A DNA stretch of 64,000 nt, taken from positions 6,528,893 to 6,592,892 of the forward strand of contig NC_014623.1 in NCBI RefSeq assembly GCF_000165485.1, read 5' to 3'. Position numbers and translations under genes: made by a program. The notes beneath the pieces are model-generated. The model had not been told where the DNA came from, searched no databases, and worked only from the letters and a program-made list of their open reading frames with translations. This DNA is from Stigmatella aurantiaca DW4/3-1. GTDB lineage: Bacteria > Myxococcota > Myxococcia > Myxococcales > Myxococcaceae. Positions 1 through 64,000 of the stretch are shown in pieces; within the stretch, counting starts at the first letter, position 1, and each line of letters opens with the position of its first letter.

Positions 1-1
1 G

Positions 2-613
2 ATCGACGTGGCGCGCGCCGCGGGCGTCCGCAAGATCGTGCGCATCTCTTCGCTGAAGGCGGACATCGAGGGCCCGACGGACGCCACGCGTCAGGATGGC
101 CGGACCGAGGCCAAGCTCCGCGCGAGCGGCCTCACCCACGTCATCCTCCGCGGGCACTGTTTCATGCAGAATCTTCTCGCGAGCGTCGGGAGCCTCCGCA
201 GCGAGGGGAAGCTCTACTTCGGCACCGGCAGCGGGAAGATGGGCCTCATCGACACGCGCGACATCGCCGACGCTGCGGTCGCTGCCGCGACGAGCGACGC
301 ATGGGACGGCCAGACGCTGGAGCTCACCGGACCGGCGGCGATCGACTACGACGCTGTCGCGGCTGCGCTCGGAAGGGAGCTCGGCCGCGATGTCACGTAT
401 GTCCCGGTTCCGCCGACCGCCGTCGGCGAAGCGGCCCGCAGGTTCGGCACGGACGAGTGGACGGCGAAGGTCTTGACCGACTACTGCACGGCATACGCCA
501 AGGGCTGGGGTGACTTCACGACCCAAGAGGTCGCGAAGCTCACGGGCCACGAGCCGCGTTCGATCGCTGAATTCGCGCGCGAGGTACTCGCCCCAGCGGT
601 GCGGGCCGGGTGA
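2..613 (+). CDS. NmrA-like NAD(P)-binding oxidoreductase (5' truncated by window edge)
   Basis: The frame is open to the window edge, so only the C-terminal ~203 residues are seen and the N-terminal Rossmann GxxGxxG loop is missing. The remaining part reads as the atypical SDR/NmrA family: the strand 'VRKIVRISS', the 'RGHCFMQNLL' segment and 'GLIDTRDIADAAVAAAT', the typical block before the C-terminal substrate domain. A GTG at 8 could be read as a start, but the family needs roughly 80 more residues upstream, so I treat the gene as partial. The substrate cannot be told; family members are NAD(P)H sensors or quinone/isoflavone-type reductases. It converges on the immunity gene at 823-1386. 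Confidence 0.8.
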   Translation: MDVARAAGVRKIVRISSLKADIEGPTDATRQDGRTEAKLRASGLTHVILRGHCFMQNLLASVGSLRSEGKLYFGTGSGKMGLIDTRDIADAAVAAATSDAWDGQTLELTGPAAIDYDAVAAALGRELGRDVTYVPVPPTAVGEAARRFGTDEWTAKVLTDYCTAYAKGWGDFTTQEVAKLTGHEPRSIAEFAREVLAPAVRAG

Positions 614-748
614 TAGGAGGACTCGGGGATCTCTCAATATCGAGATGAGTTTCGAACCCTTCCTTGGAAAGGACCATTTGGCCTGCCCTCTGGAACGTCA
701 AGCCTTGAAGGACGGGATACCAAACGGAACAAGGCCTTGCTGCGAGCG

Positions 749-775
749 GCCCACTTGCGTAGGTGGGCACGCAAG
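749..775. terminator. Overlapping hairpins between convergent genes
   Basis: The 209-bp gap 614-822 holds no convincing gene. It contains two mutually exclusive inverted repeats: GCCCAC (749-754) with GTGGGC (763-768), and CTTGCGT (754-760) with ACGCAAG (769-775). They sit between convergent stop codons, so a bidirectional terminator is the simplest reading, but neither strand shows a clear U tract. Confidence 0.35.
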
Positions 776-822
776 GCACCTGCTCAGTACTCTGGGGTTC
801 ATCCCGTAACCTGACCGATCTG

Positions 823-1386
823 CTACACTTCCTCGAACTTCGCGCCCGTGGTCCCCATGCGCTCTAAGGCGGCTTTAATCTCCTCGGATACGATCAGTTT
901 CCCAGGCCACCCTTCAGGACGGAATATCTTGGCATTTCCAAGCTTCGCCTTGTCGACGCGCATGTGATCCACGGCGTAGTACTGGCCCACCTTCTCTGGA
1001 AAGCCATCTTCGGGCCGCCAAAACTGTACCTGCGAGGCTTTTTCGTCGATACAGCGGATCAAGCGTGTGGCCACCAGAACCGAGTACTGATCCGGTTGAC
1101 CTTCGATATCCACGGGAATGAGCTGTACATCACCAGGGGCCAATTCCAAAAAGAGAGTCGCGGCCTTCACATGAACGACAGGAATTCTCGAATTCGTCTC
1201 GGAGAAGTCCAGTGCCCTCCCTTTTTGATCGATGAGGATCCTCAAGCGTCCCTCAATGCTCATGGGCATTCCGAGCCTGAACGCCCAGTCATCTAGCTTG
1301 CGTTTTTGCTCATCGATGGGGTTCTTCAGATGCCAACGGCCTCGAGCATACAGATCGTCGTACAGTTCGAAGAAGCGCCTAGGCAT
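823..1386 (-). CDS. imm11 family (DUF1629-like) putative immunity protein
   Basis: This 187-aa soluble protein has no signal peptide or membrane segment. It resembles the myxobacterial imm11/DUF1629 proteins, which typically begin 'MPRRFFELYDD' and contain 'DVQLIPVDIEGQPDQY', 'RLIRCIDEKASQVQFW' and 'EEIKAALERMGTTG', all present here. Its start is 8 bp downstream of the stop of the AHH-domain toxin gene on the same strand. The order toxin then immunity and the tight spacing point to a cognate pair, in which this protein would neutralise the toxin in the cytoplasm of sibling cells. The family assignment is from recognition of the sequence; the immunity role is inference from context. Confidence 0.8.
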   Translation of the reverse strand: MPRRFFELYDDLYARGRWHLKNPIDEQKRKLDDWAFRLGMPMSIEGRLRILIDQKGRALDFSETNSRIPVVHVKAATLFLELAPGDVQLIPVDIEGQPDQYSVLVATRLIRCIDEKASQVQFWRPEDGFPEKVGQYYAVDHMRVDKAKLGNAKIFRPEGWPGKLIVSEEIKAALERMGTTGAKFEEV

Positions 1387-1394
1387 GTTATCTC

Positions 1395-2756
1395 TTATCG
1401 TGGTCTACCTTGGGTGACGAGCCGATTCAACTCGGTACCTGGTGTAGCGATCTCCTGAGCCAGCCTGTCCATCACTCGCGTCAGCCTCGCGCGGCACTCG
1501 GTGATGCTACGGCAGCCTCTTGTTGCGTCGTCCAGCCGCTCGTAGACCAAGCGGTGGTAGCGTTCAGGGTGTGGCCCTTTGTGCCCTTTGACGGGCACTA
1601 CATTTTCTGGATCCTTCAGCCGCATCCCGGCCTTGGCGAAAAGCTCACGAAGCCTAGGAGTCCACGGTCCACCACGCACGGCGGAGATTTCATTGGCGAT
1701 GGTGCCAATGTGATGATTTTCGGTTCGTCCGCCACGCCCTCGATGCGCTGTCATCAACATCGCGCCCGGTGGCAGCACCACGCTGAAGCCCTCGGCCGTC
1801 ACAGACACGGACTCCACCGCGACAATTTCCGACAACAAGATTCCTTCCCGGCTTGCCGCGTGCATCGACACTTGCGCAGAGCCGGGAAGCGCCGCTACTT
1901 GAGTCCCAAATCCCTTCGCTGTATGCGTCAGAAGCACCATCGCCATCATGACGAATGCTTGAGCTGCTTCACGCGAAAACAGCTTGCCGAACCTCTCGCC
2001 TGCATCGCGGATTTCGCCGAAGACCGTGGCAGCCTTTACCTCCTCCATCAACTGGAACCATCCTGTTATCAGCGCATAGAGCGTTTGGGCACCTACCCAG
2101 AGAATGAGCCCCACGGTCGCCCAAGCAGCCACAAATTTTGTGACTGGCTCAGGCATCGCAAGCAAGGCGAGCAATGTGACGATAGTCCCCATGGCAGCCT
2201 GCATCACAGCCTGCATGTGCACCATCTGTCCAAGTGACTTGTCGAACTCCTCCAAGAGAGGGCTTTTGCTCATGGCCATTGCCCACATGTAGCGACCTTG
2301 CAGATCCAGGTACTTCCCAGCAACAAGCACGCCTCCCAAACAATCGCCCTTGAAACCATGGGCACTCTGACACCATTGCTGGTACCGGCTGACCAGTGCC
2401 TGCTCCCCCTCTGGCAACGTGCCTTCCAGGAGAGTTCCCGGATCCTGCGGGATAAGTTTCCTCTCTCTCATCAAGTAAAGGAATTGGCCATTGAGCGCAT
2501 CGAGTTGAAACAGCTGCTCCACCGTCTCGCGGGGGGATGCGGTCAGCCGCACCTCTTGTGCCAATCTCCGGACGGACGCCGTTACCTCCGCCGCAGTCAC
2601 CTCCACTGGTACCACGGTCGCAGTGCGAGGGACGTAGAGAATGGTTTCCCCCCTCGCTCCAGTTTCCATTCTGAGAACTCTCGGAGTCCCGTTGCAACCA
2701 ACCAGCACCGCAAGGAGCAACGCATGCGCTCGCCAAAGGATCCTCCACAGCGGCAT
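1395..2756 (-). CDS. AHH-domain lipoprotein toxin, SitA (SitA5-like) family
   Basis: This 453-aa protein starts with a lipoprotein signal (MPLWRILWRAHALLLAVLVGC, lipobox LVGC, lipidated Cys21). Two or three hydrophobic segments lie around residues 185-275. The C-terminal nuclease-like AHH domain (about 340-430) is marked by 'RTENHHIGTIANE' and a later 'PHPERYHRLVYERL'. This layout matches the polymorphic SitA toxins of Myxococcus, which are delivered between kin cells by TraA/TraB outer-membrane exchange and kill cells lacking the matching immunity protein. The start has an AGGAG ribosome site 7 nt upstream. The downstream imm11-like gene is the likely antidote. SitA membership is my recognition; the target (nucleic acid) is inferred from the AHH/HNH-like motif. 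Confidence 0.78.
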   Translation of the reverse strand: MPLWRILWRAHALLLAVLVGCNGTPRVLRMETGARGETILYVPRTATVVPVEVTAAEVTASVRRLAQEVRLTASPRETVEQLFQLDALNGQFLYLMRERKLIPQDPGTLLEGTLPEGEQALVSRYQQWCQSAHGFKGDCLGGVLVAGKYLDLQGRYMWAMAMSKSPLLEEFDKSLGQMVHMQAVMQAAMGTIVTLLALLAMPEPVTKFVAAWATVGLILWVGAQTLYALITGWFQLMEEVKAATVFGEIRDAGERFGKLFSREAAQAFVMMAMVLLTHTAKGFGTQVAALPGSAQVSMHAASREGILLSEIVAVESVSVTAEGFSVVLPPGAMLMTAHRGRGGRTENHHIGTIANEISAVRGGPWTPRLRELFAKAGMRLKDPENVVPVKGHKGPHPERYHRLVYERLDDATRGCRSITECRARLTRVMDRLAQEIATPGTELNRLVTQGRPR

Positions 2757-2807
2757 GGCTCACTCCTGCTTGAGGGAATCCGCTGATAAGCGTCTATCGC
2801 ACAACTT

Positions 2808-4367
2808 TCAGAGGTTGATGCGCAATCCCATACCGAGTTGAACGGTCGGGGCTGGCACCAGTGGCTTGCCGTCGACGAGGAAGGGTCCCGTGTCCAGCGC
2901 GAAGCGGAACTCGCCGCCTTTGCGTCCATAGCTGGCGGCCGCATAGGCCTCCACGCTCAGGTACGAGAGCGCGCGATATCCAAAATCCAAGCGCGAGGTG
3001 AAGGACCTGTCCGACAGGTTACCGATGTTGGACAGGATGAAAGAGGCCTTGTCCCAGGACCCCGGCCCGATGAGCGTGGCGTAGACGGCCGCATAGTGTT
3101 TGCCCAGATAGAAGGGCTGATACTGCCCCCGGGCAATGAGGTACGGGTAGAGCGTCGAGGCGTCGTACCCGGTCGCGTTGTAGAAGTACTCGACCCCCAC
3201 CGTGACCGTATCGCTCTCGCTGTAGGCGAACGTGTAGTTGGCGCCTCCGGACACATGGGGGGTGAGGTGCCCAGGAGACTCGCTCGGCAAAGACAACTTC
3301 GCCAGATCCTCCAGGCTGCGGATATCCAATCCCCCTGCCCCAATGATGATCTCCTCGAACGTCAACCCCTCGGGGACCAGGAACCGAGGCGTCTCGAAGC
3401 CCTTCGTGAGGGCCAGCTCTCCGTAGACATCGAACGGCCCCGCCGCCGAGGAGACATCGATGCCGAAGCGGGGCTTGCGGCCCCGCTGGAGCACGGCGCT
3501 GGCACCGAACTCCGCCGTCCCCAGCACCACCTCTGCCCGGGCCGCCCCGCCGATGCGGCCCAGCGTGGTGGCAGGCCCCGCGTTGTCGAGCAGCGCGATG
3601 CCGTAGAAGTTCCACCCCTTGTCCTCCCAGGGAACGTGGAGCTTGACCATGGAGGCGCCCGTGCGCGCGTCGAAGACGGCGAGCGGATCCCTGCGCTGGG
3701 GGGAGAGAAAGTCGGTGGGATTCCAGAAGCGCGAAGTCCCCCACTTCACGTGCTGCTTGCCAGCAGTGACGAAGACCATGCGGGCAATGTCAAAGCGCAG
3801 CCAGGCCTGATCCAGCAGGACACGGGGATTGGGAAAAGAGGTCCCGGGGATGGTGGGGGTTCCATCACTGGGGTTGGTGCCCAGAAAGCTGGTGCTCTGG
3901 CCTGCCCGGGAGGGATCGAAGCTCAACCGGCTCACCACCATGCCGCGCAGCCGGTCGGTGGGGCGAGCATCGAAGTAGCCATCCACCAGGGTCGGCGCGG
4001 AGAAGGAGGTGTCGCCGAAGGAGACCCCCTCATTGGCCTGGGTGAAAGCCCGAAGGTAGAACTGGCCACCGATCTTCAGTGGATCCTCGGAGTGTCCCTC
4101 GGTGCCGAAGGCCTCCTGCACGAGACCACCGGTCAGGGCCTGCTCATCGCGCGACGCCTCCTGGCTGGGTGGCTGTCCGGAGGGAGGCGGCTCGGCAAGA
4201 GGGCCCTCGGCGGCGGGCGGCGGCTCCTGAGCGGCGGCGGCAGGCGTCTGCGGCTGCTCCTCCCCACCAAAGAGGGCATCCTCGTCAGGCCGGGATTGCG
4301 CAGCCGCGGGCAGACAGGTGAAGGCCGTGGCCAGGGCGGCCGCTGTGGCGAACGCGCGGGAGTTCAT
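2808..4367 (-). CDS. Predicted outer-membrane beta-barrel protein, last gene of ABC/LolA-like operon
   Basis: 519 aa. It has a Sec signal peptide (about 1-24, ending LPAAAQ), then a low-complexity Pro/Ala/Gln-rich linker (about 30-75), then a region rich in alternating polar and hydrophobic strands. Phrases such as 'LKIGGQFYLRAFTQ', 'WLRFDIARMVFVTAGKQHVKWG' and 'VELFGMG'-like strand ends resemble porin or alginate-export type barrels. The protein ends 'LGMGLRINL'. No named family can be assigned with certainty. Its start overlaps the stop of the LolA-like gene by 4 nt, making it the outer-membrane component of the five-gene operon. I infer that it accepts or anchors whatever the carrier brings across the periplasm. 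Confidence 0.7.
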   Translation of the reverse strand: MNSRAFATAAALATAFTCLPAAAQSRPDEDALFGGEEQPQTPAAAAQEPPPAAEGPLAEPPPSGQPPSQEASRDEQALTGGLVQEAFGTEGHSEDPLKIGGQFYLRAFTQANEGVSFGDTSFSAPTLVDGYFDARPTDRLRGMVVSRLSFDPSRAGQSTSFLGTNPSDGTPTIPGTSFPNPRVLLDQAWLRFDIARMVFVTAGKQHVKWGTSRFWNPTDFLSPQRRDPLAVFDARTGASMVKLHVPWEDKGWNFYGIALLDNAGPATTLGRIGGAARAEVVLGTAEFGASAVLQRGRKPRFGIDVSSAAGPFDVYGELALTKGFETPRFLVPEGLTFEEIIIGAGGLDIRSLEDLAKLSLPSESPGHLTPHVSGGANYTFAYSESDTVTVGVEYFYNATGYDASTLYPYLIARGQYQPFYLGKHYAAVYATLIGPGSWDKASFILSNIGNLSDRSFTSRLDFGYRALSYLSVEAYAAASYGRKGGEFRFALDTGPFLVDGKPLVPAPTVQLGMGLRINL

Positions 4368-5152
4368 CGGCTCTTACTCTCGAGCCAGGCCTTGGTGAAG
4401 ATGTTGGCCTCCAGGGCCCGCAGGTCCACGCTCTTGATGAGGATGACGGTGGAGTTGGCCTTCTCCACCTCGTCGTAGATGCGGATCTCCTGGGGATACC
4501 AGACCTCGGCGCCCTTGGACTCGCTGAAGACCTTCTGCCACTTCGGATAATAGAGCGTGCGCATCAGCCGGCCAGACAGGGCGAACTCCTGGCGCTTGAG
4601 GATGTTGCTGGTGGCCGTGTCCACCCACAGCTTGATGATGGGGTACGCCACGTCGATGCCAGCCCGGGCCTGGAGCGACAACTTGTGCACCTTGAACTTT
4701 CCCAGCGCCTCTTCCCCTTCGAAGGTCGGCTCGTACTCCTCGGCCAGACGGGACTCGTCGAAGTCAGCGCGGCGGCTGTCCGTCCCAGCGATGCGCTCGC
4801 GCTCCGTGCGCCGCTCCCACTTGCCCACATTGGGATCGTAGCTCCACAGGTTCTTGTCCAGCCGCAGGTAGCCCTTGCCCGCCTCCCCTTTCGGCTTCGA
4901 GAAGAGGATCATCAGCTTGTCGTCCGCGTCGCGCCGGTAGACAAGCGCCTCCCGCACGGTGTCGGCCTTGTCCTTCTCCTTCTGCTCCAGATAGACCAGC
5001 GACTTGTAGTCGCCGCCATTGCGCTGCCGGTCATCAATGACCTCCAGCAGCTTCTTCATCTCGGCGGCATCCAGCGCGAGCGCGGTGGGAGCAGCCAGGA
5101 ACACCGCGGCCAGCGCGGCGCACAGCAGAGGCTGAACAGTCATGGGCATCAT
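4364..5152 (-). CDS. LolA-like outer-membrane lipoprotein-sorting protein
   Basis: 262 aa with a short signal peptide (hydrophobic core LLCAALAAVFLAAPTALA). The mature part has the LolA/LolB fold signature: 'YKSLVYLEQKEKDKADTVREALVYRRDADDK' type strands followed by 'GKGYLRLDKNLWSYDPNVGKWERR', as in the group often annotated outer membrane lipoprotein-sorting protein. Such proteins carry a lipid or lipoprotein in a half-barrel through the periplasm. I chose the ATG at 5152 because it overlaps the TGA of the upstream permease (ATGA); ATGs at 5149 and 5143 are alternatives. It sits between two FtsX permeases and a barrel protein, fitting a chain from inner membrane to carrier to outer membrane. 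Confidence 0.82.
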   Translation of the reverse strand: MMPMTVQPLLCAALAAVFLAAPTALALDAAEMKKLLEVIDDRQRNGGDYKSLVYLEQKEKDKADTVREALVYRRDADDKLMILFSKPKGEAGKGYLRLDKNLWSYDPNVGKWERRTERERIAGTDSRRADFDESRLAEEYEPTFEGEEALGKFKVHKLSLQARAGIDVAYPIIKLWVDTATSNILKRQEFALSGRLMRTLYYPKWQKVFSESKGAEVWYPQEIRIYDEVEKANSTVILIKSVDLRALEANIFTKAWLESKSR

Positions 5153-6459
5153 CCAATGTGGTGCATGGCCGTCACGGGCTTCATCCGCGCGGCGAGGAAA
5201 GAGGGAATGAGGCTCACCGCCATGGCACACAGCGTGATGAGCGTCACGGCGAAAGCCACGGAGCCAGGTTCGACCTTCAAGAACCAGTTCTCCGTCAACA
5301 GCATCACCTGAACGACCTCGGGCGCACGCACGCTCTGGGCATTGATGGCCAGACAGAAGAGCGTGGCGAGCGTGGCGCCGGCGAGGGTCGCCGAGAGGCT
5401 GAGCATCAGCGCCTCGGTCAGGAACATCACCAGCACCCGGCGCCGCTGCATGCCGATGGCGCGCAGCGTCCCCACCTCGCGGGTGCGCTCACGGATGGCG
5501 ATCCACAGCGTGTTCATGATGCCCACGGCGATGATGACGAGCAGCACGAAGGTCAGGAAGCCCGTCAGGAAGCCCAGCCCCTTCACCACCCACTGCACAA
5601 AGGAGATCTCGTCCTCCCAGTTGGTGATGTCCAGCTTCTGTCCCGTCCAGCCTTCGCGGTTGATGGCATCGAACTTCATCCAGAAGGCGCGCGGGTCGTT
5701 GTCCATCAGCGTGTAGTTCGCCGCGGCGAGCTTCTCGCGCAAGCGCTGCTGCACGGCGGGGATGTCCTTCATGTCCTTGAGGTACAGGAAGATGGCCCCC
5801 GTCGTGTCGCTCTTGAGCTGATAGAGGTCCTGCAAGCTCTTGCTGGGCACGAAGGTGTTGAACGAGCTCATCATTCCCACGTTGGCCGCGATGGCCACCA
5901 CGCGCACATCCAAGGTGTTGTTGGTGCCGCGCAGCGTGGGGGCCGAGAGGGTCACCTCGTCCCCCACACGCACCTCGAGCTTCTTGGCCTGCTCTTCGAA
6001 GATGAGGATGGTGCCCGGCTCCCGCAGGTCATCCAGCTTGCCTGACCGGATCTGGAGAATCTTGCGGAAGCCTTGCTCCTTCTCCACGTCGATTCCGCCC
6101 ACGCCGACCTGCATGGACCCCGTGTCGGAGACGATCTTGGCCCACCCGCGCCCGCGCTGGGACACGTAGTCCAACTCGGGAACCTCCTTCTGGATGAGAT
6201 CGATGATCTTCGGATAGTTGACGACCACGGCCGCGGCCTGGCCCGAAGTCACCTTGTAGAAGCCGCCCACGTTCACATGTCCGCTCATCAGCGTGGTGGC
6301 GGACTCGAGCATGGTGGCCCGCATCCCATTGGTCACCCCCATCAGGATGATGAGCAGCGCGGTGACGCCCGCGATGGCGCTTCCGAGCAGCAACGTGCGC
6401 CTGCGGTGTGCCAGCAGATTGCGGAAGGCAATAAGGAAAATCTGGAGCATGGAAGTCAC
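5149..6459 (-). CDS. ABC transporter permease, FtsX/LolCE-MacB type
   Basis: 436 aa. One membrane helix near the N terminus (about 20-45, 'RRTLLLGSAIAGVTALLIILMG') is followed by a periplasmic domain of ~230 residues and a C-terminal FtsX block of three helices containing 'RTREVGTLRAIGMQRRRVLVMFLTEALML', the diagnostic coupling motif. This is the type VII (LolCDE/MacAB) architecture, which extracts or pushes periplasmic substrates rather than moving them through a channel. It overlaps the larger permease upstream and the LolA-like gene downstream by 4 nt each, so the two permeases probably form a heterodimer with the ATPase at 8558-9304. Confidence 0.9.
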   Translation of the reverse strand: MTSMLQIFLIAFRNLLAHRRRTLLLGSAIAGVTALLIILMGVTNGMRATMLESATTLMSGHVNVGGFYKVTSGQAAAVVVNYPKIIDLIQKEVPELDYVSQRGRGWAKIVSDTGSMQVGVGGIDVEKEQGFRKILQIRSGKLDDLREPGTILIFEEQAKKLEVRVGDEVTLSAPTLRGTNNTLDVRVVAIAANVGMMSSFNTFVPSKSLQDLYQLKSDTTGAIFLYLKDMKDIPAVQQRLREKLAAANYTLMDNDPRAFWMKFDAINREGWTGQKLDITNWEDEISFVQWVVKGLGFLTGFLTFVLLVIIAVGIMNTLWIAIRERTREVGTLRAIGMQRRRVLVMFLTEALMLSLSATLAGATLATLFCLAINAQSVRAPEVVQVMLLTENWFLKVEPGSVAFAVTLITLCAMAVSLIPSFLAARMKPVTAMHHIG

Positions 6460-8561
6460 TCGTCCGTCTGCATCGCCGTGACGGGCGACACGCGGGTGGC
6501 CAGGAACGCGGGATAGAGGGTCGAGAAGATGGATACTCCCACCACCAGCAGGAACGCGGTGATGAAGTTGCCGGGGCTGAGGAAGGGCAACAGCCTGGGA
6601 CCGCTGAAGAAGAAGTACAGCTCGTCACTGACCGCGGGGATGCCCACGCGGCCCAGGTACGAGATCAACCCGCTTCCCAGCCCAGCCCCCGCACCGCCGA
6701 ACACGAGGCCCAGCACCACCGTCTCCAGCAGAATCATGGACAGGATGAAGGTGCGCTGGGCGCCAATGGCGCGCATGGTGCCCACCTCCCGCACACGCTG
6801 GAGCGTGGCCATCATCACCGCATTGTTGATGATGGCGAGCACCACGACGAAGAGGATGACGATGACGCCCCAGAGCACCATCTTCATCAGCAGCACGAAC
6901 TGGCCAATGAGCCCCACGGCCTTCTGCCAGCTCACCACGCGCAACTTCGCGTCCTTGACCTCCGGAGATTGCTGGAGCTCGGCCAGGGTGCTCTCCAGCT
7001 TGGAAGGATCCTTGAGGATGATGGCAGCGCTGAGCACCATCCCATCCTCCAGCTCCTTCTTGGAGTAGACACGCTTGAGCAGATCCTCCTTCCGCAAGGC
7101 AGTGGCCTCGGATTGGATCTGCTCGTTCTCATTGATGAGGCCCGGGGTGGCGTTGGCCACCAGGGTGGAGGGCGCCTCCTCGCCAAAGAGGGCCTCCTCG
7201 GCATTTTCCCGCTTCACCTCGGTCAGTCCGCTCTTTTCCTGAAGCTGGGCAATCTCCGCCAGCTTGTCCGCGGTGAGATAACCGTACAGCTCGCGGAAGG
7301 ACACCAGGTCCATCAGGTTCACCGACCCGGCCAGCGGAGACTTCTCCAGCCCGTTGAACTGGTAGGTCCCATAGATGGGGACGTTCACGTTCTGCACGTA
7401 CCCGGTGCGGGTGAAGGAGGTAATGGTCAGGGAGTCCCCCATCCGGATGCGGTACAGGTCCAGCAGGGGCACGAGCTGCGCATAGAACTGCTCGTACCGG
7501 GTGACGAGGTTCCCATCGTTGACGTCCAGGAACGTGCTCAGCAGCTTCGCGAGATCCGCTTCCTGGCTGTCCAGCACCCGCTGGAGGCGCTCCGTGGCCT
7601 GCTGGGCCTTGATGGGATCCAGCTGGAAGACGATCTCGCGCGTCTGCGTCCGGTTCTCGGAGACCCAGCGCTGGAGCTGGGGATCCTGGGCGATCAAGCG
7701 CCCGCTCTCATGGGCCTCCTTGAGGAGATCCAGCCGGCGCGCCGTCTTCAACTTGAGGCTTTCCTCATAGAAGAACTTGGACAGCAGCATGCCGCGCTTG
7801 CCCGGAGGGACGGGCTTGCCATCCACGATCTGCATGCGGTCGAAGCTCTGCTGGAAGGCATCGAGGTCCGTGCCCACGTAGCGGATGTAGAGCAGGTCGC
7901 CATCGGCGGCCTGGGGCGCGATCCGGTTCTCCAGAAACTCCAGCGAGGCCAGCGGCTCCTTGTCGAAGTCCGCCCAGAACGCGTCCGTGCGGACGCGCTC
8001 CAGCGCCTCCACCTCGGCGGGGTCGCGCGATTCCTCCCGCAGCAGCTCACTGCGCTTCTGCATGTCCGCCTGGAGCAGCTCTCCCAGCCGGCGCACGTGC
8101 GCCTTCAGGCTTTCGATCTGCGCGCGCCGCTCGGGCGTCTCGCCCTCTTCCGCGTTCTTGCGGTAGAGCTCCCTCAATCGGGCCAACGTCAGGTCCACCG
8201 TGTTTCCGGAAGAGATGAGCGCCCCATTGGTGCCCATGGGCACCACCGTCTGCACGTTGGGGTGCTTTTCCAGCACCTTCTTGATGGGCGTGAAGCTGTC
8301 GAGGGCCGCGACGTCCGGCTCTCCGCTCATTCCGCCAAACAGCGACAGTTCATCCTTGGACTTGTCCGAGTAGACCTGAATGTGCCCCGCCAGGGAGCCG
8401 ACGATCGAGCGGCTCATCGACGAGTCGATGCTGTCCAGCAACGCCCCCCCCGTCACCACCAGGAAGGTGGCGAAGAGGATGATGCCGCCAATGATGAGAT
8501 TGACCCAGCTCTTGAAGAGGTTGCGGAACGCCACCTCCAGGAGCAGCACGAGCGTCGTCAT
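6456..8561 (-). CDS. ABC transporter permease, FtsX type with enlarged periplasmic domain
   Basis: 701 aa, much longer than the usual ~400 of LolC/LolE. The N-terminal helix ('LIIGGIILFATFLVVTGG', about 22-40) and the C-terminal three-helix FtsX block with 'QRVREVGTMRAIGAQRTFILSMILLE' (about 585-700) are conserved. Between them lies a periplasmic insert of more than 450 residues, rich in charged, probably coiled-coil stretches such as 'LRELYRKNAEEGETPERRAQIESLKAHVRRL'. It is the second gene of the five-gene operon, overlapping its neighbours by 4 nt on both sides. The large insert probably decides substrate or carrier docking; that is inference. Confidence 0.88.
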   Translation of the reverse strand: MTTLVLLLEVAFRNLFKSWVNLIIGGIILFATFLVVTGGALLDSIDSSMSRSIVGSLAGHIQVYSDKSKDELSLFGGMSGEPDVAALDSFTPIKKVLEKHPNVQTVVPMGTNGALISSGNTVDLTLARLRELYRKNAEEGETPERRAQIESLKAHVRRLGELLQADMQKRSELLREESRDPAEVEALERVRTDAFWADFDKEPLASLEFLENRIAPQAADGDLLYIRYVGTDLDAFQQSFDRMQIVDGKPVPPGKRGMLLSKFFYEESLKLKTARRLDLLKEAHESGRLIAQDPQLQRWVSENRTQTREIVFQLDPIKAQQATERLQRVLDSQEADLAKLLSTFLDVNDGNLVTRYEQFYAQLVPLLDLYRIRMGDSLTITSFTRTGYVQNVNVPIYGTYQFNGLEKSPLAGSVNLMDLVSFRELYGYLTADKLAEIAQLQEKSGLTEVKRENAEEALFGEEAPSTLVANATPGLINENEQIQSEATALRKEDLLKRVYSKKELEDGMVLSAAIILKDPSKLESTLAELQQSPEVKDAKLRVVSWQKAVGLIGQFVLLMKMVLWGVIVILFVVVLAIINNAVMMATLQRVREVGTMRAIGAQRTFILSMILLETVVLGLVFGGAGAGLGSGLISYLGRVGIPAVSDELYFFFSGPRLLPFLSPGNFITAFLLVVGVSIFSTLYPAFLATRVSPVTAMQTDE

Positions 8562-9304
8562 CCGTGTGCCTCCGCGCCCGCCGCCATCGCCAGCCCCGCC
8601 TCGATGGGGGTGACGCGGTCGAGGACCTTTCCATCCTTGAGCCGCACCACCGCATTGGCGTGCGTCATCACCTTCGCGTCGTGGGTGGAGAAGATGAAGG
8701 TCGTCCCCCGCTCGACGTTCATCGCCTTCATCAGATCGATGATCTGCTGGCCCGTCACCGAGTCCAGGTTCGCGGTGGGCTCATCCGCCAGGATGATCTG
8801 CGGCTGGGTCACCAGGGCGCGGGCCACGGCCACGCGCTGGCGCTGGCCGCCGGACAGCTCGTTGGGCCGGTGCTTCACGTGCTTGCCCAGCCCCACCTGC
8901 TCCAGCAGCGCCATCACGCGCTCGCGGCGCTGAGACGCGTTCAGCTTCTTCTGGAGGAGCAAGGGGAACTCCACGTTCTGAAACACGCTGAGCACCGAGA
9001 CCAGGTTGAAGCTCTGGAAGATGAAGCCGATGGTGTGGAGCCGCAGATCGGTGAGCCTGCGCTCCGAGAGCTGCTTGGTGTCTTGCCCCGCGACACGGAC
9101 GGTCCCGGCGGTGGCGGTGTCCACACAGCCGATGAGGTTGAGCAGCGTGGTCTTCCCGCTGCCGGACGGTCCCGCGATGGAGATGAACTCTCCCGGGAAC
9201 ACCTGCAGCGAGACACCTCGCAGCGCGGGGACCTCCACCTTGCCGAGATGGTAGCTCTTGGTGACGTCCTGGATGGAGACGATGGGCTCTGAAGCAGAAG
9301 ACAT
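8558..9304 (-). CDS. ABC transporter ATP-binding protein, LolD/MacB family
   Basis: 248 aa, normal length. All ATPase motifs are intact: Walker A 'GPSGSGKTT', Q-loop 'FIFQSFNLVSVLSVFQNVEFPLL', signature 'LSGGQRQRVAVARAL', Walker B 'IILADEPTANLD' and H-loop 'FSTHD'. The 'FNLVSVLSVFQNVEFPL' segment is typical of LolD/MacB/FtsE-like ATPases. First gene of the minus-strand operon ending at 2808; it overlaps the first permease by 4 nt. It faces the MarR-type gene at 9502 across a 197-bp intergenic region, so the MarR protein may control it. Confidence 0.93.
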   Translation of the reverse strand: MSSASEPIVSIQDVTKSYHLGKVEVPALRGVSLQVFPGEFISIAGPSGSGKTTLLNLIGCVDTATAGTVRVAGQDTKQLSERRLTDLRLHTIGFIFQSFNLVSVLSVFQNVEFPLLLQKKLNASQRRERVMALLEQVGLGKHVKHRPNELSGGQRQRVAVARALVTQPQIILADEPTANLDSVTGQQIIDLMKAMNVERGTTFIFSTHDAKVMTHANAVVRLKDGKVLDRVTPIEAGLAMAAGAEAHG

Positions 9305-9454
9305 GATCAGCGAAGGCCTTTCGGAAATCCCTAGGGCTCAGCGCATGCCGATGGCCGTGCCCGGCATCGATCATGGCCGCACCCTTGAGTTTCCTCTGGG
9401 AGAAGTTCTGTGTACCCTACCACCTGGGGTGCTTCCTGAATTCTCAGGAGCTTG

Positions 9455-9475
9455 ATATCTTGGCAGCTAAGATAT
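9455..9475. promoter_or_regulatory. Palindromic operator upstream of marR-type gene
   Basis: A perfect 7-bp inverted repeat, ATATCTT (9455-9461) and AAGATAT (9469-9475), spaced by 7 nt and lying 26 bp before the MarR-type start codon. MarR-family sites are commonly AT-rich palindromes of this size, and this one stands out in GC-rich DNA. It could give autoregulation and also control the divergent ABC operon starting at 9304. The rest of 9305-9501 shows nothing else clear. Confidence 0.65.
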
Positions 9476-9501
9476 TTCGAGACTAAGAGGATGAGTGTGC
9501 C

Positions 9502-10581
9502 ATGTCAAGCAGGTGGAAGGGGCGCGAGGAACTGCTGGAGGCCTTGAGCCGGGGCATCCGGGACTTCAGTGACCAGGACGTCCTCTTCAGTCAGGCCAGC
9601 GCCGACCGGCTTGGCCTCAACCTGACCGACCTGAAGTGCCTGAGCATCCTAGAGCGGACAGGGGCGATGACGGCCGGGAAATTGGCCGAGGTGACCGGCC
9701 TGACGTCGGGCGCGGTGACGGGGCTCATCGACCGGCTGGAGAAAGCGGGCTGGGCGCGCCGGGTCCGCAACCCCAAGGATCGCCGGCACGTCATCATCGA
9801 GGCGGTCGCCGAGAGAGGCGCCGACATCGATCGGTTGTTCAGCGAATCGCGAAGCGCCCTGGCCGACATCGTCTCGGACTACACGGAGGAGCAGATTGGC
9901 CTCGTCCTGGACTTCCTCGATCGCAGCTCGGCGATGCTTCGCGACGAGACGGTGAAGCTGCGTGCCGTCACCGAACCGAAGGGCACGAACGATGCCGGGG
10001 AGTTCTCGGGCCCCCTCGGCACGCTGACGCACGCACGCCTCAAGTTCATCTCGGGCGCGTCGCAGGTCACACTCAGGGCCAGCCCGGGCATCCCGGAACT
10101 CTACACGGCGCGCTTCGAGGGAAGGGCTCCCACCGTGAAGGAGGAGGCGGGAACCGTCTCCATCCAGTACCCCCGCTTCATGTTGCTCGACTGGCGCAAG
10201 CTCGCCGCGGACGTCCTCCTCAATGGTTCGATTCCCTGGCAGCTCGAGCTGCGAGGGGGGGTCTCGAAGCTGAACGCCGACCTGCGCGATCTCTTGCTGG
10301 AATCCATCGAGCTGTCCTCCGGTGCCAGCGACGTCACCATGAGGCTACCGAAGCCTTCCGGGACGGTGCCCATCCGCGTCGCGGGAGGGGTCAGTCACGT
10401 CACCTTTCTGCTCCCCGAAGGCACCGCGGCCCGGCTCCTGGTGAAGGGCGGCGTGAGCGCGCTGGCCTTCAACGAGCAGTCCCTTGGGGGCGTTGGTGGC
10501 CAAACGAGCCTGGAGACTCCCGGCTACAAGCACGCCACGGACCGCTTCGACTTCGAGATCGCCGGGGGTCCAGCGATCTGA
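9502..10581 (+). CDS. MarR family regulator fused to a C-terminal beta-rich domain
   Basis: 359 aa, more than twice the usual ~150 of a MarR protein. Residues about 35-155 are a standard winged helix: 'LNLTDLKCLSILERTGAMTAGKLAEVTGLTSGAVTGLIDRLEKAGWARR' with the wing 'NPKDRRHVIIEA'. Residues about 175-355 form a repetitive beta-strand region ('SGASQVTLRA', 'LRGGVSKLNADL', 'SSGASDVTMRLP', 'AGGVSHVTFLLP', 'KGGVSALAF') that looks like a right-handed or toast-rack-like stack. No enzymatic motif is visible there. The protein probably represses itself and perhaps the divergent ABC operon through the palindrome at 9455-9475. The role of the added domain is unknown; ligand sensing or oligomerisation would be guesses. 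Confidence 0.85.
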   Translation: MSSRWKGREELLEALSRGIRDFSDQDVLFSQASADRLGLNLTDLKCLSILERTGAMTAGKLAEVTGLTSGAVTGLIDRLEKAGWARRVRNPKDRRHVIIEAVAERGADIDRLFSESRSALADIVSDYTEEQIGLVLDFLDRSSAMLRDETVKLRAVTEPKGTNDAGEFSGPLGTLTHARLKFISGASQVTLRASPGIPELYTARFEGRAPTVKEEAGTVSIQYPRFMLLDWRKLAADVLLNGSIPWQLELRGGVSKLNADLRDLLLESIELSSGASDVTMRLPKPSGTVPIRVAGGVSHVTFLLPEGTAARLLVKGGVSALAFNEQSLGGVGGQTSLETPGYKHATDRFDFEIAGGPAI

Positions 10582-10605
10582 CCGTCGAGAGCCGGTGACG
10601 CTGAG

Positions 10606-11985
10606 CTATCGCACCCGTTCGATCCGGTGTTTGCGTCCCTTGATCCGGCCCTCGCTCAGCCGCTGGAACGCGACACGTGCGACGGCCTTGGAGACGGCGA
10701 CATAGGACCACCGGTCCTGGATCTCGATCTTGCCCACGTCGGAGGCGCTCAGCCCTCCAGCCTCTCCGGTCAGCGCCCCCAGGATGTCCCCTGGCCTCAT
10801 CTTGTCCTTGCGGCCCGCGGAGATGGAGAGCGTCTCCCAGGCGGAGGCCAGCGGGGAGCCTCCTGCCGCCGGAGGCAGCACCTCTTCGCTCATGCGCTCC
10901 TGCTTCACGCCCGTGGCCTGCTCGATGTCCTCGATCTTCTGCGTGTCTCGCGGGGTGGCCAGGGAGATGGCCAGCCCCCTCCTCCCCGCGCGCCCTGTGC
11001 GGCCAATGCGGTGCACATAGGGCTCCGGCTGTGAGGGCACATCGAAGTTGATGACGGCATCCAAGGCTTCCACGTCGATGCCCCGTCCCGCCACATCCGT
11101 GGCGACGAGAACACGGGTGCTGTGGTTGCGGAACTTCGCCATGACGCGATCACGATCGCTCTGCTCCAAATCTCCCTGGAGACCGTCCGCGCTCACCCCC
11201 GCATCGACCAACATCTGCGTCAGCTCGGTGACCGTCGCCTTGAGGTTGCAGAAAACGATGGCGGAGGCGGGCTGATAGTGCCGCAGGATCCGCAGCAGGA
11301 GCTGCGTCTTCTCGTGGGGCCCACACGTGAAGCAGAGCTGCTGGATATCGGGAGCCACCCCGGCCTCGGCGACCGTCACGCGCGCGGGCTCTTTTTGAAA
11401 CGCACGGCTCATCGCCTCGATGGTGGGCGGGAACGTCGCCGAGAAGAGCACGGTCTGGCGCGACGGGGGGACCGCCCCCAGGATGCGCTCCATGTCCTCC
11501 CGGAAGCCCATGTCGAGCATCCGGTCGGCTTCGTCGAGCACCACGGTGGCGAGTTGCCCCGTGTCGAGTGCTTCCCGATCGAGCAGGTCCAGCACCCGGC
11601 CAGGCGTGCCGACGGCGATGTGGGCGCCCTTGCCGAGCGCGTCCAGCTGAGGCCGGATGGGCTGGCCCCCCGAGAGGACGAGCACCTGCAGGCCAGGCAA
11701 TCTCCGTCCCAGGCGGCGGATTTCTCCCGCGACCTGTGCACAGAGCTCCCGCGTTGGGCACAGCACGAGTGCCTGAAGCCTCCGCCGCGCAGGCTGAACT
11801 TTCTCCAAGAGGGGAAGTGCGAACGCCGCCGTCTTCCCGCTCCCCGTCTGGGCCTGCCCCACGAGATCACGCCCCTGCAACAGCACGGGGATGCTCTGGG
11901 CTTGAATGGGTGTGGCGGTCGTGAACCCCAGCTCCGCGAGAACCTGCAGCAGCGGCGGAGAGAGGGCGAGTCCAGCAAAGTCCAT
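10606..11985 (-). CDS. dbpA: ATP-dependent RNA helicase, DEAD-box DbpA type
   Basis: 459 aa. DEAD-box motifs run in order: Q motif 'FTTATPIQAQ', motif I 'AQTGSGKTA', 'PTRELCAQV', 'GTPGRVLDL', DEAD box 'VVLDEADRMLDMGF', SAT 'LFSATFPP', and C-lobe 'STRVLVATDVAGRGID' and 'YVHRIGRTGRAG'. The last ~75 residues ('KMRPGDILGALTGEAGGLSASDVGKIEIQDRWSYVAV') match the DbpA RNA-binding domain, which directs these helicases to hairpin 92 of 23S rRNA during large-subunit assembly. Convergent with the MarR gene and divergent from the PKS. Nothing unusual in the motifs. Confidence 0.92.
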   Translation of the reverse strand: MDFAGLALSPPLLQVLAELGFTTATPIQAQSIPVLLQGRDLVGQAQTGSGKTAAFALPLLEKVQPARRRLQALVLCPTRELCAQVAGEIRRLGRRLPGLQVLVLSGGQPIRPQLDALGKGAHIAVGTPGRVLDLLDREALDTGQLATVVLDEADRMLDMGFREDMERILGAVPPSRQTVLFSATFPPTIEAMSRAFQKEPARVTVAEAGVAPDIQQLCFTCGPHEKTQLLLRILRHYQPASAIVFCNLKATVTELTQMLVDAGVSADGLQGDLEQSDRDRVMAKFRNHSTRVLVATDVAGRGIDVEALDAVINFDVPSQPEPYVHRIGRTGRAGRRGLAISLATPRDTQKIEDIEQATGVKQERMSEEVLPPAAGGSPLASAWETLSISAGRKDKMRPGDILGALTGEAGGLSASDVGKIEIQDRWSYVAVSKAVARVAFQRLSEGRIKGRKHRIERVR

Positions 11986-12105
11986 CTGGATCCTGAAGGA
12001 GCGAAGGCACGAAACATGCCCTGAGTGCTCACCCGCCCCTTGTAACAGCCGCGCGGAGGGCGCGTCACCCCCTCGATGCGCCCTGCGGCCACACCCCGCG
12101 CAGCC

Positions 12106-12122
12106 AACACTTTGTCAGTGTT
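12106..12122. promoter_or_regulatory. Inverted repeat in dbpA-PKS divergent intergenic region
   Basis: The region 11986-12325 (340 bp) between dbpA and the PKS holds no credible gene. It contains a perfect 6-bp inverted repeat AACACT-TTGTC-AGTGTT, and further down a short palindrome GACAAATGTC at 12230-12239. Either could be an operator for the PKS operon. No confident -35/-10 pair was found. Confidence 0.3.
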
Positions 12123-12325
12123 CAATTCGGCGTATGGGCTCACCTTGCGGGGTATTCACGGCAGAGGGACTTGAAAGCCCCGTGCTCGCATGGCTACTCA
12201 TGCGCGCTCACCGCGCTCTTCCCTTCCGCGACAAATGTCATTTTCTGTTCCGCCGTTCGCGGCCGGACAGGGGCAGGGGCCGGGCAGAGACCGCAGGTTC
12301 CGACGTTTGTACCGGGGGGGATTTC

Positions 12326-15300
12326 ATGTCGTCTGGCACTGATCAGTCCGCGGTTCTCACCTCTTCTGTTTCTCAAGAGCCGTCTCTTGAGACACGGCAA
12401 GAGCCCATTGCCGTGGTGGGTGCTTCCTGCCGGTTGCCGGGAGGATTGGACTCATCCCTCTCTCTGTGGCGCTGCCTCCTCGAAGGACGGGACGTGGTGC
12501 AGGGAGGAGATCCGGGAAACCGTTGGGACAATTACTTTCTCCCCGTTCCCAGTGACACCGAGGACTCCAGGCTGGTGCGGGTGGGAGGCTACCTCAAGGA
12601 CATCGCCGGGTTCGATCCGGCGTTCTTTGGCATCGCGCCCAAGGAAGCCGCATGCATTGATCCGCAGCACCGGCTGCTGCTGGAGGTGACCTGGGAGGCA
12701 TTGGAGAACGCGGGCATTCCCCCCCGGCGACTCGATGGCAGCCAGACCGGTGTGTTCACCGGCCTTTCCCAGACGAGCTACCGGGACCTGATCGATCCCG
12801 GCGAGAACGACGTCTACCACGCGACGGGCATCGTGCTCAGCGGCGCCTCCGGCCGCATCTCCTACGTGTTGGGAACCCGCGGCCCGAGCGTGACGGTGGA
12901 GGCAGCCTGTGCCTCCTCGCTGGTCTCCATTCACCTGGCCTGTCAGAGCCTCCTGACGGGAGAGTCGGCCCTGGCCCTGGCCGGCGGGGTCAACATCAAC
13001 CTGGATTGGAGAACCACCATCGGCTTCACGCGCGCGGGCATGCTCTCGCCGCAGGGGCGGTGCCACGCGTTCGACAGCCGCGCGAATGGCTTCGTGCGCA
13101 GTGAAGGCAGTGGGATGGTCGTTCTCAAGCGGCTGTCCGACGCCGAGCGGGATGGAGACCGCATCCTGGCGATCGTGCGCGGCAGCGCGGTGAACCATGT
13201 GGGCCACTCTCAAGGGCTCATGATGCCGTCCGTGAGCGCGCAGAAGCAGGTGCTGGGCAAAGCCCTGGCCCGCGCGGGCGTCGAGCCTGGACAGGTGGGG
13301 CTGGTGGAGACCCACGGTACGGGGACGCCGGTGGGGGATCCGATCGAGTTCGAGGCCGTGGCCTCCCTCTATGGCAAGGGGCCGGGACGTTGCGCGCTGG
13401 GCGCGGTCAAGACCAACGTCGGGCATACCGAGAGTGCCGCGGGTGTCATCGGCTTCATCAAGACGGTGATGGCCCTGCAAGAGGGAGTGGTCCCGCCCAA
13501 CCTGCACTTCCAGAGTTGGAACCCTCAGATTCCCGCGCAAGGCACCCGGCTGTTCGTTCCGACCCGGGTCGAGCCCTGGCCGGTCCGGGGAGAGAGCCGC
13601 TTCGCCGCGGTGTCCGCGTTCGGAGTCACCGGAAGCAACGCGCACCTGGTGCTGGAACAGGCCCACCGGCCGACCCCCTCCGCCCGTGTTCCGGCCCCCC
13701 GCCGGAGACAAGAGCAGGAACGACTCTTCCCACTCTCGGCGGGCTCACCGGACGCGCTGCGCGGTTCGGCGGCTCGCGTCGCCTCATGGTTGGCCAGCGA
13801 GGGCGCGGACAGCCCCTTGGGAGACATTGCCCATACCCTGGCTGTCCGTCGCTCCCATGCCCTGCACCGCGCGGCAGTGGTGGCCAGTTCCCGGGAAGAG
13901 CTGGCGGCGGGGTTGCGCGCCTTGGCGGAGGGAACGCCGGGCAAGGGGACCGTCACGGGCCGGGTGGAGGCCGCCTCCCAGCCTGTATGGGTATTCTCCG
14001 GTTATGGCTCCCAGTGGGAAGGCATGGGCCGCGGGCTGCTGGATCAAGACCCCGCCTTCACGCGGGTCATCAACGAGCTGGAGCCCATCGCGGCCCGGGA
14101 AGCAGGAATCTCGTTGAGGCAATTGATCACGTCCACCCTTCCCATGGATCGCATGGACGTGGTGCAACCGCTGCTCTACGCGCTGCAGGTCGCCCTGGCG
14201 GCCACCTGGCGCAGCCATGGCGTCCACCCCTCCGCGGTGGTGGGTCATTCGGTGGGAGAGGTCGCCGCGGCGGCCGCCGCGGGCATGCTCACCCTGGAGC
14301 AGGGAATGACCGTCACCTGCATCCGGTCTCGCTTGCTCCAGCGGATGGCGGGAGGCGCCATGGCCGTGGTGGGGCTGTGCGAGGAGCAGGTGGTCGAGGA
14401 CCTGGCCCGGCAGGGGCAACCCGGGGTGAGCGTGGCCGTGGTGGCCTCCCCCGCCTCCACGGTCATCTCCGGCGACGTCCAAGGCGTGAAGCTCTTGATG
14501 GACCACTGGTCCTCGCAGGGGCACTTCGTGTCCCCTGTCGCGGTTCAGGTAGCGGCTCATTCGCCCCAGGTGGAGCCCGTGCTGGGGGAGCTGGCCCTCG
14601 CGTTGGCCGCGCTTCGGCCCAGCCCGCCGCAAGTGCCTTTCTACAGCACGGCGCTGGACACACCCCGCGCGGAAGCCGTCTGTGATGCCCAGTACTGGGT
14701 CACCAACCTTCGAAGCCCGGTGCGGTTCTCACGCGCCATCGAGGCACTGCTGACCGATGGGCATGAGCTGTTCGTGGAACTCTCCCCTCATGCGCTGCTC
14801 ACCGCATCGATCGAGGAGACCGCGACGGCCATGGGCCGCGGGGCCCGCGTGCTCCCTACCCTGCTCCGGGAACAGCCCGAGCGCACCACCTTCCATACCC
14901 ACCTCGCGGCGCTGCACTGCTCAGGAGGCCGCGTGGACTGGTCCGCGATGTACCCGGAAGGGTCCTTGGCCGACCTCCCAGCCACCGTCTGGGAACGCCG
15001 TCCCTATTGGCCTCAAAAGCCCACCACGCCGATGCTGTCCCACTCCTCCGCCCATCCCCTTCTGGGGATTCAAGTCCAGGTGCCGGATGACACGGGAGAG
15101 GGCGTCCGGCACGTGTGGAAAGGCGATGTGGGGACTGCCCCGCATCCCTGGCTCGGGGATCACCGGGTGCGCAAAGTCCCCGTGTTTCCTGGTGCCGCCT
15201 ATATCGAGATGGCCATCGCCGCCGCCTGTGAGGTGTTCCACTGCGCGCCAGAACACGTGCGGGTGACGAACGTCGAACTCCAGCAATTGCTGCTCCTGAC

Positions 15301-18300
15301 GGAGCACGTCGAGGTGTGCACGGTGGCATCGCCCCACCGTGGAAAGCTGCGCTTCGAGGTGCTGACCCGCGGAGCGGCTGGCACATGGGTTTGTCATGCC
15401 CGCGCCGAGCTGGCGCATGAGACGAACGACGTCTTGGCCACTCGCTCGGAGAGAGAGGATTTGACGGCGGTGCACGACACCGGTGGGCATGAAACCAGTG
15501 CGCTGTATCGCAGGCTTCACAAGCTGGGCCTGAACTACGGACCCGCCTTCAGCGGCCTTTCCCGCCTCGTTGCCGGAAGCCTCCCCTCCCAGGGCCGGTG
15601 GGGACAGGTCTCGATTCCCGAGGCCGCCCGTCTGCGGCAGGGACGGGTCTGGTTGCATCCTGCCTTGCTGGACTCCTGCCTGCATGCACTGGCCACCTTG
15701 GTGCTCGAGGAGGCGGGCGGAGAGAACGAGGACTCACCGTGGTTGCCCACCTCCGTGGCACAGATCCAGCTCTCGGGGGATCCCAGCAAGATCCAGTGGT
15801 GCCGGGCCTGGATCGACGCCTCCAAGGATGGCGCCATCACCGGCCGGCTTCATCTGCTGGACCCAGCGGGCGCCCTGGTGGGCGTGCTGGAGGGGATCCA
15901 GCTGATCCGCATGAAGCCACAACAGGCCGTCGATGCACTGCGCGACCGGCTGTTTCAGACGGTTTGGGAGGAGGTTCCCCTGCCGCGAGCCGAGCCCCTT
16001 TCGCCCGCTGGCCGCTGGCTCATCCTCGCCGAGGACGGAGGAAAGGACTTCGCCAAGGGGCTGATCGAAGCGCTGGCGGCGCATGGTGCGCAAGGAGAGC
16101 TTCTGCCTGAGACACGACCAGTGCAGGCCACGAGCGTCACCCCATCCGTCTCAGCGGCGGGAGCCAGCGCTCCTTATCAAGGACTGGTCTTCTGCGCCTC
16201 CCTCCCCGCCAAGACAGACGCACCCTCCCAGATTGACACCCTCGAGGGCCTGAAACGAATCTCTCAGGTGGCTGGGTTGGTGCGTGCACATGCCGAAGGA
16301 CACACCCTTCCCCGCTTGTGGCTCATCACCCACGGCGCGCGGCCTGTCCTGCCGGAGGATCCCGTGCGTCCAGACCAGGCGGCCCTTCAAGGGTTGGCCC
16401 GCATCCTGAACTACGAGCACCCCGAACTGCGAACCACGCACATCGATTCCGATCCCAGCGCCGGTCCCTGGCAGATCGCCGAGGAACTCCTGGCGGGCAG
16501 AAACGAGGACGAAGTGGCTTGGCGCGGGGGTACGCGCCGGGTGGCCCGGCTGGTGAGCAGCCCCCTGCGGCCCAACGAACGCCTGCGGCCTCAGCCTGTC
16601 TCCCTGCGATACGGCCGCGACGGCTTCCTCCTGGAGGATGACGGCTCGGGCACGTTGGAGGGGCTGCGCTTCGTGGCCCGGGAACGGCGGCCGCCCCGGA
16701 AAGACGAGGTCGAGGTCCAGGTCCGGGTGGCCTCCCTGAACTTCCGTGACGTCATGATCGCGCTGGGCATTCTTCCCTTCGAGGGCCTCGGCCGTCCTAC
16801 CCTGGGGGCCGATTGCGCAGGGGTGGTCACCGCCGTGGGGAGCGGCGTCCAACACCTGCGCCCGGGAGACCGGGTCATGGCCTTGGCGGGGGGAGCCCAA
16901 GGAACGTTCTCCTCGTTCTGTCTTCTGCCCGCCCACTGCGCGGCAAAGCTTCCCGACGGGCTGTCGCTGGAGGTCGCGGCCACCCTTCCAGCCACCTACG
17001 GCACCGCGTGGTACGGCCTCCACCGGTTGGCGCGGCTGGCGCCCGGCGAGAGTGTGCTCATCCATTCCGCGGCAGGTGGGGTGGGGCTCGCCGCGCTCGC
17101 CATTGCCCGGGCACGGGGTGCCCGGATCCTGGCCACCGCGGGCGATGAGAACAAGCGCGCCCACCTTCGTGACATGGGGATCGATCATGTCATGGATTCC
17201 CGGAGCCTGAACTTCGCCGCCGAGGTGCTCCAGCTCACGGCAGGCCGGGGCGTGGATGTCATCCTCAACTCGCTGGCGGGAGATGCCCTGCGGGCGGGAC
17301 TCGAGGTTCTCGCCCCCAACGGGCGATTCATCGAGATCGGCAAGAAGGACCTCTACGGAAACAGCAAGGTCGGGCTTCGCGTCTTCCGGCACGGAATCAC
17401 CTTCAGCAGCATCGATATGAAGCTCCTGGATCCGAAGCGCATCCAGGAGGTGCTCCAGGAGGTGCTGGACGAGGTCTCCTCAGGACGGCTTCCCCCCTTG
17501 CCATACCGGCTCTTTCCCTTCGCGCAGGCCACGGAAGCCTTCCGGATCATGGCGAGCGGCAAGCACATCGGCCGCCTGATGGTCACCTTGCCCGACAGCG
17601 GAGAACATCTGGTTCAACCCACTCCGGGCAGCTCTCAAGCCGTGAGGGTGGGGGGCTCCTACGTGATTACGGGAGGACTGAGAGGCCTCGGTCTGGAAAC
17701 GGCCCGGTGGCTGACGTCTCACAAGGCTGGACGCGTGGTGCTCAACGGGCGCTCCGCGCCTTCCGAAGAGACCTTGGCCATCGTCGAGCAGTTGCGCTCC
17801 CAGGGAACGGAGATCGACGTGGTGCTCGGGGACATCTCGCTCCCTGGCACCGCCCAGCGGCTCGTGGCCGCGGCCAACGCTGGAGGGCGGACCCTGCGGG
17901 GAGTGGTTCACGCGGCCGTCGTCTTGGATGACGCCCCCGTGGCCCGTCTCGACCCTGACCGGATCAGCCGTGTCTGGCAACCCAAGGTCGCAGGCGCGTG
18001 GAACCTGCACCAAGCCACGCTCGGGCATGACCTGGATTGGTGGGTGGCCTTCTCCTCCCAGACTTCCTTGGTGGGCAACGCCGGGCAGGGCAACTACGCG
18101 GCCGCCAACTCCTGGCTGGATGCGTTCGTGGCCTGGCGCCGCCGACAAGGCCTCCCCGCGTTGGCCATCAACTGGGGCGCGTGGGGCGAGATCGGACGTG
18201 CACAGGATTTCAAGGCGCGAGGCTTCACCACGATCGGCACCCGGGAGGGAATGACGGCGCTCGAAGCGCTTCTGATCCACAACCGGACCTCCACGGGCAT

Positions 18301-18730
18301 GTTCGCCTTCGAGCCCCACATGTGGTTCCGCTCCTTTCCGCAAGCGGCGGCCTCGCCCTTCTTCGCCCGGATTCTCGATACGATGCCCCAACAGACCCAA
18401 AGCCAGGAAGCGGCGGACACCGCGCCGCTGGAGGCCATCCGGACGGCCACGCCCGGACCGCGGCGCCAGCACCTCCTCCAATCTCACCTGGTGACGCAAC
18501 TGGGCGTCGTCACGGGGCTTCAGGCCGCCACGATTTCGCCCGACACCGCCTTCACCCTTCAGGGGTTGGACTCCCTCATGGCCGTCCAATTGCGAAACCT
18601 GGTCCGTACCTCCCTGGGCATCGAGCTGCCAATCAATGCCGTGTGGACCCACCCGACGCCCGCGAAGCTCGCCACCTACCTCGATGGGGTGCTCGGCCAG
18701 GACATCCGGACTCCCGGAGACCGTTCATGA
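12326..18730 (+). CDS. Type I polyketide synthase, single fully reducing module (KS-AT-DH-ER-KR-ACP)
   Basis: 2134 aa from the ATG at 12326, preceded by a run of seven G as ribosome site. The open frame extends upstream to 11906 but lacks coding character there. Domains: KS about 26-450 (Cys195 in 'VEAACASSLVS', His in 'ETHGTGTPVGDP' and 'KTNVGHTESAAG'); AT about 554-870 (Ser642 in 'GHSVGE'); DH about 905-1190 (His946 in 'LGDHRVRKVPVFPG', partner 'HPALLDSCLHAL'); ER about 1445-1755 ('HSAAGGVGLAALAIARARG'); KR about 1776-1960 ('TGGLRGLG', LDD motif, 'GNAGQGNYAAAN'); ACP about 2055-2125 (Ser2083 in 'GLDSLMA'). No methyltransferase, docking helices or terminal TE are seen. The DH motif HxxxGxxxxP has Lys for Gly. 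The layout equals mycocerosic-acid-synthase-like iterative PKSs, suggesting a saturated, possibly methyl-branched chain. The AT signature 'VAAH' does not settle malonyl versus methylmalonyl. Confidence 0.92.
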   Translation: MSSGTDQSAVLTSSVSQEPSLETRQEPIAVVGASCRLPGGLDSSLSLWRCLLEGRDVVQGGDPGNRWDNYFLPVPSDTEDSRLVRVGGYLKDIAGFDPAFFGIAPKEAACIDPQHRLLLEVTWEALENAGIPPRRLDGSQTGVFTGLSQTSYRDLIDPGENDVYHATGIVLSGASGRISYVLGTRGPSVTVEAACASSLVSIHLACQSLLTGESALALAGGVNINLDWRTTIGFTRAGMLSPQGRCHAFDSRANGFVRSEGSGMVVLKRLSDAERDGDRILAIVRGSAVNHVGHSQGLMMPSVSAQKQVLGKALARAGVEPGQVGLVETHGTGTPVGDPIEFEAVASLYGKGPGRCALGAVKTNVGHTESAAGVIGFIKTVMALQEGVVPPNLHFQSWNPQIPAQGTRLFVPTRVEPWPVRGESRFAAVSAFGVTGSNAHLVLEQAHRPTPSARVPAPRRRQEQERLFPLSAGSPDALRGSAARVASWLASEGADSPLGDIAHTLAVRRSHALHRAAVVASSREELAAGLRALAEGTPGKGTVTGRVEAASQPVWVFSGYGSQWEGMGRGLLDQDPAFTRVINELEPIAAREAGISLRQLITSTLPMDRMDVVQPLLYALQVALAATWRSHGVHPSAVVGHSVGEVAAAAAAGMLTLEQGMTVTCIRSRLLQRMAGGAMAVVGLCEEQVVEDLARQGQPGVSVAVVASPASTVISGDVQGVKLLMDHWSSQGHFVSPVAVQVAAHSPQVEPVLGELALALAALRPSPPQVPFYSTALDTPRAEAVCDAQYWVTNLRSPVRFSRAIEALLTDGHELFVELSPHALLTASIEETATAMGRGARVLPTLLREQPERTTFHTHLAALHCSGGRVDWSAMYPEGSLADLPATVWERRPYWPQKPTTPMLSHSSAHPLLGIQVQVPDDTGEGVRHVWKGDVGTAPHPWLGDHRVRKVPVFPGAAYIEMAIAAACEVFHCAPEHVRVTNVELQQLLLLTEHVEVCTVASPHRGKLRFEVLTRGAAGTWVCHARAELAHETNDVLATRSEREDLTAVHDTGGHETSALYRRLHKLGLNYGPAFSGLSRLVAGSLPSQGRWGQVSIPEAARLRQGRVWLHPALLDSCLHALATLVLEEAGGENEDSPWLPTSVAQIQLSGDPSKIQWCRAWIDASKDGAITGRLHLLDPAGALVGVLEGIQLIRMKPQQAVDALRDRLFQTVWEEVPLPRAEPLSPAGRWLILAEDGGKDFAKGLIEALAAHGAQGELLPETRPVQATSVTPSVSAAGASAPYQGLVFCASLPAKTDAPSQIDTLEGLKRISQVAGLVRAHAEGHTLPRLWLITHGARPVLPEDPVRPDQAALQGLARILNYEHPELRTTHIDSDPSAGPWQIAEELLAGRNEDEVAWRGGTRRVARLVSSPLRPNERLRPQPVSLRYGRDGFLLEDDGSGTLEGLRFVARERRPPRKDEVEVQVRVASLNFRDVMIALGILPFEGLGRPTLGADCAGVVTAVGSGVQHLRPGDRVMALAGGAQGTFSSFCLLPAHCAAKLPDGLSLEVAATLPATYGTAWYGLHRLARLAPGESVLIHSAAGGVGLAALAIARARGARILATAGDENKRAHLRDMGIDHVMDSRSLNFAAEVLQLTAGRGVDVILNSLAGDALRAGLEVLAPNGRFIEIGKKDLYGNSKVGLRVFRHGITFSSIDMKLLDPKRIQEVLQEVLDEVSSGRLPPLPYRLFPFAQATEAFRIMASGKHIGRLMVTLPDSGEHLVQPTPGSSQAVRVGGSYVITGGLRGLGLETARWLTSHKAGRVVLNGRSAPSEETLAIVEQLRSQGTEIDVVLGDISLPGTAQRLVAAANAGGRTLRGVVHAAVVLDDAPVARLDPDRISRVWQPKVAGAWNLHQATLGHDLDWWVAFSSQTSLVGNAGQGNYAAANSWLDAFVAWRRRQGLPALAINWGAWGEIGRAQDFKARGFTTIGTREGMTALEALLIHNRTSTGMFAFEPHMWFRSFPQAAASPFFARILDTMPQQTQSQEAADTAPLEAIRTATPGPRRQHLLQSHLVTQLGVVTGLQAATISPDTAFTLQGLDSLMAVQLRNLVRTSLGIELPINAVWTHPTPAKLATYLDGVLGQDIRTPGDRS

Positions 18731-19593
18731 GCGGCCGTCCTCTTCCCACAGTGGGAGCCGACGCATGGCTGGTCAACCTCCACCCACGGCCTTACGCCGG
18801 CATGCGCCTGTATTGCTTCCCCTGTTCCGGCGCGGGTGCTTCGACCTATCTCGGGTGGGTACGGCGGGTGGCGTCCTTCATCGATCTCTACGCCATCAAC
18901 CTGCCCGGACGGGAACACCGCGCCGCGGAGGCGCCCCTCGTCGACCTGGACGCCGTGGTGGACCATCTCTCGGAGGCCATCCATGCCCAGGAGGACTCGC
19001 GTCCCTTCGCCTTCTTCGGGCACAGCATGGGCGCATTGCTGGCGTTCGAGACCGCCCGCCGTCTGCGCAAGCAACGGCGGCCCACGCCCTGCTTGCTCGC
19101 GGTCTCTTCCGTGGCAGCCCCCCAGCTGGAATTCATGGCCCAACAAACCGCTCAGCTTCTGGCCAAGGATCCGGCGCGCCTCCTTCGCAACTTCTGTGCG
19201 GTTCAGCCGGAGGTGCTCGCTGACCCCAACGTGGCGTCAGCGGCCCTCCCTCCCCTGCTCGCCGACCTCGTCCTGCTGCTCCGGCACCACTACGTCCCGG
19301 AGGCCCCCTTGGACATTCCCCTGGCGATCTGCGGCTCCGATAAAGATCCGATGGTGCCCCTGGATCGGCTGTCCGCCTGGAAGGACCAGACGGTGTGCGA
19401 GTCCAGCCTGCACCTCTACCCCGGCGGCCACTTCTACTTGAACGAGTTGCTGCCAGAGCTCCTCTCGGACCTGAACGCGGAGTTCGCGACGGCCTACCAC
19501 GCCGTGGGTGAGCCGGGGGTGCAAGCGGTGGACGCGGACGGCCCCCCTGCCTCCCCTCCCGCGCCGGCCTTCGCTCTCCCCGACCGGGTGTGA
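18727..19593 (+). CDS. Type II thioesterase (alpha/beta hydrolase) coupled to the PKS
   Basis: 288 aa. The ATG overlaps the PKS stop (ATGA), indicating translational coupling. Family marks are 'RLYCFPCSGAGASTYLGW' near residue 27, the nucleophile Ser100 in 'FGHSMGALLAFE', 'GSDKDPMVPLDRLSAW' with the acid, and the C-terminal His in 'YPGGHFYLNE'. Stand-alone enzymes of this family remove stalled or wrong acyl groups from carrier proteins, and some release product. As the PKS lacks its own TE and no other release enzyme is nearby, this protein may also free the finished acyl chain. The last ~35 residues are a Pro/Ala-rich tail of no known function. Confidence 0.9.
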   Translation: MSGRPLPTVGADAWLVNLHPRPYAGMRLYCFPCSGAGASTYLGWVRRVASFIDLYAINLPGREHRAAEAPLVDLDAVVDHLSEAIHAQEDSRPFAFFGHSMGALLAFETARRLRKQRRPTPCLLAVSSVAAPQLEFMAQQTAQLLAKDPARLLRNFCAVQPEVLADPNVASAALPPLLADLVLLLRHHYVPEAPLDIPLAICGSDKDPMVPLDRLSAWKDQTVCESSLHLYPGGHFYLNELLPELLSDLNAEFATAYHAVGEPGVQAVDADGPPASPPAPAFALPDRV

Positions 19594-19620
19594 GCGAAGG
19601 CCGGGCACGGGCTGGCTCAC
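19590..19620. terminator. Possible bidirectional terminator between TE and GH16 genes
   Basis: GTGAGC (19590-19595) pairs with GCTCAC (19615-19620), and an inner GCC/GGC pair (19600-19602 with 19610-19612) extends it. It lies between the convergent stop codons of the thioesterase and GH16 genes. There is no strong U tract. Confidence 0.35.
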
Positions 19621-22097
19621 TTCAAGTCGAGATAATCGACCGAGAAGACGGAGCCTTCTGGGTGGCTCACACCGGTGAGACAAAGCGTCCCGGTGCCGCT
19701 CGCGGAGATCGCGGTGGAGATGTCCGTCAGGTGCGGAGAACTCCATCCTCCCGTCGCCGCACACAGGGCCAGCGTGCCGATCACGGTGCCGTTGAACTCC
19801 AGTTGGGCCTGGCCATGTGCATGGGGCGCGCCCACATGCGCTGTCGCGGTCTTGAGGCCCGACAGGTTCACATTGCTCCAGCAGAGCGAGTCGCCTCCTT
19901 CGAAGGAAACGACCTTGTCACCACTGTCGCCGCCCGGCTCGGCCTCACAGCAATCCAGCGAGGTCGCATTTTCCGCCTCCAAGCGCACTGGGGTTGCCTC
20001 TCCCGTGCCTGCGTCTGGAGTGCCCGCGTCTGGAGTGCCTGCGTCCGGAGTGCCCGCGTCCGGAGTGCCCGCATCGGGGGTGCCACCGTCCGGCCCCCCA
20101 CTGGCCGGGGCCGCGCACTGCCCCCAGCTGGCGCAGACTGTTCCCTGGCCGCAAGTGCCACAGGTACCGCCACAGCCATCCTCCCCACACAGCTTGCCCG
20201 TGCACTCCGGCTGGCAGGCATGGGCCACCGTGCCGAGATACATGTTGTCGATATAGAATTGCTTGCCGGTGTAGTTGACCCCACCGCTGTTGCCCAGATC
20301 GATCTCGAACTTGTACTTGTTCGTGGACGGGAGATGGAAGTCCGGAGGGGCACATGTCGTCCACGTGGTGCCCACCTCACAGGTGAAGACCGCGGCGACC
20401 GTCCAAGGGGCCTGCGCCTCGACGATCTTGATCGGCACGGGAATCGCCTCGCTCGCCTTCAGATCCACCTTCCACCGGTAAGTGGTCCCGCCTTGCAGCG
20501 TGAAGCCTTCCTGCCGAACCTGGACGCTGTAGCCCTGCCAGCCACCGTTGTCGACGCGCACCCACTGCACATAGCCGTGCGCTCCCCCCTCGTTGCGGAT
20601 GTCGGAGATCCCCTGACCGCCCTCGAAGAACAGGTCGCTGCGGTGGTAGGTGTAGTCTTCATTGAAGCCGCAGTTGCGGATGATGTTGTCCGCCGAGCCC
20701 GTCCCATCGCCATTCTGGCAAGCCGCCTGAGGGGCCTGCGCATAGCCTGAGTCGCGGTGGTACCAACGCACGTAGTCCACCTCGAGCTTCGCCTTGTCGC
20801 CATGCGCGGCCCAGTCGATGTTGAGGCACGAGCCCGGGGTCTCGTCGCACTTGCCATTCACGCACGCCGCGTTGTTGGCACACTGCGCGCTGGAGGTGCA
20901 CGTCCGGCCACTCCATCCCAGACAGCCCAGCTCACCTCCCACGGCGTTGTTGAGGATGAGGTACATGGGCTGACGGAACTCCGTCGCGTCGTCGCCGATG
21001 CTGAAGACCCCCACGGGCGTCCCCCCGTTCTGGGGCAGGTCGTCGATGTAGATCTTGAACCCGTTCTCATCCCAGAGAAAACCCCAGGTGTGCCATTGGT
21101 GGTAGTCGATGGTCTGCCCCGCCCACGTCGCCCGTGCGCCCCCCACGGTGTCATCACACTTGGCATCTCCGTTGTTGGGCCAGGAGCTGCAAGCATTCGG
21201 CTGCCACCCGCCAGGGCTGGCCGCCAGCTCCCCCGCTTCCGGATACTCGCGCCACAGCGTGTTGAGCCCCATGGCCTCGTTCAGGGGGTAGAGGATGGGG
21301 TTCTCCTTGATCTGGGAGTACTCCATGATGTCGATCTCGCCATTCATGGGCCAGCCCACGGTGTCCTCCCGGCCGCCGTTGGTGATGGCGTTGTTCGCAC
21401 CCAGCAGCCAGATGGCGGGCCACATCCCATTCGGCGGCGTCGTGCCCGCCGGCAACTCGGCGAAAGGCATTCGCGCCCGGAACTCGATGTAGCCGTACCG
21501 GAACTCCACCTTTTCATCGCTGCTGAGGCGGCCAGAGGTGTATTTCGTGCCATTGACCGGGGCGTTCGCCAGGCCGTTGAAGGGCGCGCACTCGTCGTGG
21601 TCCCAGACACCGTTCTGGTTCTGGTCATTCAGGCAATAGCCATTGGAGCAGGTGCCATTGACACCACATTGGCTGGTGGCTGTGCATTGTTGCCAAACGA
21701 CACAGTCCAGCGGCTCTTGCCTCGCGAGCAACGTGAGCTTGCCGTTCTCGACACAATAATTCCAACTGGCCGGGTGGTCCGTACACTCCCGGTTCGTGTA
21801 GGCCTGGAGCTCGTAGTTGACCCCCAGGTTCTCCTTTCCCCAGAAGTTCGCGTTGAGGCGCGACTTCGGCTGCCCTCCATTCAGGGTGCCCCCGAAGTCA
21901 TCCCCCCACGTCAACGTGTAGGGCTCTCCCGCGACGTTGATTTTCGAGGTGTCAGCCGACTCGAGCGCGGCCTCCTGGCAGACCGCTGGGACCGGAGCGG
22001 GGTCCTTCTTCGAGGAACAGCCCACCATTCCCAACCCGAGCGCCCAGATGCCGCAATGCATCAACGCCTGGGACCATGCTTTCCTGCTTCGCCTCAT
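19617..22097 (-). CDS. Glycoside hydrolase family 16 lipoprotein (beta-glucanase type) with Cys-rich module and C-terminal CBM-like domain
   Basis: 826 aa from the ATG at 22097, chosen because it directly precedes a lipoprotein signal (MRRSRKAWSQ, then a hydrophobic stretch ending GLGMVGC). The GH16 catalytic motif is 'GEIDIMEYS' near residue 254; the two Glu are nucleophile and acid/base. Family enzymes cut beta-1,3/1,4-glucans such as laminarin or fungal wall glucan. A carbohydrate-binding-like region lies at about 500-630, then a Cys-rich module ('CQPECTGKLCGEDGCGG') that recurs in the lysyl oxidase at 49012-51009. A (TPDAG)5 linker and a C-terminal domain with 'RLEAENATSLDCCE', typical of CBM6/35, follow. 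Probably a surface enzyme for attacking fungal or yeast prey walls. Confidence 0.87.
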   Translation of the reverse strand: MRRSRKAWSQALMHCGIWALGLGMVGCSSKKDPAPVPAVCQEAALESADTSKINVAGEPYTLTWGDDFGGTLNGGQPKSRLNANFWGKENLGVNYELQAYTNRECTDHPASWNYCVENGKLTLLARQEPLDCVVWQQCTATSQCGVNGTCSNGYCLNDQNQNGVWDHDECAPFNGLANAPVNGTKYTSGRLSSDEKVEFRYGYIEFRARMPFAELPAGTTPPNGMWPAIWLLGANNAITNGGREDTVGWPMNGEIDIMEYSQIKENPILYPLNEAMGLNTLWREYPEAGELAASPGGWQPNACSSWPNNGDAKCDDTVGGARATWAGQTIDYHQWHTWGFLWDENGFKIYIDDLPQNGGTPVGVFSIGDDATEFRQPMYLILNNAVGGELGCLGWSGRTCTSSAQCANNAACVNGKCDETPGSCLNIDWAAHGDKAKLEVDYVRWYHRDSGYAQAPQAACQNGDGTGSADNIIRNCGFNEDYTYHRSDLFFEGGQGISDIRNEGGAHGYVQWVRVDNGGWQGYSVQVRQEGFTLQGGTTYRWKVDLKASEAIPVPIKIVEAQAPWTVAAVFTCEVGTTWTTCAPPDFHLPSTNKYKFEIDLGNSGGVNYTGKQFYIDNMYLGTVAHACQPECTGKLCGEDGCGGTCGTCGQGTVCASWGQCAAPASGGPDGGTPDAGTPDAGTPDAGTPDAGTPDAGTGEATPVRLEAENATSLDCCEAEPGGDSGDKVVSFEGGDSLCWSNVNLSGLKTATAHVGAPHAHGQAQLEFNGTVIGTLALCAATGGWSSPHLTDISTAISASGTGTLCLTGVSHPEGSVFSVDYLDLK
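20011..20085. repeat. 15-bp tandem repeat x5 encoding the TPDAG linker
   Basis: Five near-identical 15-bp units (consensus gcgtctggagtgccc on the + strand) begin at 20011, 20026, 20041, 20056 and 20071. They encode the Thr-Pro-Asp-Ala-Gly linker of the GH16 protein. Copy number is probably variable by slippage. Confidence 0.9.
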
Positions 22098-22159
22098 TTC
22101 ACGACACCTTTCTGAGCCAACCCATGACAGCTCGGAAGAAATATCGTGAAACAGGTGTA

Positions 22160-23170
22160 TCAATCCACCTTCGCCGCAGAAAGCGTGGGCAGGGCTTTCA
22201 CCTGGAGTTGCTTCGAAGCGAGGAACTCCGGGTTGAGGAGCTTCGAGGCGTAGCGGCTGCCGTGGTCACACAAAAACGTTACGATTCGCAGTCCCTCACC
22301 CTGGTGCCGACGGGCGAGCTCATAGGCCGCGCGCACGTTGATGGCCGAGGACGTGCCCACCACCAGCGCGTCCTCACGCGCCAGGTGGAACAGCATCTCC
22401 AGCATCTCCTGGTCGGAGAGACGCAGAGCGTCATCCACCCGTGCACCGCGGAAGTTCGCCGTGAGGCGCATGATGCCGATTCCCTCGGTGATGGAGTTGC
22501 CCGAGGTCTCCAGCTTCCCTTCACGGACCCAGCAGTAGAGACCCGAGCCCTGGGGATCCACCAACACGACCTTCAAGGCGGGGTTCTTTTCCTTGAGATA
22601 CCGGCTGACGCCCGAGAGGGTCCCGCCGCTCCCCACCGCGCTGACCAACACATCCACACGGCCTTCGCACTGCTCCCAGATCTCGGGGCCCGTGGTCTCG
22701 TAATGGAAGTCCCCGTTGGCCGTGTTCTCGAACTGGTCCAGGCAAACCCAGCCATGCTCTTTCGCCAGCGCATGGGCACGGTGGTAGAAATGCGCGGGAT
22801 TGGAGAAGGGCACCACGGGGACCTTGCGGATCTCCACTCCCATGGCCTCCAGATACTCATACTTCTCGCGCGCCAGGTTATCCGGCATGGTGACGACCAT
22901 GCGGTAGCCGCGCTCGCGTCCCAGCAAGCCCAACCCAATGCCTGTGTTGCCAGCGGTTCCCTCGACCAAGGTGGCGCCCGGGGTGAGCCGGCCCTCGGTT
23001 TCCGCACGGTGAATCATCCCCTTGGCGGCGCGATCCTTGATGCTGCCGCCCGGGTTCATGAACTCCGCCTTGCCGAGGATGTCACAGCCGGTCAGCCGTG
23101 AGAGCGAACCGATGCGCAGCAAGGGCGTGTTACCCACCGCCTCCCAGAGAGAGCTGATGCGAGGAGCCAT
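22160..23170 (-). CDS. Cysteine synthase family PLP enzyme (O-acetylserine sulfhydrylase type)
   Basis: 336 aa. The fold-type II PLP signature is clear: Lys45 in 'NPGGSIKDRAAKGM' binds PLP, 'EGTAGNTGIGLG' is the substrate loop, and 'SAVGSGGTLSGVSRYLKE' is the phosphate-binding glycine loop. This identifies a cysteine synthase/cystathionine beta-synthase catalytic core without CBS domains. It would make cysteine from O-acetylserine and sulfide. It lies 8 bp downstream of the amidohydrolase stop on the same strand, so the two may be cotranscribed. The insertion 'QFENTANGDFHYETTGPEIW' is the usual helix of the family. A dedicated alternative substrate cannot be excluded. Confidence 0.88.
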   Translation of the reverse strand: MAPRISSLWEAVGNTPLLRIGSLSRLTGCDILGKAEFMNPGGSIKDRAAKGMIHRAETEGRLTPGATLVEGTAGNTGIGLGLLGRERGYRMVVTMPDNLAREKYEYLEAMGVEIRKVPVVPFSNPAHFYHRAHALAKEHGWVCLDQFENTANGDFHYETTGPEIWEQCEGRVDVLVSAVGSGGTLSGVSRYLKEKNPALKVVLVDPQGSGLYCWVREGKLETSGNSITEGIGIMRLTANFRGARVDDALRLSDQEMLEMLFHLAREDALVVGTSSAINVRAAYELARRHQGEGLRIVTFLCDHGSRYASKLLNPEFLASKQLQVKALPTLSAAKVD

Positions 23171-23178
23171 GCGCCTTC

Positions 23179-24576
23179 CTAGCGGACTTCCACACCTCGC
23201 CGCCAGAGGGCGTGGATGCTCCGGGTGTTGCGGATGTCCTGGGTGGGGTCCACCTCCAGCACCACCAGATCCGCCACCATGCCCGGAGCCACCCGCCCCC
23301 GGTCCTTCAGCCCCAGCAACTCGGCCGAGCCGCTCGTGGCCACACGCAGGGCCTGGGCAGGTGTCAGCCCCGCCTGGACCATCAGCTCCAGCTCCCGGTG
23401 CTCGGCGAAGCCCGGGATGCGTTGCGGCAGGGCACCCGAGTCGGTGCCAAAGCCAATCTTCACCCCGGCTTGGTGCAGCAGGAGCAGGTTCTCTTGGTTG
23501 ATGGCGACCGCCTTCCTCGCCTTCGCCGCCTCCGGGCTGGCGAGCGTCTCGCGCTGCCAGGTGAGATCCTCGAAATGCTGCTGCAGCGTGGGCTCCACCG
23601 CGGCCCGGAAAAACGGCTCATTCATCCAGGCGGGATGTTCGGCATAGATGTAGTTCGCCTCGTCCAGCTGAATCGTGGGGATGTACCAGACCTCCCGGTC
23701 CTTCATGGCTTGGATGAAGGCGTCATCCACCCGTTGATCCCTCACGCCGTGGGCAATGACGTCGACGCCCGCCTCGACCAGGGCCTTGGCATCTTCCAGA
23801 TCATGAATGTGAGCGGCGACTTTCACCCCATTGCGGTGGGCCTCGTCGATGGCGGCGCGGTAGAGCGCCGGGGCCAGCTTGGGCACCTTGCCTCCCATGC
23901 TGTCGACCCACAGCTTGACCATGTCGACACCTTGCTCGGCCATGTCGCGGACCACGGCGCGAGCCTCTTCGGCGGTCCGGGGTCTGGAGACCTGATCCTC
24001 CGCGACTTGCATCTGAGGTGGAGCCCCCTGGGGTGCGCCGATTCCGGGCCCTGCTCCATAGAGATCCGCGCCCGCGGTGTGGCCGTTCAGCTCCCTGCGC
24101 AGGGTGTAGAACAGGGGTGGGTTCATCCCCAGCGCGTTGACGGCCACCACACCGTACGCCTGGTACCGGGTCAACTGCTGGGCAACGAGCTCACGGGTGT
24201 AGAAGCTTCTCCCCATCTCCGTCCCCGAGGTGTGGCCCACGTGGGCATGGGCGACAATGAGACCGGGGAGGAGCGTCTTGCCGGTGTAGTCCACCACCCG
24301 GGCCCCCTTGGGAATCTCCACCGAGCCGCGCGGCCCCACCGCGCGGATGAGATCGCCTTCGAGCACCACCGTCGAGGGGCCACTCAGGATCTCGCCGTCG
24401 AACACACGTGCTCCCTCCAGGACGACCTTGGCGGAAGACGCGGCTGGCTTCGAGCCGTGAGCACAAGCGGCTGCCAGCAGGCAGGCAAGCATCGCGGCAG
24501 TCAGGGGAGAGAAGCGGCGCGGGGAAGCAAGGGTTGCCTTGCCTTCTTCCGTGTCGATGCATCCTTCAACCGTCAT
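23179..24576 (-). CDS. Metal-dependent amidohydrolase, predicted lipoprotein
   Basis: 465 aa from the ATG at 24576. A long N-region of ~28 residues precedes the hydrophobic stretch 'AAMLACLLAAAC', so Cys near 40 is a probable lipidation site. The amidohydrolase barrel is indicated by 'LLPGLIVAHAHVGH' (HxH metal ligands), 'KVAAHIHDLEDAKALVEAGVDVIAHGV' and 'KIGFGTDSGALPQRIPG' (Asp ligand). It ends with the small beta domain 'RGRVAPGMVADLVVLEVDP', typical of imidazolonepropionase/prolidase-like exported amidohydrolases. The substrate is unknown; related proteins act on cyclic amides or peptides. Located in the cell envelope, upstream of the cysteine synthase gene in the same direction. Confidence 0.86.
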   Translation of the reverse strand: MTVEGCIDTEEGKATLASPRRFSPLTAAMLACLLAAACAHGSKPAASSAKVVLEGARVFDGEILSGPSTVVLEGDLIRAVGPRGSVEIPKGARVVDYTGKTLLPGLIVAHAHVGHTSGTEMGRSFYTRELVAQQLTRYQAYGVVAVNALGMNPPLFYTLRRELNGHTAGADLYGAGPGIGAPQGAPPQMQVAEDQVSRPRTAEEARAVVRDMAEQGVDMVKLWVDSMGGKVPKLAPALYRAAIDEAHRNGVKVAAHIHDLEDAKALVEAGVDVIAHGVRDQRVDDAFIQAMKDREVWYIPTIQLDEANYIYAEHPAWMNEPFFRAAVEPTLQQHFEDLTWQRETLASPEAAKARKAVAINQENLLLLHQAGVKIGFGTDSGALPQRIPGFAEHRELELMVQAGLTPAQALRVATSGSAELLGLKDRGRVAPGMVADLVVLEVDPTQDIRNTRSIHALWRRGVEVR

Positions 24577-24664
24577 GTCTCCGAGCCTCCTGTGGGGTTC
24601 TGACCGCTCGTATCCCAACCGGGGGCCCTTCGACGCCGTCTGGGCGGTCTCTCCCAGGGATCTG

Positions 24665-25042
24665 TCATGAACCCGGCTCTTCTCCCGGGGAGCGATCCCG
24701 GGCCGCCAGCAGCAGGGGGCCCTTCCTCACGGACTCCTCCTCTTCAGGCCCCCGGGCCAGCGCCGCCATCACCTCGACCCGCCGGACCACGGCCGCGAGC
24801 CGGTGGGGTGCCACCGCGAAACGCTGCGAGACTTCCCGCACGTCCCCGGCGAACCGTTCGGCCCGGGGGCCGCGGCAGAGCGACAACCACTGGAGCACCC
24901 CCAACGAGCAGCCCAGCTCTGCGGCGAGCCCCTCTGGAGATTGGCCCTCGATGCGCTGGTACTGCTCGAACACATGGCCGAGCGTCCAGGGCTCCTGTCC
25001 TCCGCGCCGCGCTGCTGTCTTCAGCCAGTCCGGATTCGTCAT
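24665..25042 (-). CDS. Small hypothetical protein, possible HTH-like
   Basis: 125 aa from an ATG with GGGAGG upstream. I do not recognise a family. The first ~60 residues contain a pattern reminiscent of a helix-turn-helix, 'SPEGLAAELGCSLGVLQWLSLCRGP', followed by 'FAGDVREVSQRFAVAPHRLAAVVRRVEVMAAL', all predicted helical. The tail is Pro/Glu/Arg-rich. It is divergent from the haem-oxygenase-like gene (180 bp between starts), so a role as local regulator is possible but unproven. Codon bias supports a real gene. Confidence 0.65.
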   Translation of the reverse strand: MTNPDWLKTAARRGGQEPWTLGHVFEQYQRIEGQSPEGLAAELGCSLGVLQWLSLCRGPRAERFAGDVREVSQRFAVAPHRLAAVVRRVEVMAALARGPEEEESVRKGPLLLAARDRSPGEEPGS

Positions 25043-25221
25043 CGGAACCCTCCCTTCCGCTCCCTTTCGGAGTCCTCGCCCAGAGTTCGACAGGGCTGAT
25101 TTTTCCCAAGAAAACCGAGCCTCTGCTCGCACTCCTCTTTCTGGCGGCGAAAGAAAGGCAAGGCTCGCGGAGAGATTCTCTCCCGCGCCTCTTTCCCTTC
25201 ATCAACAAGAGGAGCTGTCCC

Positions 25222-25938
25222 GTGCACCTGGAAACCGAGATCCCCACGCCCCCCCCCCTGGATTGGACCACCGCCCTGGAGTCCGAGGGGCAGACGCTGT
25301 TGAAAGAGCTGGACGCCCACCCCGCCGCCCGCCGGCTCTTCCAGGGAACCATCGACGCGAACGGCTACGCCCGTTACCTCGTGCAGACGTACCACTACGT
25401 GCGGTGGACCATGCCGCTGCTGGCCGAGGCAGGGTACCGGATCCAGCGCCAGGGAAAGTGCCCTGCCCTGGCGGAGCTGCTCATCCAGAAGTCCCAGGAG
25501 GAGCACGGGCATGAGCGGTGGTTGCTCTCGGACCTGAAGAACCTCGGCTGGTCCGCCGAGCAGGTCGAGCGGACGGAGCATTGCCCCGCCGTGGCCGCCT
25601 ACGTAGCCTGGAACCGCTACACCACCCAGTGCGGCGCCCCCACCGCCTTCCTCGGCACCGCTTATGTGCTGGAGTACCTCTCCGTTCAGCGCGCCAGCGC
25701 CACGGTGGAACGGCTGCTCGCGGCCAACACCATCCCGAACATCGCCAAGGCGGTCACCTTCTTGCGCGGGCACGGGCAGGCGGATGGAGAGCACGTGGCC
25801 GAGCTGACCTCGGCGCTGCGTTCGCTGACGGACCGCGAGGAGCAGTCCGCGCTGCTGCTGTCGGCGCGCACCACGCGCACCCTCTATCGCGGCCTGTTCC
25901 CCGACGAGCGGGAGCAGCGCGCCCCTCCTTCTCATTAA
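25222..25938 (+). CDS. Haem-oxygenase-like iron-containing (diiron) redox enzyme
   Basis: 238 aa starting at GTG 25222, with AGAGGAG about 8 nt upstream; the frame is open further left, but only this start has a ribosome site and matches domain length. All-helical protein of the haem-oxygenase-like/TenA superfamily. Potential iron ligands are Glu/His in 'SQEEHGHERWLLSDL', Glu in 'AYVLEYLSVQRA' and the D-x-x-H pair in 'GQADGEHVAEL', the pattern of haem-oxygenase-like diiron oxidases. Known members desaturate or oxidise fatty acids and amino acids or make N-oxygenated groups. The substrate here cannot be told. Convergent with the LuxR gene, sharing a strong terminator. Confidence 0.83.
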   Translation: MHLETEIPTPPPLDWTTALESEGQTLLKELDAHPAARRLFQGTIDANGYARYLVQTYHYVRWTMPLLAEAGYRIQRQGKCPALAELLIQKSQEEHGHERWLLSDLKNLGWSAEQVERTEHCPAVAAYVAWNRYTTQCGAPTAFLGTAYVLEYLSVQRASATVERLLAANTIPNIAKAVTFLRGHGQADGEHVAELTSALRSLTDREEQSALLLSARTTRTLYRGLFPDEREQRAPPSH

Positions 25939-25954
25939 GGGGGACGGCCACCGC

Positions 25955-25988
25955 CGCGTTCGAGGCCCAGGGGGTTACCTCGAACGCG
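25955..25988. terminator. Strong bidirectional hairpin between convergent genes
   Basis: Perfect 11-bp inverted repeat CGCGTTCGAGG (25955-25965) and CCTCGAACGCG (25978-25988) with a 12-nt loop, placed between the stop codons of the diiron-enzyme and LuxR genes. No U tract, as is common in myxobacteria. Confidence 0.6.
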
Positions 25989-25997
25989 CGCAGGGGG

Positions 25998-27068
25998 TCA
26001 TGCGCGGAAGGCCTTGGCCATGAGGGCGGAGCGGCTGTCCACCCCGAGCTTGTCGAGGATGCGCTTCACGTGGGTTTTCACCGTCTCCAGCGCGCAGTCG
26101 AGGGCGTCGGCGATGGTTTCGTTCTCCCACCCGCCCAGCACGCAGCTCGCCACTTCCGCCTCTCGCGCGGTGAGTATCCCCCTCCAGGATGTGGGGAGGG
26201 GGATGGCATGGGGGATCTCCTGGAGCTTCAACGCCCACCACCGGCAATCCCCCTGCCATGGCAGTGGAATGAACGTCACCCGCAGGTCGCACGCCCTGCC
26301 GGTGCCCTCGCGATCCCAGACAGGCCATGCCTGAGGGGTGGTGCCGTGCTTGCTTACCTCCAAGGCCAACCGCTCCAGCAACTCAGCGGGCAGCGCCCCT
26401 GGGCTCCGCCCGCTGGGGAACCACGTCTCCAGCAGATTCGTGGCCTGGGGTGTCCGCATCACCTCGGTGGATGGCGGGGACATCACGACATACGCGGCAT
26501 GTTCTTGCCGCAGGAGCAGTTCCAAGAGCCGACCCTGTTGCTCCGCAGCGCCAAACGTCCGGCAGTTGCGAAGCGCATTCACCATGTGTGGCGTCAACCG
26601 CTGGAGGAGGGCCTGCTCGCGCTCGGAGAAGGGCTGGCGGCCCGTGCGGTACAACGTCACCCCTCCGTGCCAAGCCGGGTGCACGTCGAGCATCACCGCC
26701 ATGACGCGCTCCAGCGGCGTGCCCAGATCTCGGAAGCGCTGGTACATCGGGTTGTGCTGCAGATCCTTGAGCGACACCATCTGGCTGTCCCGCAGCACCA
26801 CATTGGGCCGGCGCACCACCGCCTGGCGCACGAAGTCCTGCGAGGCCACTTCCGGGTAGTGTTTGAAGAACGCGACCGGCAAGTCCACCTCCCAGTCATA
26901 CTCGGCGGGACGATCCGGCTTGGAGATGCACAGCGCGGCGTAGTCCACCGAGAGCAGTTGGCGAGCGCTGGCGAGCACCTGCGAGACATTCAAGGAGCGG
27001 TTCAGCACCTCGATCGACTCGAGGGTGCGTGCGAGTTCACGTGCGTTGAGGCTCAACCGGGACGCCAT
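25998..27068 (-). CDS. LuxR-type helix-turn-helix transcriptional regulator
   Basis: 356 aa. The C-terminal ~60 residues are a GerE/LuxR DNA-binding domain: 'LTAREAEVASCVLGGWENETIADALDCALETVKTHVKRILDKLGVDSR', all key positions kept. The N-terminal ~290 residues have no recognised receiver or autoinducer domain. Segments such as 'VDYAALCISKPDRPAEYDWEVDLPVAFF' and 'AWHGGVTLYRTGRQPFSEREQALLQRLTPHMVNAL' look GAF/PAS-like, as in many solitary myxobacterial LuxR proteins. Its target is unknown; the convergent diiron-enzyme gene is the nearest candidate. Confidence 0.88.
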   Translation of the reverse strand: MASRLSLNARELARTLESIEVLNRSLNVSQVLASARQLLSVDYAALCISKPDRPAEYDWEVDLPVAFFKHYPEVASQDFVRQAVVRRPNVVLRDSQMVSLKDLQHNPMYQRFRDLGTPLERVMAVMLDVHPAWHGGVTLYRTGRQPFSEREQALLQRLTPHMVNALRNCRTFGAAEQQGRLLELLLRQEHAAYVVMSPPSTEVMRTPQATNLLETWFPSGRSPGALPAELLERLALEVSKHGTTPQAWPVWDREGTGRACDLRVTFIPLPWQGDCRWWALKLQEIPHAIPLPTSWRGILTAREAEVASCVLGGWENETIADALDCALETVKTHVKRILDKLGVDSRSALMAKAFRA

Positions 27069-27220
27069 CGTTCAGACCCTCCCTTCCCAGAGCAGGGCGC
27101 TCCAGGGATGCCCCCCCAAGAAGTGCGACTTCCCGTCGCATCCGAGGCATACCCGCAGGGTAGCACCCTCCGGGGTGGGCAGGCGCGCCCCCCCTTCCCG
27201 TGCCCGCGTGAGGGAGATAC

Positions 27221-27808
27221 CTACATGTGGTGTTCAGCCCCGTACCGGAGGGCCTTCACGCTCACCGCGCCCTCCGCGGGAAGGGTCACCTGGAAAAGGT
27301 AGTCATAGTCCTCGTCGGCCAACGCCGGGACCGGGCGCTGGGCCCCCAGCGCCTCCAGGATCTCCAGCACGGTGTTGGAGTGGCCCACCACCAGGACTGT
27401 CTTCTCGCGGAAGTCCCGCAGGATGCGCTCACGCAAGCCCTTGAAGTCCTTGGGCTCATAGCTCAACAGCGCCTTTCCGGAGGCGCGCGCCAGCGGTTCC
27501 GCGGTGGCCTTCGTGCGCAGGGTGGGGCTGACGAAGAACGCGTCCACCCCTTCCCCTCTCAGGCGCCTGGCCAGATCGGCGGCCCGGACCTTCCCCACCT
27601 CGCTCAGCGGGGGGTCCCTGGACTCCCCCGTCTCCTTCTCGGCGTGGCGGACCACCCACACCGTCGTCTCGCGGGGGACCGGAACAGCCGCGCTGGGGGT
27701 GGCACAGCCCATCAGGAAAACCGGCAGGAGCCCCCAGAGCAGTGCCCGGCGGAACAGCCCGAGTCCGGATTTCGAGATATCGACATTGAAAATGAGAATC
27801 GTTTTCAT
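27221..27808 (-). CDS. Histidine phosphatase superfamily lipoprotein
   Basis: 195 aa from the ATG at 27808. The branch-1 motif 'VVRHAEKETGES' contains the catalytic RHxE-like triad, with a second His in 'VLVVGHSNTVLEILE'. A lipoprotein signal ('RRALLWGLLPVFLMGC') precedes it, so the enzyme is probably anchored in the envelope. The start is uncertain: in-frame ATGs also lie at 27844 and 27862, none with a good ribosome site, and the chosen ATG lies inside a Fur box. Family members act on phosphate esters such as phosphohistidine, sugar phosphates or phytate; the substrate is not evident. Confidence 0.8.
   Translation of the reverse strand: MKTILIFNVDISKSGLGLFRRALLWGLLPVFLMGCATPSAAVPVPRETTVWVVRHAEKETGESRDPPLSEVGKVRAADLARRLRGEGVDAFFVSPTLRTKATAEPLARASGKALLSYEPKDFKGLRERILRDFREKTVLVVGHSNTVLEILEALGAQRPVPALADEDYDYLFQVTLPAEGAVSVKALRYGAEHHM
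27788..27807. promoter_or_regulatory. Fur box between phosphatase and small CxxC protein
   Basis: GAAAATGAGAATCGTTTTC (27788-27806) matches the 19-bp Fur consensus GATAATGATAATCATTATC at 15 of 19 positions, and the core TGAGAATCGTTTTCA is a near-perfect 7-1-7 palindrome. It ends 30 bp before the ATG of the + strand gene at 27838 and overlaps the putative start of the phosphatase gene. Iron-dependent repression of the small gene is the likely function. Confidence 0.75.
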
Positions 27809-27837
27809 ATAGACTCGAGAGCTGGAGGCTGGAGACG

Positions 27838-28080
27838 ATGACATCAAACGCGAATCGGACATGCCGGCATCATTCTCTCGCACAGGGCCCGGTGGCCCAG
27901 GTGCAGCTCTGCCAGGACTGCGGCTGCGTCTCGCTTCACCTGGGGGCAACCACCGTGCGCATGGATCCCGAGGCGCTCCACTCCGTGTGGCGCACGCTCG
28001 GCGAGGCCGTGGGGCACCTGGGACGCGAGCGCCTCGCCCTGGGGCAGGCCCCGCTCAACGTGCCCCGTGGGGATGCCTGA
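27838..28080 (+). CDS. Small CxxC-containing protein under a Fur box
   Basis: 80 aa, start with GGAG 5 nt upstream. The sequence has a Cys/His cluster (Cys10-x-His-His and 'LCQDCGCVSLHLG') that could bind a metal, then 'TTVRMDPEALHSVWRTLGEAVGHL', a helical C-terminal part. I recognise a resemblance to small proteins found beside iron-regulated genes but cannot name the family. The Fur box 30 bp upstream suggests expression under iron limitation. No signal peptide; cytoplasmic. Confidence 0.78.
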   Translation: MTSNANRTCRHHSLAQGPVAQVQLCQDCGCVSLHLGATTVRMDPEALHSVWRTLGEAVGHLGRERLALGQAPLNVPRGDA

Positions 28081-28098
28081 GCCAGGCCAGGTGGCTCA
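28078..28098. terminator. Hairpin overlapping both stop codons of convergent genes
   Basis: Perfect 7-bp inverted repeat TGAGCCA-GGCCAGG-TGGCTCA. Its left arm starts with the stop codon of the small CxxC gene and its right arm ends with the complement of the GMC oxidoreductase stop, so one hairpin can serve both transcripts. Confidence 0.55.
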
Positions 28099-30489
28099 GG
28101 CCGTCAGTTCCTCGGGGCCCACCGGCTTCCAATAGATGTCGAAGAGCCCCCCCAGGAAGAAGCGCCCGAAGCGTCCCACCGCATGGAGCTGCTCCTGCGT
28201 GCTCGAGGCATTCGTCACCCGGAAGGTGGAGCACTGCCGGGCGAAGTCATCGAGGGTGATGCGCAGCACGCCCTTCTGGATCAGGGGATCGCCGGGCCCC
28301 TCTCCGCGCCGCACGGTGACGAAGAGCGTCGTGGTGTCCTCCCACATGTCCAAGCCTGGGTCGTCCACCAGTTGCTTGAACCCCTCGAAGAAGAAGCGCT
28401 CCCCGGACTCGGCCAGCAACTGCATCCTGTAGCGCATCTGCTTGACCGAGGGCTGCTGGGGATCCGGCACGAGGACCTGGAGCGTCCCCTTGGTGACCGT
28501 CAGCGGCTGAGGGGAGAGCCCCGGTGCCAGCACACACCCGGTCACCCGCGTGGCATGCATCGGGTCGTCCAGCAGGGCGTTCACGTCCGCCACGAGCACC
28601 GTGATGATGAAGCGGAAGCTGGAGGCCCCTGCCCGATCCGGCGCCGCGGCCTCGCGGTAGTCCTCGTCCACCGCGCCAGAGATGATGCCCTGCAGGCTCT
28701 CGGTGAAGCGCAGGCCCACGGGCTTCGCGGGCGCGGGCGGCAATTGCCCCGGAAGGGCCGAATAGTCGATGTGCCAGCCCTCCCGCTGCGCCATGAGCGC
28801 GCAGAAGCGCTCGGCCACCGCGGAGATGGTGAGGAAGGGATTGGTGCCCAGCGAGCGGGGGATGACGGCCCCATCGCAGACATAGAGTCCCGCGTGGACC
28901 GCCGTGCCTGATTCCTCCGAGAAGACGCGGCCCTCGTGGTCCACCACCCCACTGGCTGCGTCCTCCGCCATGACGCAGCCCCCGAGCGGGTGTGTGACGA
29001 GAATGGCATTGTCCAGCCACCGGGTTCCCATCGGGTTGCGAACGTAGGTGCCCCCGAACACCTCGGTGGCCTTGCGCATCTTCTGGTCCCCCCGGACGAA
29101 GTTCTCCTGCCGCCCCACGCCCGGCCAGACGACGCGCAGGCTGTCCCCATCCAGCCGCAGTTCCCCGCTCCCCGAGTCATGGGACATGACGAAGAGCGTC
29201 TGGGTGTGGTGCAGCGCCCCATGGTAGGGCCCGCGCACCAGCCCCTCCATCACCCGGGCCTGCTCCTTCATCCCGTCCACGAAGCCCTCGTCCGTGTCCT
29301 CCCCCATGATGGGCGCCACCGCCGCGAACAGGGTGGGCAGATAGCCTCCCAGGGCCGCCGGGACCGCCCCCTCCTCGACCACCATGCTGCGCTCCATCGA
29401 GTCCGGGTCTTTCACCTCGATGACCCCGGTGATGGAGGGCCCCACGGGCCCCCTGCCCTCCATGGGCTCATCCCCGTACCCCACGCTGTCCACGGGCACG
29501 TCCAGGTTGTACCCAAAGCCCATCAGATCCCCGTTGCCGGAGAAGTGCCGGCCCAGCTCCCGCGACAGGGGCAGCCCCGCTGCCCGCGAGCGCATGAGGA
29601 TCTCCGTGCTGCCCAGGGTGCCGGCCGACAGGATGACCCGGTCCGCGGTGAGAAACTGGAGCGGCGAGTCGAACACTTCGCGGCCCACCCCCACCAGCCG
29701 GTAGTACACGCGCCAGTGGCCTTGGTGACGCGCCAGGTGGTGCACGGCCACGTGCGTGAACAGCTCCGCGCCGTGGCGCTGCGCGTCCGGCAGGTAGTTC
29801 ATCTGCGTGCTGTTCTTGGCACCCACGTTGCAGCCGGTGGCGCAGTCTCCGCAGAGCGTGCAGGCTCCCTGCCGGACCCCCGCGGGGTTGACCCCCGCCT
29901 CGAAGTGAATGCTCAGCGGGGGGCGGAAGAACCGTCCTCCCACCGCTTCCGCGGCCTGCTCCAGCAGGTTCAGCTTGCGAGGGGCGGGGCGGTTCTCGGG
30001 ATACGGCTGGACGCCCAGCATCCGCTCCACGTGGGTGAAACCATCCGCGATCCGGCCGCCGATGTCCGCGCGGAATGCCGCGGGCCAGCTCTCGTCCTGG
30101 AGGACGCGCGGGTCCGGCCGCAGCGCCACATTGGCATTGATGAGCGAGGTGCCTCCCAGGCCGCACCCGGTGAGCACGGCCACATCGCCCAGCAGGTGCA
30201 ATGAGAGCAATCCCGTGGGGGACCCGAGCCGAAGCTTGCCCAGCAGGCTCCCGCCTGGCCCGGACATCTGCACATCTTTCAAAAGCTGGCCACTGGTCCG
30301 GGGAAACTCGCCCGGCAAACGCTCCTTGCCTCTCTCCAGGACGCAGACCTTCTGCCCCGCCCGGGCCAACCGGGAGGCGGCAATGGCTCCCCCGTAACCC
30401 GAACCCACGATCACCACGGGCCAGTGTTCACCCAATCTCTCAAGAGAAGAGGACAGCTGACGCATCTTCCAGACCTCCAGACCGCTCAC
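28096..30489 (-). CDS. GMC family FAD-dependent oxidoreductase (cholesterol-oxidase-like)
   Basis: 797 aa. The FAD-binding motif is 'PVVIVGSGYGGAIAASRLARAG' (about 24-45). 'GCGLGGTSLINANVALRPDPRVL' and the near-terminal 'THPLGGCVMAEDAASGVVDHEGRVFS' are the GMC blocks of cholesterol-oxidase-like enzymes. A Cys cluster 'CTLCGDCATGCNVGAKN' in the middle is typical of the bacterial subgroup. After the GMC core (about 1-550) there is a ~230-residue C-terminal extension of unknown fold. It would oxidise a bulky alcohol or sterol-like substrate. The first Met (30489) and an internal one (30465) are both possible starts. Convergent with the Fur-controlled small gene. Confidence 0.85.
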   Translation of the reverse strand: MSGLEVWKMRQLSSSLERLGEHWPVVIVGSGYGGAIAASRLARAGQKVCVLERGKERLPGEFPRTSGQLLKDVQMSGPGGSLLGKLRLGSPTGLLSLHLLGDVAVLTGCGLGGTSLINANVALRPDPRVLQDESWPAAFRADIGGRIADGFTHVERMLGVQPYPENRPAPRKLNLLEQAAEAVGGRFFRPPLSIHFEAGVNPAGVRQGACTLCGDCATGCNVGAKNSTQMNYLPDAQRHGAELFTHVAVHHLARHQGHWRVYYRLVGVGREVFDSPLQFLTADRVILSAGTLGSTEILMRSRAAGLPLSRELGRHFSGNGDLMGFGYNLDVPVDSVGYGDEPMEGRGPVGPSITGVIEVKDPDSMERSMVVEEGAVPAALGGYLPTLFAAVAPIMGEDTDEGFVDGMKEQARVMEGLVRGPYHGALHHTQTLFVMSHDSGSGELRLDGDSLRVVWPGVGRQENFVRGDQKMRKATEVFGGTYVRNPMGTRWLDNAILVTHPLGGCVMAEDAASGVVDHEGRVFSEESGTAVHAGLYVCDGAVIPRSLGTNPFLTISAVAERFCALMAQREGWHIDYSALPGQLPPAPAKPVGLRFTESLQGIISGAVDEDYREAAAPDRAGASSFRFIITVLVADVNALLDDPMHATRVTGCVLAPGLSPQPLTVTKGTLQVLVPDPQQPSVKQMRYRMQLLAESGERFFFEGFKQLVDDPGLDMWEDTTTLFVTVRRGEGPGDPLIQKGVLRITLDDFARQCSTFRVTNASSTQEQLHAVGRFGRFFLGGLFDIYWKPVGPEELTA

Positions 30490-30607
30490 TGCCCCCCATC
30501 CTGCTCCGAGTTCGAGTCTTACGGAATTCGTTCACCCGCCAGCTATTAGAAGCTCCTCTAGGTGCCGTGGCTGGAAGCGAGGGGTTGCCCGCCTGCGTGG
30601 GGGGATT

Positions 30608-31870
30608 TCACGAGAACCGCGCCCAGGCGAGGGTCTCCTGCAGACAGAGCGCCCGGTCTCCGGTGAGTCCTTCCCGAGGGAGCGCCAGGAAATCGGGCGC
30701 CAGATCCACATTCCGGGAGAGAACCTGGAAGCACTCCACCGCGGCCTGGTCCAACGTCTCTCGAGCGCACCCGGAAGAGACCTCTGGATGGGCCACCAGG
30801 GTCAGCCTCACCCGCGCCAGCCGCACGGACAAGCGATACACGTACGCCTGCAACCCGAAAGCTTCCGTATGCGGGTGACGCAGCAGGTAGTTTTCCAAAT
30901 AGTGATGAAAATACTGCTCAAGCCGGGGGCCGTGATGCGCTTCGAGCCCGGCCCGCCGCACGGTGTAGAGGCGCCACGCGCCGGAGCCGTCCTGGGCCTC
31001 CTCCCCCGTCACGCCCAACGCCATCCGGCTCCCCTGAACGAACCGGGCAAAGCGCTCGCTGCGGGTGACCCCGCTCAAGTCCTTGAGCTGCGTGAGGAGC
31101 CGCAGGACGCGCGGGCCTCCCTCTTCCCATGGCTCCAGGGGCTCCCGGGGAACTTGCGCCACGGCCATGGCAGCCCCTCCGCTCTGAAGTTCCGCCCGCA
31201 GCAGTGCGCCGATTTCCTCCTCCCCCTCAGGAAGAGGGTTCGGCCCCCGGAACAGCGCATCCATCCGGAACGCCCACCGCGCCAGGGCGGAGAGCCGCGA
31301 GGACAACGGGTGCCCCCTCGGCAGCAAGAATTCCCGCAGGGCGTCGCGGACCGCCCCCGCGTGGAGGACATAGGGGTCTCCCGGCAACCCAGGGGCGGGA
31401 CGCGCCGCTTCAGGGCGGGTTACCAGCCCGGGGGTCACGGGCACCGGCTCCACCGCATCCTCCGCCAGGAGCAACAGGCGGACGGCCTCCGGGCACGCCA
31501 ATGAGCCCGAGACCTCCAACCGCCCGTCCTGTTTCCAGAGCGTGCGCGGAAAGGTGGAACAGACATCCGGCAACACGGCTTCCCCGTGGTCCCGGTGGAG
31601 CGAACAATTCCGCTCGGCGGAGAAGAAGACACAGTGCCCATCCGGCCGCATGCGCAAGAGCACCCGCTCCGAGGGAGCCCCTTCCGGAAAGGGGATGCTG
31701 AACTCCTCGATGGGCTCTGGCGCTCCGGCGGCTCGCAGCGTCTCGTGGATCCGCTGCACGCTCGCCTCGCTTACCCCCACCCGGAGCCCCCCGCAGCAGG
31801 TGTCCTCGCAGCGCTCCGCGATGCAGCGAAACCGCGTCATGAAGCGCAGCGTGGTGGCCGGGATCGTCAA
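30608..31870 (-). CDS. FliB-family lysine N-methylase (flagellin lysine-N-methylase homologue)
   Basis: 420 aa. The N-terminal Cys cluster is the family hallmark: 'RFRCIAERCEDTCCGGLRV' followed by 'CVFFSAERNCSLHRDHGEAVLPDVCSTFPR' and 'SGSLACPEAVRLLLL'. The C-terminal block 'YFHHYLENYLLRHPHTEAFG' also matches FliB. FliB proteins methylate lysine side chains of flagellin in enteric bacteria. Myxobacteria are non-flagellated gliders, and no flagellar gene is present, so the substrate must differ. The gene begins 13 bp after the stop of a lysine-rich histone-like protein on the same strand, which makes that protein the obvious candidate substrate. Family assignment is confident; the substrate is inference. 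Confidence 0.82.
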   Translation of the reverse strand: MTIPATTLRFMTRFRCIAERCEDTCCGGLRVGVSEASVQRIHETLRAAGAPEPIEEFSIPFPEGAPSERVLLRMRPDGHCVFFSAERNCSLHRDHGEAVLPDVCSTFPRTLWKQDGRLEVSGSLACPEAVRLLLLAEDAVEPVPVTPGLVTRPEAARPAPGLPGDPYVLHAGAVRDALREFLLPRGHPLSSRLSALARWAFRMDALFRGPNPLPEGEEEIGALLRAELQSGGAAMAVAQVPREPLEPWEEGGPRVLRLLTQLKDLSGVTRSERFARFVQGSRMALGVTGEEAQDGSGAWRLYTVRRAGLEAHHGPRLEQYFHHYLENYLLRHPHTEAFGLQAYVYRLSVRLARVRLTLVAHPEVSSGCARETLDQAAVECFQVLSRNVDLAPDFLALPREGLTGDRALCLQETLAWARFS

Positions 31871-31883
31871 GCGGCGGCCACGA

Positions 31884-32558
31884 TCAGCGGCTGGTCCACC
31901 AGTTCTTGAACTGCTTCCAGGAGATCTTCCCGCTGCGATCGATGTCGATGATGTCGAAGGCGATCTGCAGGTCCTCGTCGGTGATGTTCTGGCCGAGCGC
32001 CTCCAGCAGCCGGGCGAACTCCGGCGCCTCGATGAAACCGGTCCGGTTGCGATCGTACTTCTGGAAGATGTCGAGCAGTTCGTTGCCCGTGCTGGTCAGG
32101 TCATCGACGGCCGCGTGCTCGGGCGCGAGCGGTTGGATGCCAGCCGACGTGGTCTCGACCACCTGCGCCTGCTCCTCGTTGAACGTTTCCTCTTCCCCCT
32201 CCTGCGCCTCCTGCTCATGGCTCTCGGGGAGATCCGCCACCTTCTGACGGGCCGCCGGCTTGCGGACCTTCGGAGCCGCCTTCTTCACCGCGGCCTTGGC
32301 CGATGACGCCACCGGGGCCTTGCGCGCGGGCTTCTTCGCCGCGGCCTTGCGCGCGGGCTTCGCCGCGGCCTTCCGGGCTGCCTTCTTCGCCGCGGCCTTG
32401 CGCGCGGGCTTCGCCACGGCCTTCCGGGCTGCCTTCTTCGCCGCGGCCTTGCGCGCGGGCTTTTTCGCCACGGCCTTCCGGGCTGCCTTTTTCGCGGTGG
32501 ACTGACGCTTCGCCGGTTGCTTCGCGGTGGCCTTCTTGCCTGGCTTCTTCTTCGCCAT
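31884..32558 (-). CDS. Histone-H1-like lysine-rich tail fused to a C-terminal EF-hand pair
   Basis: 224 aa from the ATG at 32558 (MAKKKPGKK). Residues 1 to ~105 are a Lys/Ala/Arg/Pro repeat tail (KAARKAVAKKPARKAAAK and variants) like eukaryotic H1 tails and bacterial histone-H1-like proteins, expected to bind DNA. A Glu/Gln-rich acidic stretch (about 110-145) follows. The C-terminal part is a calmodulin-like EF-hand pair: loop 1 at 169-180 (DRNRTGFIEAPE) is canonical; loop 2 at 205-216 (DIDRSGKISWKQ) has Gln instead of Glu at position 12, so Ca2+ binding there may be weaker. The loops are 36 residues apart, as usual. It forms an operon with the downstream lysine methylase. I infer a nucleoid protein whose DNA binding or modification may respond to Ca2+. 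Confidence 0.85.
   Translation of the reverse strand: MAKKKPGKKATAKQPAKRQSTAKKAARKAVAKKPARKAAAKKAARKAVAKPARKAAAKKAARKAAAKPARKAAAKKPARKAPVASSAKAAVKKAAPKVRKPAARQKVADLPESHEQEAQEGEEETFNEEQAQVVETTSAGIQPLAPEHAAVDDLTSTGNELLDIFQKYDRNRTGFIEAPEFARLLEALGQNITDEDLQIAFDIIDIDRSGKISWKQFKNWWTSR
32341..32496. repeat. 51-bp tandem repeat x3 in the histone-like tail
   Basis: Units beginning gcggccttgcgcgcgggctt start at 32341, 32392 and 32443, giving a 51-bp period (17 residues); the third unit carries a 3-bp insertion. A partial copy precedes them at about 32314. The tail length is therefore likely to vary between strains. Confidence 0.85.
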
Positions 32559-32740
32559 CGTGCGCCCTCCCTGAGGTGTGACGCATCGTATCTGCATGGA
32601 ACTCCCGGCGGCAGGGGATCACGCGATCTTTCCCGCTGTCCCCCCGCCCTGGGCGCCTCCATGTGCCGTGGATCAGACTCCTCCGCGCGGCCCAGTCCTT
32701 GGAGTGCCAATCGATGGCCTGCGACTCGGCTCACAACCAC

Positions 32741-33514
32741 TTATTTCAAGGAAAACTGAACGGGGACGTCAATGATGACGCGCACGGGCCGACCGTGGTG
32801 GCCGATGGCTGGAGAGAACCGCCACTGGCTGACGGCGGCGACGGCCGCATCGTCCAAGGCGGGGACCGAGCGAATGACGCGCGTGTGACCGGCCTCGATG
32901 CGCCCATCCACCCCAATGATGACCCTTACCAGCACCAGCCCCTCGACCCCCGCGTTCCGGGCCCGCCGGGGGTATTGAGGCATCACCTGCTTGAGCACGC
33001 CGGGGGCCCGGGCCACCTGCTTCAGATCCAGGACCTCATCCCCCGTGGCCCCCAGCAGTCCGCCCGCCTCCCCGCCCGCGACGCCTCCCTGGACGCCACC
33101 GGGGCGGGCCTCCCCTGCCTCGGGGCCCGGCGCGGTGGCCGCCGCCACGGGCGCCTCCGCCACCTCCTCCACGGCCGGAGGCTCAGGTACCTGCTCAGGC
33201 GTCTCCACGGGCTCGGGAGGCTTCGGCGAAGGGATTTCCCGGGGCACTTGCAGGACCGCGCGCTGTGCGGGGCGGACGCGGGGAGAACGCGGGGCGGGCT
33301 CGGGCGTGGGAAGGGCCACGGCTCCGGCCGCAGGAGGCGGAGGCTTGAAGGAGAGGAACACCAGCTCGGGCTCCTCGGGCTTGACGGCAGGCTTCGGACC
33401 CACCGGGGGCAGCGACACCACCCACGCCAACGCCGCGAGGTGGATCAGCACCGCCAGAACGCTGGCGCCTCCCCACCGGCCCCACTCCCCAGGTCCCCGA
33501 GAGCCATCCCCCAT
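32741..33514 (-). CDS. tonB: Energy transducer TonB
   Basis: 257 aa from the ATG at 33514, which has GGGGGG about 10 nt upstream. The frame is open to an ATG at 33604, but that codon lies inside a Fur box, so I take the later start. One N-terminal membrane anchor ('GGASVLAVLIHLAALAWVVSL') is followed by a Pro/Glu-rich periplasmic spacer and the TonB C-terminal domain ('VMPQYPRRARNAGVEGLVLVRVIIGVDGRIEAGHTRVIRSVPALDDAAVAAVSQWRF' region). It transmits proton-motive energy to TonB-dependent outer-membrane receptors. No exbB or exbD is adjacent. The Fur box at 33584-33603 indicates control by iron. Confidence 0.88.
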   Translation of the reverse strand: MGDGSRGPGEWGRWGGASVLAVLIHLAALAWVVSLPPVGPKPAVKPEEPELVFLSFKPPPPAAGAVALPTPEPAPRSPRVRPAQRAVLQVPREIPSPKPPEPVETPEQVPEPPAVEEVAEAPVAAATAPGPEAGEARPGGVQGGVAGGEAGGLLGATGDEVLDLKQVARAPGVLKQVMPQYPRRARNAGVEGLVLVRVIIGVDGRIEAGHTRVIRSVPALDDAAVAAVSQWRFSPAIGHHGRPVRVIIDVPVQFSLK

Positions 33515-33583
33515 GCCAGACAATCCCCCCCATGGCGGGGAGTCTTGCGTGCTGGGGGAGCCGCTCTCGCCCAAGCCCACCTG

Positions 33584-33603
33584 GAGATTGAGAATCGTTC
33601 TCA
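33584..33603. promoter_or_regulatory. Fur box upstream of tonB
   Basis: GAGATTGAGAATCGTTCTC (33584-33602) matches the Fur consensus at 14 of 19 positions; the core TGAGAATCGTTCTCA (33589-33603) is a 7-1-7 palindrome with one mismatch. It lies 70-90 bp before the tonB start chosen here, a normal promoter position. Confidence 0.78.
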
Positions 33604-33678
33604 TTTACGCCGGACGCAGGGATACCCCGATCAAGTAGGCCCGTCAACGCACCGGGCCCCCTCGTGGGAGGCCCTCGC

Positions 33679-34077
33679 TCAGGCAGGCTCGATGAAGTTC
33701 AGCCGGTACCCATCCGGATCCGTGAGAACAATCTCCCGCGTATGCCACGGCTGAAGGGTGGGCCCCTCGAAGCGCAGGCCTCCTTGCGCCGCCCGGGCCG
33801 CCACCGCGTCCACGCCCCCCTCGCCGGTCCGGAAGCCCAGCAACACACCTACCCCTCGCCGGCCCTCCATCTCCACGCCCGAAGGAATGGCGACCAGGTA
33901 CAGGTCCGCCGTGCCCCGCCACTTCAGGTGCACGAAGGGGGGCTCTGACTGCACGCGCTCGAAGCCGAGCCCCTCGTAGAACCGCGACGAGCGCTCGCCG
34001 TCCGACACGAGCACCTTCATGAAAGACGACACCGCTCCATCGTTCTCCATGGAGGGCGTCTGTAGCACGGCGGCCAT
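33679..34077 (-). CDS. VOC (glyoxalase/bleomycin resistance) family protein
   Basis: 132 aa. The single VOC fold is indicated by 'FMKVLVSDGERSSRFYEGLGFERVQSEPPFVHLKWRG' at the N terminus and 'TREIVLTDPDGYRLNFIEPA' at the C terminus, where the final Glu is the usual metal ligand. Members include glyoxalases, dioxygenases and antibiotic-binding proteins; nothing here singles out one. Its start is 2 bp from the stop codon of the P1 peptidase gene, so they are cotranscribed. Confidence 0.85.
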   Translation of the reverse strand: MAAVLQTPSMENDGAVSSFMKVLVSDGERSSRFYEGLGFERVQSEPPFVHLKWRGTADLYLVAIPSGVEMEGRRGVGVLLGFRTGEGGVDAVAARAAQGGLRFEGPTLQPWHTREIVLTDPDGYRLNFIEPA

Positions 34078-34079
34078 GA

Positions 34080-35324
34080 CTACTTGCGGCCGTATTTCTT
34101 CATCGCCTCGATGAGCCGGTCCTGGGGCAGGGCGAAGACCCGGACGCCGTCCGCCCCCGTCATGGTGTCCGCGGCGAGCAGGGCGTTGAGGATGGCCTCC
34201 TGGGTGGCCTGCACCGTGGCCTCGAAGAGGGGGGTGAGCCGATCATTCTCCAGCATCGAGACGCTGGAGACCGTCCCCTGGGCGGCCGGGCGCGTGCCTT
34301 GCGTCGAGAAGGCGAGGAAGATGTCCCCGGAGGAGTCCGAACCGAAGCCTCCCATCTTCCCGATTCCGAGCGGAACACGCCGGGCGATCCGCCCCAACTG
34401 GTGGGGAAGCAGGGGCGCGTCCGTGGCGACGATGACGATGATCGACCCCAGATCCCCGGGAAAGTTCTCTCCCCGGGAGGCGCCCTTCTCCGGACAGGAG
34501 GCCATGCCCGAAACGAGCGGATTGGAGGGCGGCTGACTGCCCGTGGTGCACGGCTGAAGATCGGAGATCTCCTCCCCCACGGGCACCCCCGCCACGGAGA
34601 AAGGCTTGCGGTGGCCATAGTTGCACTGGACCAGCACCCCCACCGTGTAGCCCCCCTGTGCCTCGGGGAGCTTGCGTGAGGCCGTGCCAATGCCCCCCTT
34701 GAAGGCGTGGCAGATCATCCCCGTGCCCCCTCCGATCGACCCCTCGGCGACGGGCCCCCCGCTGGCACCGTCGAGCGCGCGAAAAACATGCTCGGGCTTG
34801 ATGTGAAAGCCCTCGATGTCATTGAGGACGCCGTCGTAGGTCTCCGCCACCACCGGCAGACCGAAATCGAAGGCCTTGCCGCGCTTCGAGGCCCAGGCAA
34901 TCACCGCATCGTGCACCGTGCCCACGCTGAAGGTGTTGGTGAGGACCACCGGGCCGTAGAGCAGCCCCGACTCGTTCACCCAGTGGCTGCCCGTCATCTC
35001 GCCGTTGCCGTTGAGCGCGTACGTGGCCGCGAAGGTGGGCTCGTCCGAAGCCTTGCCTCGGGGCCACACGGCGGTGAGGCCCGTACGCACCGGGCCCTTG
35101 CCCTTCACGAGCCGGCCTTGCCCGGAGATGAGCGTGGTGTGGCCCACCTCGATGCCCGCGACATCCGTGATGGCATCCAGCGGGCCCGGCTGTCCTCCCA
35201 ACGGAATCCCCAACTCTTGCGCCCGGGGGCGCGCGGGCGCTTTCTGCGCCTCCCCTACTCCCGGAGAGACCAGAAGGCAGATCAGAATGGCCAGAAGGAG
35301 CGGCCTGAGCGGAAGCGGCATCAT
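34080..35324 (-). CDS. P1 family (DmpA/BapA-type) aminopeptidase, exported
   Basis: 414 aa with a signal peptide (about 1-26, 'LLLAILICLLVSPGVGEA'). The P1/DmpA family is recognised from 'GPLDAITDVAGIEVGHTTL', 'TGLTAVWPRG', 'GSIGGGTGMICHAFKGGIGTASR' and the autoprocessing site 'GDLGSIIVIVATDAPLL' near residue 293, where the Gly-Ser bond is cut so that Ser becomes the N-terminal nucleophile. Known enzymes release N-terminal D- or L-amino acids, or beta-amino acids, from small peptides. Secretion suggests a role in digesting prey peptides. First gene of a pair with the VOC protein; divergent from the alanine symporter gene, 80 bp away. Confidence 0.9.
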   Translation of the reverse strand: MMPLPLRPLLLAILICLLVSPGVGEAQKAPARPRAQELGIPLGGQPGPLDAITDVAGIEVGHTTLISGQGRLVKGKGPVRTGLTAVWPRGKASDEPTFAATYALNGNGEMTGSHWVNESGLLYGPVVLTNTFSVGTVHDAVIAWASKRGKAFDFGLPVVAETYDGVLNDIEGFHIKPEHVFRALDGASGGPVAEGSIGGGTGMICHAFKGGIGTASRKLPEAQGGYTVGVLVQCNYGHRKPFSVAGVPVGEEISDLQPCTTGSQPPSNPLVSGMASCPEKGASRGENFPGDLGSIIVIVATDAPLLPHQLGRIARRVPLGIGKMGGFGSDSSGDIFLAFSTQGTRPAAQGTVSSVSMLENDRLTPLFEATVQATQEAILNALLAADTMTGADGVRVFALPQDRLIEAMKKYGRK

Positions 35325-35404
35325 CCTCTCTTCCTATCAGGCGTCTGGGTTCCGCGAGAATGAGCCCGGGTGTTCCAGACGCGCGGTGCTAGATTGGCCC
35401 CCAC

Positions 35405-36775
35405 ATGCTCCCCGAGTCCGTTCGCCTCTCCATCCTGTGGGCCAGTGACTTCGTCTGGGGGCCCTGGACCCTGGCGTTCCTCCTCGGCACGGGGCTCTTC
35501 CTCACCCTGCGCTACCGCTTCGTCCAGGTGACTCGCTTCCCGGAAGCCGCTCGCACGCTGGTTCCCGCCCAGCAAGAAGGGGCCCGCGGCGCGCTGACGC
35601 CCTTCCAGGCCTTCATGACCGCCCTGGCGGCCTCCATCGGCACGGGCAACATCGCGGGCGTGGCCACCGCCGTCGTCTCGGGGGGACCGGGCGCGGTGTT
35701 CTGGATCTGGTGCTACGGCTTCTTCGCCACCGTCATCAAGCTCACCGAGGCGATGCTGGGCGTCCGCTACCGCGCGGTGAAGGAGGGCCACGTCTCGGCG
35801 GGCCCCATGTACTACCTCCGGGACGGCCTGCGCTCCCCCGCCCTGGCCTGGCTCTATGCGCTGGTGGCGGGCATCGCGGCCCTGACCACCACCCCCTTCA
35901 CACAGCCCAACTCCATGGCCGTGGTGATGGAGAGCCAGCTCTACATTCCCCGTGAAATCTCGGGCGTGGGCATCGCCGTGCTGGCCTGGCTCGTCATCAT
36001 CGGGGGCGTCCGCAGCATTGGCCGCGTGGCCGAGAAGCTGGCCCCCCTGAAGGTCGGCCTGTACCTGCTGGGCGGGCTGTGGGTCATCCTCTTCCACGCA
36101 GGTCAACTGCCCGCGGTGTTTGCCCTCATCTTCCGCGAGGCCTTCTCGATGGAGGCAGCCGGTGGCGGCGCGGCGGGCGTGGCGATGATGACGGCCATGC
36201 GCTACGGCCTGGCCCGGGGCATCTACGCCAACGAGGCCGGCTATGGCACCGCGGCGGTGGCCTACGGCAGCGCCCGCAGCGAGCGGCCCGTCCAGCAGGG
36301 GCTCAACGCGGTGATGGAGGTCTTCATCGTCTCGTTCGTGACGTCTTCCATCAGCGCGCTCACCGTGCTGGTGAGTGGCGTGTGGCGCTCGGGGGCCACG
36401 AGCACGGCGCTGGTGGCCTCGGCCTTCAACACGGCGATGCCCCTGGTGGGCGGCTGGGTGGTGGCCTTCTGCGCCTTCCTGTTCGGCTACACCACCCTCA
36501 TCGGCTGGGCGTATTACGGCGAGCAGTTCCTCGAGTACATCGTGGGCGCGAAGGTCACCCGGCCCTACCGCTGGGTGTACTGCGGCCTCATCTATTTTGG
36601 CGCCGTGGGCAAACCCGAGACGGTCTGGGCCTGGGGCGACCTGATGAACGGCCTGCAGATCTTCCCCAACATGGTGGGGCTCATCGGCCTGTCGGGCCTG
36701 GTGGCGGCGGCGCTTCGAGGACGGGGCCAGGAGGGTCCTCCTCCGGTAGCCCCCAGAGCGTCCGGCCCGCCCTGA
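35405..36775 (+). CDS. Alanine/glycine:cation symporter (AGCS family)
   Basis: 456 aa, polytopic inner-membrane protein with ten or more helices. The family signature 'FQAFMTALAASIGTGNIAGVATAV' lies near residues 74-97, followed by 'GPGAVFWIWCYGFFATVIKLTEAMLGVRYR' and 'GIYANEAGYGTAAVAYGSAR', all characteristic of sodium:alanine symporters. It would import alanine or glycine with Na+ or H+. Next to the secreted P1 aminopeptidase in divergent arrangement, it could take up the amino acids that enzyme frees; that link is inference. Confidence 0.92.
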   Translation: MLPESVRLSILWASDFVWGPWTLAFLLGTGLFLTLRYRFVQVTRFPEAARTLVPAQQEGARGALTPFQAFMTALAASIGTGNIAGVATAVVSGGPGAVFWIWCYGFFATVIKLTEAMLGVRYRAVKEGHVSAGPMYYLRDGLRSPALAWLYALVAGIAALTTTPFTQPNSMAVVMESQLYIPREISGVGIAVLAWLVIIGGVRSIGRVAEKLAPLKVGLYLLGGLWVILFHAGQLPAVFALIFREAFSMEAAGGGAAGVAMMTAMRYGLARGIYANEAGYGTAAVAYGSARSERPVQQGLNAVMEVFIVSFVTSSISALTVLVSGVWRSGATSTALVASAFNTAMPLVGGWVVAFCAFLFGYTTLIGWAYYGEQFLEYIVGAKVTRPYRWVYCGLIYFGAVGKPETVWAWGDLMNGLQIFPNMVGLIGLSGLVAAALRGRGQEGPPPVAPRASGPP

Positions 36776-36821
36776 GCCGGGCAAAGGTGGCTTGAGTCCA
36801 AGCCTGCCGGCTGGTATGTGG

Positions 36822-36955
36822 GCCTGGCAAGGGGAGTAGTTCGCGCCGTGAGACAGCGGCGCCGGGACGCTCGACACACTGGCCCCTCCGATGTTGGAGG
36901 AGCCCGGGCCCCCACCTCGCGGCGACGCGAGACGAACGAGACCTTGGGACTGGCA
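36822..36955 (+). ncRNA. yybP-ykoY manganese riboswitch
   Basis: Two hallmark blocks of the class are present: AAGGGGAGTAG (36829-36839) near the 5' end and GAGACCTTG (36938-36946) near the 3' end, pairing AAGG with CCTT to form P1. Between them is a clean stem GCGCCG-tgagacag-CGGCGC and the conserved CCGGGA. It lies 5' of a TMEM165/GDT1 family gene, a well-known partner: this riboswitch senses Mn2+ and turns on Mn exporters. Covariance search was not possible here; the block order and partner gene make the call strong. Confidence 0.82.
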
Positions 36956-36956
36956 C

Positions 36957-36990
36957 ACACACACGCCCGGCGCGCCGGGCGAGCGTGTGC
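36957..36990 (+). promoter_or_regulatory. GC-rich hairpin, probable riboswitch expression platform
   Basis: The perfect palindrome GCCCGGCGCGCCGGGC (36965-36980) is flanked by CACAC on the left and GTGTG on the right, giving a long stem directly after the riboswitch core and ~105 nt before the start codon. It could act as a terminator or sequestering element controlled by the aptamer. The remaining leader to 37093 shows no further feature. Confidence 0.5.
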
Positions 36991-37093
36991 AGCCTGAGCC
37001 CAGGTCTTGTCGGAGGGAGCCTCCCTGTGACTGCCACGGCCCAGCTGCACTCGCGGGACACGCGCGCATGCAGCCCTTGGGAGTCACACATTC

Positions 37094-37654
37094 ATGGAAG
37101 CCATCCTCAGCAGCTTTGCCCTCGTCGCCGTGAGCGAGATGGGCGACAAGACCCAGCTTCTGGCCTTCAGCCTCGCCAGCCGCTTTCGCAAGCCGTGGCA
37201 CGTCATGGCGGGCATTCTGGTGGCCACCCTGGCCAACCACGCGCTGGCCTCGAGCCTGGGGGCCTGGTTGTCCTCCCACGTGCCGGAGCGCGTGATGGCG
37301 GGCGTGCTGGCCGTCACCTTCTTCGCCTTCGGCTTATGGACCCTCAAGCCGGACACGCTGGAAGAGTCCGACAAGCCCAGCCGCTTCGGCCCCTTCCTCA
37401 CCACCACCCTGCTCTTCTTCCTCGCCGAGATGGGCGACAAGACCCAGCTGGCGACGGTGGCGCTCGCCGCCCGCTTCCAGTCCATGGTGCTGGTGACGTT
37501 CGGCACCACCCTGGGAATGATGGCCTCGGACGGCCTGGCGGTCTGGCTGGGCGAGAAGGTGTCCGGGCGCGTTCAGGCCCGGTGGGTGCGCGTGACCGCG
37601 GCCTGTCTCTTCTTCATCTTCGGCGGGCTGTCCGCGTGGCGGGCGCTGCACTGA
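37094..37654 (+). CDS. TMEM165/GDT1 family (UPF0016) manganese exporter
   Basis: 186 aa with six predicted helices in two homologous halves. Each half carries the family signature: 'SEMGDKTQLLAFSLASRFR' (about 14-32) and 'AEMGDKTQLATVALAARF' (about 112-130), whose acidic residues bind the cation. Bacterial members export Mn2+. The yybP-ykoY riboswitch in the leader supports this role directly. The 3' end overlaps the end of the convergent M36 protease gene by 41 bp. The start has no obvious Shine-Dalgarno sequence. Confidence 0.9.
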   Translation: MEAILSSFALVAVSEMGDKTQLLAFSLASRFRKPWHVMAGILVATLANHALASSLGAWLSSHVPERVMAGVLAVTFFAFGLWTLKPDTLEESDKPSRFGPFLTTTLLFFLAEMGDKTQLATVALAARFQSMVLVTFGTTLGMMASDGLAVWLGEKVSGRVQARWVRVTAACLFFIFGGLSAWRALH

Positions 37655-40600
37655 GCCGACGCCGGCTCACCCACCCCAGCGCCCCCAGCAACAAGGGCAT
37701 CAGCGAGGCGAGGCTCCCCTCGCCCGCGGCACACCCACAGCCGCTCTCCGCGGTGACGTTCTCCTCCGTGCCGCCATCGGTTCCGGAACCCGCATCGCCC
37801 CCATCCGGTGTCCCTTCACCCCCATCGGGCTGGCCCGGTCCTCCGCCATCTTCCGGGCCCCCGTCCTCACCAGGGCCCGCATCCGGCACCGGTTCCTCCT
37901 CCGCCTTCACGGTGATGGAGACCTCGTCCTCGCCGCTCGCCCCCTGGTCATCGGTCACGGTCAGCGCGAACGCGAGCACCGTGGTCTGGCTCACCTCTGG
38001 GGCCGTGAACCCGGTCTGTGCCGAGTCCGTGCCCACCAGCGCCACTTCCGGGCCCGCGGTCTGGCGCCAGGCATAGGTCACCGGGTCTCCATCGGGATCC
38101 GTTCCACTCCCGGACAGCGTGACCTGGGTGCCTTCCAGGACCGTCTGGTCCTCTCCCGCCACGCTCGCGGGCGCGCGGTTCACGTCACGCACCGTCACGT
38201 TCACCGTATCATTCGAAAGCGCCTGCCCATCGCTCACCGTGAGTTGGAAGGACAACGCCGTCTCCGCCACCACTTCCGGCGCGGTGAAGGTGGGCCGGGC
38301 CGTGCTGGCACCCACCAGCACCACCGGGGGACCCGAGAGCTGCGTCCAGGTGTAGGCCAGCACCGTGCCGGGATCCGTGTCCGAGGACTCCCCTCCCTCC
38401 AGCGTCACCGTGCTGCGCTCATCCACCGTCTGATCCGGGCCTGCCTGAGCCACCGGAGGGGTGTTCACGCAGGAAGAAGACTCCACCCCCAGTGTGCTGA
38501 ACGGCGTGTGGGTGAGGCCGGAGAAGCTCACGTTGTCGATGTCCCAGCCCGCAGCGCCCACGTTGACGTCCGTGCCAATGCGAAAGCGGATCCGGACCGT
38601 CTGTCCCGCGTACTGGGTGCCCAGATCCACGGTGACGGGAACCCACGCAGGGTACCCGTCGCTGATGTCTCCATAGACGGGCCGTCCGGCCAGCGGGTTG
38701 GTGCCGTACTCGTAGAGGATGTCCGTATAGCCCGGGGTGGCGAACGCGCCGATGTCCATCCACGTGGCCCCGTCGTCCTTGCTGAGTTCCATCACGCCAC
38801 CATCCAAAAGATCGAAGGCATCCGCCTCGAACTCGAACCGGTGGACGAAGGTGAACCGGAAATTCTCCACCGCGGACACCTGGAGCGGGGGCGACATCAG
38901 GGAGATGTCCGCCTTGAACGACGCGTTGGGGCCGAAGAAGGAGTGCGCCACTGGCGTCTCCGCGCGGCGGCTCCACAGCGTGGGGTGCCCCAGGGTCTCG
39001 TCCTTCGTCATCGTCCACGTGACCAGACGGCTCTCCACGTCATCGGTAGAGGAGGACGCGGGCACCTCATCCACGTTGATCCGCTCCGAGAAGCTGACCG
39101 TGCGCGCCCCGGGGACGGCCTGGTCCGCATCCTGGTAGGTGATCTGGAAGGTGATGAACCGGATCTCCGCGGGCCCCTCGACCGAGACAGGGAGCTCCAC
39201 CGTGGCCGATTCGAAGGGCGCGATGGGCGGGAAGACGAGCCGTCCCCCATTGCCGATCGTCACCCCGGGGTCCGTCGATTGGACCTGGGCCGTGGTGGCC
39301 GAGACCGTGTCGATGCCCGTGTTGTCGATCGTCACGCGCAGCAGGCCCACCTCCCCATGGTCCACCACCCCATCGTTGTCACAGGAACCCGGCGCCTCCA
39401 CCAGCTCGGCGCCTGCCCACTCCACATCCTTCCCGGAGGCAAAGCTCTCCACCACGCCCGCATGGTTCAAGGAATCCCGGGGAGGGGCCACCGCACGCAG
39501 GCCCGCGCCGCGGCGGGCGAAGGCCGCATGAAACAGGCGGAAGTCCTCCCAGCTCTCCGCCAGCGCCGCCGCCAGCAACGCATCCCTCGCCTGTAGGAAG
39601 GTGGGCGCCACGGGGGTGAGCTGGGAGGACAGCACCAGGTAGCGCTTCATCCGCCGCTGGGCCTCCTCGAAGCTGAGCCGCGGGCTGTCGCGCAGCAGGG
39701 ACGTGTAACACTCCCAGAGCATCGATGCCCACACCTCACCAGAGTTGTAGATCGACGCATTCGAAAAGCCAGACAGGCGCGGATTGGACGGGGCGGTGGT
39801 GGGCAGCGCCACGCCATTGGCGATGTATTTGAAGGTGAGTGGGTTGAGGCTGAAGTTCGAGGAATAGGGGTAGCGCCTCAACCCGAAGTAGTGGCCGTCG
39901 CTGTCGCCGCCGCTGGACACGTGGCCACCCACGGCATAGGCGCCCGAGAAGCCGGCGTTCCCCGGAAGCTGTGCGTCCTCGGCGCGCGCCATCAACAGCA
40001 AGGCTTGGAAGTCCGCCCAGCCCTCGCCCATCGCGCGGCCCTGGTTGTTCGTCAGGCCGTTCGCATTGGCGATGAGGCGATTGCTCATGTAGTGGCCCCA
40101 CTCGTGGGCCACCAGGGAGGTGTCCAGCGCGCCATCCCGGAACGCCGCCGGTTCCCGGACCAGCCGCACTTCCACCGGACCGTTGAGCAACTGGGCCTTG
40201 AGGTCCTTGGCATCCGCCCAGCCCATGGAGAGCACGGGGGTGGTGATGGATGCATCCGTCCCGGTCAGATCCGGCGGAGGGCCGCTCAAGGTATGGGCGA
40301 TGATGACGCCCAGGGCGCCCGCGTTCTGGGCATTCTTCACCTTGACGGGATCCGTGCACGAGCCACGATCGATGAGGAGGATCTTCCCGGCGGGCGTCCC
40401 CTGCTGCACCTGGCACCCATCGGTGGGAGAGCCGGTGCCATCCTTCGCCAGGACGAGCTGTCCCGTCACATTGAAGACCCGGGGTCCGAACGTGGCCCAC
40501 CGCGAGCCCTTCTTCCCCGCGACCTCCGGCGGCGAGACGACCGTGATGGACTGGAGGGGATTCGGTGCGAAGACATACATCTGCATCTTCGGCCGGGCAC

Positions 40601-41999
40601 CGTCGGCGGGGGTGGCCATGGAGGAGGTGCTCGTGCCGCTGAAATCCTGCGCCTCCGCGCGCAGCGAGTCGTTGCCCAGCCCTCCGCGGCCATAGTTGTC
40701 CTGCTGGGCGTTGCCCGTGGCCTCGGTGAAGCCCGCGTCGTAGTACCAATCGTGCAGGAAGTTGTTGACGTAGAAGAGCTGCGTCACCGCCGCCATGCGC
40801 TGCTGAGCACTGGACCCCGGATCCAGGGTGACATCGTAAACGCGATCGAAGGTGGACGTCCCGCTGAGGGACGCGCGGAAGTCCGAGCCATCCAACCCAT
40901 CGCTCCCGGAGATGTCCACGTAGGCATCCACGTTGTTGCCCACCGTCTCGGACGCGCCCGTGGGCAGCCAGGGATCATTGCGGCTGAAGGGAGCGTTGCT
41001 CAACGTCACGGCATTGGGGGCCACGAAGGGGGCCTGGTACCCATCGGGAATGCCCGTGGGGTGGGGCGTGCCAGCAAGCCCCTGCGGTCCGTCATGAGGC
41101 AGGTACGGACTGACGGAATCGGCCCACACGCGGAAGGAGAAGGTGTCCGCGGCGGTGAGGTTGTGACGGAAGAGCAACCGCCCGTCGTCCGCGGCGATGA
41201 CATAGGAGTAATAGTCCGCCTCGGCCTCCGGCGCCTGGGTGTGCAGTTCCACGTACCAGGCGGGGACCAGCCGGTCCGGCATCGAGAAGAAGACGCGCCG
41301 GGCCCGGGCGGGCGTGAGCAACCGGGCGGGAGACCGTGCGCCCGCGGCCGGGGTGAACCCATAAAAGGCATCGCGTCCCTGCATGGGACCCTGCTGGACC
41401 AGGCTGGAAGACTCCCACCGCACCCCCTGGAGATCCGCGTATGCGGCGGCGATGGCCTCCTGGGCATTCCAGGTGAAGCGGAGCCTGCCCGCCTGGGAAC
41501 CCGGGGCCACGTGCGGGGAGAGGTGGCCCGAGACGGCGACAAGCTCGTGGCGCTCGTTCATCAACACCTGGAGGGACTCCCGGAAAAGCTCGATGCCCTC
41601 CAGTTCCTGCCGAAAGGTGACGAGCACGGCCCCGTGCCCCTGAGGAGGCTCTCCCACCGTGGCGGGAATCATGGCCGCTGTCTCCGGCGCCAGCCCATAA
41701 AGCGCGGAGAGCCGCGACAGGTGGGCGCGCGCGGCCTGCTCCGGGCCCATCCGCCTGAGCGCCGACAGGAACCGAGGGTCCACCCCCGAGCGCAGGCCCC
41801 ACACCCACGTGGGGGTGCCCCACTTCGGCTCGGTGCCCACCCCCCGTGCTCCCGGCACCCGCGTGGGCCAGTGGGATGGCGCCAGAGGCCTGGACGAAGC
41901 GCTCTGCGAGGACATATCCAGGGCAGGCAGCTCCCGTGCGCCCACGAGACCCGGCAACACGAGCACGAGGCCAGTGACGAAGAACACCCAGCGCTTCAT
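37614..41999 (-). CDS. M36 (fungalysin) family metalloprotease with MYXO-CTERM anchor
   Basis: 1461 aa. Signal peptide about 1-21, then an FTP-like propeptide (about 85-190). The catalytic domain carries 'LVAHEWGHYMSNRL' (His632 and the second His bind Zn, Glu is the base) and 'MGEGWADF'. A PA insert (about 500-620: 'GKILLIDRGSCTDPVKVKNAQNAGALGVII') sits within it. Next are a beta-sandwich region ('WDIDNVSFSGL') and two PKD/Ig-like repeats ('AQAGPDQTVDERSTVTLEG' and 'SVAGEDQTVLEGTQVTLSG'). An Asp/Gly/Pro-rich linker leads to the MYXO-CTERM tail: 'SGCGCAAGEGS', a hydrophobic helix and Arg-rich end. That tail is recognised by myxosortase for surface sorting. Probably a surface protease used on prey proteins. 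Confidence 0.9.
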   Translation of the reverse strand: MKRWVFFVTGLVLVLPGLVGARELPALDMSSQSASSRPLAPSHWPTRVPGARGVGTEPKWGTPTWVWGLRSGVDPRFLSALRRMGPEQAARAHLSRLSALYGLAPETAAMIPATVGEPPQGHGAVLVTFRQELEGIELFRESLQVLMNERHELVAVSGHLSPHVAPGSQAGRLRFTWNAQEAIAAAYADLQGVRWESSSLVQQGPMQGRDAFYGFTPAAGARSPARLLTPARARRVFFSMPDRLVPAWYVELHTQAPEAEADYYSYVIAADDGRLLFRHNLTAADTFSFRVWADSVSPYLPHDGPQGLAGTPHPTGIPDGYQAPFVAPNAVTLSNAPFSRNDPWLPTGASETVGNNVDAYVDISGSDGLDGSDFRASLSGTSTFDRVYDVTLDPGSSAQQRMAAVTQLFYVNNFLHDWYYDAGFTEATGNAQQDNYGRGGLGNDSLRAEAQDFSGTSTSSMATPADGARPKMQMYVFAPNPLQSITVVSPPEVAGKKGSRWATFGPRVFNVTGQLVLAKDGTGSPTDGCQVQQGTPAGKILLIDRGSCTDPVKVKNAQNAGALGVIIAHTLSGPPPDLTGTDASITTPVLSMGWADAKDLKAQLLNGPVEVRLVREPAAFRDGALDTSLVAHEWGHYMSNRLIANANGLTNNQGRAMGEGWADFQALLLMARAEDAQLPGNAGFSGAYAVGGHVSSGGDSDGHYFGLRRYPYSSNFSLNPLTFKYIANGVALPTTAPSNPRLSGFSNASIYNSGEVWASMLWECYTSLLRDSPRLSFEEAQRRMKRYLVLSSQLTPVAPTFLQARDALLAAALAESWEDFRLFHAAFARRGAGLRAVAPPRDSLNHAGVVESFASGKDVEWAGAELVEAPGSCDNDGVVDHGEVGLLRVTIDNTGIDTVSATTAQVQSTDPGVTIGNGGRLVFPPIAPFESATVELPVSVEGPAEIRFITFQITYQDADQAVPGARTVSFSERINVDEVPASSSTDDVESRLVTWTMTKDETLGHPTLWSRRAETPVAHSFFGPNASFKADISLMSPPLQVSAVENFRFTFVHRFEFEADAFDLLDGGVMELSKDDGATWMDIGAFATPGYTDILYEYGTNPLAGRPVYGDISDGYPAWVPVTVDLGTQYAGQTVRIRFRIGTDVNVGAAGWDIDNVSFSGLTHTPFSTLGVESSSCVNTPPVAQAGPDQTVDERSTVTLEGGESSDTDPGTVLAYTWTQLSGPPVVLVGASTARPTFTAPEVVAETALSFQLTVSDGQALSNDTVNVTVRDVNRAPASVAGEDQTVLEGTQVTLSGSGTDPDGDPVTYAWRQTAGPEVALVGTDSAQTGFTAPEVSQTTVLAFALTVTDDQGASGEDEVSITVKAEEEPVPDAGPGEDGGPEDGGGPGQPDGGEGTPDGGDAGSGTDGGTEENVTAESGCGCAAGEGSLASLMPLLLGALGWVSRRRLSAAPATRTARRR

Positions 42000-42150
42000 G
42001 ATTCCTCCACGCCGAACCCTTCGCGCCCCGAAGCTTGAGGCAGGCGAGGAGATCAGCCGTCAGCGTGCTCGACTTTACGCTCGCTTCCCCGCTCCTGGCG
42101 AGGGGCCCTCCCTTCCCCAGGAGAGACCGTGCGCACCACGGCTTCCAGAC

Positions 42151-43221
42151 ATGGCGCATAATCCCTTGCTCATGGTGCCTCCCCGCCCTCTGCGACGCAT
42201 GGGCCTCGTGCTCATGCTCGCCCTTCTGGCCTCGTGCCGCATCGAGTCCGCCGCGCCCTCGGACGCTCCCCGCGCGTCACACCTGGAAGGGGCGCCTTCC
42301 GGCGACGTCTGGGTCTACACCTCCATGTATCGGCACGTGCTGGACGCACTCGATCCCTTGCTCCGGGAGAAGCTGCCCCAGGTCCAGATTCATTGGTACC
42401 AGGCGGGAAGCGAGAAGGTCGCCAGCCGGCTGGAGGCCGAGCGCTCTGCTGGCGCCGTCCGGGCCGATGTGCTCGCGACGTCCGATCCCTTCCTTTATGA
42501 GCGGCTCGCCCGCGAGGGCGCCTTCCTGCGCTATGCCTCCCCGAACGTGCTCCGGGTGCCGCGCTCCCTCATGGAGCTGGATGCCCACTACGCGGCGATG
42601 CGCCTGTCCACCATGGTCCTCGTGCGCCGGCAAGGCCTGGAGAACCCGCCTTCCGCGTTCGGAGACCTGATCAGCGAGCACTGGAAGGGGCGAGCGGCCA
42701 TCGGGGACCCACTCACCTCGGGGACCGCGTTCACCTGGGCCGTGTTCCTCCAGGCGAAGTACGGCGACACGTTCTTCGAGCGCCTGAGGTCCAAGGGCAC
42801 CCTCGTCGCGGGTGGCAACGCCGCCGTGCTCCAGAAGGTCGAGAGCGGCGAGGCGGATGTGGGGGTCCTCCTGCTCGAGAACGCCCTGGCCGCACGCGAG
42901 CGGGGCAGTCCCATCACCTTCACGTGGCCCGAAGATGGCGCCGTCGTCATTCCCGGGCCCGTGGCCATCTTCCAGACGACCCCCAATCCCACGGCGGCCA
43001 AGGCCTTCGTGGACGTGCTCCTCTCCGCCGAAGGCCAGCGGATCATCGCGGGCAAAGGGGACATGCACTCCGTGGATCCCCGCCTCGAAGGACCCAGGGG
43101 CGAGCCCGGGCTGGAGGCCCTGATGGCGCGGGCCCAGCCCTGGACGCCCGAGCTGCTCGAGCGCGGTCTCGTGCAGGGCAGCGACTTGAAGGAGCGCTTC
43201 AGCCGGGCCTTCTCCCAATGA
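42151..43221 (+). CDS. ABC transporter solute-binding lipoprotein (iron-type family)
   Basis: 356 aa from the ATG at 42151 (another at 42172). The lipoprotein signal 'RRMGLVLMLALLASC' puts the lipidated Cys near 28. The mature protein has the type II binding fold of Fe3+/spermidine-like proteins: 'GDVWVYTSMYRHVLDALDPLL', 'RADVLATSDPFLYERLAREG', 'AAIGDPLTSGTAFTWAVFLQAKYG', 'GEADVGVLLLENALAA'. The substrate could be ferric iron or a small organic acid. It overlaps the permease gene by 4 nt. No ATPase gene follows. Confidence 0.87.
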   Translation: MAHNPLLMVPPRPLRRMGLVLMLALLASCRIESAAPSDAPRASHLEGAPSGDVWVYTSMYRHVLDALDPLLREKLPQVQIHWYQAGSEKVASRLEAERSAGAVRADVLATSDPFLYERLAREGAFLRYASPNVLRVPRSLMELDAHYAAMRLSTMVLVRRQGLENPPSAFGDLISEHWKGRAAIGDPLTSGTAFTWAVFLQAKYGDTFFERLRSKGTLVAGGNAAVLQKVESGEADVGVLLLENALAARERGSPITFTWPEDGAVVIPGPVAIFQTTPNPTAAKAFVDVLLSAEGQRIIAGKGDMHSVDPRLEGPRGEPGLEALMARAQPWTPELLERGLVQGSDLKERFSRAFSQ

Positions 43222-44891
43222 GCAGACGCCTCCCGGGAGCCCCCTGGTTCGGGCTCGGCGCCTGGCTGGCGCCCATCCTGTTCTTCGCCATCGGCCCCGT
43301 CGCCGTGCTGCTCCTGCGCAGCCTGGGCGCGCCCGGCAGCCTCACCCTCTCCACCCTGGCCCTGGAAGCCGGGGCGCTCGGCAACACGCTCGCCATCTCC
43401 CTGGCGGCCTCGGTGTTCGCGCTCGGGCTTGGGGGGCCCCTCTCGCTCCTGCTCTTTCGCACGGGCCTGCCGTTCCGGCATGTCTTCGTGGCGCTCTTCA
43501 CCCTGCCCTCCGCCATTCCCCCCTTCATCTGGGGCATGGGCTGGCTGTCCCTGGCCAGCCCCCGGGCGGGCTATCTCAACCGGCTTCTGGGCCAGAGCAC
43601 CTTCGACATCTATGGCCCGGGGGGCATCGCCTTCGTCATGGGGTTGTCCGGGCTGCCCCTCGTGCTGCTCGCGGGCGGTGCCGCGCTCCAGCGGGTGGAT
43701 CCCGCGCTGGAGGAGGCCGCTCGCCTGTGCGGCGCCTCCCCCTTCCGTGCCTTGCTGGCAACCACGCTGCCGCTCGCGCTGCCCTCCTTGCTATCGGGCG
43801 CGGTGATGGTGTTTCTGATGACCTCGTCGGCCTTTGGCGTGCCGTACCTGCTCGGCGTATCGGCCTCCCCGCCCACGCGGTTTCTCACCACGCGCATCTA
43901 TGAGCTTGTCCTCCTGGGCGGAGAGGAGAACCTGGCCCGCGCCGGGGGCCTCTCCGCTGCCCTTCTCTTGCTCACCCCCCTGGCCCTGTGGGCCACCTGG
44001 GCCCTGGGCCGCTCGGGCCGCGTTCGCCTGAACGCGGGCAAGGGCTTCTCGTCCCGCCCCATTCCCCTGGCTCGGGCCCGGCTGCCACTCACCGTGGCCG
44101 TGGGCGTGCTGTGCGCCCTGCTGGTGCTCCTCCCACTCGGCGCGGTCCTGCTCACGTCCGTGCAGCGCAGCTTCGGCGCGGAGCTGACCTGGGGAAGCCT
44201 GACGCTCATGCATTGGTCGGGCGTCCTGCTCGAACCGAGAACCCTGTGGGCCACGGGCCGCAGCCTCCTGCTGGCCACGGCGGCCGGGCTGCTGGTGTGC
44301 GCCCTGGGGCTCACCAGCGCCGTGCTTCGCCGTCACTTCCGCCGCTTCGGGGCCGCCGTGGAAGCGCTCGCCGTGTGGCCCTATGCCGTTCCCGGCACGG
44401 TGCTGGCCATCGCGCTGCTCGTCTCCTTCTCCCGCGATCTGCGCTTCATCCTGTTCGATCGCATTGCCTTCGTGCTGGTCCTCTCGCACACCCCGTGGCT
44501 GCTGCTCATCGCCTATGCGGCGAAGCACCTCGCGCTGGGCGCACGCAACAGCGCGGAGGCGCTCGCCCAGGTGGATTCCTCGCTCGCGGAGGCCGCACGG
44601 GTGAGTGGTGCAGGCCCCGTGCGCGCGTTCGTCGACGCTCCCCTGCCCCTGCTGCGCCCGGCGCTCGCCGCGGCCTTCCTGCTGACATTCCTCGCTTGCG
44701 CCACGGAGATCACCATGTCCGTGCTTCTCGTTCCCGCGGGCTCGGAGGTGCTGGGCACACTCTTGTTCGAGTTGCAGAGCTACGCGGATCCCTCGGCCGC
44801 CGCCGTGCTCGCGTGCGCATTCGTGGCCTTGGTGACGCTGGGGCAGGCGTTGCTCTCCCTCGTGCGCCAGCGCAGCGTGGGGGCCCCCTGA
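43218..44891 (+). CDS. ABC transporter permease, two fused membrane domains (FbpB/ThiP-like)
   Basis: 557 aa starting with an ATGA overlap. About twelve helices in two halves, each with an EAA loop: 'DPALEEAARLCGASPFRALLATTLPLALPSLL' (about 170-200) and 'DSSLAEAARVSGAGPVRAFVDAPLPLLRPAL' (about 451-481). Such fused permeases serve Fe3+ or thiamine uptake and need an ATPase dimer. The gene after it, on the opposite strand, is a helicase, so the ATPase must be encoded elsewhere or be shared. Confidence 0.9.
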   Translation: MSRRLPGAPWFGLGAWLAPILFFAIGPVAVLLLRSLGAPGSLTLSTLALEAGALGNTLAISLAASVFALGLGGPLSLLLFRTGLPFRHVFVALFTLPSAIPPFIWGMGWLSLASPRAGYLNRLLGQSTFDIYGPGGIAFVMGLSGLPLVLLAGGAALQRVDPALEEAARLCGASPFRALLATTLPLALPSLLSGAVMVFLMTSSAFGVPYLLGVSASPPTRFLTTRIYELVLLGGEENLARAGGLSAALLLLTPLALWATWALGRSGRVRLNAGKGFSSRPIPLARARLPLTVAVGVLCALLVLLPLGAVLLTSVQRSFGAELTWGSLTLMHWSGVLLEPRTLWATGRSLLLATAAGLLVCALGLTSAVLRRHFRRFGAAVEALAVWPYAVPGTVLAIALLVSFSRDLRFILFDRIAFVLVLSHTPWLLLIAYAAKHLALGARNSAEALAQVDSSLAEAARVSGAGPVRAFVDAPLPLLRPALAAAFLLTFLACATEITMSVLLVPAGSEVLGTLLFELQSYADPSAAAVLACAFVALVTLGQALLSLVRQRSVGAP

Positions 44892-44905
44892 CAGACGCGG
44901 ATCTC

Positions 44906-44920
44906 CAGCCCTGAGGGCTG
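44906..44920. terminator. Short perfect hairpin between convergent permease and helicase genes
   Basis: CAGCCC (44906-44911) and GGGCTG (44915-44920) with a TGA loop, in the 38-bp gap between convergent stop codons. Probable bidirectional terminator without a U tract. Confidence 0.5.
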
Positions 44921-44929
44921 ACGGACGGC

Positions 44930-47900
44930 TCAGGAGGGCCGCTCTCCGGAACGCTCCCCCGAGAGCGCTTCCGCATACGCGGTGGCCACCTTCAGGAAGC
45001 GCCCGCTTCGCACTCCCGTGAGGTACTGGCGCTTCATGGCCCGGGTGGCCCCCACGTAGAACATGGCCCGGCGGATGCGCTCGTTCTCGCGGGGCGTCCG
45101 CTGACGGGCGCCCTCCATCCAGGCCTCGATGGCGTCCAGCGCCTCCAGGCCCGCGAAGAAGACGATGGGGCACTCGTGGCCCTTGCAGGAAAAGACCGTG
45201 GTGGCCCGCACGTGGTTCACGCCGCTGACGCGGAAGTCCCCCACATCCCGGCCTCCCTTCCCGCCATAGGCCTCCGCGGGCACTCCCGCCCGGACCAGGG
45301 CGTCCGTGAAGGAGGAGGGCATGACGGGCGCCACCACCAGGATATCTCTCGGCAGGACGCCCTCCTCGCGCACCAACCGCGCCACCTCCTGGGCCACCCA
45401 GCGGGCCTCGCTGGTGCTGGAGGCAAAGCCGCGCACCTGCGGCAATATGCCCCCCCGCTCGGTGGACTGCACCCGGAAGACCCCCTCCAGCGTCTCCTCC
45501 GGCAACCAGAGCAGTCTCTCGCGGGCCAGCTCATTGACCTTCATGTACTCGCGCATGCCGGGTTCGCTCACGCCGTGCTGGCGCAGCGGGTCCAGCACGA
45601 CGTTGAAGGCCATGTCGAGAATGTCGCGGGTGGCCCGGAACGTCTCCTTCAGCACCCGGGTACGTCCCCGGAAGGACAGCCCCTCTGGCAACTGCTCCTT
45701 CAGCGCGTCGATGGGAATCTGCCCGTAGACATTCTGTGAGTCGTCCATGAAGAGCTGGAAGCAGCGCACCTCCCGCCCATCGGACAGCACCTGTGGACGC
45801 ACCAGCGCGTAGAGGCTGGCCAGCGCCTTCGCATCCATGTCCTGCGCCTCGTCCACGAAGACCGCATCGAAGCTGCCGGGCTCGGATCGGCGCAGCGCTC
45901 CCGCGTGACGCACCGTCACCTGGGACCGCAGCTCTCGAACCCGTTCCGCGCCAGCGCGAAGGAGCACCGCCTCGGCGAGCAGCTTGTCCACCAGCGGCGC
46001 CAGAGACCGGTTGAAGAAGGACACGAGCACCCGCGCCTGAGGGCGTTCGAGCAGGTAGCGCACCACCCAGTGCGCCAACACATACGTCTTGCCGCTGCCG
46101 GCCACGCCCCGGACCAGGTGGTGGCCATCGTCGAAGCGCCGCTCGAAGAGGGACACCTGCTCCTGGGTGAAGAGGGGCTGGACGGACTTGGCCCCCTCGA
46201 TCTCTCCCCCCAGGCCCACGGGCACAAGCGGGGGCGGGGGCGCGGGAGGCGGCCGAGGCTGCGAGGCCAGCAGTTCCAGGCGTGGCGTCTCTCCGGGATG
46301 CACGCGCACGCGAGGCAACAGCGAGAGGAATCGCGCGGGCACCGGCGAGGCACGGGCCTCCGCACGCGAGGCCAAGACGAGCAGGTAATCCCGCGCGCGG
46401 CTGGCGGCCACGTTGAGCAGGGGGATGAGCGTGTGCGGAGGAAAGGGACGGCCCCCCGCCACCGTGTCCACCATCACCACGTCATACTGGGTGCCCTGCT
46501 GCCGGTGAATGGTGGAGGCGCTGAAGACCTCTCCGCGCAGGCCCGCGGCCCCTCCCAACCGGCGCAGCAGGGCCGCCTGCGCGCGGTAAGGCGTCACGCA
46601 CAGCACGCTCAGGCCCGCGCGAACGGCCTGCCGGGCCAGGGAGATGGCCAGCCCTGCGGACAGCTCGCGCTGATAGCCAGAGCCCGTCTCCCCTCGTCCA
46701 TGCGTGAGGTGGCGGGCGTCACGGCTCAGTCCGTCCAGCACCACCCACGCGGCGCGCGAGGGGAATGCCGGCACCGGGGCGGGTTGCTCCGCCCGTGCGA
46801 GGACGAACTCGCCATTCTCCAGCGTCCCGCCGTAGCAGAAGTGGCTCACCACCTGAGCGATGTCCGGGTGCATGCGGTGCTGGGTCCGCAGCAACAGCAC
46901 ATCCGGCCGCGCCGCATCCTTCACCGCATCCTCCAGATGCGACAGGCCGCTGGCCCGCAGCCAGCGCTGCGTGTCCTTGCCGACGCCCTCCGCCGCGCGG
47001 CTGACGGGACCAATCTGCTTGGGGTCCCCCGCCAGCGTCACGTGCCGGGCAAGCGGGGCCAGCAGCGCCGTGGCCGCCCGCGTCACCATGCCGGCCTCAT
47101 CCACCACCAGCCTCGCGAAGGTCTCCTCCCCATCCAGCTCCGCCACCAGCTTCAAGGCCCGGTGCACGGTGAGCACCATGAGCGGGCTGTCGCCTTTCTC
47201 CGCCTCACGCAAGGTGGGATCCTTCACCCGCCCGCGCAGGGTGCGAAGCTCGGCCTGCATCCGGGCCAGCTCCTGCGCCGGGCCGCTCCGGGCACGCTCC
47301 ACCCCCAGCTCGCGTTCGCGCTCCTGAATGGTGTTGCGCAGCTTGCTGGCCTTCGCCTCCTCCAGGGCCACGGTGGGCAGCTTCGCGAGTGCCTCGTTCG
47401 CCCCCGTGCCCCCACGGAAGATGCTGCGGGCCAGCGGACGCAGGGGGATGGGCTCACGCTCCAGCAGGGCGCTGACGCGCATCACCAGTTCGTCCGCGGC
47501 CCGGTTGGTGGGGGCCACCGCGAGGATGCGCTCACCGGGATAGGCCCGGAGGGCCTGCGCAATCAGGCCCGCCACCGCCGTCGTCTTTCCCGTTCCAGGA
47601 GGCCCCCAGATGCAGCCCCAGGGTTGACTCCACAACCGGTCCACCGGCAGCCGCTCCGCATCCCGGGGCGACCAGGGCGCGGGAGGCGCCTCCCCGCAGG
47701 CCCGGAGCAGGGACTGCGCCAGCGCGGGCTGCCGGTTCGCATATGAAGAGGCCGCCGCGCACAACGCCTCCGCGAAGTCATAGGGCCGGTAGCACCAGCG
47801 TTCGGCCTTGAGCGCGCGGCGGTCCAGGTCCTCCCCTGAATCCGAGGCGGCGAAGACACGCCCCGTCTCGAAGTCCAGATGGACGATGTTGCCGGCGAAG

Positions 47901-48394
47901 ACGAGCTCCTCCCCCACGAAGCCCAGCAACGAGCCTCCGGACCAGTCTGGATCCGCCGCCGGCACCGGCACGAGCCCCAAAACCCCGGGCCCGGTCATCC
48001 CCAGCTCCCGCACCTCCTGGAGCCGCTGTGCGCGGTATTGCCCCCGCTCGGCCACCAGGGCTTCCCGCAGCGCCTCCGGCAGGTACTCGGGAGGAACCCA
48101 CGCCTCGCGCCGCCGCGCCGTGGCCACGGCGGCCTGCATGGCCTCGCGTTCCGCCGGACTGCCCTCCACGGGCGCGGAGAGATCCCGGGCTGGCGCCTCC
48201 TCCCCATTCACGGCCAGCGGCACCGCGAAGGGGGGACGAGGCGTCAGGGCGGGGCGCGGCCATTCCTGGCCTGCATCGAGGTCGTACTCCACGCGGAGCG
48301 TGGGCCCGGCCTCCCCGGAATGGCTCGAGTCCTCGTGGGTCCTGCGCATCATTCGGAAGCGCGCCACCGTAGGAGAGACATCGATCTGCGTCAA
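44930..48394 (-). CDS. Large superfamily I helicase with two P-loop modules (Dna2/Upf1-like plus UvrD-like)
   Basis: 1154 aa. The first motor has Walker A 'GPPGTGKTTAVAGL' near residue 265, Walker B 'RLVVDEAGMVTRAA', 'LAGDPKQIGPVSRAAEG' and late motifs 'TPYRAQAALLRRLGG' and 'NVAASRARDYLLVLASR', as in Upf1/Dna2 helicases. The second has Walker A 'GVAGSGKTYVLAHW' near residue 766, 'VFVDEAQDMDAKALASLY' and 'VGATRAMKRQYLTGV', as in UvrD/Rep. A short linker ('PRPPPAPPPPLVPVG') joins them. No nuclease motif was recognised. Two full SF1 motors in one chain is uncommon. Probable role in DNA or RNA repair or recombination; no partner genes adjacent. Confidence 0.83.
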   Translation of the reverse strand: MTQIDVSPTVARFRMMRRTHEDSSHSGEAGPTLRVEYDLDAGQEWPRPALTPRPPFAVPLAVNGEEAPARDLSAPVEGSPAEREAMQAAVATARRREAWVPPEYLPEALREALVAERGQYRAQRLQEVRELGMTGPGVLGLVPVPAADPDWSGGSLLGFVGEELVFAGNIVHLDFETGRVFAASDSGEDLDRRALKAERWCYRPYDFAEALCAAASSYANRQPALAQSLLRACGEAPPAPWSPRDAERLPVDRLWSQPWGCIWGPPGTGKTTAVAGLIAQALRAYPGERILAVAPTNRAADELVMRVSALLEREPIPLRPLARSIFRGGTGANEALAKLPTVALEEAKASKLRNTIQERERELGVERARSGPAQELARMQAELRTLRGRVKDPTLREAEKGDSPLMVLTVHRALKLVAELDGEETFARLVVDEAGMVTRAATALLAPLARHVTLAGDPKQIGPVSRAAEGVGKDTQRWLRASGLSHLEDAVKDAARPDVLLLRTQHRMHPDIAQVVSHFCYGGTLENGEFVLARAEQPAPVPAFPSRAAWVVLDGLSRDARHLTHGRGETGSGYQRELSAGLAISLARQAVRAGLSVLCVTPYRAQAALLRRLGGAAGLRGEVFSASTIHRQQGTQYDVVMVDTVAGGRPFPPHTLIPLLNVAASRARDYLLVLASRAEARASPVPARFLSLLPRVRVHPGETPRLELLASQPRPPPAPPPPLVPVGLGGEIEGAKSVQPLFTQEQVSLFERRFDDGHHLVRGVAGSGKTYVLAHWVVRYLLERPQARVLVSFFNRSLAPLVDKLLAEAVLLRAGAERVRELRSQVTVRHAGALRRSEPGSFDAVFVDEAQDMDAKALASLYALVRPQVLSDGREVRCFQLFMDDSQNVYGQIPIDALKEQLPEGLSFRGRTRVLKETFRATRDILDMAFNVVLDPLRQHGVSEPGMREYMKVNELARERLLWLPEETLEGVFRVQSTERGGILPQVRGFASSTSEARWVAQEVARLVREEGVLPRDILVVAPVMPSSFTDALVRAGVPAEAYGGKGGRDVGDFRVSGVNHVRATTVFSCKGHECPIVFFAGLEALDAIEAWMEGARQRTPRENERIRRAMFYVGATRAMKRQYLTGVRSGRFLKVATAYAEALSGERSGERPS

Positions 48395-48478
48395 CGCACC
48401 CAGGCCCTGCCCGGAAACTGCCCATGGGACCTACTTCTGCCTACGCTCGAAGAAAGCCCTTGGAAAGGCCGCTCCCGC

Positions 48479-48811
48479 CTAACAAACGCTGCAGCCCGTA
48501 CAAATCAGAACGCCGCCCGAGAGTGAGCAACTGTTGCAGCACAGATCCTGGGCCGGCGCCTGAAGGTCCTGTCCGGGCGACACCGCAAAGGGGTTGACGT
48601 CCCCAGGCTTCGCGTCGTCAATCTTGACGGAGGTGATGTTGCCAAGGGTCTGGTCCCCCGCCTTGAGCGAGAAGGTGGAGTCCGCGTTGCGCGTAATCCG
48701 GACGTTCTCGTAAGTCCGCGCGCCCTGCTGCTCGGCTGCCTCCTCGTTGGAGTTTCCGCAACCCACCAAGCCCACGGCCACTGCGATCGCCAACAGGAAA
48801 CGATTCTTCAT
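48479..48811 (-). CDS. Small lipoprotein with a C-terminal Cys-rich tail
   Basis: 110 aa from an ATG with GGAGAG upstream. Lipoprotein signal 'RFLLAIAVAVGLVGC' with lipidated Cys18. The middle part looks like a small beta domain ('YENVRITRNADSTFSLKAGDQTLGNITSVKIDD'). The last ~20 residues hold six Cys: 'LCCNSCSLSGGVLICTGCSVC'. That tail resembles a metal- or disulfide-binding knot and superficially the core of a ribosomal peptide precursor, but no modification enzyme is nearby. Unknown function. Translation stops about 85 bp before the start of the helicase gene on the same strand. Confidence 0.78.
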   Translation of the reverse strand: MKNRFLLAIAVAVGLVGCGNSNEEAAEQQGARTYENVRITRNADSTFSLKAGDQTLGNITSVKIDDAKPGDVNPFAVSPGQDLQAPAQDLCCNSCSLSGGVLICTGCSVC

Positions 48812-48956
48812 GGGGTCTCTCCTTTGCCTGGCCCGTGCGACAGGCCGTGAATCAAAGTCGCCCCTGTGTAGAAACTGTGCCACCCGGTAGGGAAGAGACC
48901 GCCTGCTCATCGGCCGGCATCGAGCGGCAAGAACGGCGCAAGAAGCAGGAATAAAC

Positions 48957-48991
48957 GAGCCCCCACGCCACACCGGGGCGATGGGGGCTCG
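48957..48991 (-). terminator. Intrinsic terminator downstream of the lysyl oxidase gene
   Basis: CGAGCCCC (48957-48964) and GGGGCTCG (48984-48991) form an 8-bp GC stem. Read on the minus strand, the stem is followed by TTTATT, a proper U-rich tail. It begins 20 bp after the lysyl oxidase stop. The rest of 48812-49011 shows only the promoter-side DNA of the small lipoprotein gene. Confidence 0.65.
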
Positions 48992-49011
48992 GTTTCCACG
49001 GCGGTCTCCAG

Positions 49012-51009
49012 CTACCGCGCCGGCAGGGTCACCGGGACGCTGGAGGTGTTGTTGTCGAGCGTCGTCTCCTGGAAGGCCCGGGAGGGGTTGAGCGTCACCT
49101 GGAGGCGGTAATCCCCCGGGGGCACGTCGGTGATGTCCAGCCACTGGCAATCCAGCGTGTTGCCGTACAGGTCGGACCAGCCCCGCTGAATGCCCTGATC
49201 GTCGCACGTGAACTTCTTGGCGCACGGCACATCCGGCCCGGTGGCCACCCGCTGCGTGTCCTCCATGCAGTAGGCCTGCTTGCGGCCCGCGAGCACCGTG
49301 CGGCCGTCCGCGTCCACCAGCGCGTAGGTGGCGAAGCCACTGAAGTGGTAGTGGCCGTGGCAGGGCGAGAAGGTGAAGAGGTCCGGCCGCTCGGCGGGCG
49401 CTGGCACCGTGAGGGTGGCGCTGCCCTGGTTCACGGCCTCCACGCTGAAGCGCAAGACGCGGCGCTCCCCCGTGCCCTCCACGCACTCTTCCACCCTCGC
49501 GCAGGAGTTCTCGGTGACGAAGATGGTATCGAAGAGGATCTCATCCCGGAGCCGCGCCTCGTCGACGATCAGGTCCGGGAGCTGCTTGCTGACGGGGTGA
49601 CACGCACAGTCCGTGCCGCAGAACTCCGACGTCCCACAAGAAGGCGTGCACGAGGGGCGCAGGTGGTCGCATGCCGCGAAGGTCTCGCACGTCCCGGTGG
49701 CGGGCACGCACAGCTCGTCATTGGGACAGAAGCCACACTGCCCTCCGCACCCGTTGTCTCCACATGCCTTGCCATCGCAGTTGGGGATGCAGGGATTGGG
49801 CAAGCACCGCCCCTTCACGCACGACTCGTCCCCGGTGCACACGCCACAGTTCCCCCCACAGCCATCGCTTCCGCCACAGTAAAGGCCGTCGCACTTCGGC
49901 ACGCAGCCGTTGGCGGCGAAGCGCGCGCTCAGCGTGAAAGGGCCCGCCTGGGTGGAGTCGAAGCCATCGACAATGAGGTAATAGGTGCCCGGATCGAGCG
50001 ACACGGAGACGCGGGAGCCATAGTCGCCCGGAGGCGAGGAATCATCGCTGCACGCCACCGTGCGCGCCGCCGTGTTGTCGAGACAATCGGCGGTGCCATC
50101 CGCCCCCCGCTTCTTGCGCAGGTGGAGCACCGTGTCGTAGCCGGAGACGCGCGCTTCCAACCCCAGCTTCTCCGCCGTGGTGAAGGTGTACACCGCCTCC
50201 ACCGCGGTGCTGGTGCGGTTGCAGGAGGGAATGAGCTGGTGGAACCCGTTGGAGGTGTCCCCCTGGATGATGTGGTCACCCACCAAGGGCGTGCCATCGG
50301 CCACGAGCGGCAAGGGGTTGCGGCACGTGCCCGCCTGGCTATCGGGCCTGCACTCGAAGATGCCCTGCGCACACGCCTGTCCCGCCGGGCAAGTGCCACA
50401 CTGTCCACCGCAACCGTCTTCTCCGCACAACTTGCCGGAGCAGTCCGGGTTGCAGGTCGCCATGCAGACCGCACAGGACCCGATGGGGATGTGCTGACAC
50501 GTCCGCTTGTCTGGATCGCAGACGTCCTCGGTACAGGCCGCTCCGTCGTCGCAAGGAGGAGGACCTGAGACGCACCGGCCATTGGCCAGACGCTCCTCAC
50601 CATCACAGAACTCACCGTTGGAGCACGTCACCTCCACATCGGTCTCGAAGGCCTTCTCGAAGGCCGTGCCCTTGCGCTGAGGGACCCACCCCAGCTTGTG
50701 CAGGCCCGCCTGCGCCGGCGCGGTGATGTTGCCCCGGAAGGTGGCCACTTGGCCTGGCTTCACCTGCTCCGTGAGCACGAGCGGCCCGCCGCTCCACCCC
50801 TGCTGCTCCCGGAGGGCGAGCTTCACCTGGTCGGGCTTCCACGTCGCGGAGCCCTCGTTCTTCATCCGCAGTTGCACCTCGCCGGGCCCATCCGGGGGCA
50901 CATGCAGCGCTGTCCCAGGCACCTCCCCGGCCGCGACATAGGTCGCATCGTCATCGCAGCCCGTCATCAGCAACACGAGCCCCGCCCAGAACATCAACGC
51001 TTTTCGCAT
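49012..51009 (-). CDS. Lysyl oxidase family lipoprotein with Cys-rich repeats
   Basis: 665 aa from the ATG at 51009. Lipoprotein signal 'MRKALMFWAGLVLLMTGC' with Cys18 as lipid site. Residues about 25-110 are beta-rich ('GPGEVQLRMKNEGSATWKPDQVKLALREQQGW'). Several Cys-rich modules of the form 'CSGKLCGEDGCGGQCGTC' follow (four copies, around 195, 370, 410 and a variant at 450), with a PPC-like domain between them. The C-terminal ~200 residues are a lysyl oxidase catalytic domain: copper site 'FSPCHGHYHFSGFATYAL', then 'GRKQAYCMEDTQR' and 'DLYGNTLDCQWLDITDVPPGDYRLQV'. Lysyl oxidases convert protein lysines to aldehydes for crosslinking. In myxobacteria this may modify the extracellular matrix; the substrate is not known. 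Confidence 0.88.
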   Translation of the reverse strand: MRKALMFWAGLVLLMTGCDDDATYVAAGEVPGTALHVPPDGPGEVQLRMKNEGSATWKPDQVKLALREQQGWSGGPLVLTEQVKPGQVATFRGNITAPAQAGLHKLGWVPQRKGTAFEKAFETDVEVTCSNGEFCDGEERLANGRCVSGPPPCDDGAACTEDVCDPDKRTCQHIPIGSCAVCMATCNPDCSGKLCGEDGCGGQCGTCPAGQACAQGIFECRPDSQAGTCRNPLPLVADGTPLVGDHIIQGDTSNGFHQLIPSCNRTSTAVEAVYTFTTAEKLGLEARVSGYDTVLHLRKKRGADGTADCLDNTAARTVACSDDSSPPGDYGSRVSVSLDPGTYYLIVDGFDSTQAGPFTLSARFAANGCVPKCDGLYCGGSDGCGGNCGVCTGDESCVKGRCLPNPCIPNCDGKACGDNGCGGQCGFCPNDELCVPATGTCETFAACDHLRPSCTPSCGTSEFCGTDCACHPVSKQLPDLIVDEARLRDEILFDTIFVTENSCARVEECVEGTGERRVLRFSVEAVNQGSATLTVPAPAERPDLFTFSPCHGHYHFSGFATYALVDADGRTVLAGRKQAYCMEDTQRVATGPDVPCAKKFTCDDQGIQRGWSDLYGNTLDCQWLDITDVPPGDYRLQVTLNPSRAFQETTLDNNTSSVPVTLPAR

Positions 51010-51110
51010 GAAGAGTCCCCCTGATGGGTTGCGCCGGGAGAATTCCACACAGCCCCCCTGATTGCACCCGAGGGGCTTGGGCCCACCGCGCCCTTCTGGG
51101 CGTGTGCTAA

Positions 51111-52556
51111 CCGCTGCGAAGGGCCTGCTCCGTGCTGGTCTACCAGGCGCTCCGGGTGAGCCGGGAGGCCGCGGGCCCCGTGGCCCTCAAGGTGGCGATG
51201 GCGCCTGGAGACGAGCGCTTCGTTCGAGAGGGCGTCCTGCTCTCCCGCCTGCGCCACCCGAACATCCCCGCGCTGGAGGGCCGGGGGAACTGGAGACATT
51301 CCCGAGGCATCTCTCCCTACATCGCCATGCAGTGAGTGGAGGGCGCTCCCCTCTACGCCTCGCGGCAAGTCCTCCAACTGCTGGCACAAGTGGCCCGAGC
51401 CCTGGAGGTGACGCATGCACTCCCAGGCGTCCACCGCGATGTGAAGGGGGGCAACGTGCTGGTGCGCGCCAGCGACACCCGGGCGTTCCTGACGGATTTC
51501 GGTTCGGGGAACTTCAAGGGTGCTCCCCCCCTCACCTGGCAAGCGATGCCTCCCTGCACCCCCGCTTACCTCAGTCCTCAGGCGTGCCGGTTCGCCGCGC
51601 TCCGTCCCTTCCACCACATCCCGTACACCGCGACCCCGGCAGATGACGTGTTCGCCCTGGGCGTGACAGCCTACCGGCTTGTGACGGACGAATACCCTCC
51701 CCCCGCCGAGCCTGGACTGGACACGAAGGGCCTCTGGAAGGACGGCGGTCCTGGACCGCTGCCTCCCGAGGTCCTCAATCCCCGCGTGGAGCCGCGCCTC
51801 AACACGCTCATCCTCCGGATGCTCTCGATACAGCCCGAAGCGCGTGGCAGCGCGGCGGAGCTGGCCCAGGCCATGGAGCAAGCGGCGGCTCAGTCAAGCC
51901 CGCAAGGCGATCAGCCCCTCTTCGCGTGGGAAGATCAGGCCCCCGCTCGAAAGTCCCCGCTGGATTCTGTGGAAGCAGACATGCTTGGTCACCGCCCACG
52001 TTACAGAAACCGGGCGCGCGTTCTGGAGACCCAGGCGCGAGATGCCGCCGAGCGAACCGTGGCGACCCGGTTGAAAGCGGAGGCGCTTGCCCGCTCCAGG
52101 GCCGCGACCCAGCCCGACGTCCATCCCTCGCCCTCCCTCCGATGGCCCCGAGGACTCCTGCTGGCCGCTGGCATCCTTCTGCTGGTTTTTGTCCCGGAGA
52201 GTGTGGCGCCCGTCCTATCAGAACAAACCCAAGAGCCCGCCCCGCGAACCGAAGCCCAAGACGCTGGCACGGACGCTGGTACGGTGGGCCTCGCGGACGT
52301 CACGGCTCAGCCCTCCAGCAACACCGAAGGCGCCATTGCCGCACACACGGCCATCAGCATCGACCTGCCCAAAGGGCCCCTCAAGGGCCAGGTCCGGCCC
52401 CCATGTGAGCAGGGACAGATGAACCTCCGGGGTGGCTGCTGGATCAAGATCGAAGCGCAACCCCCGGACTGCCCGCGCTACTCCTACGAGTGGAAGGGCG
52501 GTTGCTACATGCCCTTCGTCGCGACCCCACGTCCGGACACATCCGACAAGCCCTGA
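51111..52556 (+). pseudogene. Ser/Thr protein kinase pseudogene (lost N-lobe start and in-frame TGA)
   Basis: A eukaryote-like kinase of the myxobacterial Pkn type in one frame: 'VALKVAMAPGDERFVREGVLLSRLRHPNIPALEG', then 'IAMQ' and a TGA stop at 51333-51335, then 'VEGAPLY', 'GVHRDVKGGNVLV', 'FLTDFGSGNFKG', 'TPAYLSPQA' and 'DDVFALGVTAYRLVTDEYPP'. Relatives read 'ME-W-VEG' at this point, so the stop is a TGG to TGA change. The Gly-rich loop is absent, cut by a TAA at 51108. Downstream are a membrane helix (~52140-52210) and a Cys-rich tail ('PPCEQGQMNLRGGCW', 'GGCYMP') typical of this kinase family. A GTG at 51336 could still make a 406-aa fragment without an ATP-binding lobe. I judge it inactive. 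Confidence 0.82.
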
Positions 52557-52611
52557 CCCAACCGCCGGTACTTGATCCGCCCAGCGGCGCTTGCTCAGCG
52601 TGCGCCGCCGC

Positions 52612-53775
52612 TCAGTACCACTGCTCCTGGCCATTCACCCACGTGGCGAGCACCTTGAAGTCCTGCCGGAGCAACGTGAGGTCCGCGCGATAGCCCGAGG
52701 CCAACCGGCCCACGTACTCATCCAATCCCAGGAAGAACGCCGGGTAGAGCGAAGCCATGCGCAGGCTCTCCTCGAGGGACAGCCCGAGGAGCTGGACGCA
52801 GTTGCGGACCGATGCCGCCATATCGATGTCGGCGCCCGCCAGCGTTCCGTTGTCCGTCACCAGGCGCCCATCGCGGCGGAAGATTTTGTTCCCGTACAAC
52901 GTGAACGAGTCCGCATCGGTGCCCACGGGGGGCATGGCATCGGTGACCAAAAACACCTTGCCGGAAGGCTTGCTCTTCATGAGCAGGCGCAGCAGCGCCG
53001 GGTGGACGTGAATGCCGTCCATGATGATGCCGCACCAGGCCGAGTCGGAATCCATCGCGGCCAGCACCGGGCCCGGCTGGCGGTTGCTCACCGGGGGCAT
53101 GGCGTTGAACAGGTGGGTGAACCCCCGCACACCGGCCTCCACCGCATCCCGGGTCCTCTCGTAGGACGCCGCCGTGTGGCCCGCGGCCACCACCACGCCC
53201 GCCGAGGCAAACCGGCGGATGGCGGCGTCCTCGACCTGCTCTGGCGCCAGCGTCAGCATCAAGCGGCCGCCCCTGCCGGCCAGCCGCCCGGACAAGGCCG
53301 CCAGGTATTCGATATCCGAGGCTTCGGGCGTCCGGATGAAGCGGGGCTCGTGCACCCCCGGGCGATCCCCTCCAATGAAAGGGCCCTCCAGGTGGATGCC
53401 CAGCACCCCACTCCCGGGCCGGGCCAGCGTCTCGAAGACGGCTTCGCAAGCCCGGTGCATCGCCACCTTGGCATCGGTGATGAAGGTGGGCAGCAAGCCG
53501 GTGGTTCCCGTGCGACGGGCGGCCGCGGCGATGGCACGCGCGGCCTCGGACGTAGGCGAGTCGTTGAACAGCACGCCCCCTGCGCCATTGACCTGGGCAT
53601 CGATGAAGCCCGGTGCCAGCACGGCATCCTCGGGCAAGCGCACCACCTCCGCACCCGCGGGCACCGCCGAGGCGGGCATCACCGCGGAGATGCGCGCCCC
53701 ATCGAGCACCAGGACATGCGAATCGAGAATGCGCTCTCCGGTGAAGAGCCTCGCCCCCTTCAGGACCCGTTTCAT
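52612..53775 (-). CDS. nagA: N-acetylglucosamine-6-phosphate deacetylase
   Basis: 387 aa. NagA is recognised from 'LAPGFIDAQVNGAGGVLFND', 'GIHLEGPFIGGDRPGVHEPRFIR', 'VAAGHTAASYERTRDAVEAG', 'GFTHLFNAMPPVSNRQPG', 'IIMDGIHVHPALLRLL' and the catalytic Asp in 'LVTDAMPPVG'. It removes acetate from GlcNAc-6-P to give glucosamine-6-P. The ATG shares one base with the TAA of the SIS-domain gene (TAATG), so the two are translationally coupled. Third gene of the leftward amino-sugar operon. A ~55-bp gap separates it from the kinase relic. Confidence 0.94.
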   Translation of the reverse strand: MKRVLKGARLFTGERILDSHVLVLDGARISAVMPASAVPAGAEVVRLPEDAVLAPGFIDAQVNGAGGVLFNDSPTSEAARAIAAAARRTGTTGLLPTFITDAKVAMHRACEAVFETLARPGSGVLGIHLEGPFIGGDRPGVHEPRFIRTPEASDIEYLAALSGRLAGRGGRLMLTLAPEQVEDAAIRRFASAGVVVAAGHTAASYERTRDAVEAGVRGFTHLFNAMPPVSNRQPGPVLAAMDSDSAWCGIIMDGIHVHPALLRLLMKSKPSGKVFLVTDAMPPVGTDADSFTLYGNKIFRRDGRLVTDNGTLAGADIDMAASVRNCVQLLGLSLEESLRMASLYPAFFLGLDEYVGRLASGYRADLTLLRQDFKVLATWVNGQEQWY

Positions 53776-54836
53776 TACACCGTCTCCGTGACTTTGCGCA
53801 GGTGAGCGGGGGCATCCGGATCCAACCGCCGGGCCGTCGCCAACCGATGCACCGCCATGTAGAAGCTCTGGACCTGGCACAGCGGGGCGATGGCGTTCGG
53901 CACCCCAGGCACCGTGGGCAACAGCTCGGCCCCGGGCACCTCCAGCGCCGAGCGGACCTCCGCCCCCAGCTCCACCATCCGCCGCACCACGCTCCGGGTC
54001 CCTTCCGCAGAGCCGTCCTCTTGCCCCAGCGCCAGCACGGGGAAGCCTGGGCCCACGAGGGCCAGCGGACCGTGGCTCACCTCGGCGGTGCTGAAGGCCT
54101 CGGCATGCAACCGGCAGGTCTCCTTGAACTTCAGCGCCATCTCGAGGGCCGCCCCCAGGCCGCTGCCGCGCCCGAGCACGAACAGGCTCCGGGCATCGGC
54201 CAACCGTGAGAGCCCCGGCCACCAGTCGAGCGCGCGCGCCGCCTCCAAGGCCGCCGGCAACCGGGAGACCGCCTCGTGCAGCCCCGCCTCCTGCGTCCAG
54301 TGGGCCGCCAGCTGGAGAAACGCGAGCCCCGAGAGGATGTAGGACTTCGTGGCGGCGACGCTGTGCTCGGGCCCCGCGCACAGGGGGAAGTTGACGTCGC
54401 AGAGGCGAGACAGGGGCGAGCCCTCGGCGTTGACGAACCCAATGGTCAAGGCCCCGCCCGCGCGCGCCGCCTCCGTCAACCGCAGGAGGTCCGGACTGCG
54501 GCCAGACTGCGACACGGCGATGAAGAGGCTGTCCTTCAGCTCCAGGTTCGGCGTGTTGTAGACCGAGGCCACGCTCGGCCCCATCGAGGCCACGGCGCGC
54601 CCCAGGTTCGTCTCGAGCAGGTACTTGCCATAGCTGGCCGCGTGGTCGGAGCTGCCCCGGGCACAGGTGACGATGAAGTGCGGGGGCCGCTTGCGCAGCC
54701 GGGCGCCCAGCTCGGCGAAGCCACTCGCGCACTCCCGGATCTGCCGGAGCGCGGCATCCGCCGCCTGCGCGGCCTCCCGGGCCATCGCGGGGACCGGGGG
54801 AACAACGGGACTCACGGCGAGATCAACGGTGCTCAT
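53775..54836 (-). CDS. SIS-domain glucosamine-6-phosphate deaminase (NagB-II/AgaS type)
   Basis: 353 aa, two SIS domains as in the isomerase half of GlmS. SIS1 (about 50-180) has 'VTCARGSSDHAASYGKYLLE' and 'VSQSGRSPDLLRLTEAAR'; SIS2 (about 210-330) has 'LFVLGRGSGLGAALEMALKFKETCRLHAEAFSTAEVSHGPLALV'. No glutaminase domain is present, which fits a deaminating enzyme that turns GlcN-6-P into fructose-6-P and ammonia, replacing a classical NagB, which is not seen in the window. It is 4 bp downstream of gntR and coupled to nagA. Confidence 0.86.
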   Translation of the reverse strand: MSTVDLAVSPVVPPVPAMAREAAQAADAALRQIRECASGFAELGARLRKRPPHFIVTCARGSSDHAASYGKYLLETNLGRAVASMGPSVASVYNTPNLELKDSLFIAVSQSGRSPDLLRLTEAARAGGALTIGFVNAEGSPLSRLCDVNFPLCAGPEHSVAATKSYILSGLAFLQLAAHWTQEAGLHEAVSRLPAALEAARALDWWPGLSRLADARSLFVLGRGSGLGAALEMALKFKETCRLHAEAFSTAEVSHGPLALVGPGFPVLALGQEDGSAEGTRSVVRRMVELGAEVRSALEVPGAELLPTVPGVPNAIAPLCQVQSFYMAVHRLATARRLDPDAPAHLRKVTETV

Positions 54837-54840
54837 CGGC

Positions 54841-55623
54841 TCACCTCATGGGAATGGCCGACCCGGCCAGATTCAGTTCAACGATGAAATCGTATGAGTC
54901 CCCCCGGTACTGCGACCGGACGAACTCCAAGGGAGTGCCATCCTCGAGCATGGTGCGCCGCTCAATATAAAGAGCCGGAGCGCCTTCCCCCACGCCGAGC
55001 TGAGCGGCCTGTTCAGCCGAGAGCTGAATGGCCGACAGCCGCTGCAAGGCCCGGAAAGGCGTGAAGCCCCGGCGCCGCAGCGTCTCGTAGAGAGAGCCCT
55101 GGACTTCGCCCGGCTCGGGCAGGAAGCGGGTCGGCACCACCGCCAGCTCCAACGCCATGGCGATGCTGTTGGCCGTGCGCAAGCGCTGCAACCGGCTCAC
55201 CATCGTCCCCGGGCTGGTGCCCAGGGCGAGCGTCTCCTCGGGGGTCGCCACGGCCACCGTGCGGCTCAGCCACACGGACCCTGCCGCCAGCCCCCGAGAG
55301 CCCATGTCCTCGGAGAAGCCCGTCAGGGTGGACAGGCGCTGCTCCACATAGGGAGAGCGGTTCACGAAGGTGCCAGCCCCCTGGCGCTGTTGGAGGAGCC
55401 CTTCGTCCAGCAGCTCCTTCAAGGCCTTGCGCACCGTGACCCGGGAGACGCCAAACCGCTCCGCCAGCTCCCGCTCTCCCGGAAGCGCGTCCCGGTGGCC
55501 GAGCTTGCCGCTGACGATCTGGCTCCGCAGGTACCGCGCGAGCTGCAAATAGAGCGGCAGCGGCAGCTCGCTCGACAGCGCATCCCCGTCGAAGGAAGCG
55601 GCTGCGCTGGGGTGGCTCGACAT
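54841..55623 (-). CDS. GntR family regulator of amino-sugar use (NagR/DasR-like, UTRA domain)
   Basis: 260 aa. The N-terminal winged helix ('PLYLQLARYLRSQIVSGKLGHRDALPGERELAERFGVSRVTVRKALKELLDEGLLQQRQGAGTFV' region, about 22-90) is of the HutC/DasR subfamily. The C-terminal UTRA domain (about 105-250; 'RLSAIQLSAEQAAQLGVGEGAPALYIERRTMLEDGTPLEFVRSQYRGDSYDF') binds a sugar phosphate. It heads the leftward operon with the deaminase and nagA and faces murQ across 248 bp. By analogy to NagR and DasR it should sense GlcNAc-6-P or GlcN-6-P and release the divergent promoters; that is inference from position and family. Confidence 0.9.
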   Translation of the reverse strand: MSSHPSAAASFDGDALSSELPLPLYLQLARYLRSQIVSGKLGHRDALPGERELAERFGVSRVTVRKALKELLDEGLLQQRQGAGTFVNRSPYVEQRLSTLTGFSEDMGSRGLAAGSVWLSRTVAVATPEETLALGTSPGTMVSRLQRLRTANSIAMALELAVVPTRFLPEPGEVQGSLYETLRRRGFTPFRALQRLSAIQLSAEQAAQLGVGEGAPALYIERRTMLEDGTPLEFVRSQYRGDSYDFIVELNLAGSAIPMR

Positions 55624-55639
55624 GGGTCCTGGCTCCTTC

Positions 55640-55852
55640 TGGTCTTACAACCACTAGAATACCACTTTACGTCCTTGACGCAACACGCAAAACACCCTGA
55701 TCGTCCCCTAAAATACAGTTAACCCCTTGAAACAATTATCGTTTTTGGCCTAAACGAGAAAAATCCGTCTACTCTACTCTCCACGTCAACAAATTTCACG
55801 TTGTAATCTGGATTCGCGCTGGTATCTTCCAGCAGTCCAATCTAATACCAGT
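55640..55852. promoter_or_regulatory. Divergent nag promoter region with candidate GntR operators
   Basis: The 248-bp gap between gntR and murQ is unusually AT-rich for the window. It carries DasR-type half sites: GCTGGTATCTTCCAGC (55818-55833), a 16-bp interrupted palindrome like the known ACTGGTCTAGACCAGT; a second arm ATACCAGT at 55845-55852; and near gntR TGGTCTTACAACCA (55640-55653) followed by AATACCA (55658-55664). A TTGACG at 55675 could be a -35 box but no well-spaced -10 was found. Confidence 0.5.
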
Positions 55853-55871
55853 GAGCAGTGAGAGGGGCCGC

Positions 55872-56789
55872 ATGGCGAAGGAGACGGAAGGAACCGCCCG
55901 GCGATTCCAAGGGCTCGATGCCTGGGGAACGGGCGATCTTCTGGAGACCCTGTGGAGCAGCCAGTCGCGCGCCACGGCGGCGTGCCTGGCGGTGCTGCCC
56001 GAGCTCGGCCGGGCGGTGGACGCCGCCATCGAGCGGCTCTCCTCCGGCCAGGGCCGGCTGGTCTACGCCGGGGCGGGCTCTTCCGGAATGCTCGCGGCCC
56101 TGGATGCCCTGGAGCTGGGACCGACCTTCGGCTGGCCCTCGGCCCGCCTCTCCATTCTCCTGGCGGGAGGGTTGGACCTCACGCGGGGCATCGATGGGGG
56201 CGCCGAGGATGACGAAGGCGCCGGCCGCTCCCGGCTCCGGGACCTCCGGCCCACCGCTTCGGACGTGGTGATCGGTGTATCCGCCAGTGGGCTCAGCACC
56301 TTCACGGTGGGCATCGTCGATGAGGCCCGCCGCCAGGGCGCCCTCACGGTGGCCATCGCCAGCATCGAGGGCTCGCCCCTGCTCCAGGCCGCCGAGCACG
56401 CCGTGACCGTCCGCACCGGCGCGGAGGTCATCGCCGGCTCCACCCGGCTGGGGGCCGGAACGGCCCAGAAGGTGTGCCTCAACCTGTTCTCGACGGCCAT
56501 CATGACGGGCCTGGGCCTCGTGTTCGACAACCTGATGTGCAACGTGCAGCCGGAGAACGCGAAGCTGCGCCAGCGCTGCACTTCCATCATCTCCCGCATC
56601 GCCCAGGTGGATGAGGCGACCGCGGCGGAGGCCCTCCAGCGCCACGGGGACATCAAGCGCGCCGTGCTTGGGCTCGCCGGACTGTCCACTTCTCAGGCAG
56701 AGTCCGCTCTGGCCCGCGCAGGCGGTAACCTGCGCGTCGCGCTCTCAGCGCTCTCGCCCCAGGAGAAAGGTGGCCCATGTCCACGCTAA
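55872..56789 (+). CDS. murQ: N-acetylmuramic acid 6-phosphate etherase
   Basis: 305 aa from the ATG at 55872, preceded by GAGGGG. MurQ/GckR SIS fold: 'VYAGAGSSGMLAALDALELGPTFGW', 'VIGVSASGLSTFTVGIVDEAR', and the diagnostic 'GAEVIAGSTRLGAGTAQKVCLNLFSTAIMTGLG' with the catalytic region. The enzyme cleaves the lactyl ether of MurNAc-6-P to GlcNAc-6-P, which then feeds NagA. It leads the rightward operon and overlaps the PTS fusion gene by 13 bp. The C-terminal ~45 residues show a UBA-like helical repeat ('LQRHGDIKRAVLGLAGL'), as in other MurQ proteins. Confidence 0.93.
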   Translation: MAKETEGTARRFQGLDAWGTGDLLETLWSSQSRATAACLAVLPELGRAVDAAIERLSSGQGRLVYAGAGSSGMLAALDALELGPTFGWPSARLSILLAGGLDLTRGIDGGAEDDEGAGRSRLRDLRPTASDVVIGVSASGLSTFTVGIVDEARRQGALTVAIASIEGSPLLQAAEHAVTVRTGAEVIAGSTRLGAGTAQKVCLNLFSTAIMTGLGLVFDNLMCNVQPENAKLRQRCTSIISRIAQVDEATAAEALQRHGDIKRAVLGLAGLSTSQAESALARAGGNLRVALSALSPQEKGGPCPR

Positions 56790-59359
56790 AACCCGCCGGG
56801 TCGGAAGCCCCCCGGTCCCTCTCCAAGCTGCAGCTCGCCGCCCCCATCGCGGGGTGGGCCACGGTCCTGGAGGAGGTTCCTGATCCCGCCTTCGCCCAGC
56901 GCATGGTGGGAGATGGCATCGCGGTCGACCCCACTTCGGCGGAACTCCGCTCGCCCTGCGATGGCGTCGTGCTCACGGTGCACGCCTCCCGGCACGCCTG
57001 CACGCTGCGGACCCAGACCGGCGCGGAGATCCTCCTTCACGTCGGCATCGACACCGTGGGCCTGCGCGGCGAGGGCTTCACGGTTCACGTTCGCGAAGGC
57101 CAGACCATCCGCACCGGCGAGCCGCTGATCTCCTTCGACATGGACCTGCTGGCGCGCAAGGCCCGCAGCCTCATGACGGTCATGGTGGTGGCCAACGGCG
57201 ACGCCTACACGGTCACCCACCGGGTCCAGGACCGCGCGGTGGTCATGGGCGAGCCCCTCCTGGAGGTCTCCGGAGGCGAGTTCACCGCGGCCGCCGAGAC
57301 GAGCACCGAGACGGCGGAGTGCCAGGTCCGGCTGCTCATCCCCCACGGGCTTCATGCGCGCCCGGCCGCCGCCTTCGTCCGGCACGCTCGGCCATACCCG
57401 GGCAGCGTCCACGTGGCGCTCAAGGGCCGCTCCGTCAACGGAAAGAGCGTCGTGGCGCTCATGGGGCTCGGCGCCCACCATGGGGACATGCTGACCCTGA
57501 CCGTCCGGGGAGAGCGGGCCGGACAGGTCGTCCAAGAGTTGGCGGAGCAGGTCTCCCTGGGGCTCGGAGACACCCTGCGCCCTATCGCCGAGGCCACCCC
57601 CCTTCCGGAAGAGAAGCCGCAAGAGGCGGTGGCCGCCTCCCAGCCCTTCGCTCCCGGCACGGCGGTGATGCTCAAGGGAACCCTGGCCGCGCCGGGGCTC
57701 GCGGTGGGCCAGGCGGTCCGGGTTCACGAAGAGGAGCCCAAGCTCTCCCAGAAGGGCCGGGGCGTCCAAGACGAAGAGCGGCGCTTGGCCGAGGCCCTCG
57801 CGGGGGTCCGCCGGGACATCGAGGTGATGCTCCAGACCGAGGGCGCGGGCAGCGCGGCGCGCAAGGACATCTTCCAGGCCCACCTTGCCCTGCTCGACGA
57901 CCCGGAGTTCACCGGGGCCGCGGGCCAGGGCATCGCCATTGGGCAGAGTGCGGAGTGGGCGTGGAAAGCAGCCATCGAGACGCATGTCCAGGTGTTGCAC
58001 GGCCTCTCGGATCCGCTCCTGAAGGAGCGCATGGGCGATCTGCGAGACATCGGCCGGAGGGTCATCGCCTTCCTCACGGGACAGGGCGGCACGCGCGTCC
58101 CCGCCGAACTGCCACCGGATGCGATCCTCGTCGCCAACGAGTTGTTGCCCTCCGACCTGGCGGCGGTCCCCCCGGGCCGTCTGGCGGCACTCTGCACGGC
58201 GCGCGGCGGCCCCACCTCACATGTCGCCATCCTGGCGGCTGGCATGGGCATCCCCGCGGTGGTCGCCCTGGGAGACGCGGCCCTGCGGATCCCCACCGGG
58301 ACCTCATTGATCGTCAATGGGGACCGGGGAGAGCTTCACGTCCATCCTCCCGAGGCAGCGCGGGAGGCCACCCTGGGCACCCTGCGTACCCGGGCCTCCC
58401 GCCGAAAGACGGACCTGGCGACAGCCCATGAGGCGTGCCACACGGCGGACGGCGTCCGCATCGAGGTCTTCGCCAACCTCGGCCGGCCAGGAGACGCGGC
58501 GGCGGCGACCGCACAGGGGGCCGAGGGTTGTGGCCTGCTGCGCAGCGAGTTCCTCTTCCTGGAGCGGCTCACCGCGCCCACCGAAGACGAGCAGGCGGCC
58601 CAGTACCAGGAGATCGCCGACGCCCTCCAGAACCGTCCCTTGATCATCCGCACGCTCGATGTCGGCGGCGACAAGCCCCTGGCGTACCTGCCGCTGCCCG
58701 CCGAGGAGAACCCGGTGCTCGGCCTGAGGGGCGTGCGCGTCTCCCTGCGCTACCCCGAGCTGCTGCGCACGCAAGTCCGCGCCATCCTCCGGGTGAAGCC
58801 CCTGGGGGTCTGCCGCATCCTCGTTCCGATGATCACCTCCGCGCACGAGTTGCAAGCCGTGCGGACCGTGGTGGAGGCGGAGTGCCGAGAGCTGGGCATC
58901 ACCTCCCCGGTTCACGTGGGCGCCATGATTGAAGTCCCCGCCGCCGCCGTCCTGTCGGACCGGCTGGCGGCCCAGGCCGACTTCCTCTCCATCGGCACGA
59001 ATGATCTCACCCAGTACGCACTGGCGATGGACCGCGGCAACGCGTACCTGGCGCCCCAGCTCGACAGCTTGCACCCCGGCGTCCTCCGCCTGGTGGCGCA
59101 GACGGTGGAGGGGGCCCGCAAGCACGGCCGCCCGGTGGCGGTATGCGGAGGCATTGCCTCGGATCCCCAAGCAGCCCCGCTGCTCATCGGCCTGGGGGTC
59201 ACGGAGCTGTCGGCCACCCCCGCCGTCATCCCTGGACTCAAGGCCTTCATCCGCACGCTCACCTTGCCTCAGTGCCAGGAAGCCGCGCGGCAGGCGTTGG
59301 AACTCGCAACCGGTGACGAGGTGAGAGCACTCGTCACGAGTAAATGGCAGGCCCAGTAA
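56777..59359 (+). CDS. Fused PTS IIA(Glc-type)-HPr-enzyme I
   Basis: 860 aa carrying three phosphotransfer proteins in one chain. IIA: residues about 15-160, His88 in 'ILLHVGIDTVGL'. HPr: about 180-265, His193 in 'HGLHARPAAAFV'. Enzyme I: about 300-860, active His482 in 'GGPTSHVAILAAGMGIPAVV' and the PEP-binding barrel ('GAEGCGLLRSEFLFLE', 'RTLDVGGDKPLAYLPLP', 'SIGTNDLTQYALAMDRGN', 'VAVCGGIASDP'). All active His are kept. Phosphate would pass from PEP through EI, HPr and IIA to the IIB domains of the next gene. The start has a GGTGG ribosome site and overlaps murQ. Confidence 0.95.
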   Translation: MSTLKPAGSEAPRSLSKLQLAAPIAGWATVLEEVPDPAFAQRMVGDGIAVDPTSAELRSPCDGVVLTVHASRHACTLRTQTGAEILLHVGIDTVGLRGEGFTVHVREGQTIRTGEPLISFDMDLLARKARSLMTVMVVANGDAYTVTHRVQDRAVVMGEPLLEVSGGEFTAAAETSTETAECQVRLLIPHGLHARPAAAFVRHARPYPGSVHVALKGRSVNGKSVVALMGLGAHHGDMLTLTVRGERAGQVVQELAEQVSLGLGDTLRPIAEATPLPEEKPQEAVAASQPFAPGTAVMLKGTLAAPGLAVGQAVRVHEEEPKLSQKGRGVQDEERRLAEALAGVRRDIEVMLQTEGAGSAARKDIFQAHLALLDDPEFTGAAGQGIAIGQSAEWAWKAAIETHVQVLHGLSDPLLKERMGDLRDIGRRVIAFLTGQGGTRVPAELPPDAILVANELLPSDLAAVPPGRLAALCTARGGPTSHVAILAAGMGIPAVVALGDAALRIPTGTSLIVNGDRGELHVHPPEAAREATLGTLRTRASRRKTDLATAHEACHTADGVRIEVFANLGRPGDAAAATAQGAEGCGLLRSEFLFLERLTAPTEDEQAAQYQEIADALQNRPLIIRTLDVGGDKPLAYLPLPAEENPVLGLRGVRVSLRYPELLRTQVRAILRVKPLGVCRILVPMITSAHELQAVRTVVEAECRELGITSPVHVGAMIEVPAAAVLSDRLAAQADFLSIGTNDLTQYALAMDRGNAYLAPQLDSLHPGVLRLVAQTVEGARKHGRPVAVCGGIASDPQAAPLLIGLGVTELSATPAVIPGLKAFIRTLTLPQCQEAARQALELATGDEVRALVTSKWQAQ

Positions 59360-59389
59360 GGGGACTCCCCCCTCCCCGGAGAGAGGCGC

Positions 59390-61120
59390 ATGCAGACCAA
59401 TAAGTTCGCTGGAGTCCAGCAGCTCGGGCGTGCCCTGATGCTGCCCATCGCAGTCCTTCCCGTCGCAGGCCTCTTGCTGAGGCTTGGCCAAGGGGACCTG
59501 CTGAACATTCCCTTCATGGCCGCCGCGGGCGACGCCATCTTCTCCAACCTCGGCTTGTTGTTCGCCGTGGGTGTGGCGGTGGGCTTCGCGCGCGAGAACC
59601 ATGGCGCCGCGGGGCTCGCCGGCGCCGTGGGCTTCTTCATCACCATCAAGGGCGCCGAAGCCATCGTGAGCGTGCCCCCCGAGGTGCTGGGAGAGTTGAC
59701 CGGGGCGGCGAGGGATCTGGCCATCTCCGGCTACAAGGCCAAGCTCCTGTCGAAGATCAGCATGCCGGCCGGCATCCTTTCCGGCCTCATGGCCGGCCTG
59801 CTGTACAACCGCTACAAGGACATCAAGCTGCCGGAGTACCTCGCGTTCTTCGGCGGCCGCCGGTTCATCCCCATCATCACCAGCCTCGCCTGCTTGGTGC
59901 TCGCGGCCCTGTTTGGCCTGGGCTGGCCCGGCATCGAGGCGGGCCTCGATGGCTTCAGCCGCTACGTGTTCTCCGCCGGCAAGTTCGGCCTCTTCTTGTA
60001 CGGCTTCCTCAACCGGCTGCTGATCGTCACGGGCCTGCACCACATCCTCAACAACATCGCCTGGTTCATCCTGGGCGACTTCAACGGTGTGACGGGCGAC
60101 CTGAAGCGCTTCTTCGCGGGAGACCCTTCCGCGGGCGCCACAATGGCGGGCTTCTTCCCGGTCATGATGTTTGGCCTGCCGGCGGCCTGCCTCGCCATGT
60201 ACCACGCCGCGCCGAAGCAAAACCGCGCCCGGGTGGGCGGCGTGCTGACGTCCATCGCGCTGACGTCCTTCCTGACGGGCGTCACCGAGCCGGTCGAGTT
60301 CGCCTTCATGTTCCTCGCGCCGCCGCTCTACCTGCTCCACGCGGTGCTGACGGGCGTGGCGCACGTCATCATGGACATGCTGAACGTGAAGCTCGGCTTC
60401 GGGTTCTCGGCCGGCCTGTTCGACTACGTGCTGAACTACAACAAGTCGACGAACCCCATCCTCCTGCTGCCCATCGGCGCGGTCTACGCGGCCACCTACT
60501 ACGGGGTGTTCCGCTTCTGCATCGCCCGGTTCAACCTGAAGACGTTGGGCCGCGAGGAGGAAGAGACCCTGGCCGCCGAGAAGAACAGCGCCGGAGGGCT
60601 CGGCCTCCCCGCTCCGGCCCTGGGCCGTGGCGCCGCGTACGTGAAGGCGCTCGGGGGCGCGGCCAACCTCCAGAACGTCGACTCCTGCACGACGCGGCTG
60701 CGGCTCACCGTGGCCGACAACACCCGCGTGGACGAGGGGGCACTCAAGACGCTCGGCGCGCGAGGCGTCATCCGCCCGGCGCCCGGAAGCATCCAGGTCA
60801 TCATCGGGCCCCTCGCGGAGCAGGTGGCCAATGAAGTCCAGCAAGCACTGCGCGGGGGGAGCGCCGCCCCGGTGAACGACGAGAAGACGCTGGCGAACGC
60901 CATGCTGCGGGCCCTCGGCGGACGCGCCAACATCCGGGAGGTGGGCCTGTGCACCACGCGCCTGCGGCTCATCGTCAACGACGACACGCTCGTCAATGAC
61001 AACGCCCTGCAAGAGCTGGGAACCCGGGGGGTGGTCAAACCGTCTCCGGGTTCGGTCCAGGTCATCATTGGCCCCACCGCCGAGCGTGTGGCCGATGAGC
61101 TGCGATTGCTGATCGCCTAA
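59390..61120 (+). CDS. nagE: PTS N-acetylglucosamine-type transporter IIC with two tandem IIB domains
   Basis: 576 aa. The IIC part (about 1-385) has ten or so helices with family blocks 'LGRALMLPIAVLPVAGLLLRLG', 'LLFAVGVAVGFARENHGAAGLAG' and 'FLTGVTEPVEFAFMFLAPPLYLLHAVLTG'. Two IIB domains follow: IIB-1 with phosphocysteine Cys433 ('DSCTTRLRLTV') and IIB-2 with Cys521 ('GLCTTRLRLIV'). Normal NagE has a single IIB followed by IIA; here the IIA is fused to HPr-EI in the preceding gene and the IIB is duplicated. It imports and phosphorylates GlcNAc and possibly, given murQ, MurNAc. Substrate choice is inference. Confidence 0.92.
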   Translation: MQTNKFAGVQQLGRALMLPIAVLPVAGLLLRLGQGDLLNIPFMAAAGDAIFSNLGLLFAVGVAVGFARENHGAAGLAGAVGFFITIKGAEAIVSVPPEVLGELTGAARDLAISGYKAKLLSKISMPAGILSGLMAGLLYNRYKDIKLPEYLAFFGGRRFIPIITSLACLVLAALFGLGWPGIEAGLDGFSRYVFSAGKFGLFLYGFLNRLLIVTGLHHILNNIAWFILGDFNGVTGDLKRFFAGDPSAGATMAGFFPVMMFGLPAACLAMYHAAPKQNRARVGGVLTSIALTSFLTGVTEPVEFAFMFLAPPLYLLHAVLTGVAHVIMDMLNVKLGFGFSAGLFDYVLNYNKSTNPILLLPIGAVYAATYYGVFRFCIARFNLKTLGREEEETLAAEKNSAGGLGLPAPALGRGAAYVKALGGAANLQNVDSCTTRLRLTVADNTRVDEGALKTLGARGVIRPAPGSIQVIIGPLAEQVANEVQQALRGGSAAPVNDEKTLANAMLRALGGRANIREVGLCTTRLRLIVNDDTLVNDNALQELGTRGVVKPSPGSVQVIIGPTAERVADELRLLIA

Positions 61121-61162
61121 CCCAGCGTCTCACCCCGTCATCTGATTCATCCGCTCCCTGGA

Positions 61163-61185
61163 GGGACGTGGCGCAAGCCACTCCC
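61163..61185 (+). promoter_or_regulatory. GNRA-capped hairpin between nagE and chitobiase genes
   Basis: GGGA-C-GTGGC, loop GCAA, GCCAC-TCCC: a stem of nine pairs with one bulged C and a stable GNRA tetraloop, in the 106-bp gap before the chitobiase start. It could attenuate transcription or stabilise one side of the message. No U tract follows. Confidence 0.4.
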
Positions 61186-61226
61186 GCCAAGGTCAGGTCC
61201 GTGCTGTCTCAAAAATGGGAGAAACA

Positions 61227-63971
61227 ATGAAGCGGCTCCTCATGTCCCTGCCCCTCGCGGCCATCCTGGCCTCGGGCTGTTCTGACTCCGACTCCAAGCC
61301 AGACCCCGTCGACCCCGATCCCCCCAACCCACCGGCGCCCAGCCTCCCGGCCCAGCTCGCGGTCCAGTTCCAGCCCGTGGACCACTCGGTGGGCAGCTGG
61401 AAGTTCTTCCGCGCCACCTTCACCCTCGAGAACCAGGGGACGAGTGAGATCGGCAACAACGGGTGGAAGCTCTACTTCAGCTTCGTCCGGCGGATCCTCT
61501 CGGAGGGCGAGGGAGACGACACGGGGATCCAGGAGCTCACGAAGCAGGGCGTCCGCATCGCACTCGCGGACAACGCCGCGAGCGGCGACTACTACGTGCT
61601 GGAGCCCATCGACACCTTTAAGCCGATCGCCCCTGGCGAGAAGCGCGAGATCAGCGTGCTGATCAGCGACTGGGCCATCCTGAAAGCGGATGCGCCCGCC
61701 GGGTTCCACATCGCGTTCGCGGGTGAAGACTTCAAGAACGTCGCCTTCGCCGTGCCCTCGACGGTCAAGCTGGACGCCTCCGATCCGAAGCAGACCACGC
61801 GCTTCGAGGGAGACGTGATGCCCGTGCAGACCGCCTCCCTGCGCTACGACGAGAATCCTTCGGCCCAGAGCCTGGATCTCAAGGCACGGCTCCTGCCCAC
61901 TCCCCGCCGGGTCGAGGCGGGCGCGGGCGAGGTGCCGCTCAGCGGCAACGTCTTCATCGGTCACACCGCCAACCTGAAGGGTGAGGCGGACTACCTCGCG
62001 GCCGCCCTGGGGGATGTGCTGAACGCGTCCATCACCGCCCGGCCGGCCGCGGGCGGCGAGCAGATCTCCCTGAGCATCGATCCCAACCTCGACGTGACCG
62101 GGGACGGCGTCCGCGATCCGGAGGGCTACCAGCTCGATGTGCGGGAAGGGAGCGTGAAGATCCTCGGCGCCGACGCCTCAGGGGTGTTCTACGGCATCCA
62201 GACGCTCCGCCAGCTCATCTCCCCCCAGGCCTATCAGGCGGCGTCGAAGCGCGAGGGCCGCCTCACGCAGATCGCCCTTCCGGAGGCCCGCATCACCGAC
62301 GCCCCGGGGTTCGTCTATCGCGGCATGCACCTGGATGTGGGGCGCCACTTCCAGTCCAAGGAGACCGTCAAGAAGCTGCTCGATGTGATCTCCCACTTCA
62401 AGATCAACAAGTTCAACATCCACCTGACCGACGACGAGGGCTGGCGGTTGGAGACGCCGGGCATCCCCGAGCTGACGAGCTACGGCGCGCGCCGGGGCTT
62501 CGATCTCGCAGAGGCCGAGATGCTCCACGCGGGGCTCGGCTCAGGCAGTGATCTTCAGGACGGAGATCTCATCCGCCTCAAGCCGGCCACGCCGCAAAAG
62601 GCCAACGCAGAGACGCCTCCGGCCTACCAGGGCTTCGAGACGGCGACGCTCAACTTCGTGGGCAAGGGAAGCGGCTACTACACCACCAAGGACTTCGAGG
62701 AGATCCTCAAGTACGCCACGGAACGGCACATCGAGGTCATCCCCGAGATCGACGTGCCGGGCCACGCCCGGGCCGCCGTCAAGGCCATGGAGTACCGCTA
62801 CCGGAAGCTCAAGGACCTGGATCCCGCCCAGGCGGCCGCTTACCGGCTGATCGATCCGAACGACACCTCCAAGCACAAGAGCGTCCAGGGCTACACGGAC
62901 AACTTCATCAACCCGTGCCTGGACACCTCGTACGCCTTCCTGACCAAGGTCGCCGAGGAGATCAAGGCACGCTACGCCGCGGCAGGCGCGCCGCTGAAGA
63001 CCATCCACGCGGGAGGCGATGAGCTGCCCGCGCTGAACCCGAACGTGTGGTGGCAGGGCTCCCCGCTCTGCAAGGCCAACCCCGCGACCAAGGACATGGA
63101 TGACCACCAGCTCTTCAACCACTTCTTCACGCGCTGGAATCAGATCATCAAGGCGACCGGCGCGGAGATGACGGGCTGGGACGACATCATCCACAACGGG
63201 CTCACCCTGCCAGGGTTCATCCCGATGCCGTGGAGCAACGTCTGGGGCTGGGGCCGCGAGGATGACGCGTACAAGTACGCCAACCAGGGCTACCAGGTCA
63301 TCCTGTCCCACTCGACGAACCTCTACATGGACCTGGCCTACAACAAGGATCCCGACGAGCCGGGCTACTACTGGGCCAACTTCGTCGACGAGAAGAAGAC
63401 GTTCGAGTACCGGCCCTTCGACATCTACGCCAACGCCACCCACGACCGGATGGGCAACGCCATCAAGCCGGAAGATCTGGCGAGCAAGGTCCGCCTCACG
63501 GCGGAGGGCAAGAAGAACATCCTCGGCATGCACGGCCTGCTCTGGGGCGAGAACCTGAAGACGCCCGAGGTGGTCGAGTACCTCGCCTTCCCGAAGGTGC
63601 TCGGCGTCGCCGAGCGCGCGTGGAACCCGGAGCTTCCGGAGGTGAGCGCGATGCCGGCCCTGTGGGGCCAGTTCACCAACAGCCTGGGGCAGTATGTGCT
63701 GCCGCGCCTGGGGGCCTACCGGCCGGTGGATCTGCGCGATGAGCTTCCCGAGAGCGTGGGCGTGAACTACCGCATCCCACTCCCCGGCGGCCGCCTCATC
63801 GACGGCAAGCTGCACGCGAACGTGCGCTTCCCGGGCCTCGCCATCGAGTACTCGACCGACGACGGCAGGACCTGGACGGCGTACACGGAGCCCGTGGCGG
63901 CTCCCCAGAAGACGCTGCTCAGGACCCGGACGCTCGACGGACGCAGCAGCCGCGTCACCGGGCTCAACTAA
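61227..63971 (+). CDS. Beta-N-acetylhexosaminidase (chitobiase, GH20) lipoprotein
   Basis: 914 aa from the ATG at 61227, with GGGAG upstream; lipoprotein signal 'MKRLLMSLPLAAILASGC', Cys18. Domains: N-terminal CHB_HEX carbohydrate-binding type domain (about 40-190: 'GNNGWKLYFSFVRRIL'), GH20b (about 215-355), GH20 barrel (about 360-800) with the catalytic pair Asp598-Glu599 in 'IHAGGDELPALN', 'YRGMHLDVGRHFQS' and 'GWDDIIHNG', and a C-terminal CHB_HEX_C part ('GLAIEYSTDDGRTW'). It releases GlcNAc from chitobiose and other chitin oligomers at the cell surface, supplying the PTS encoded just upstream. Confidence 0.93.
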   Translation: MKRLLMSLPLAAILASGCSDSDSKPDPVDPDPPNPPAPSLPAQLAVQFQPVDHSVGSWKFFRATFTLENQGTSEIGNNGWKLYFSFVRRILSEGEGDDTGIQELTKQGVRIALADNAASGDYYVLEPIDTFKPIAPGEKREISVLISDWAILKADAPAGFHIAFAGEDFKNVAFAVPSTVKLDASDPKQTTRFEGDVMPVQTASLRYDENPSAQSLDLKARLLPTPRRVEAGAGEVPLSGNVFIGHTANLKGEADYLAAALGDVLNASITARPAAGGEQISLSIDPNLDVTGDGVRDPEGYQLDVREGSVKILGADASGVFYGIQTLRQLISPQAYQAASKREGRLTQIALPEARITDAPGFVYRGMHLDVGRHFQSKETVKKLLDVISHFKINKFNIHLTDDEGWRLETPGIPELTSYGARRGFDLAEAEMLHAGLGSGSDLQDGDLIRLKPATPQKANAETPPAYQGFETATLNFVGKGSGYYTTKDFEEILKYATERHIEVIPEIDVPGHARAAVKAMEYRYRKLKDLDPAQAAAYRLIDPNDTSKHKSVQGYTDNFINPCLDTSYAFLTKVAEEIKARYAAAGAPLKTIHAGGDELPALNPNVWWQGSPLCKANPATKDMDDHQLFNHFFTRWNQIIKATGAEMTGWDDIIHNGLTLPGFIPMPWSNVWGWGREDDAYKYANQGYQVILSHSTNLYMDLAYNKDPDEPGYYWANFVDEKKTFEYRPFDIYANATHDRMGNAIKPEDLASKVRLTAEGKKNILGMHGLLWGENLKTPEVVEYLAFPKVLGVAERAWNPELPEVSAMPALWGQFTNSLGQYVLPRLGAYRPVDLRDELPESVGVNYRIPLPGGRLIDGKLHANVRFPGLAIEYSTDDGRTWTAYTEPVAAPQKTLLRTRTLDGRSSRVTGLN

Positions 63972-64000
63972 CCGAAGCAGTGAGCCTCTCCGGCCCCGTG

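Follow-up and report, generated by a model that had tools for sequence, protein, structure and literature searches.

The locus lies on the reverse strand of the window, by which we mean the whole stretch of 64,000 nucleotides from Stigmatella aurantiaca DW4/3-1 that was analyzed. Gene A (31884..32558, (-); ATG at 32558, stop codon at 31884-31886) encodes a protein of 224 aa whose N-terminus is translated as MAKKKPGKKATAKQ. A tail rich in Lys, Ala, Arg and Pro with KAARKA-type repeats (32241..32558, (-); residues ~1-106) is followed by an acidic linker (32154..32240, (-); residues ~107-135), the conserved VETTSAGIQPLAPEHAAVDDLTSTGN and an EF-hand pair domain, which is the most conserved part of the protein (31887..32096, (-); residues ~155-224). 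Comparison of orthologues showed that the composition of the tail is preserved while its sequence varies, and that the linker varies outside a clade of four genomes. The likeness to histone H1 appears to lie solely in tail composition, as the tail scored 25.7 bits against the NCBIfam histone H1-like profile NF038053, far under the cut-off of 80, and gene A reached 11.5 bits against Pfam HC2 (cut-off 40). Three other stretches of the genome also match the H1-like profile, all below cut-off. In a literature survey, in part cursory, we found no paper on an H1-like long-tailed protein with an EF-hand-fold domain.

Residues 160-221 match Pfam EF-hand_6 (9.2e-14) and EF-hand_7 (3.9e-13), the latter with 50 bits against a cut-off of 30, and the sequence relatives of this domain are EFCAB6 and calmodulin chains. 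Omega is 0-0.043 for the domain (from VETTSAG on; one pair gave 0.146 with a dS of 0.03) and 0.29-0.45 among the four genomes for tail and linker (MAKKK to VETTSAG). We hypothesize that gene A is a cytoplasmic protein of this family of myxobacteria whose Lys/Ala tail would bind polyanions (DNA, possibly polyphosphate) and whose EF-hand fold would chiefly bind a partner. A domain so much more conserved than the tail is what docking would produce, and this also fits an alternative in which gene A tethers polyphosphate granules or organizes some other polyanion, the EF-hand fold docks a partner and the methylase next door is irrelevant. AlgP of Pseudomonas aeruginosa, whose tail is H1-like and rich in KPAA, is associated with granules of polyphosphate (PMC9239181); a tail by itself, however, cannot tell DNA from polyphosphate, and we consider this alternative very improbable.

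By a rule that asks for ligand residues at positions 1, 3, 5 and 12, EF-hand loop 1 (DRNRTGFIEAPE; 32019..32054, (-)) passes, whereas loop 2 (DIDRSGKISWKQ; 31911..31946, (-)) has Q and not E/D at position 12, so that gene A does not carry these ligands in both loops. Loop 2 is without the acidic twelfth residue in 8/8 genomes of genus groups g1 and g8. Loop and tail counts refer to 46 of the 53 genomes with the EF domain (G049, G051, G053, G085, G131, G134 and G136 were left out); both loops pass in 26/46 orthologues, or 27 with G129, which passes by eye and was missed by the pattern, and neither is canonical in 4/46, these being four other relatives outside g1/g8. None of the seven genomes left out has a FliB match. 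A Ca2+ response through the EF-hands, proposed in the sequence-only reading, is weakened because loop 2 is without its acidic residue 12 in g1/g8 and four relatives are without it in both loops; in this genus Ca2+ might at best be bound via loop 1.

Gene B (30608..31870, (-)) starts with TTG and encodes a FliB-type lysine N-methylase paralogue of 420 aa. It matches NCBIfam NF038110 (flagellin lysine-N-methylase) over residues 9-391 with 137.8 bits at a cut-off of 85, and Pfam CxxCxxCC at 22.3, just below the cut-off of 23. A FliB alignment of 21 rows has eight invariant cysteines. Gene B keeps all of them (8/8), in a CX4CX3CC block (31793..31825, (-); residues 16-26) and, for the four remaining ones, at residues 80, 89, 104 and 126 (31493..31633, (-)). 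In Salmonella FliB, CX4CX3CC was shown to carry the [4Fe-4S] cluster, and the cysteines of gene B were compared with the published description of that enzyme (PMC8598068). Omega of the paralogue is 0.17-0.25, which indicates purifying selection and is similar to that of ordinary FliB. Judged from score, cysteines, motif and omega the enzyme looks intact, and family, cysteines and selection point to an active [4Fe-4S] lysine N-methylase. No solved structure for FliB was found by sequence up to E 1. Eight plasmid records were matched by FliB, none covering 80%; with plasmid-borne relatives (Salmonella, Erwinia, Pantoea and Selenomonas, most of them annotated fliB) gene B shares 25-33% identity over 23-36% of the protein.

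The two genes are separated by 13 bp (31871-31883), with gene B downstream. The arrangement, the three-part anatomy of gene A (Lys-rich tail, acidic linker and EF-hand pair) and the FliB homologue with all its Cys blocks had each been described from the letters alone, and all are borne out. With the start of gene B 13 nt behind the stop of gene A, the two are probably on the same transcript. A consensus scan, from which myxobacterial promoters may differ, gave no sigma-70-like promoter in 30300-32900, and RNA structure at the junction is as stable as in shuffles (z -0.03). A GMC-type oxidoreductase gene (28096..30489, (-)) comes next, and it is this gene that follows gene A in g1/g8 genomes without the paralogue: it stands directly after the EF gene in four relatives, and is separated from it by FliB in the clade of four. 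Wherever the paralogue occurs (4/4 genomes), it follows gene A immediately, and both the 13-nt gap and the TTG start are the same. Comparison of the loci shows the extra FliB copy placed between gene A and the older neighbor, and by parsimony it was inserted there most simply once, in the ancestor of the four sequenced species.

An ordinary second FliB, absent from the sequence-only reading, is located in the same genome at G000:C1:8730924. In a FliB tree of 72 rows, all of family f1 (built by a quick method with SH-aLRT support alone, without the weak matches in G001 and G009; other weak non-f1 matches, G145 among them, gave no row), this copy groups with the ordinary copies of the genus. Gene B forms a separate branch with three other genomes (length 1.1, support 100), and we therefore rejected it as the family's ordinary FliB; its tip length is 0.13 as compared to 0.044 for the ordinary FliB of this genome. 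The join of the two FliB groups has a support of 90 and is not starred, so that the paralogue may stem from a duplication within the genus or may have an older origin or have come by transfer. On contig 402 of G081 a 36-residue FliB-like stretch, 38.9% identical to gene B, was considered as a remnant of the paralogue and not adopted; it sits in a 770-aa open frame that gave no other good FliB match.

The EF domain was found in 53/147 genomes of the class and FliB over cut-off in 66/147. FliB adjoins the EF gene in 4/53 EF genomes, or 4/39 genomes with both genes, all in one clade. FliB over cut-off occurs without an EF match in 27 genomes, and the EF gene without a FliB match in 14. A long lysine-rich tail is present in 37 of the 46 EF orthologues examined, in four genus groups, and in 33 further genomes it occurs without an adjacent FliB. 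A family-wide conserved pair was consequently rejected, and adjacency beyond background synteny was not found across independent lineages (4/53, one clade). The earlier proposal had itself named rare adjacency in relatives as a ground for refuting it, and for a general system rare is what the adjacency is; the pair is one clade's add-on, not a general histone-methylation system. Even in the clade of four the kept adjacency is little evidence, because much of the block is syntenic there (9/9 probe genes around the pair in G077, and 6/9 in G078 and in G079).

No Flagellin_N match was found in this genome nor in six other genomes of the genus group, and gene B is therefore a FliB-type methylase that does not act on flagellin here. 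The remark that myxobacteria have no flagella thus agrees with this genome and its genus group and fails for the class, where Flagellin_N matches in 31/147 genomes. Of the 66 genomes in the class whose FliB exceeds the cut-off, 63 have no flagellin match, and therefore FliB should have other substrates there. This matters whatever becomes of the pairing, as an enzyme known from flagellin is in this class mostly found in flagellin-less genomes. Possibly, the paralogue sits in the operon for expression only and its real substrates are other proteins, perhaps of the surface or the pilus, so that gene A stays unmethylated. The 27 FliB genomes without a gene A match agree with this, and so does the ordinary FliB, which in 45/45 genomes of three genus groups lies behind an Hsp70 gene, 29 of the 45 having gene A elsewhere; Salmonella FliB, moreover, modifies surface-exposed lysines of flagellin (PMC8598068). 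Against it stands that the extra copy lies behind a rare, lysine-rich kind of protein and that the spacing is the same in all four species, and we regard expression alone as quite possible, though on balance doubtful. Other substrates, perhaps surface or pilus proteins, may hold for the family's ordinary FliB too.

The neighbor of gene B is indeed unusual. With 15.2% Lys (as called, with an upstream start) gene A is the most lysine-rich of 33 ORFs called in the window, and the first four places in Lys among 79 FliB-flanking ORFs go to gene A with its three orthologues (15-17%; next 7.7%), by our own GC3-based ORF picker, whose calls are rough. Outside the EF cluster none of 497 ORFs of at least 100 aa in the examined loci reaches 12% Lys. 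The lysine-rich neighbor of gene B thus exceeds chance expectation. We also compared K/(K+R) of the long tails (37 of 46 orthologues), which is 0.76-0.90 in the clade of four and 0.59-0.82 in 33 others; the nominal p of 0.007 is a hint only, as the test ignores kinship, giving each of four related genomes its own data point, the ranges overlap, and the fraction of Lys in the whole tail showed no difference (p 0.11).

The FliBs themselves are poor in lysine, with means of 0.56-1.25% in 9/10 groups and 3.0% in g26, the median of 297 other ORFs being 2.78%, as would be expected if FliBs modify accessible lysines. A low lysine content would spare a promiscuous enzyme from its own activity, and gene B may be a methylase of broad specificity that takes any exposed lysine-rich tail, that of gene A included, with no dedicated pairing or regulatory role. 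The three other H1-like-profile stretches in the genome, below cut-off as they are, also fit this. Low Lys may, however, have another cause such as Arg use in a GC-rich genome (8.5-11.1% Arg in the same FliBs, counted in FliBs only), and we find broad specificity improbable.

Taken together, the best explanation as a whole is that gene B is an active FliB-type methylase recruited beside a polyanion-binding gene A, a reading whose chances we put not far short of even. Methylation of the gene A tail by gene B, and perhaps of other exposed lysine-rich stretches, would then be its most likely activity, a tentative step that we place somewhat below an even chance; the added methyl groups would make the tail more hydrophobic and change its grip on DNA or partners. 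The intact look of the enzyme, its uniform place behind gene A in 4/4 genomes, the missing flagellin match, the rare lysine-rich neighbors, the lysine-poor FliBs, the high K/(K+R) of the tails and a mycobacterial precedent make this plausible, and adjacency in one clade from one event, the syntenic block, the 33 long tails without adjacent FliB, the 27 FliB genomes without EF and the longer tip of gene B in the tree speak against it. Of the original idea that the methylase acts on its neighbor's tail, the general system has fallen, and tail modification in this clade remains a live hypothesis because gene B is intact, selected, lineage-specific and located behind the most lysine-rich ORF of the window.

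As regards known systems, gene B resembles Salmonella FliB in scoring above the family cut-off and in having CX4CX3CC and the eight conserved cysteines, and differs in that its genome has no flagellin match and its neighbor is a lysine-rich tailed protein. The pair also resembles the PilZ-Hsp70 gene with ordinary FliB in three genus groups, as FliB there too lies behind a same-strand gene (45/45 for Hsp70; in three scanned copies Pfam identified PilZ and Hsp70), although the partner differs, the FliB is the ordinary one and not the paralogue, and the PilZ-Hsp70 pair is likewise in a syntenic block. Mycobacterial HupB/MDP1 and HbhA share a lysine-rich tail with gene A, C-terminal there and N-terminal here, and have an HU fold or helices where gene A has EF hands. 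To our knowledge no FliB acts on the HupB/MDP1 or HbhA tails. These Lys/Ala-rich tails carry methyl-lysine (PMC8467707, PMC11033290), and PMC11033290 states that the enzyme methylating the MDP1/HupB tail is not identified. Chlamydial Hc1/NUE is a further case, as a lysine methyltransferase was suggested to act on an H1-like protein made by the same bacterium. NUE has a SET fold, unlike the FeS enzyme of the FliB type; methylation of Hc1 was not seen with NUE of C. trachomatis, and was reported for a C. pneumoniae homologue (PMC2904774). AlgP has an H1-like tail in the form of a DNA-binding Lys/Pro/Ala repeat, but is linked to polyphosphate granule spacing, and the abstract of PMC9239181 mentions no EF hands.

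Because similar mycobacterial tails are methylated, the novelty of tail methylation is lessened, and the statement that no such system is described was too strong, given also the chlamydial H1-like protein with its contrary result. A FliB-type enzyme for a Lys/Ala-rich tail would nevertheless be new as far as our literature searches show. We consider it rather unlikely that one clade recruited an iron-sulfur enzyme of the FliB type as the dedicated methylase of an H1-like EF-hand nucleoid protein; the wider form of this reading would have FliB in flagellin-less family members methylate non-flagellin proteins. If the reading is true, tail methylation would use oxygen-sensitive [4Fe-4S] chemistry rather than a SET or Rossmann enzyme, the nucleoid state could couple to the redox state and perhaps to Ca2+, and the iron-sulfur class would join the candidates for MDP1/HupB-like tails. 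Independent of the pairing, it is of interest that four genus groups (37 genomes) retain an H1-like protein that joins a long tail to a highly conserved domain of the EF-hand fold.

The two-gene arrangement described in the sequence-only reading, a histone H1-like tail joined to EF-hands and followed 13 nt later by a FliB-type lysine N-methylase, proved correct by translation, profile searches and cysteine alignment. The genome is one contig of 10,260,756 bases, and the window covers positions 6,528,893–6,592,892 of it. Gene A (31884–32558, minus strand; 224 residues by translation and Pfam) has a good ribosome-binding stretch, AGGGAGGG, ahead of its ATG. Its product opens with a Lys-, Ala-, Arg- and Pro-rich tail (about 106 residues); an acidic segment comes next, then the conserved stretch VETTSAGIQPLAPEHAAVDDL, and finally the EF-hand pair. 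Gene B (30608–31870, minus strand) starts with TTG, 13 nt behind the gene A stop; no clear ribosome-binding stretch was seen by eye before this TTG, and its translation is therefore likely to be coupled to that of gene A. Gene B is a member of the FliB family (NCBIfam, 137.8 bits vs. a cut-off of 85) and retains all eight cysteines that are invariant among 21 aligned FliBs, including the CX4CX3CC motif. Four-fold mutation of this motif in Salmonella FliB abolishes both cluster and activity, according to the relevant passage of PMC8598068.

The EF domain of gene A was present in 53 of the 147 class genomes (E 1e-6 or better), all in Myxococcaceae in the broad sense (NCBI taxonomy puts the Stigmatella group in Archangiaceae), and a wider phylum search at 1e-8 (54/195) gave one genome more. 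A long Lys-rich stretch (107–184 residues) precedes the conserved motif in 37 of 46 orthologues read, seven of them in the window genus group g1, one in g8, 27 in g19 and two in g5; the other nine have 24–79 residues there, two of these with 0 and 2 lysines. FliB exceeded the cut-off in 66 of the 147 class genomes and was found somewhere in all 37 long-tail genomes. There were also 27 genomes with FliB over the cut-off and no EF match (g3 6, g6 16, g7 4, g22 1) and 14 with an EF match and no FliB match; this co-distribution runs along clades and amounts to few events.

By coordinates, FliB adjoins gene A in the window genome (G000) and in G077, G078 and G079, and was not found next to it in the other 49 EF-domain genomes. 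In G080, G081, G082 and G083, which belong to the genus group of these four or to the group closest to it in the FliB tree, a GMC oxidoreductase gene begins 15 to 25 nt past the gene A stop (ATG taken as start). In the four genomes with adjacent FliB, the methylase gene sits between the two (28096–30489, minus strand, and 31884–32558 in the window). Gene A and the GMC gene are thus neighbours in 8/8 g1/g8 genomes, a contact that outlasts that of FliB and therefore marks the older pair, and parsimony suggests that FliB was inserted between them once. Except for a glyoxalase gene in G083, the other window genes used as probes were absent from the 12–13 kb read around gene A in G080–G083. The 13-nt distance and the TTG are identical in all four genomes with adjacent FliB; the surrounding block is also shared (of nine probes, G077 has all and G078 and G079 six each), and the FliB–gene A contact is therefore no better conserved among the four than the block. 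With adjacency in 4/53 EF-domain genomes and a single insertion by parsimony, the earlier proposal of a methylase and its substrate, analogous to histone methylation, does not describe a conserved system. As a lineage-specific recruitment, the proposed pairing of methylase and substrate is plausible and constitutes a testable idea.

A tree built from 72 FliBs groups the ordinary copies by genus and places the four window-type FliBs in one clade (support 100, stem 1.1), which joins the ordinary FliBs of its genus with support 90 and may go back to a local duplication or have an older origin. Pairwise omega values (Nei-Gojobori, in-house script) were 0.17–0.25 for the extra FliB vs. 0.17–0.24 for ordinary FliB, 0.12–0.21 for GMC, 0.29–0.45 for the gene A tail and linker, and 0–0.043 for the EF domain, apart from one pair (dS 0.03) at 0.146. 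The extra FliB evolves, by this measure, like a working gene. Another extra FliB, on a long branch, lies in G082 (L065, 4939–6297) among different neighbours, including a 391-aa ORF with 7.4% Lys; extra copies therefore settle in more than one place.

Of the 66 class genomes whose FliB exceeds the cut-off, 63 gave no match to the flagellin profile, the exceptions being G124, G133 and G135, and FliB of this family should therefore act on a substrate other than flagellin. A same-strand Hsp70-domain gene precedes the ordinary FliB in 45/45 genomes of g19, g6 and g5 (e.g. L105, 1443–6299), with 40–79 nt (34 genomes) or 260–308 nt (11 genomes) from the end of the Hsp70 match to the FliB cysteine motif, and this block is also syntenic in these groups. 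Three copies of the Hsp70 gene scanned with Pfam carried PilZ (34–36 bits, cut-off 22.5) together with Hsp70 (over 500 bits). Hsp70 might serve FliB as a target or as a targeting partner. The PilZ part was found in 45/45 genomes: 38 have it on the same contig as FliB, and seven, with fragmented assemblies, on a different one; the PilZ-type gene of G000, at 1,571,161, is far from both of its FliBs. In G124 (L083) two FliBs, at 3979–5220 and 6954–8201, flank a 564-aa ORF, and flagellin is on another contig.

Methylation of the gene A tail by gene B is plausible from these sequences, at somewhat less than an even chance. Ranked by lysine content, the 79 ORFs flanking FliBs at the loci examined are headed by the four gene A copies. 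Among 497 ORFs (own ORF picker), those outside the EF cluster all stay below 12% Lys; two of them exceed 10%, one being, to judge by its location, G104's gene A, which had not clustered. Such genes being rare, a random landing of FliB beside one is improbable; by our own estimate its chance is perhaps minute, to be discounted since the case was picked for its coincidence from a whole scan. Several points speak against such methylation: the insertion is one event, 33 genomes have a long tail without adjacent FliB, and FliB occurs in 27 without gene A. Compared with these 33 tails, those of the four have more lysines (32–37 vs. 22–37, nominal p 0.010) and a higher K/(K+R) (0.76–0.90 vs. 0.59–0.82, nominal p 0.007), with no clear difference in lysine share of all residues (p 0.11) or length (p 0.22); as the four genomes are related, this is one contrast and a hint only. 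Family FliBs are themselves Lys-poor (group means 0.56–1.25% in nine groups, 3.0% in g26), the window copy having 2 lysines among 400 residues counted, vs. a median of 2.78% in 297 other ORFs of at least 250 residues, 3% of which have 0.75% or less. One reading is that this possibly reflects avoidance of self-methylation.

A Ca2+ response through the EF-hands had also been suggested. Scored by a loop rule (D at 1, D/N at 3, D/N/S/T/G at 5, G at 6, E/D at 12), both loops passed in 26 of 46 orthologues, loop 1 only in 15, loop 2 only in one (G129, whose loop 1 passes by eye) and neither in four (G055, G056, G094, G109). Among the orthologues read, all nine with shorter tails have both loops standard (G129 by eye). 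Loop 2 ends in Q in all eight g1 and g8 genomes, which speaks against two-site binding there, although loop 1 may still bind Ca2+ in the window genus. Across much of the family it is therefore something other than two-site Ca2+ binding that maintains this domain, and we infer a protein contact. Both loops are kept in 18/27 g19 genomes, which leaves room for a possible Ca2+ role in that group.

The sequence-only reading knew of no comparable system; the enzyme family and methylated Lys/Ala-rich tails are known, and the combination is new within the open-licence literature. There we found no described case of an EF-hand joined to an H1-like or nucleoid-associated bacterial protein, and nothing on flagellin lysine-N-methylase in myxobacteria. 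As excerpted from PMC8467707, mycobacterial HbhA and HupB have such tails with methyl-lysine, HbhA being mono- or dimethylated on no fewer than 13 of its 16 C-terminal lysines, and the sections of PMC10665949 consulted also describe HbhA as a nucleoid-associated protein. Passages of PMC11033290 report that MDP1/HupB of M. tuberculosis, when produced in M. smegmatis, is methylated on most lysines of its C-terminal half, in a pattern like the native one, and state that the methylating enzyme is unidentified. In Chlamydia, work with C. trachomatis NUE failed to confirm what had been reported for Hc1 and the NUE homologue of C. pneumoniae (PMC2904774, in part), and the H1-like AlgP acts on polyphosphate granule spacing (PMC9239181, in part). 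Matches to the H1-like profile NF038053, below cut-off and inside longer frames, lie in G000 at 1139876, 2795905 and 5878728 (L164, L165, L166). Elsewhere in the window, the mechanical ORF picker returned two overlapping plus-strand ORFs at 41809–44891, the first of 470 aa and the second of 655 aa (0.3% Lys), at least one of which may be a shadow frame.
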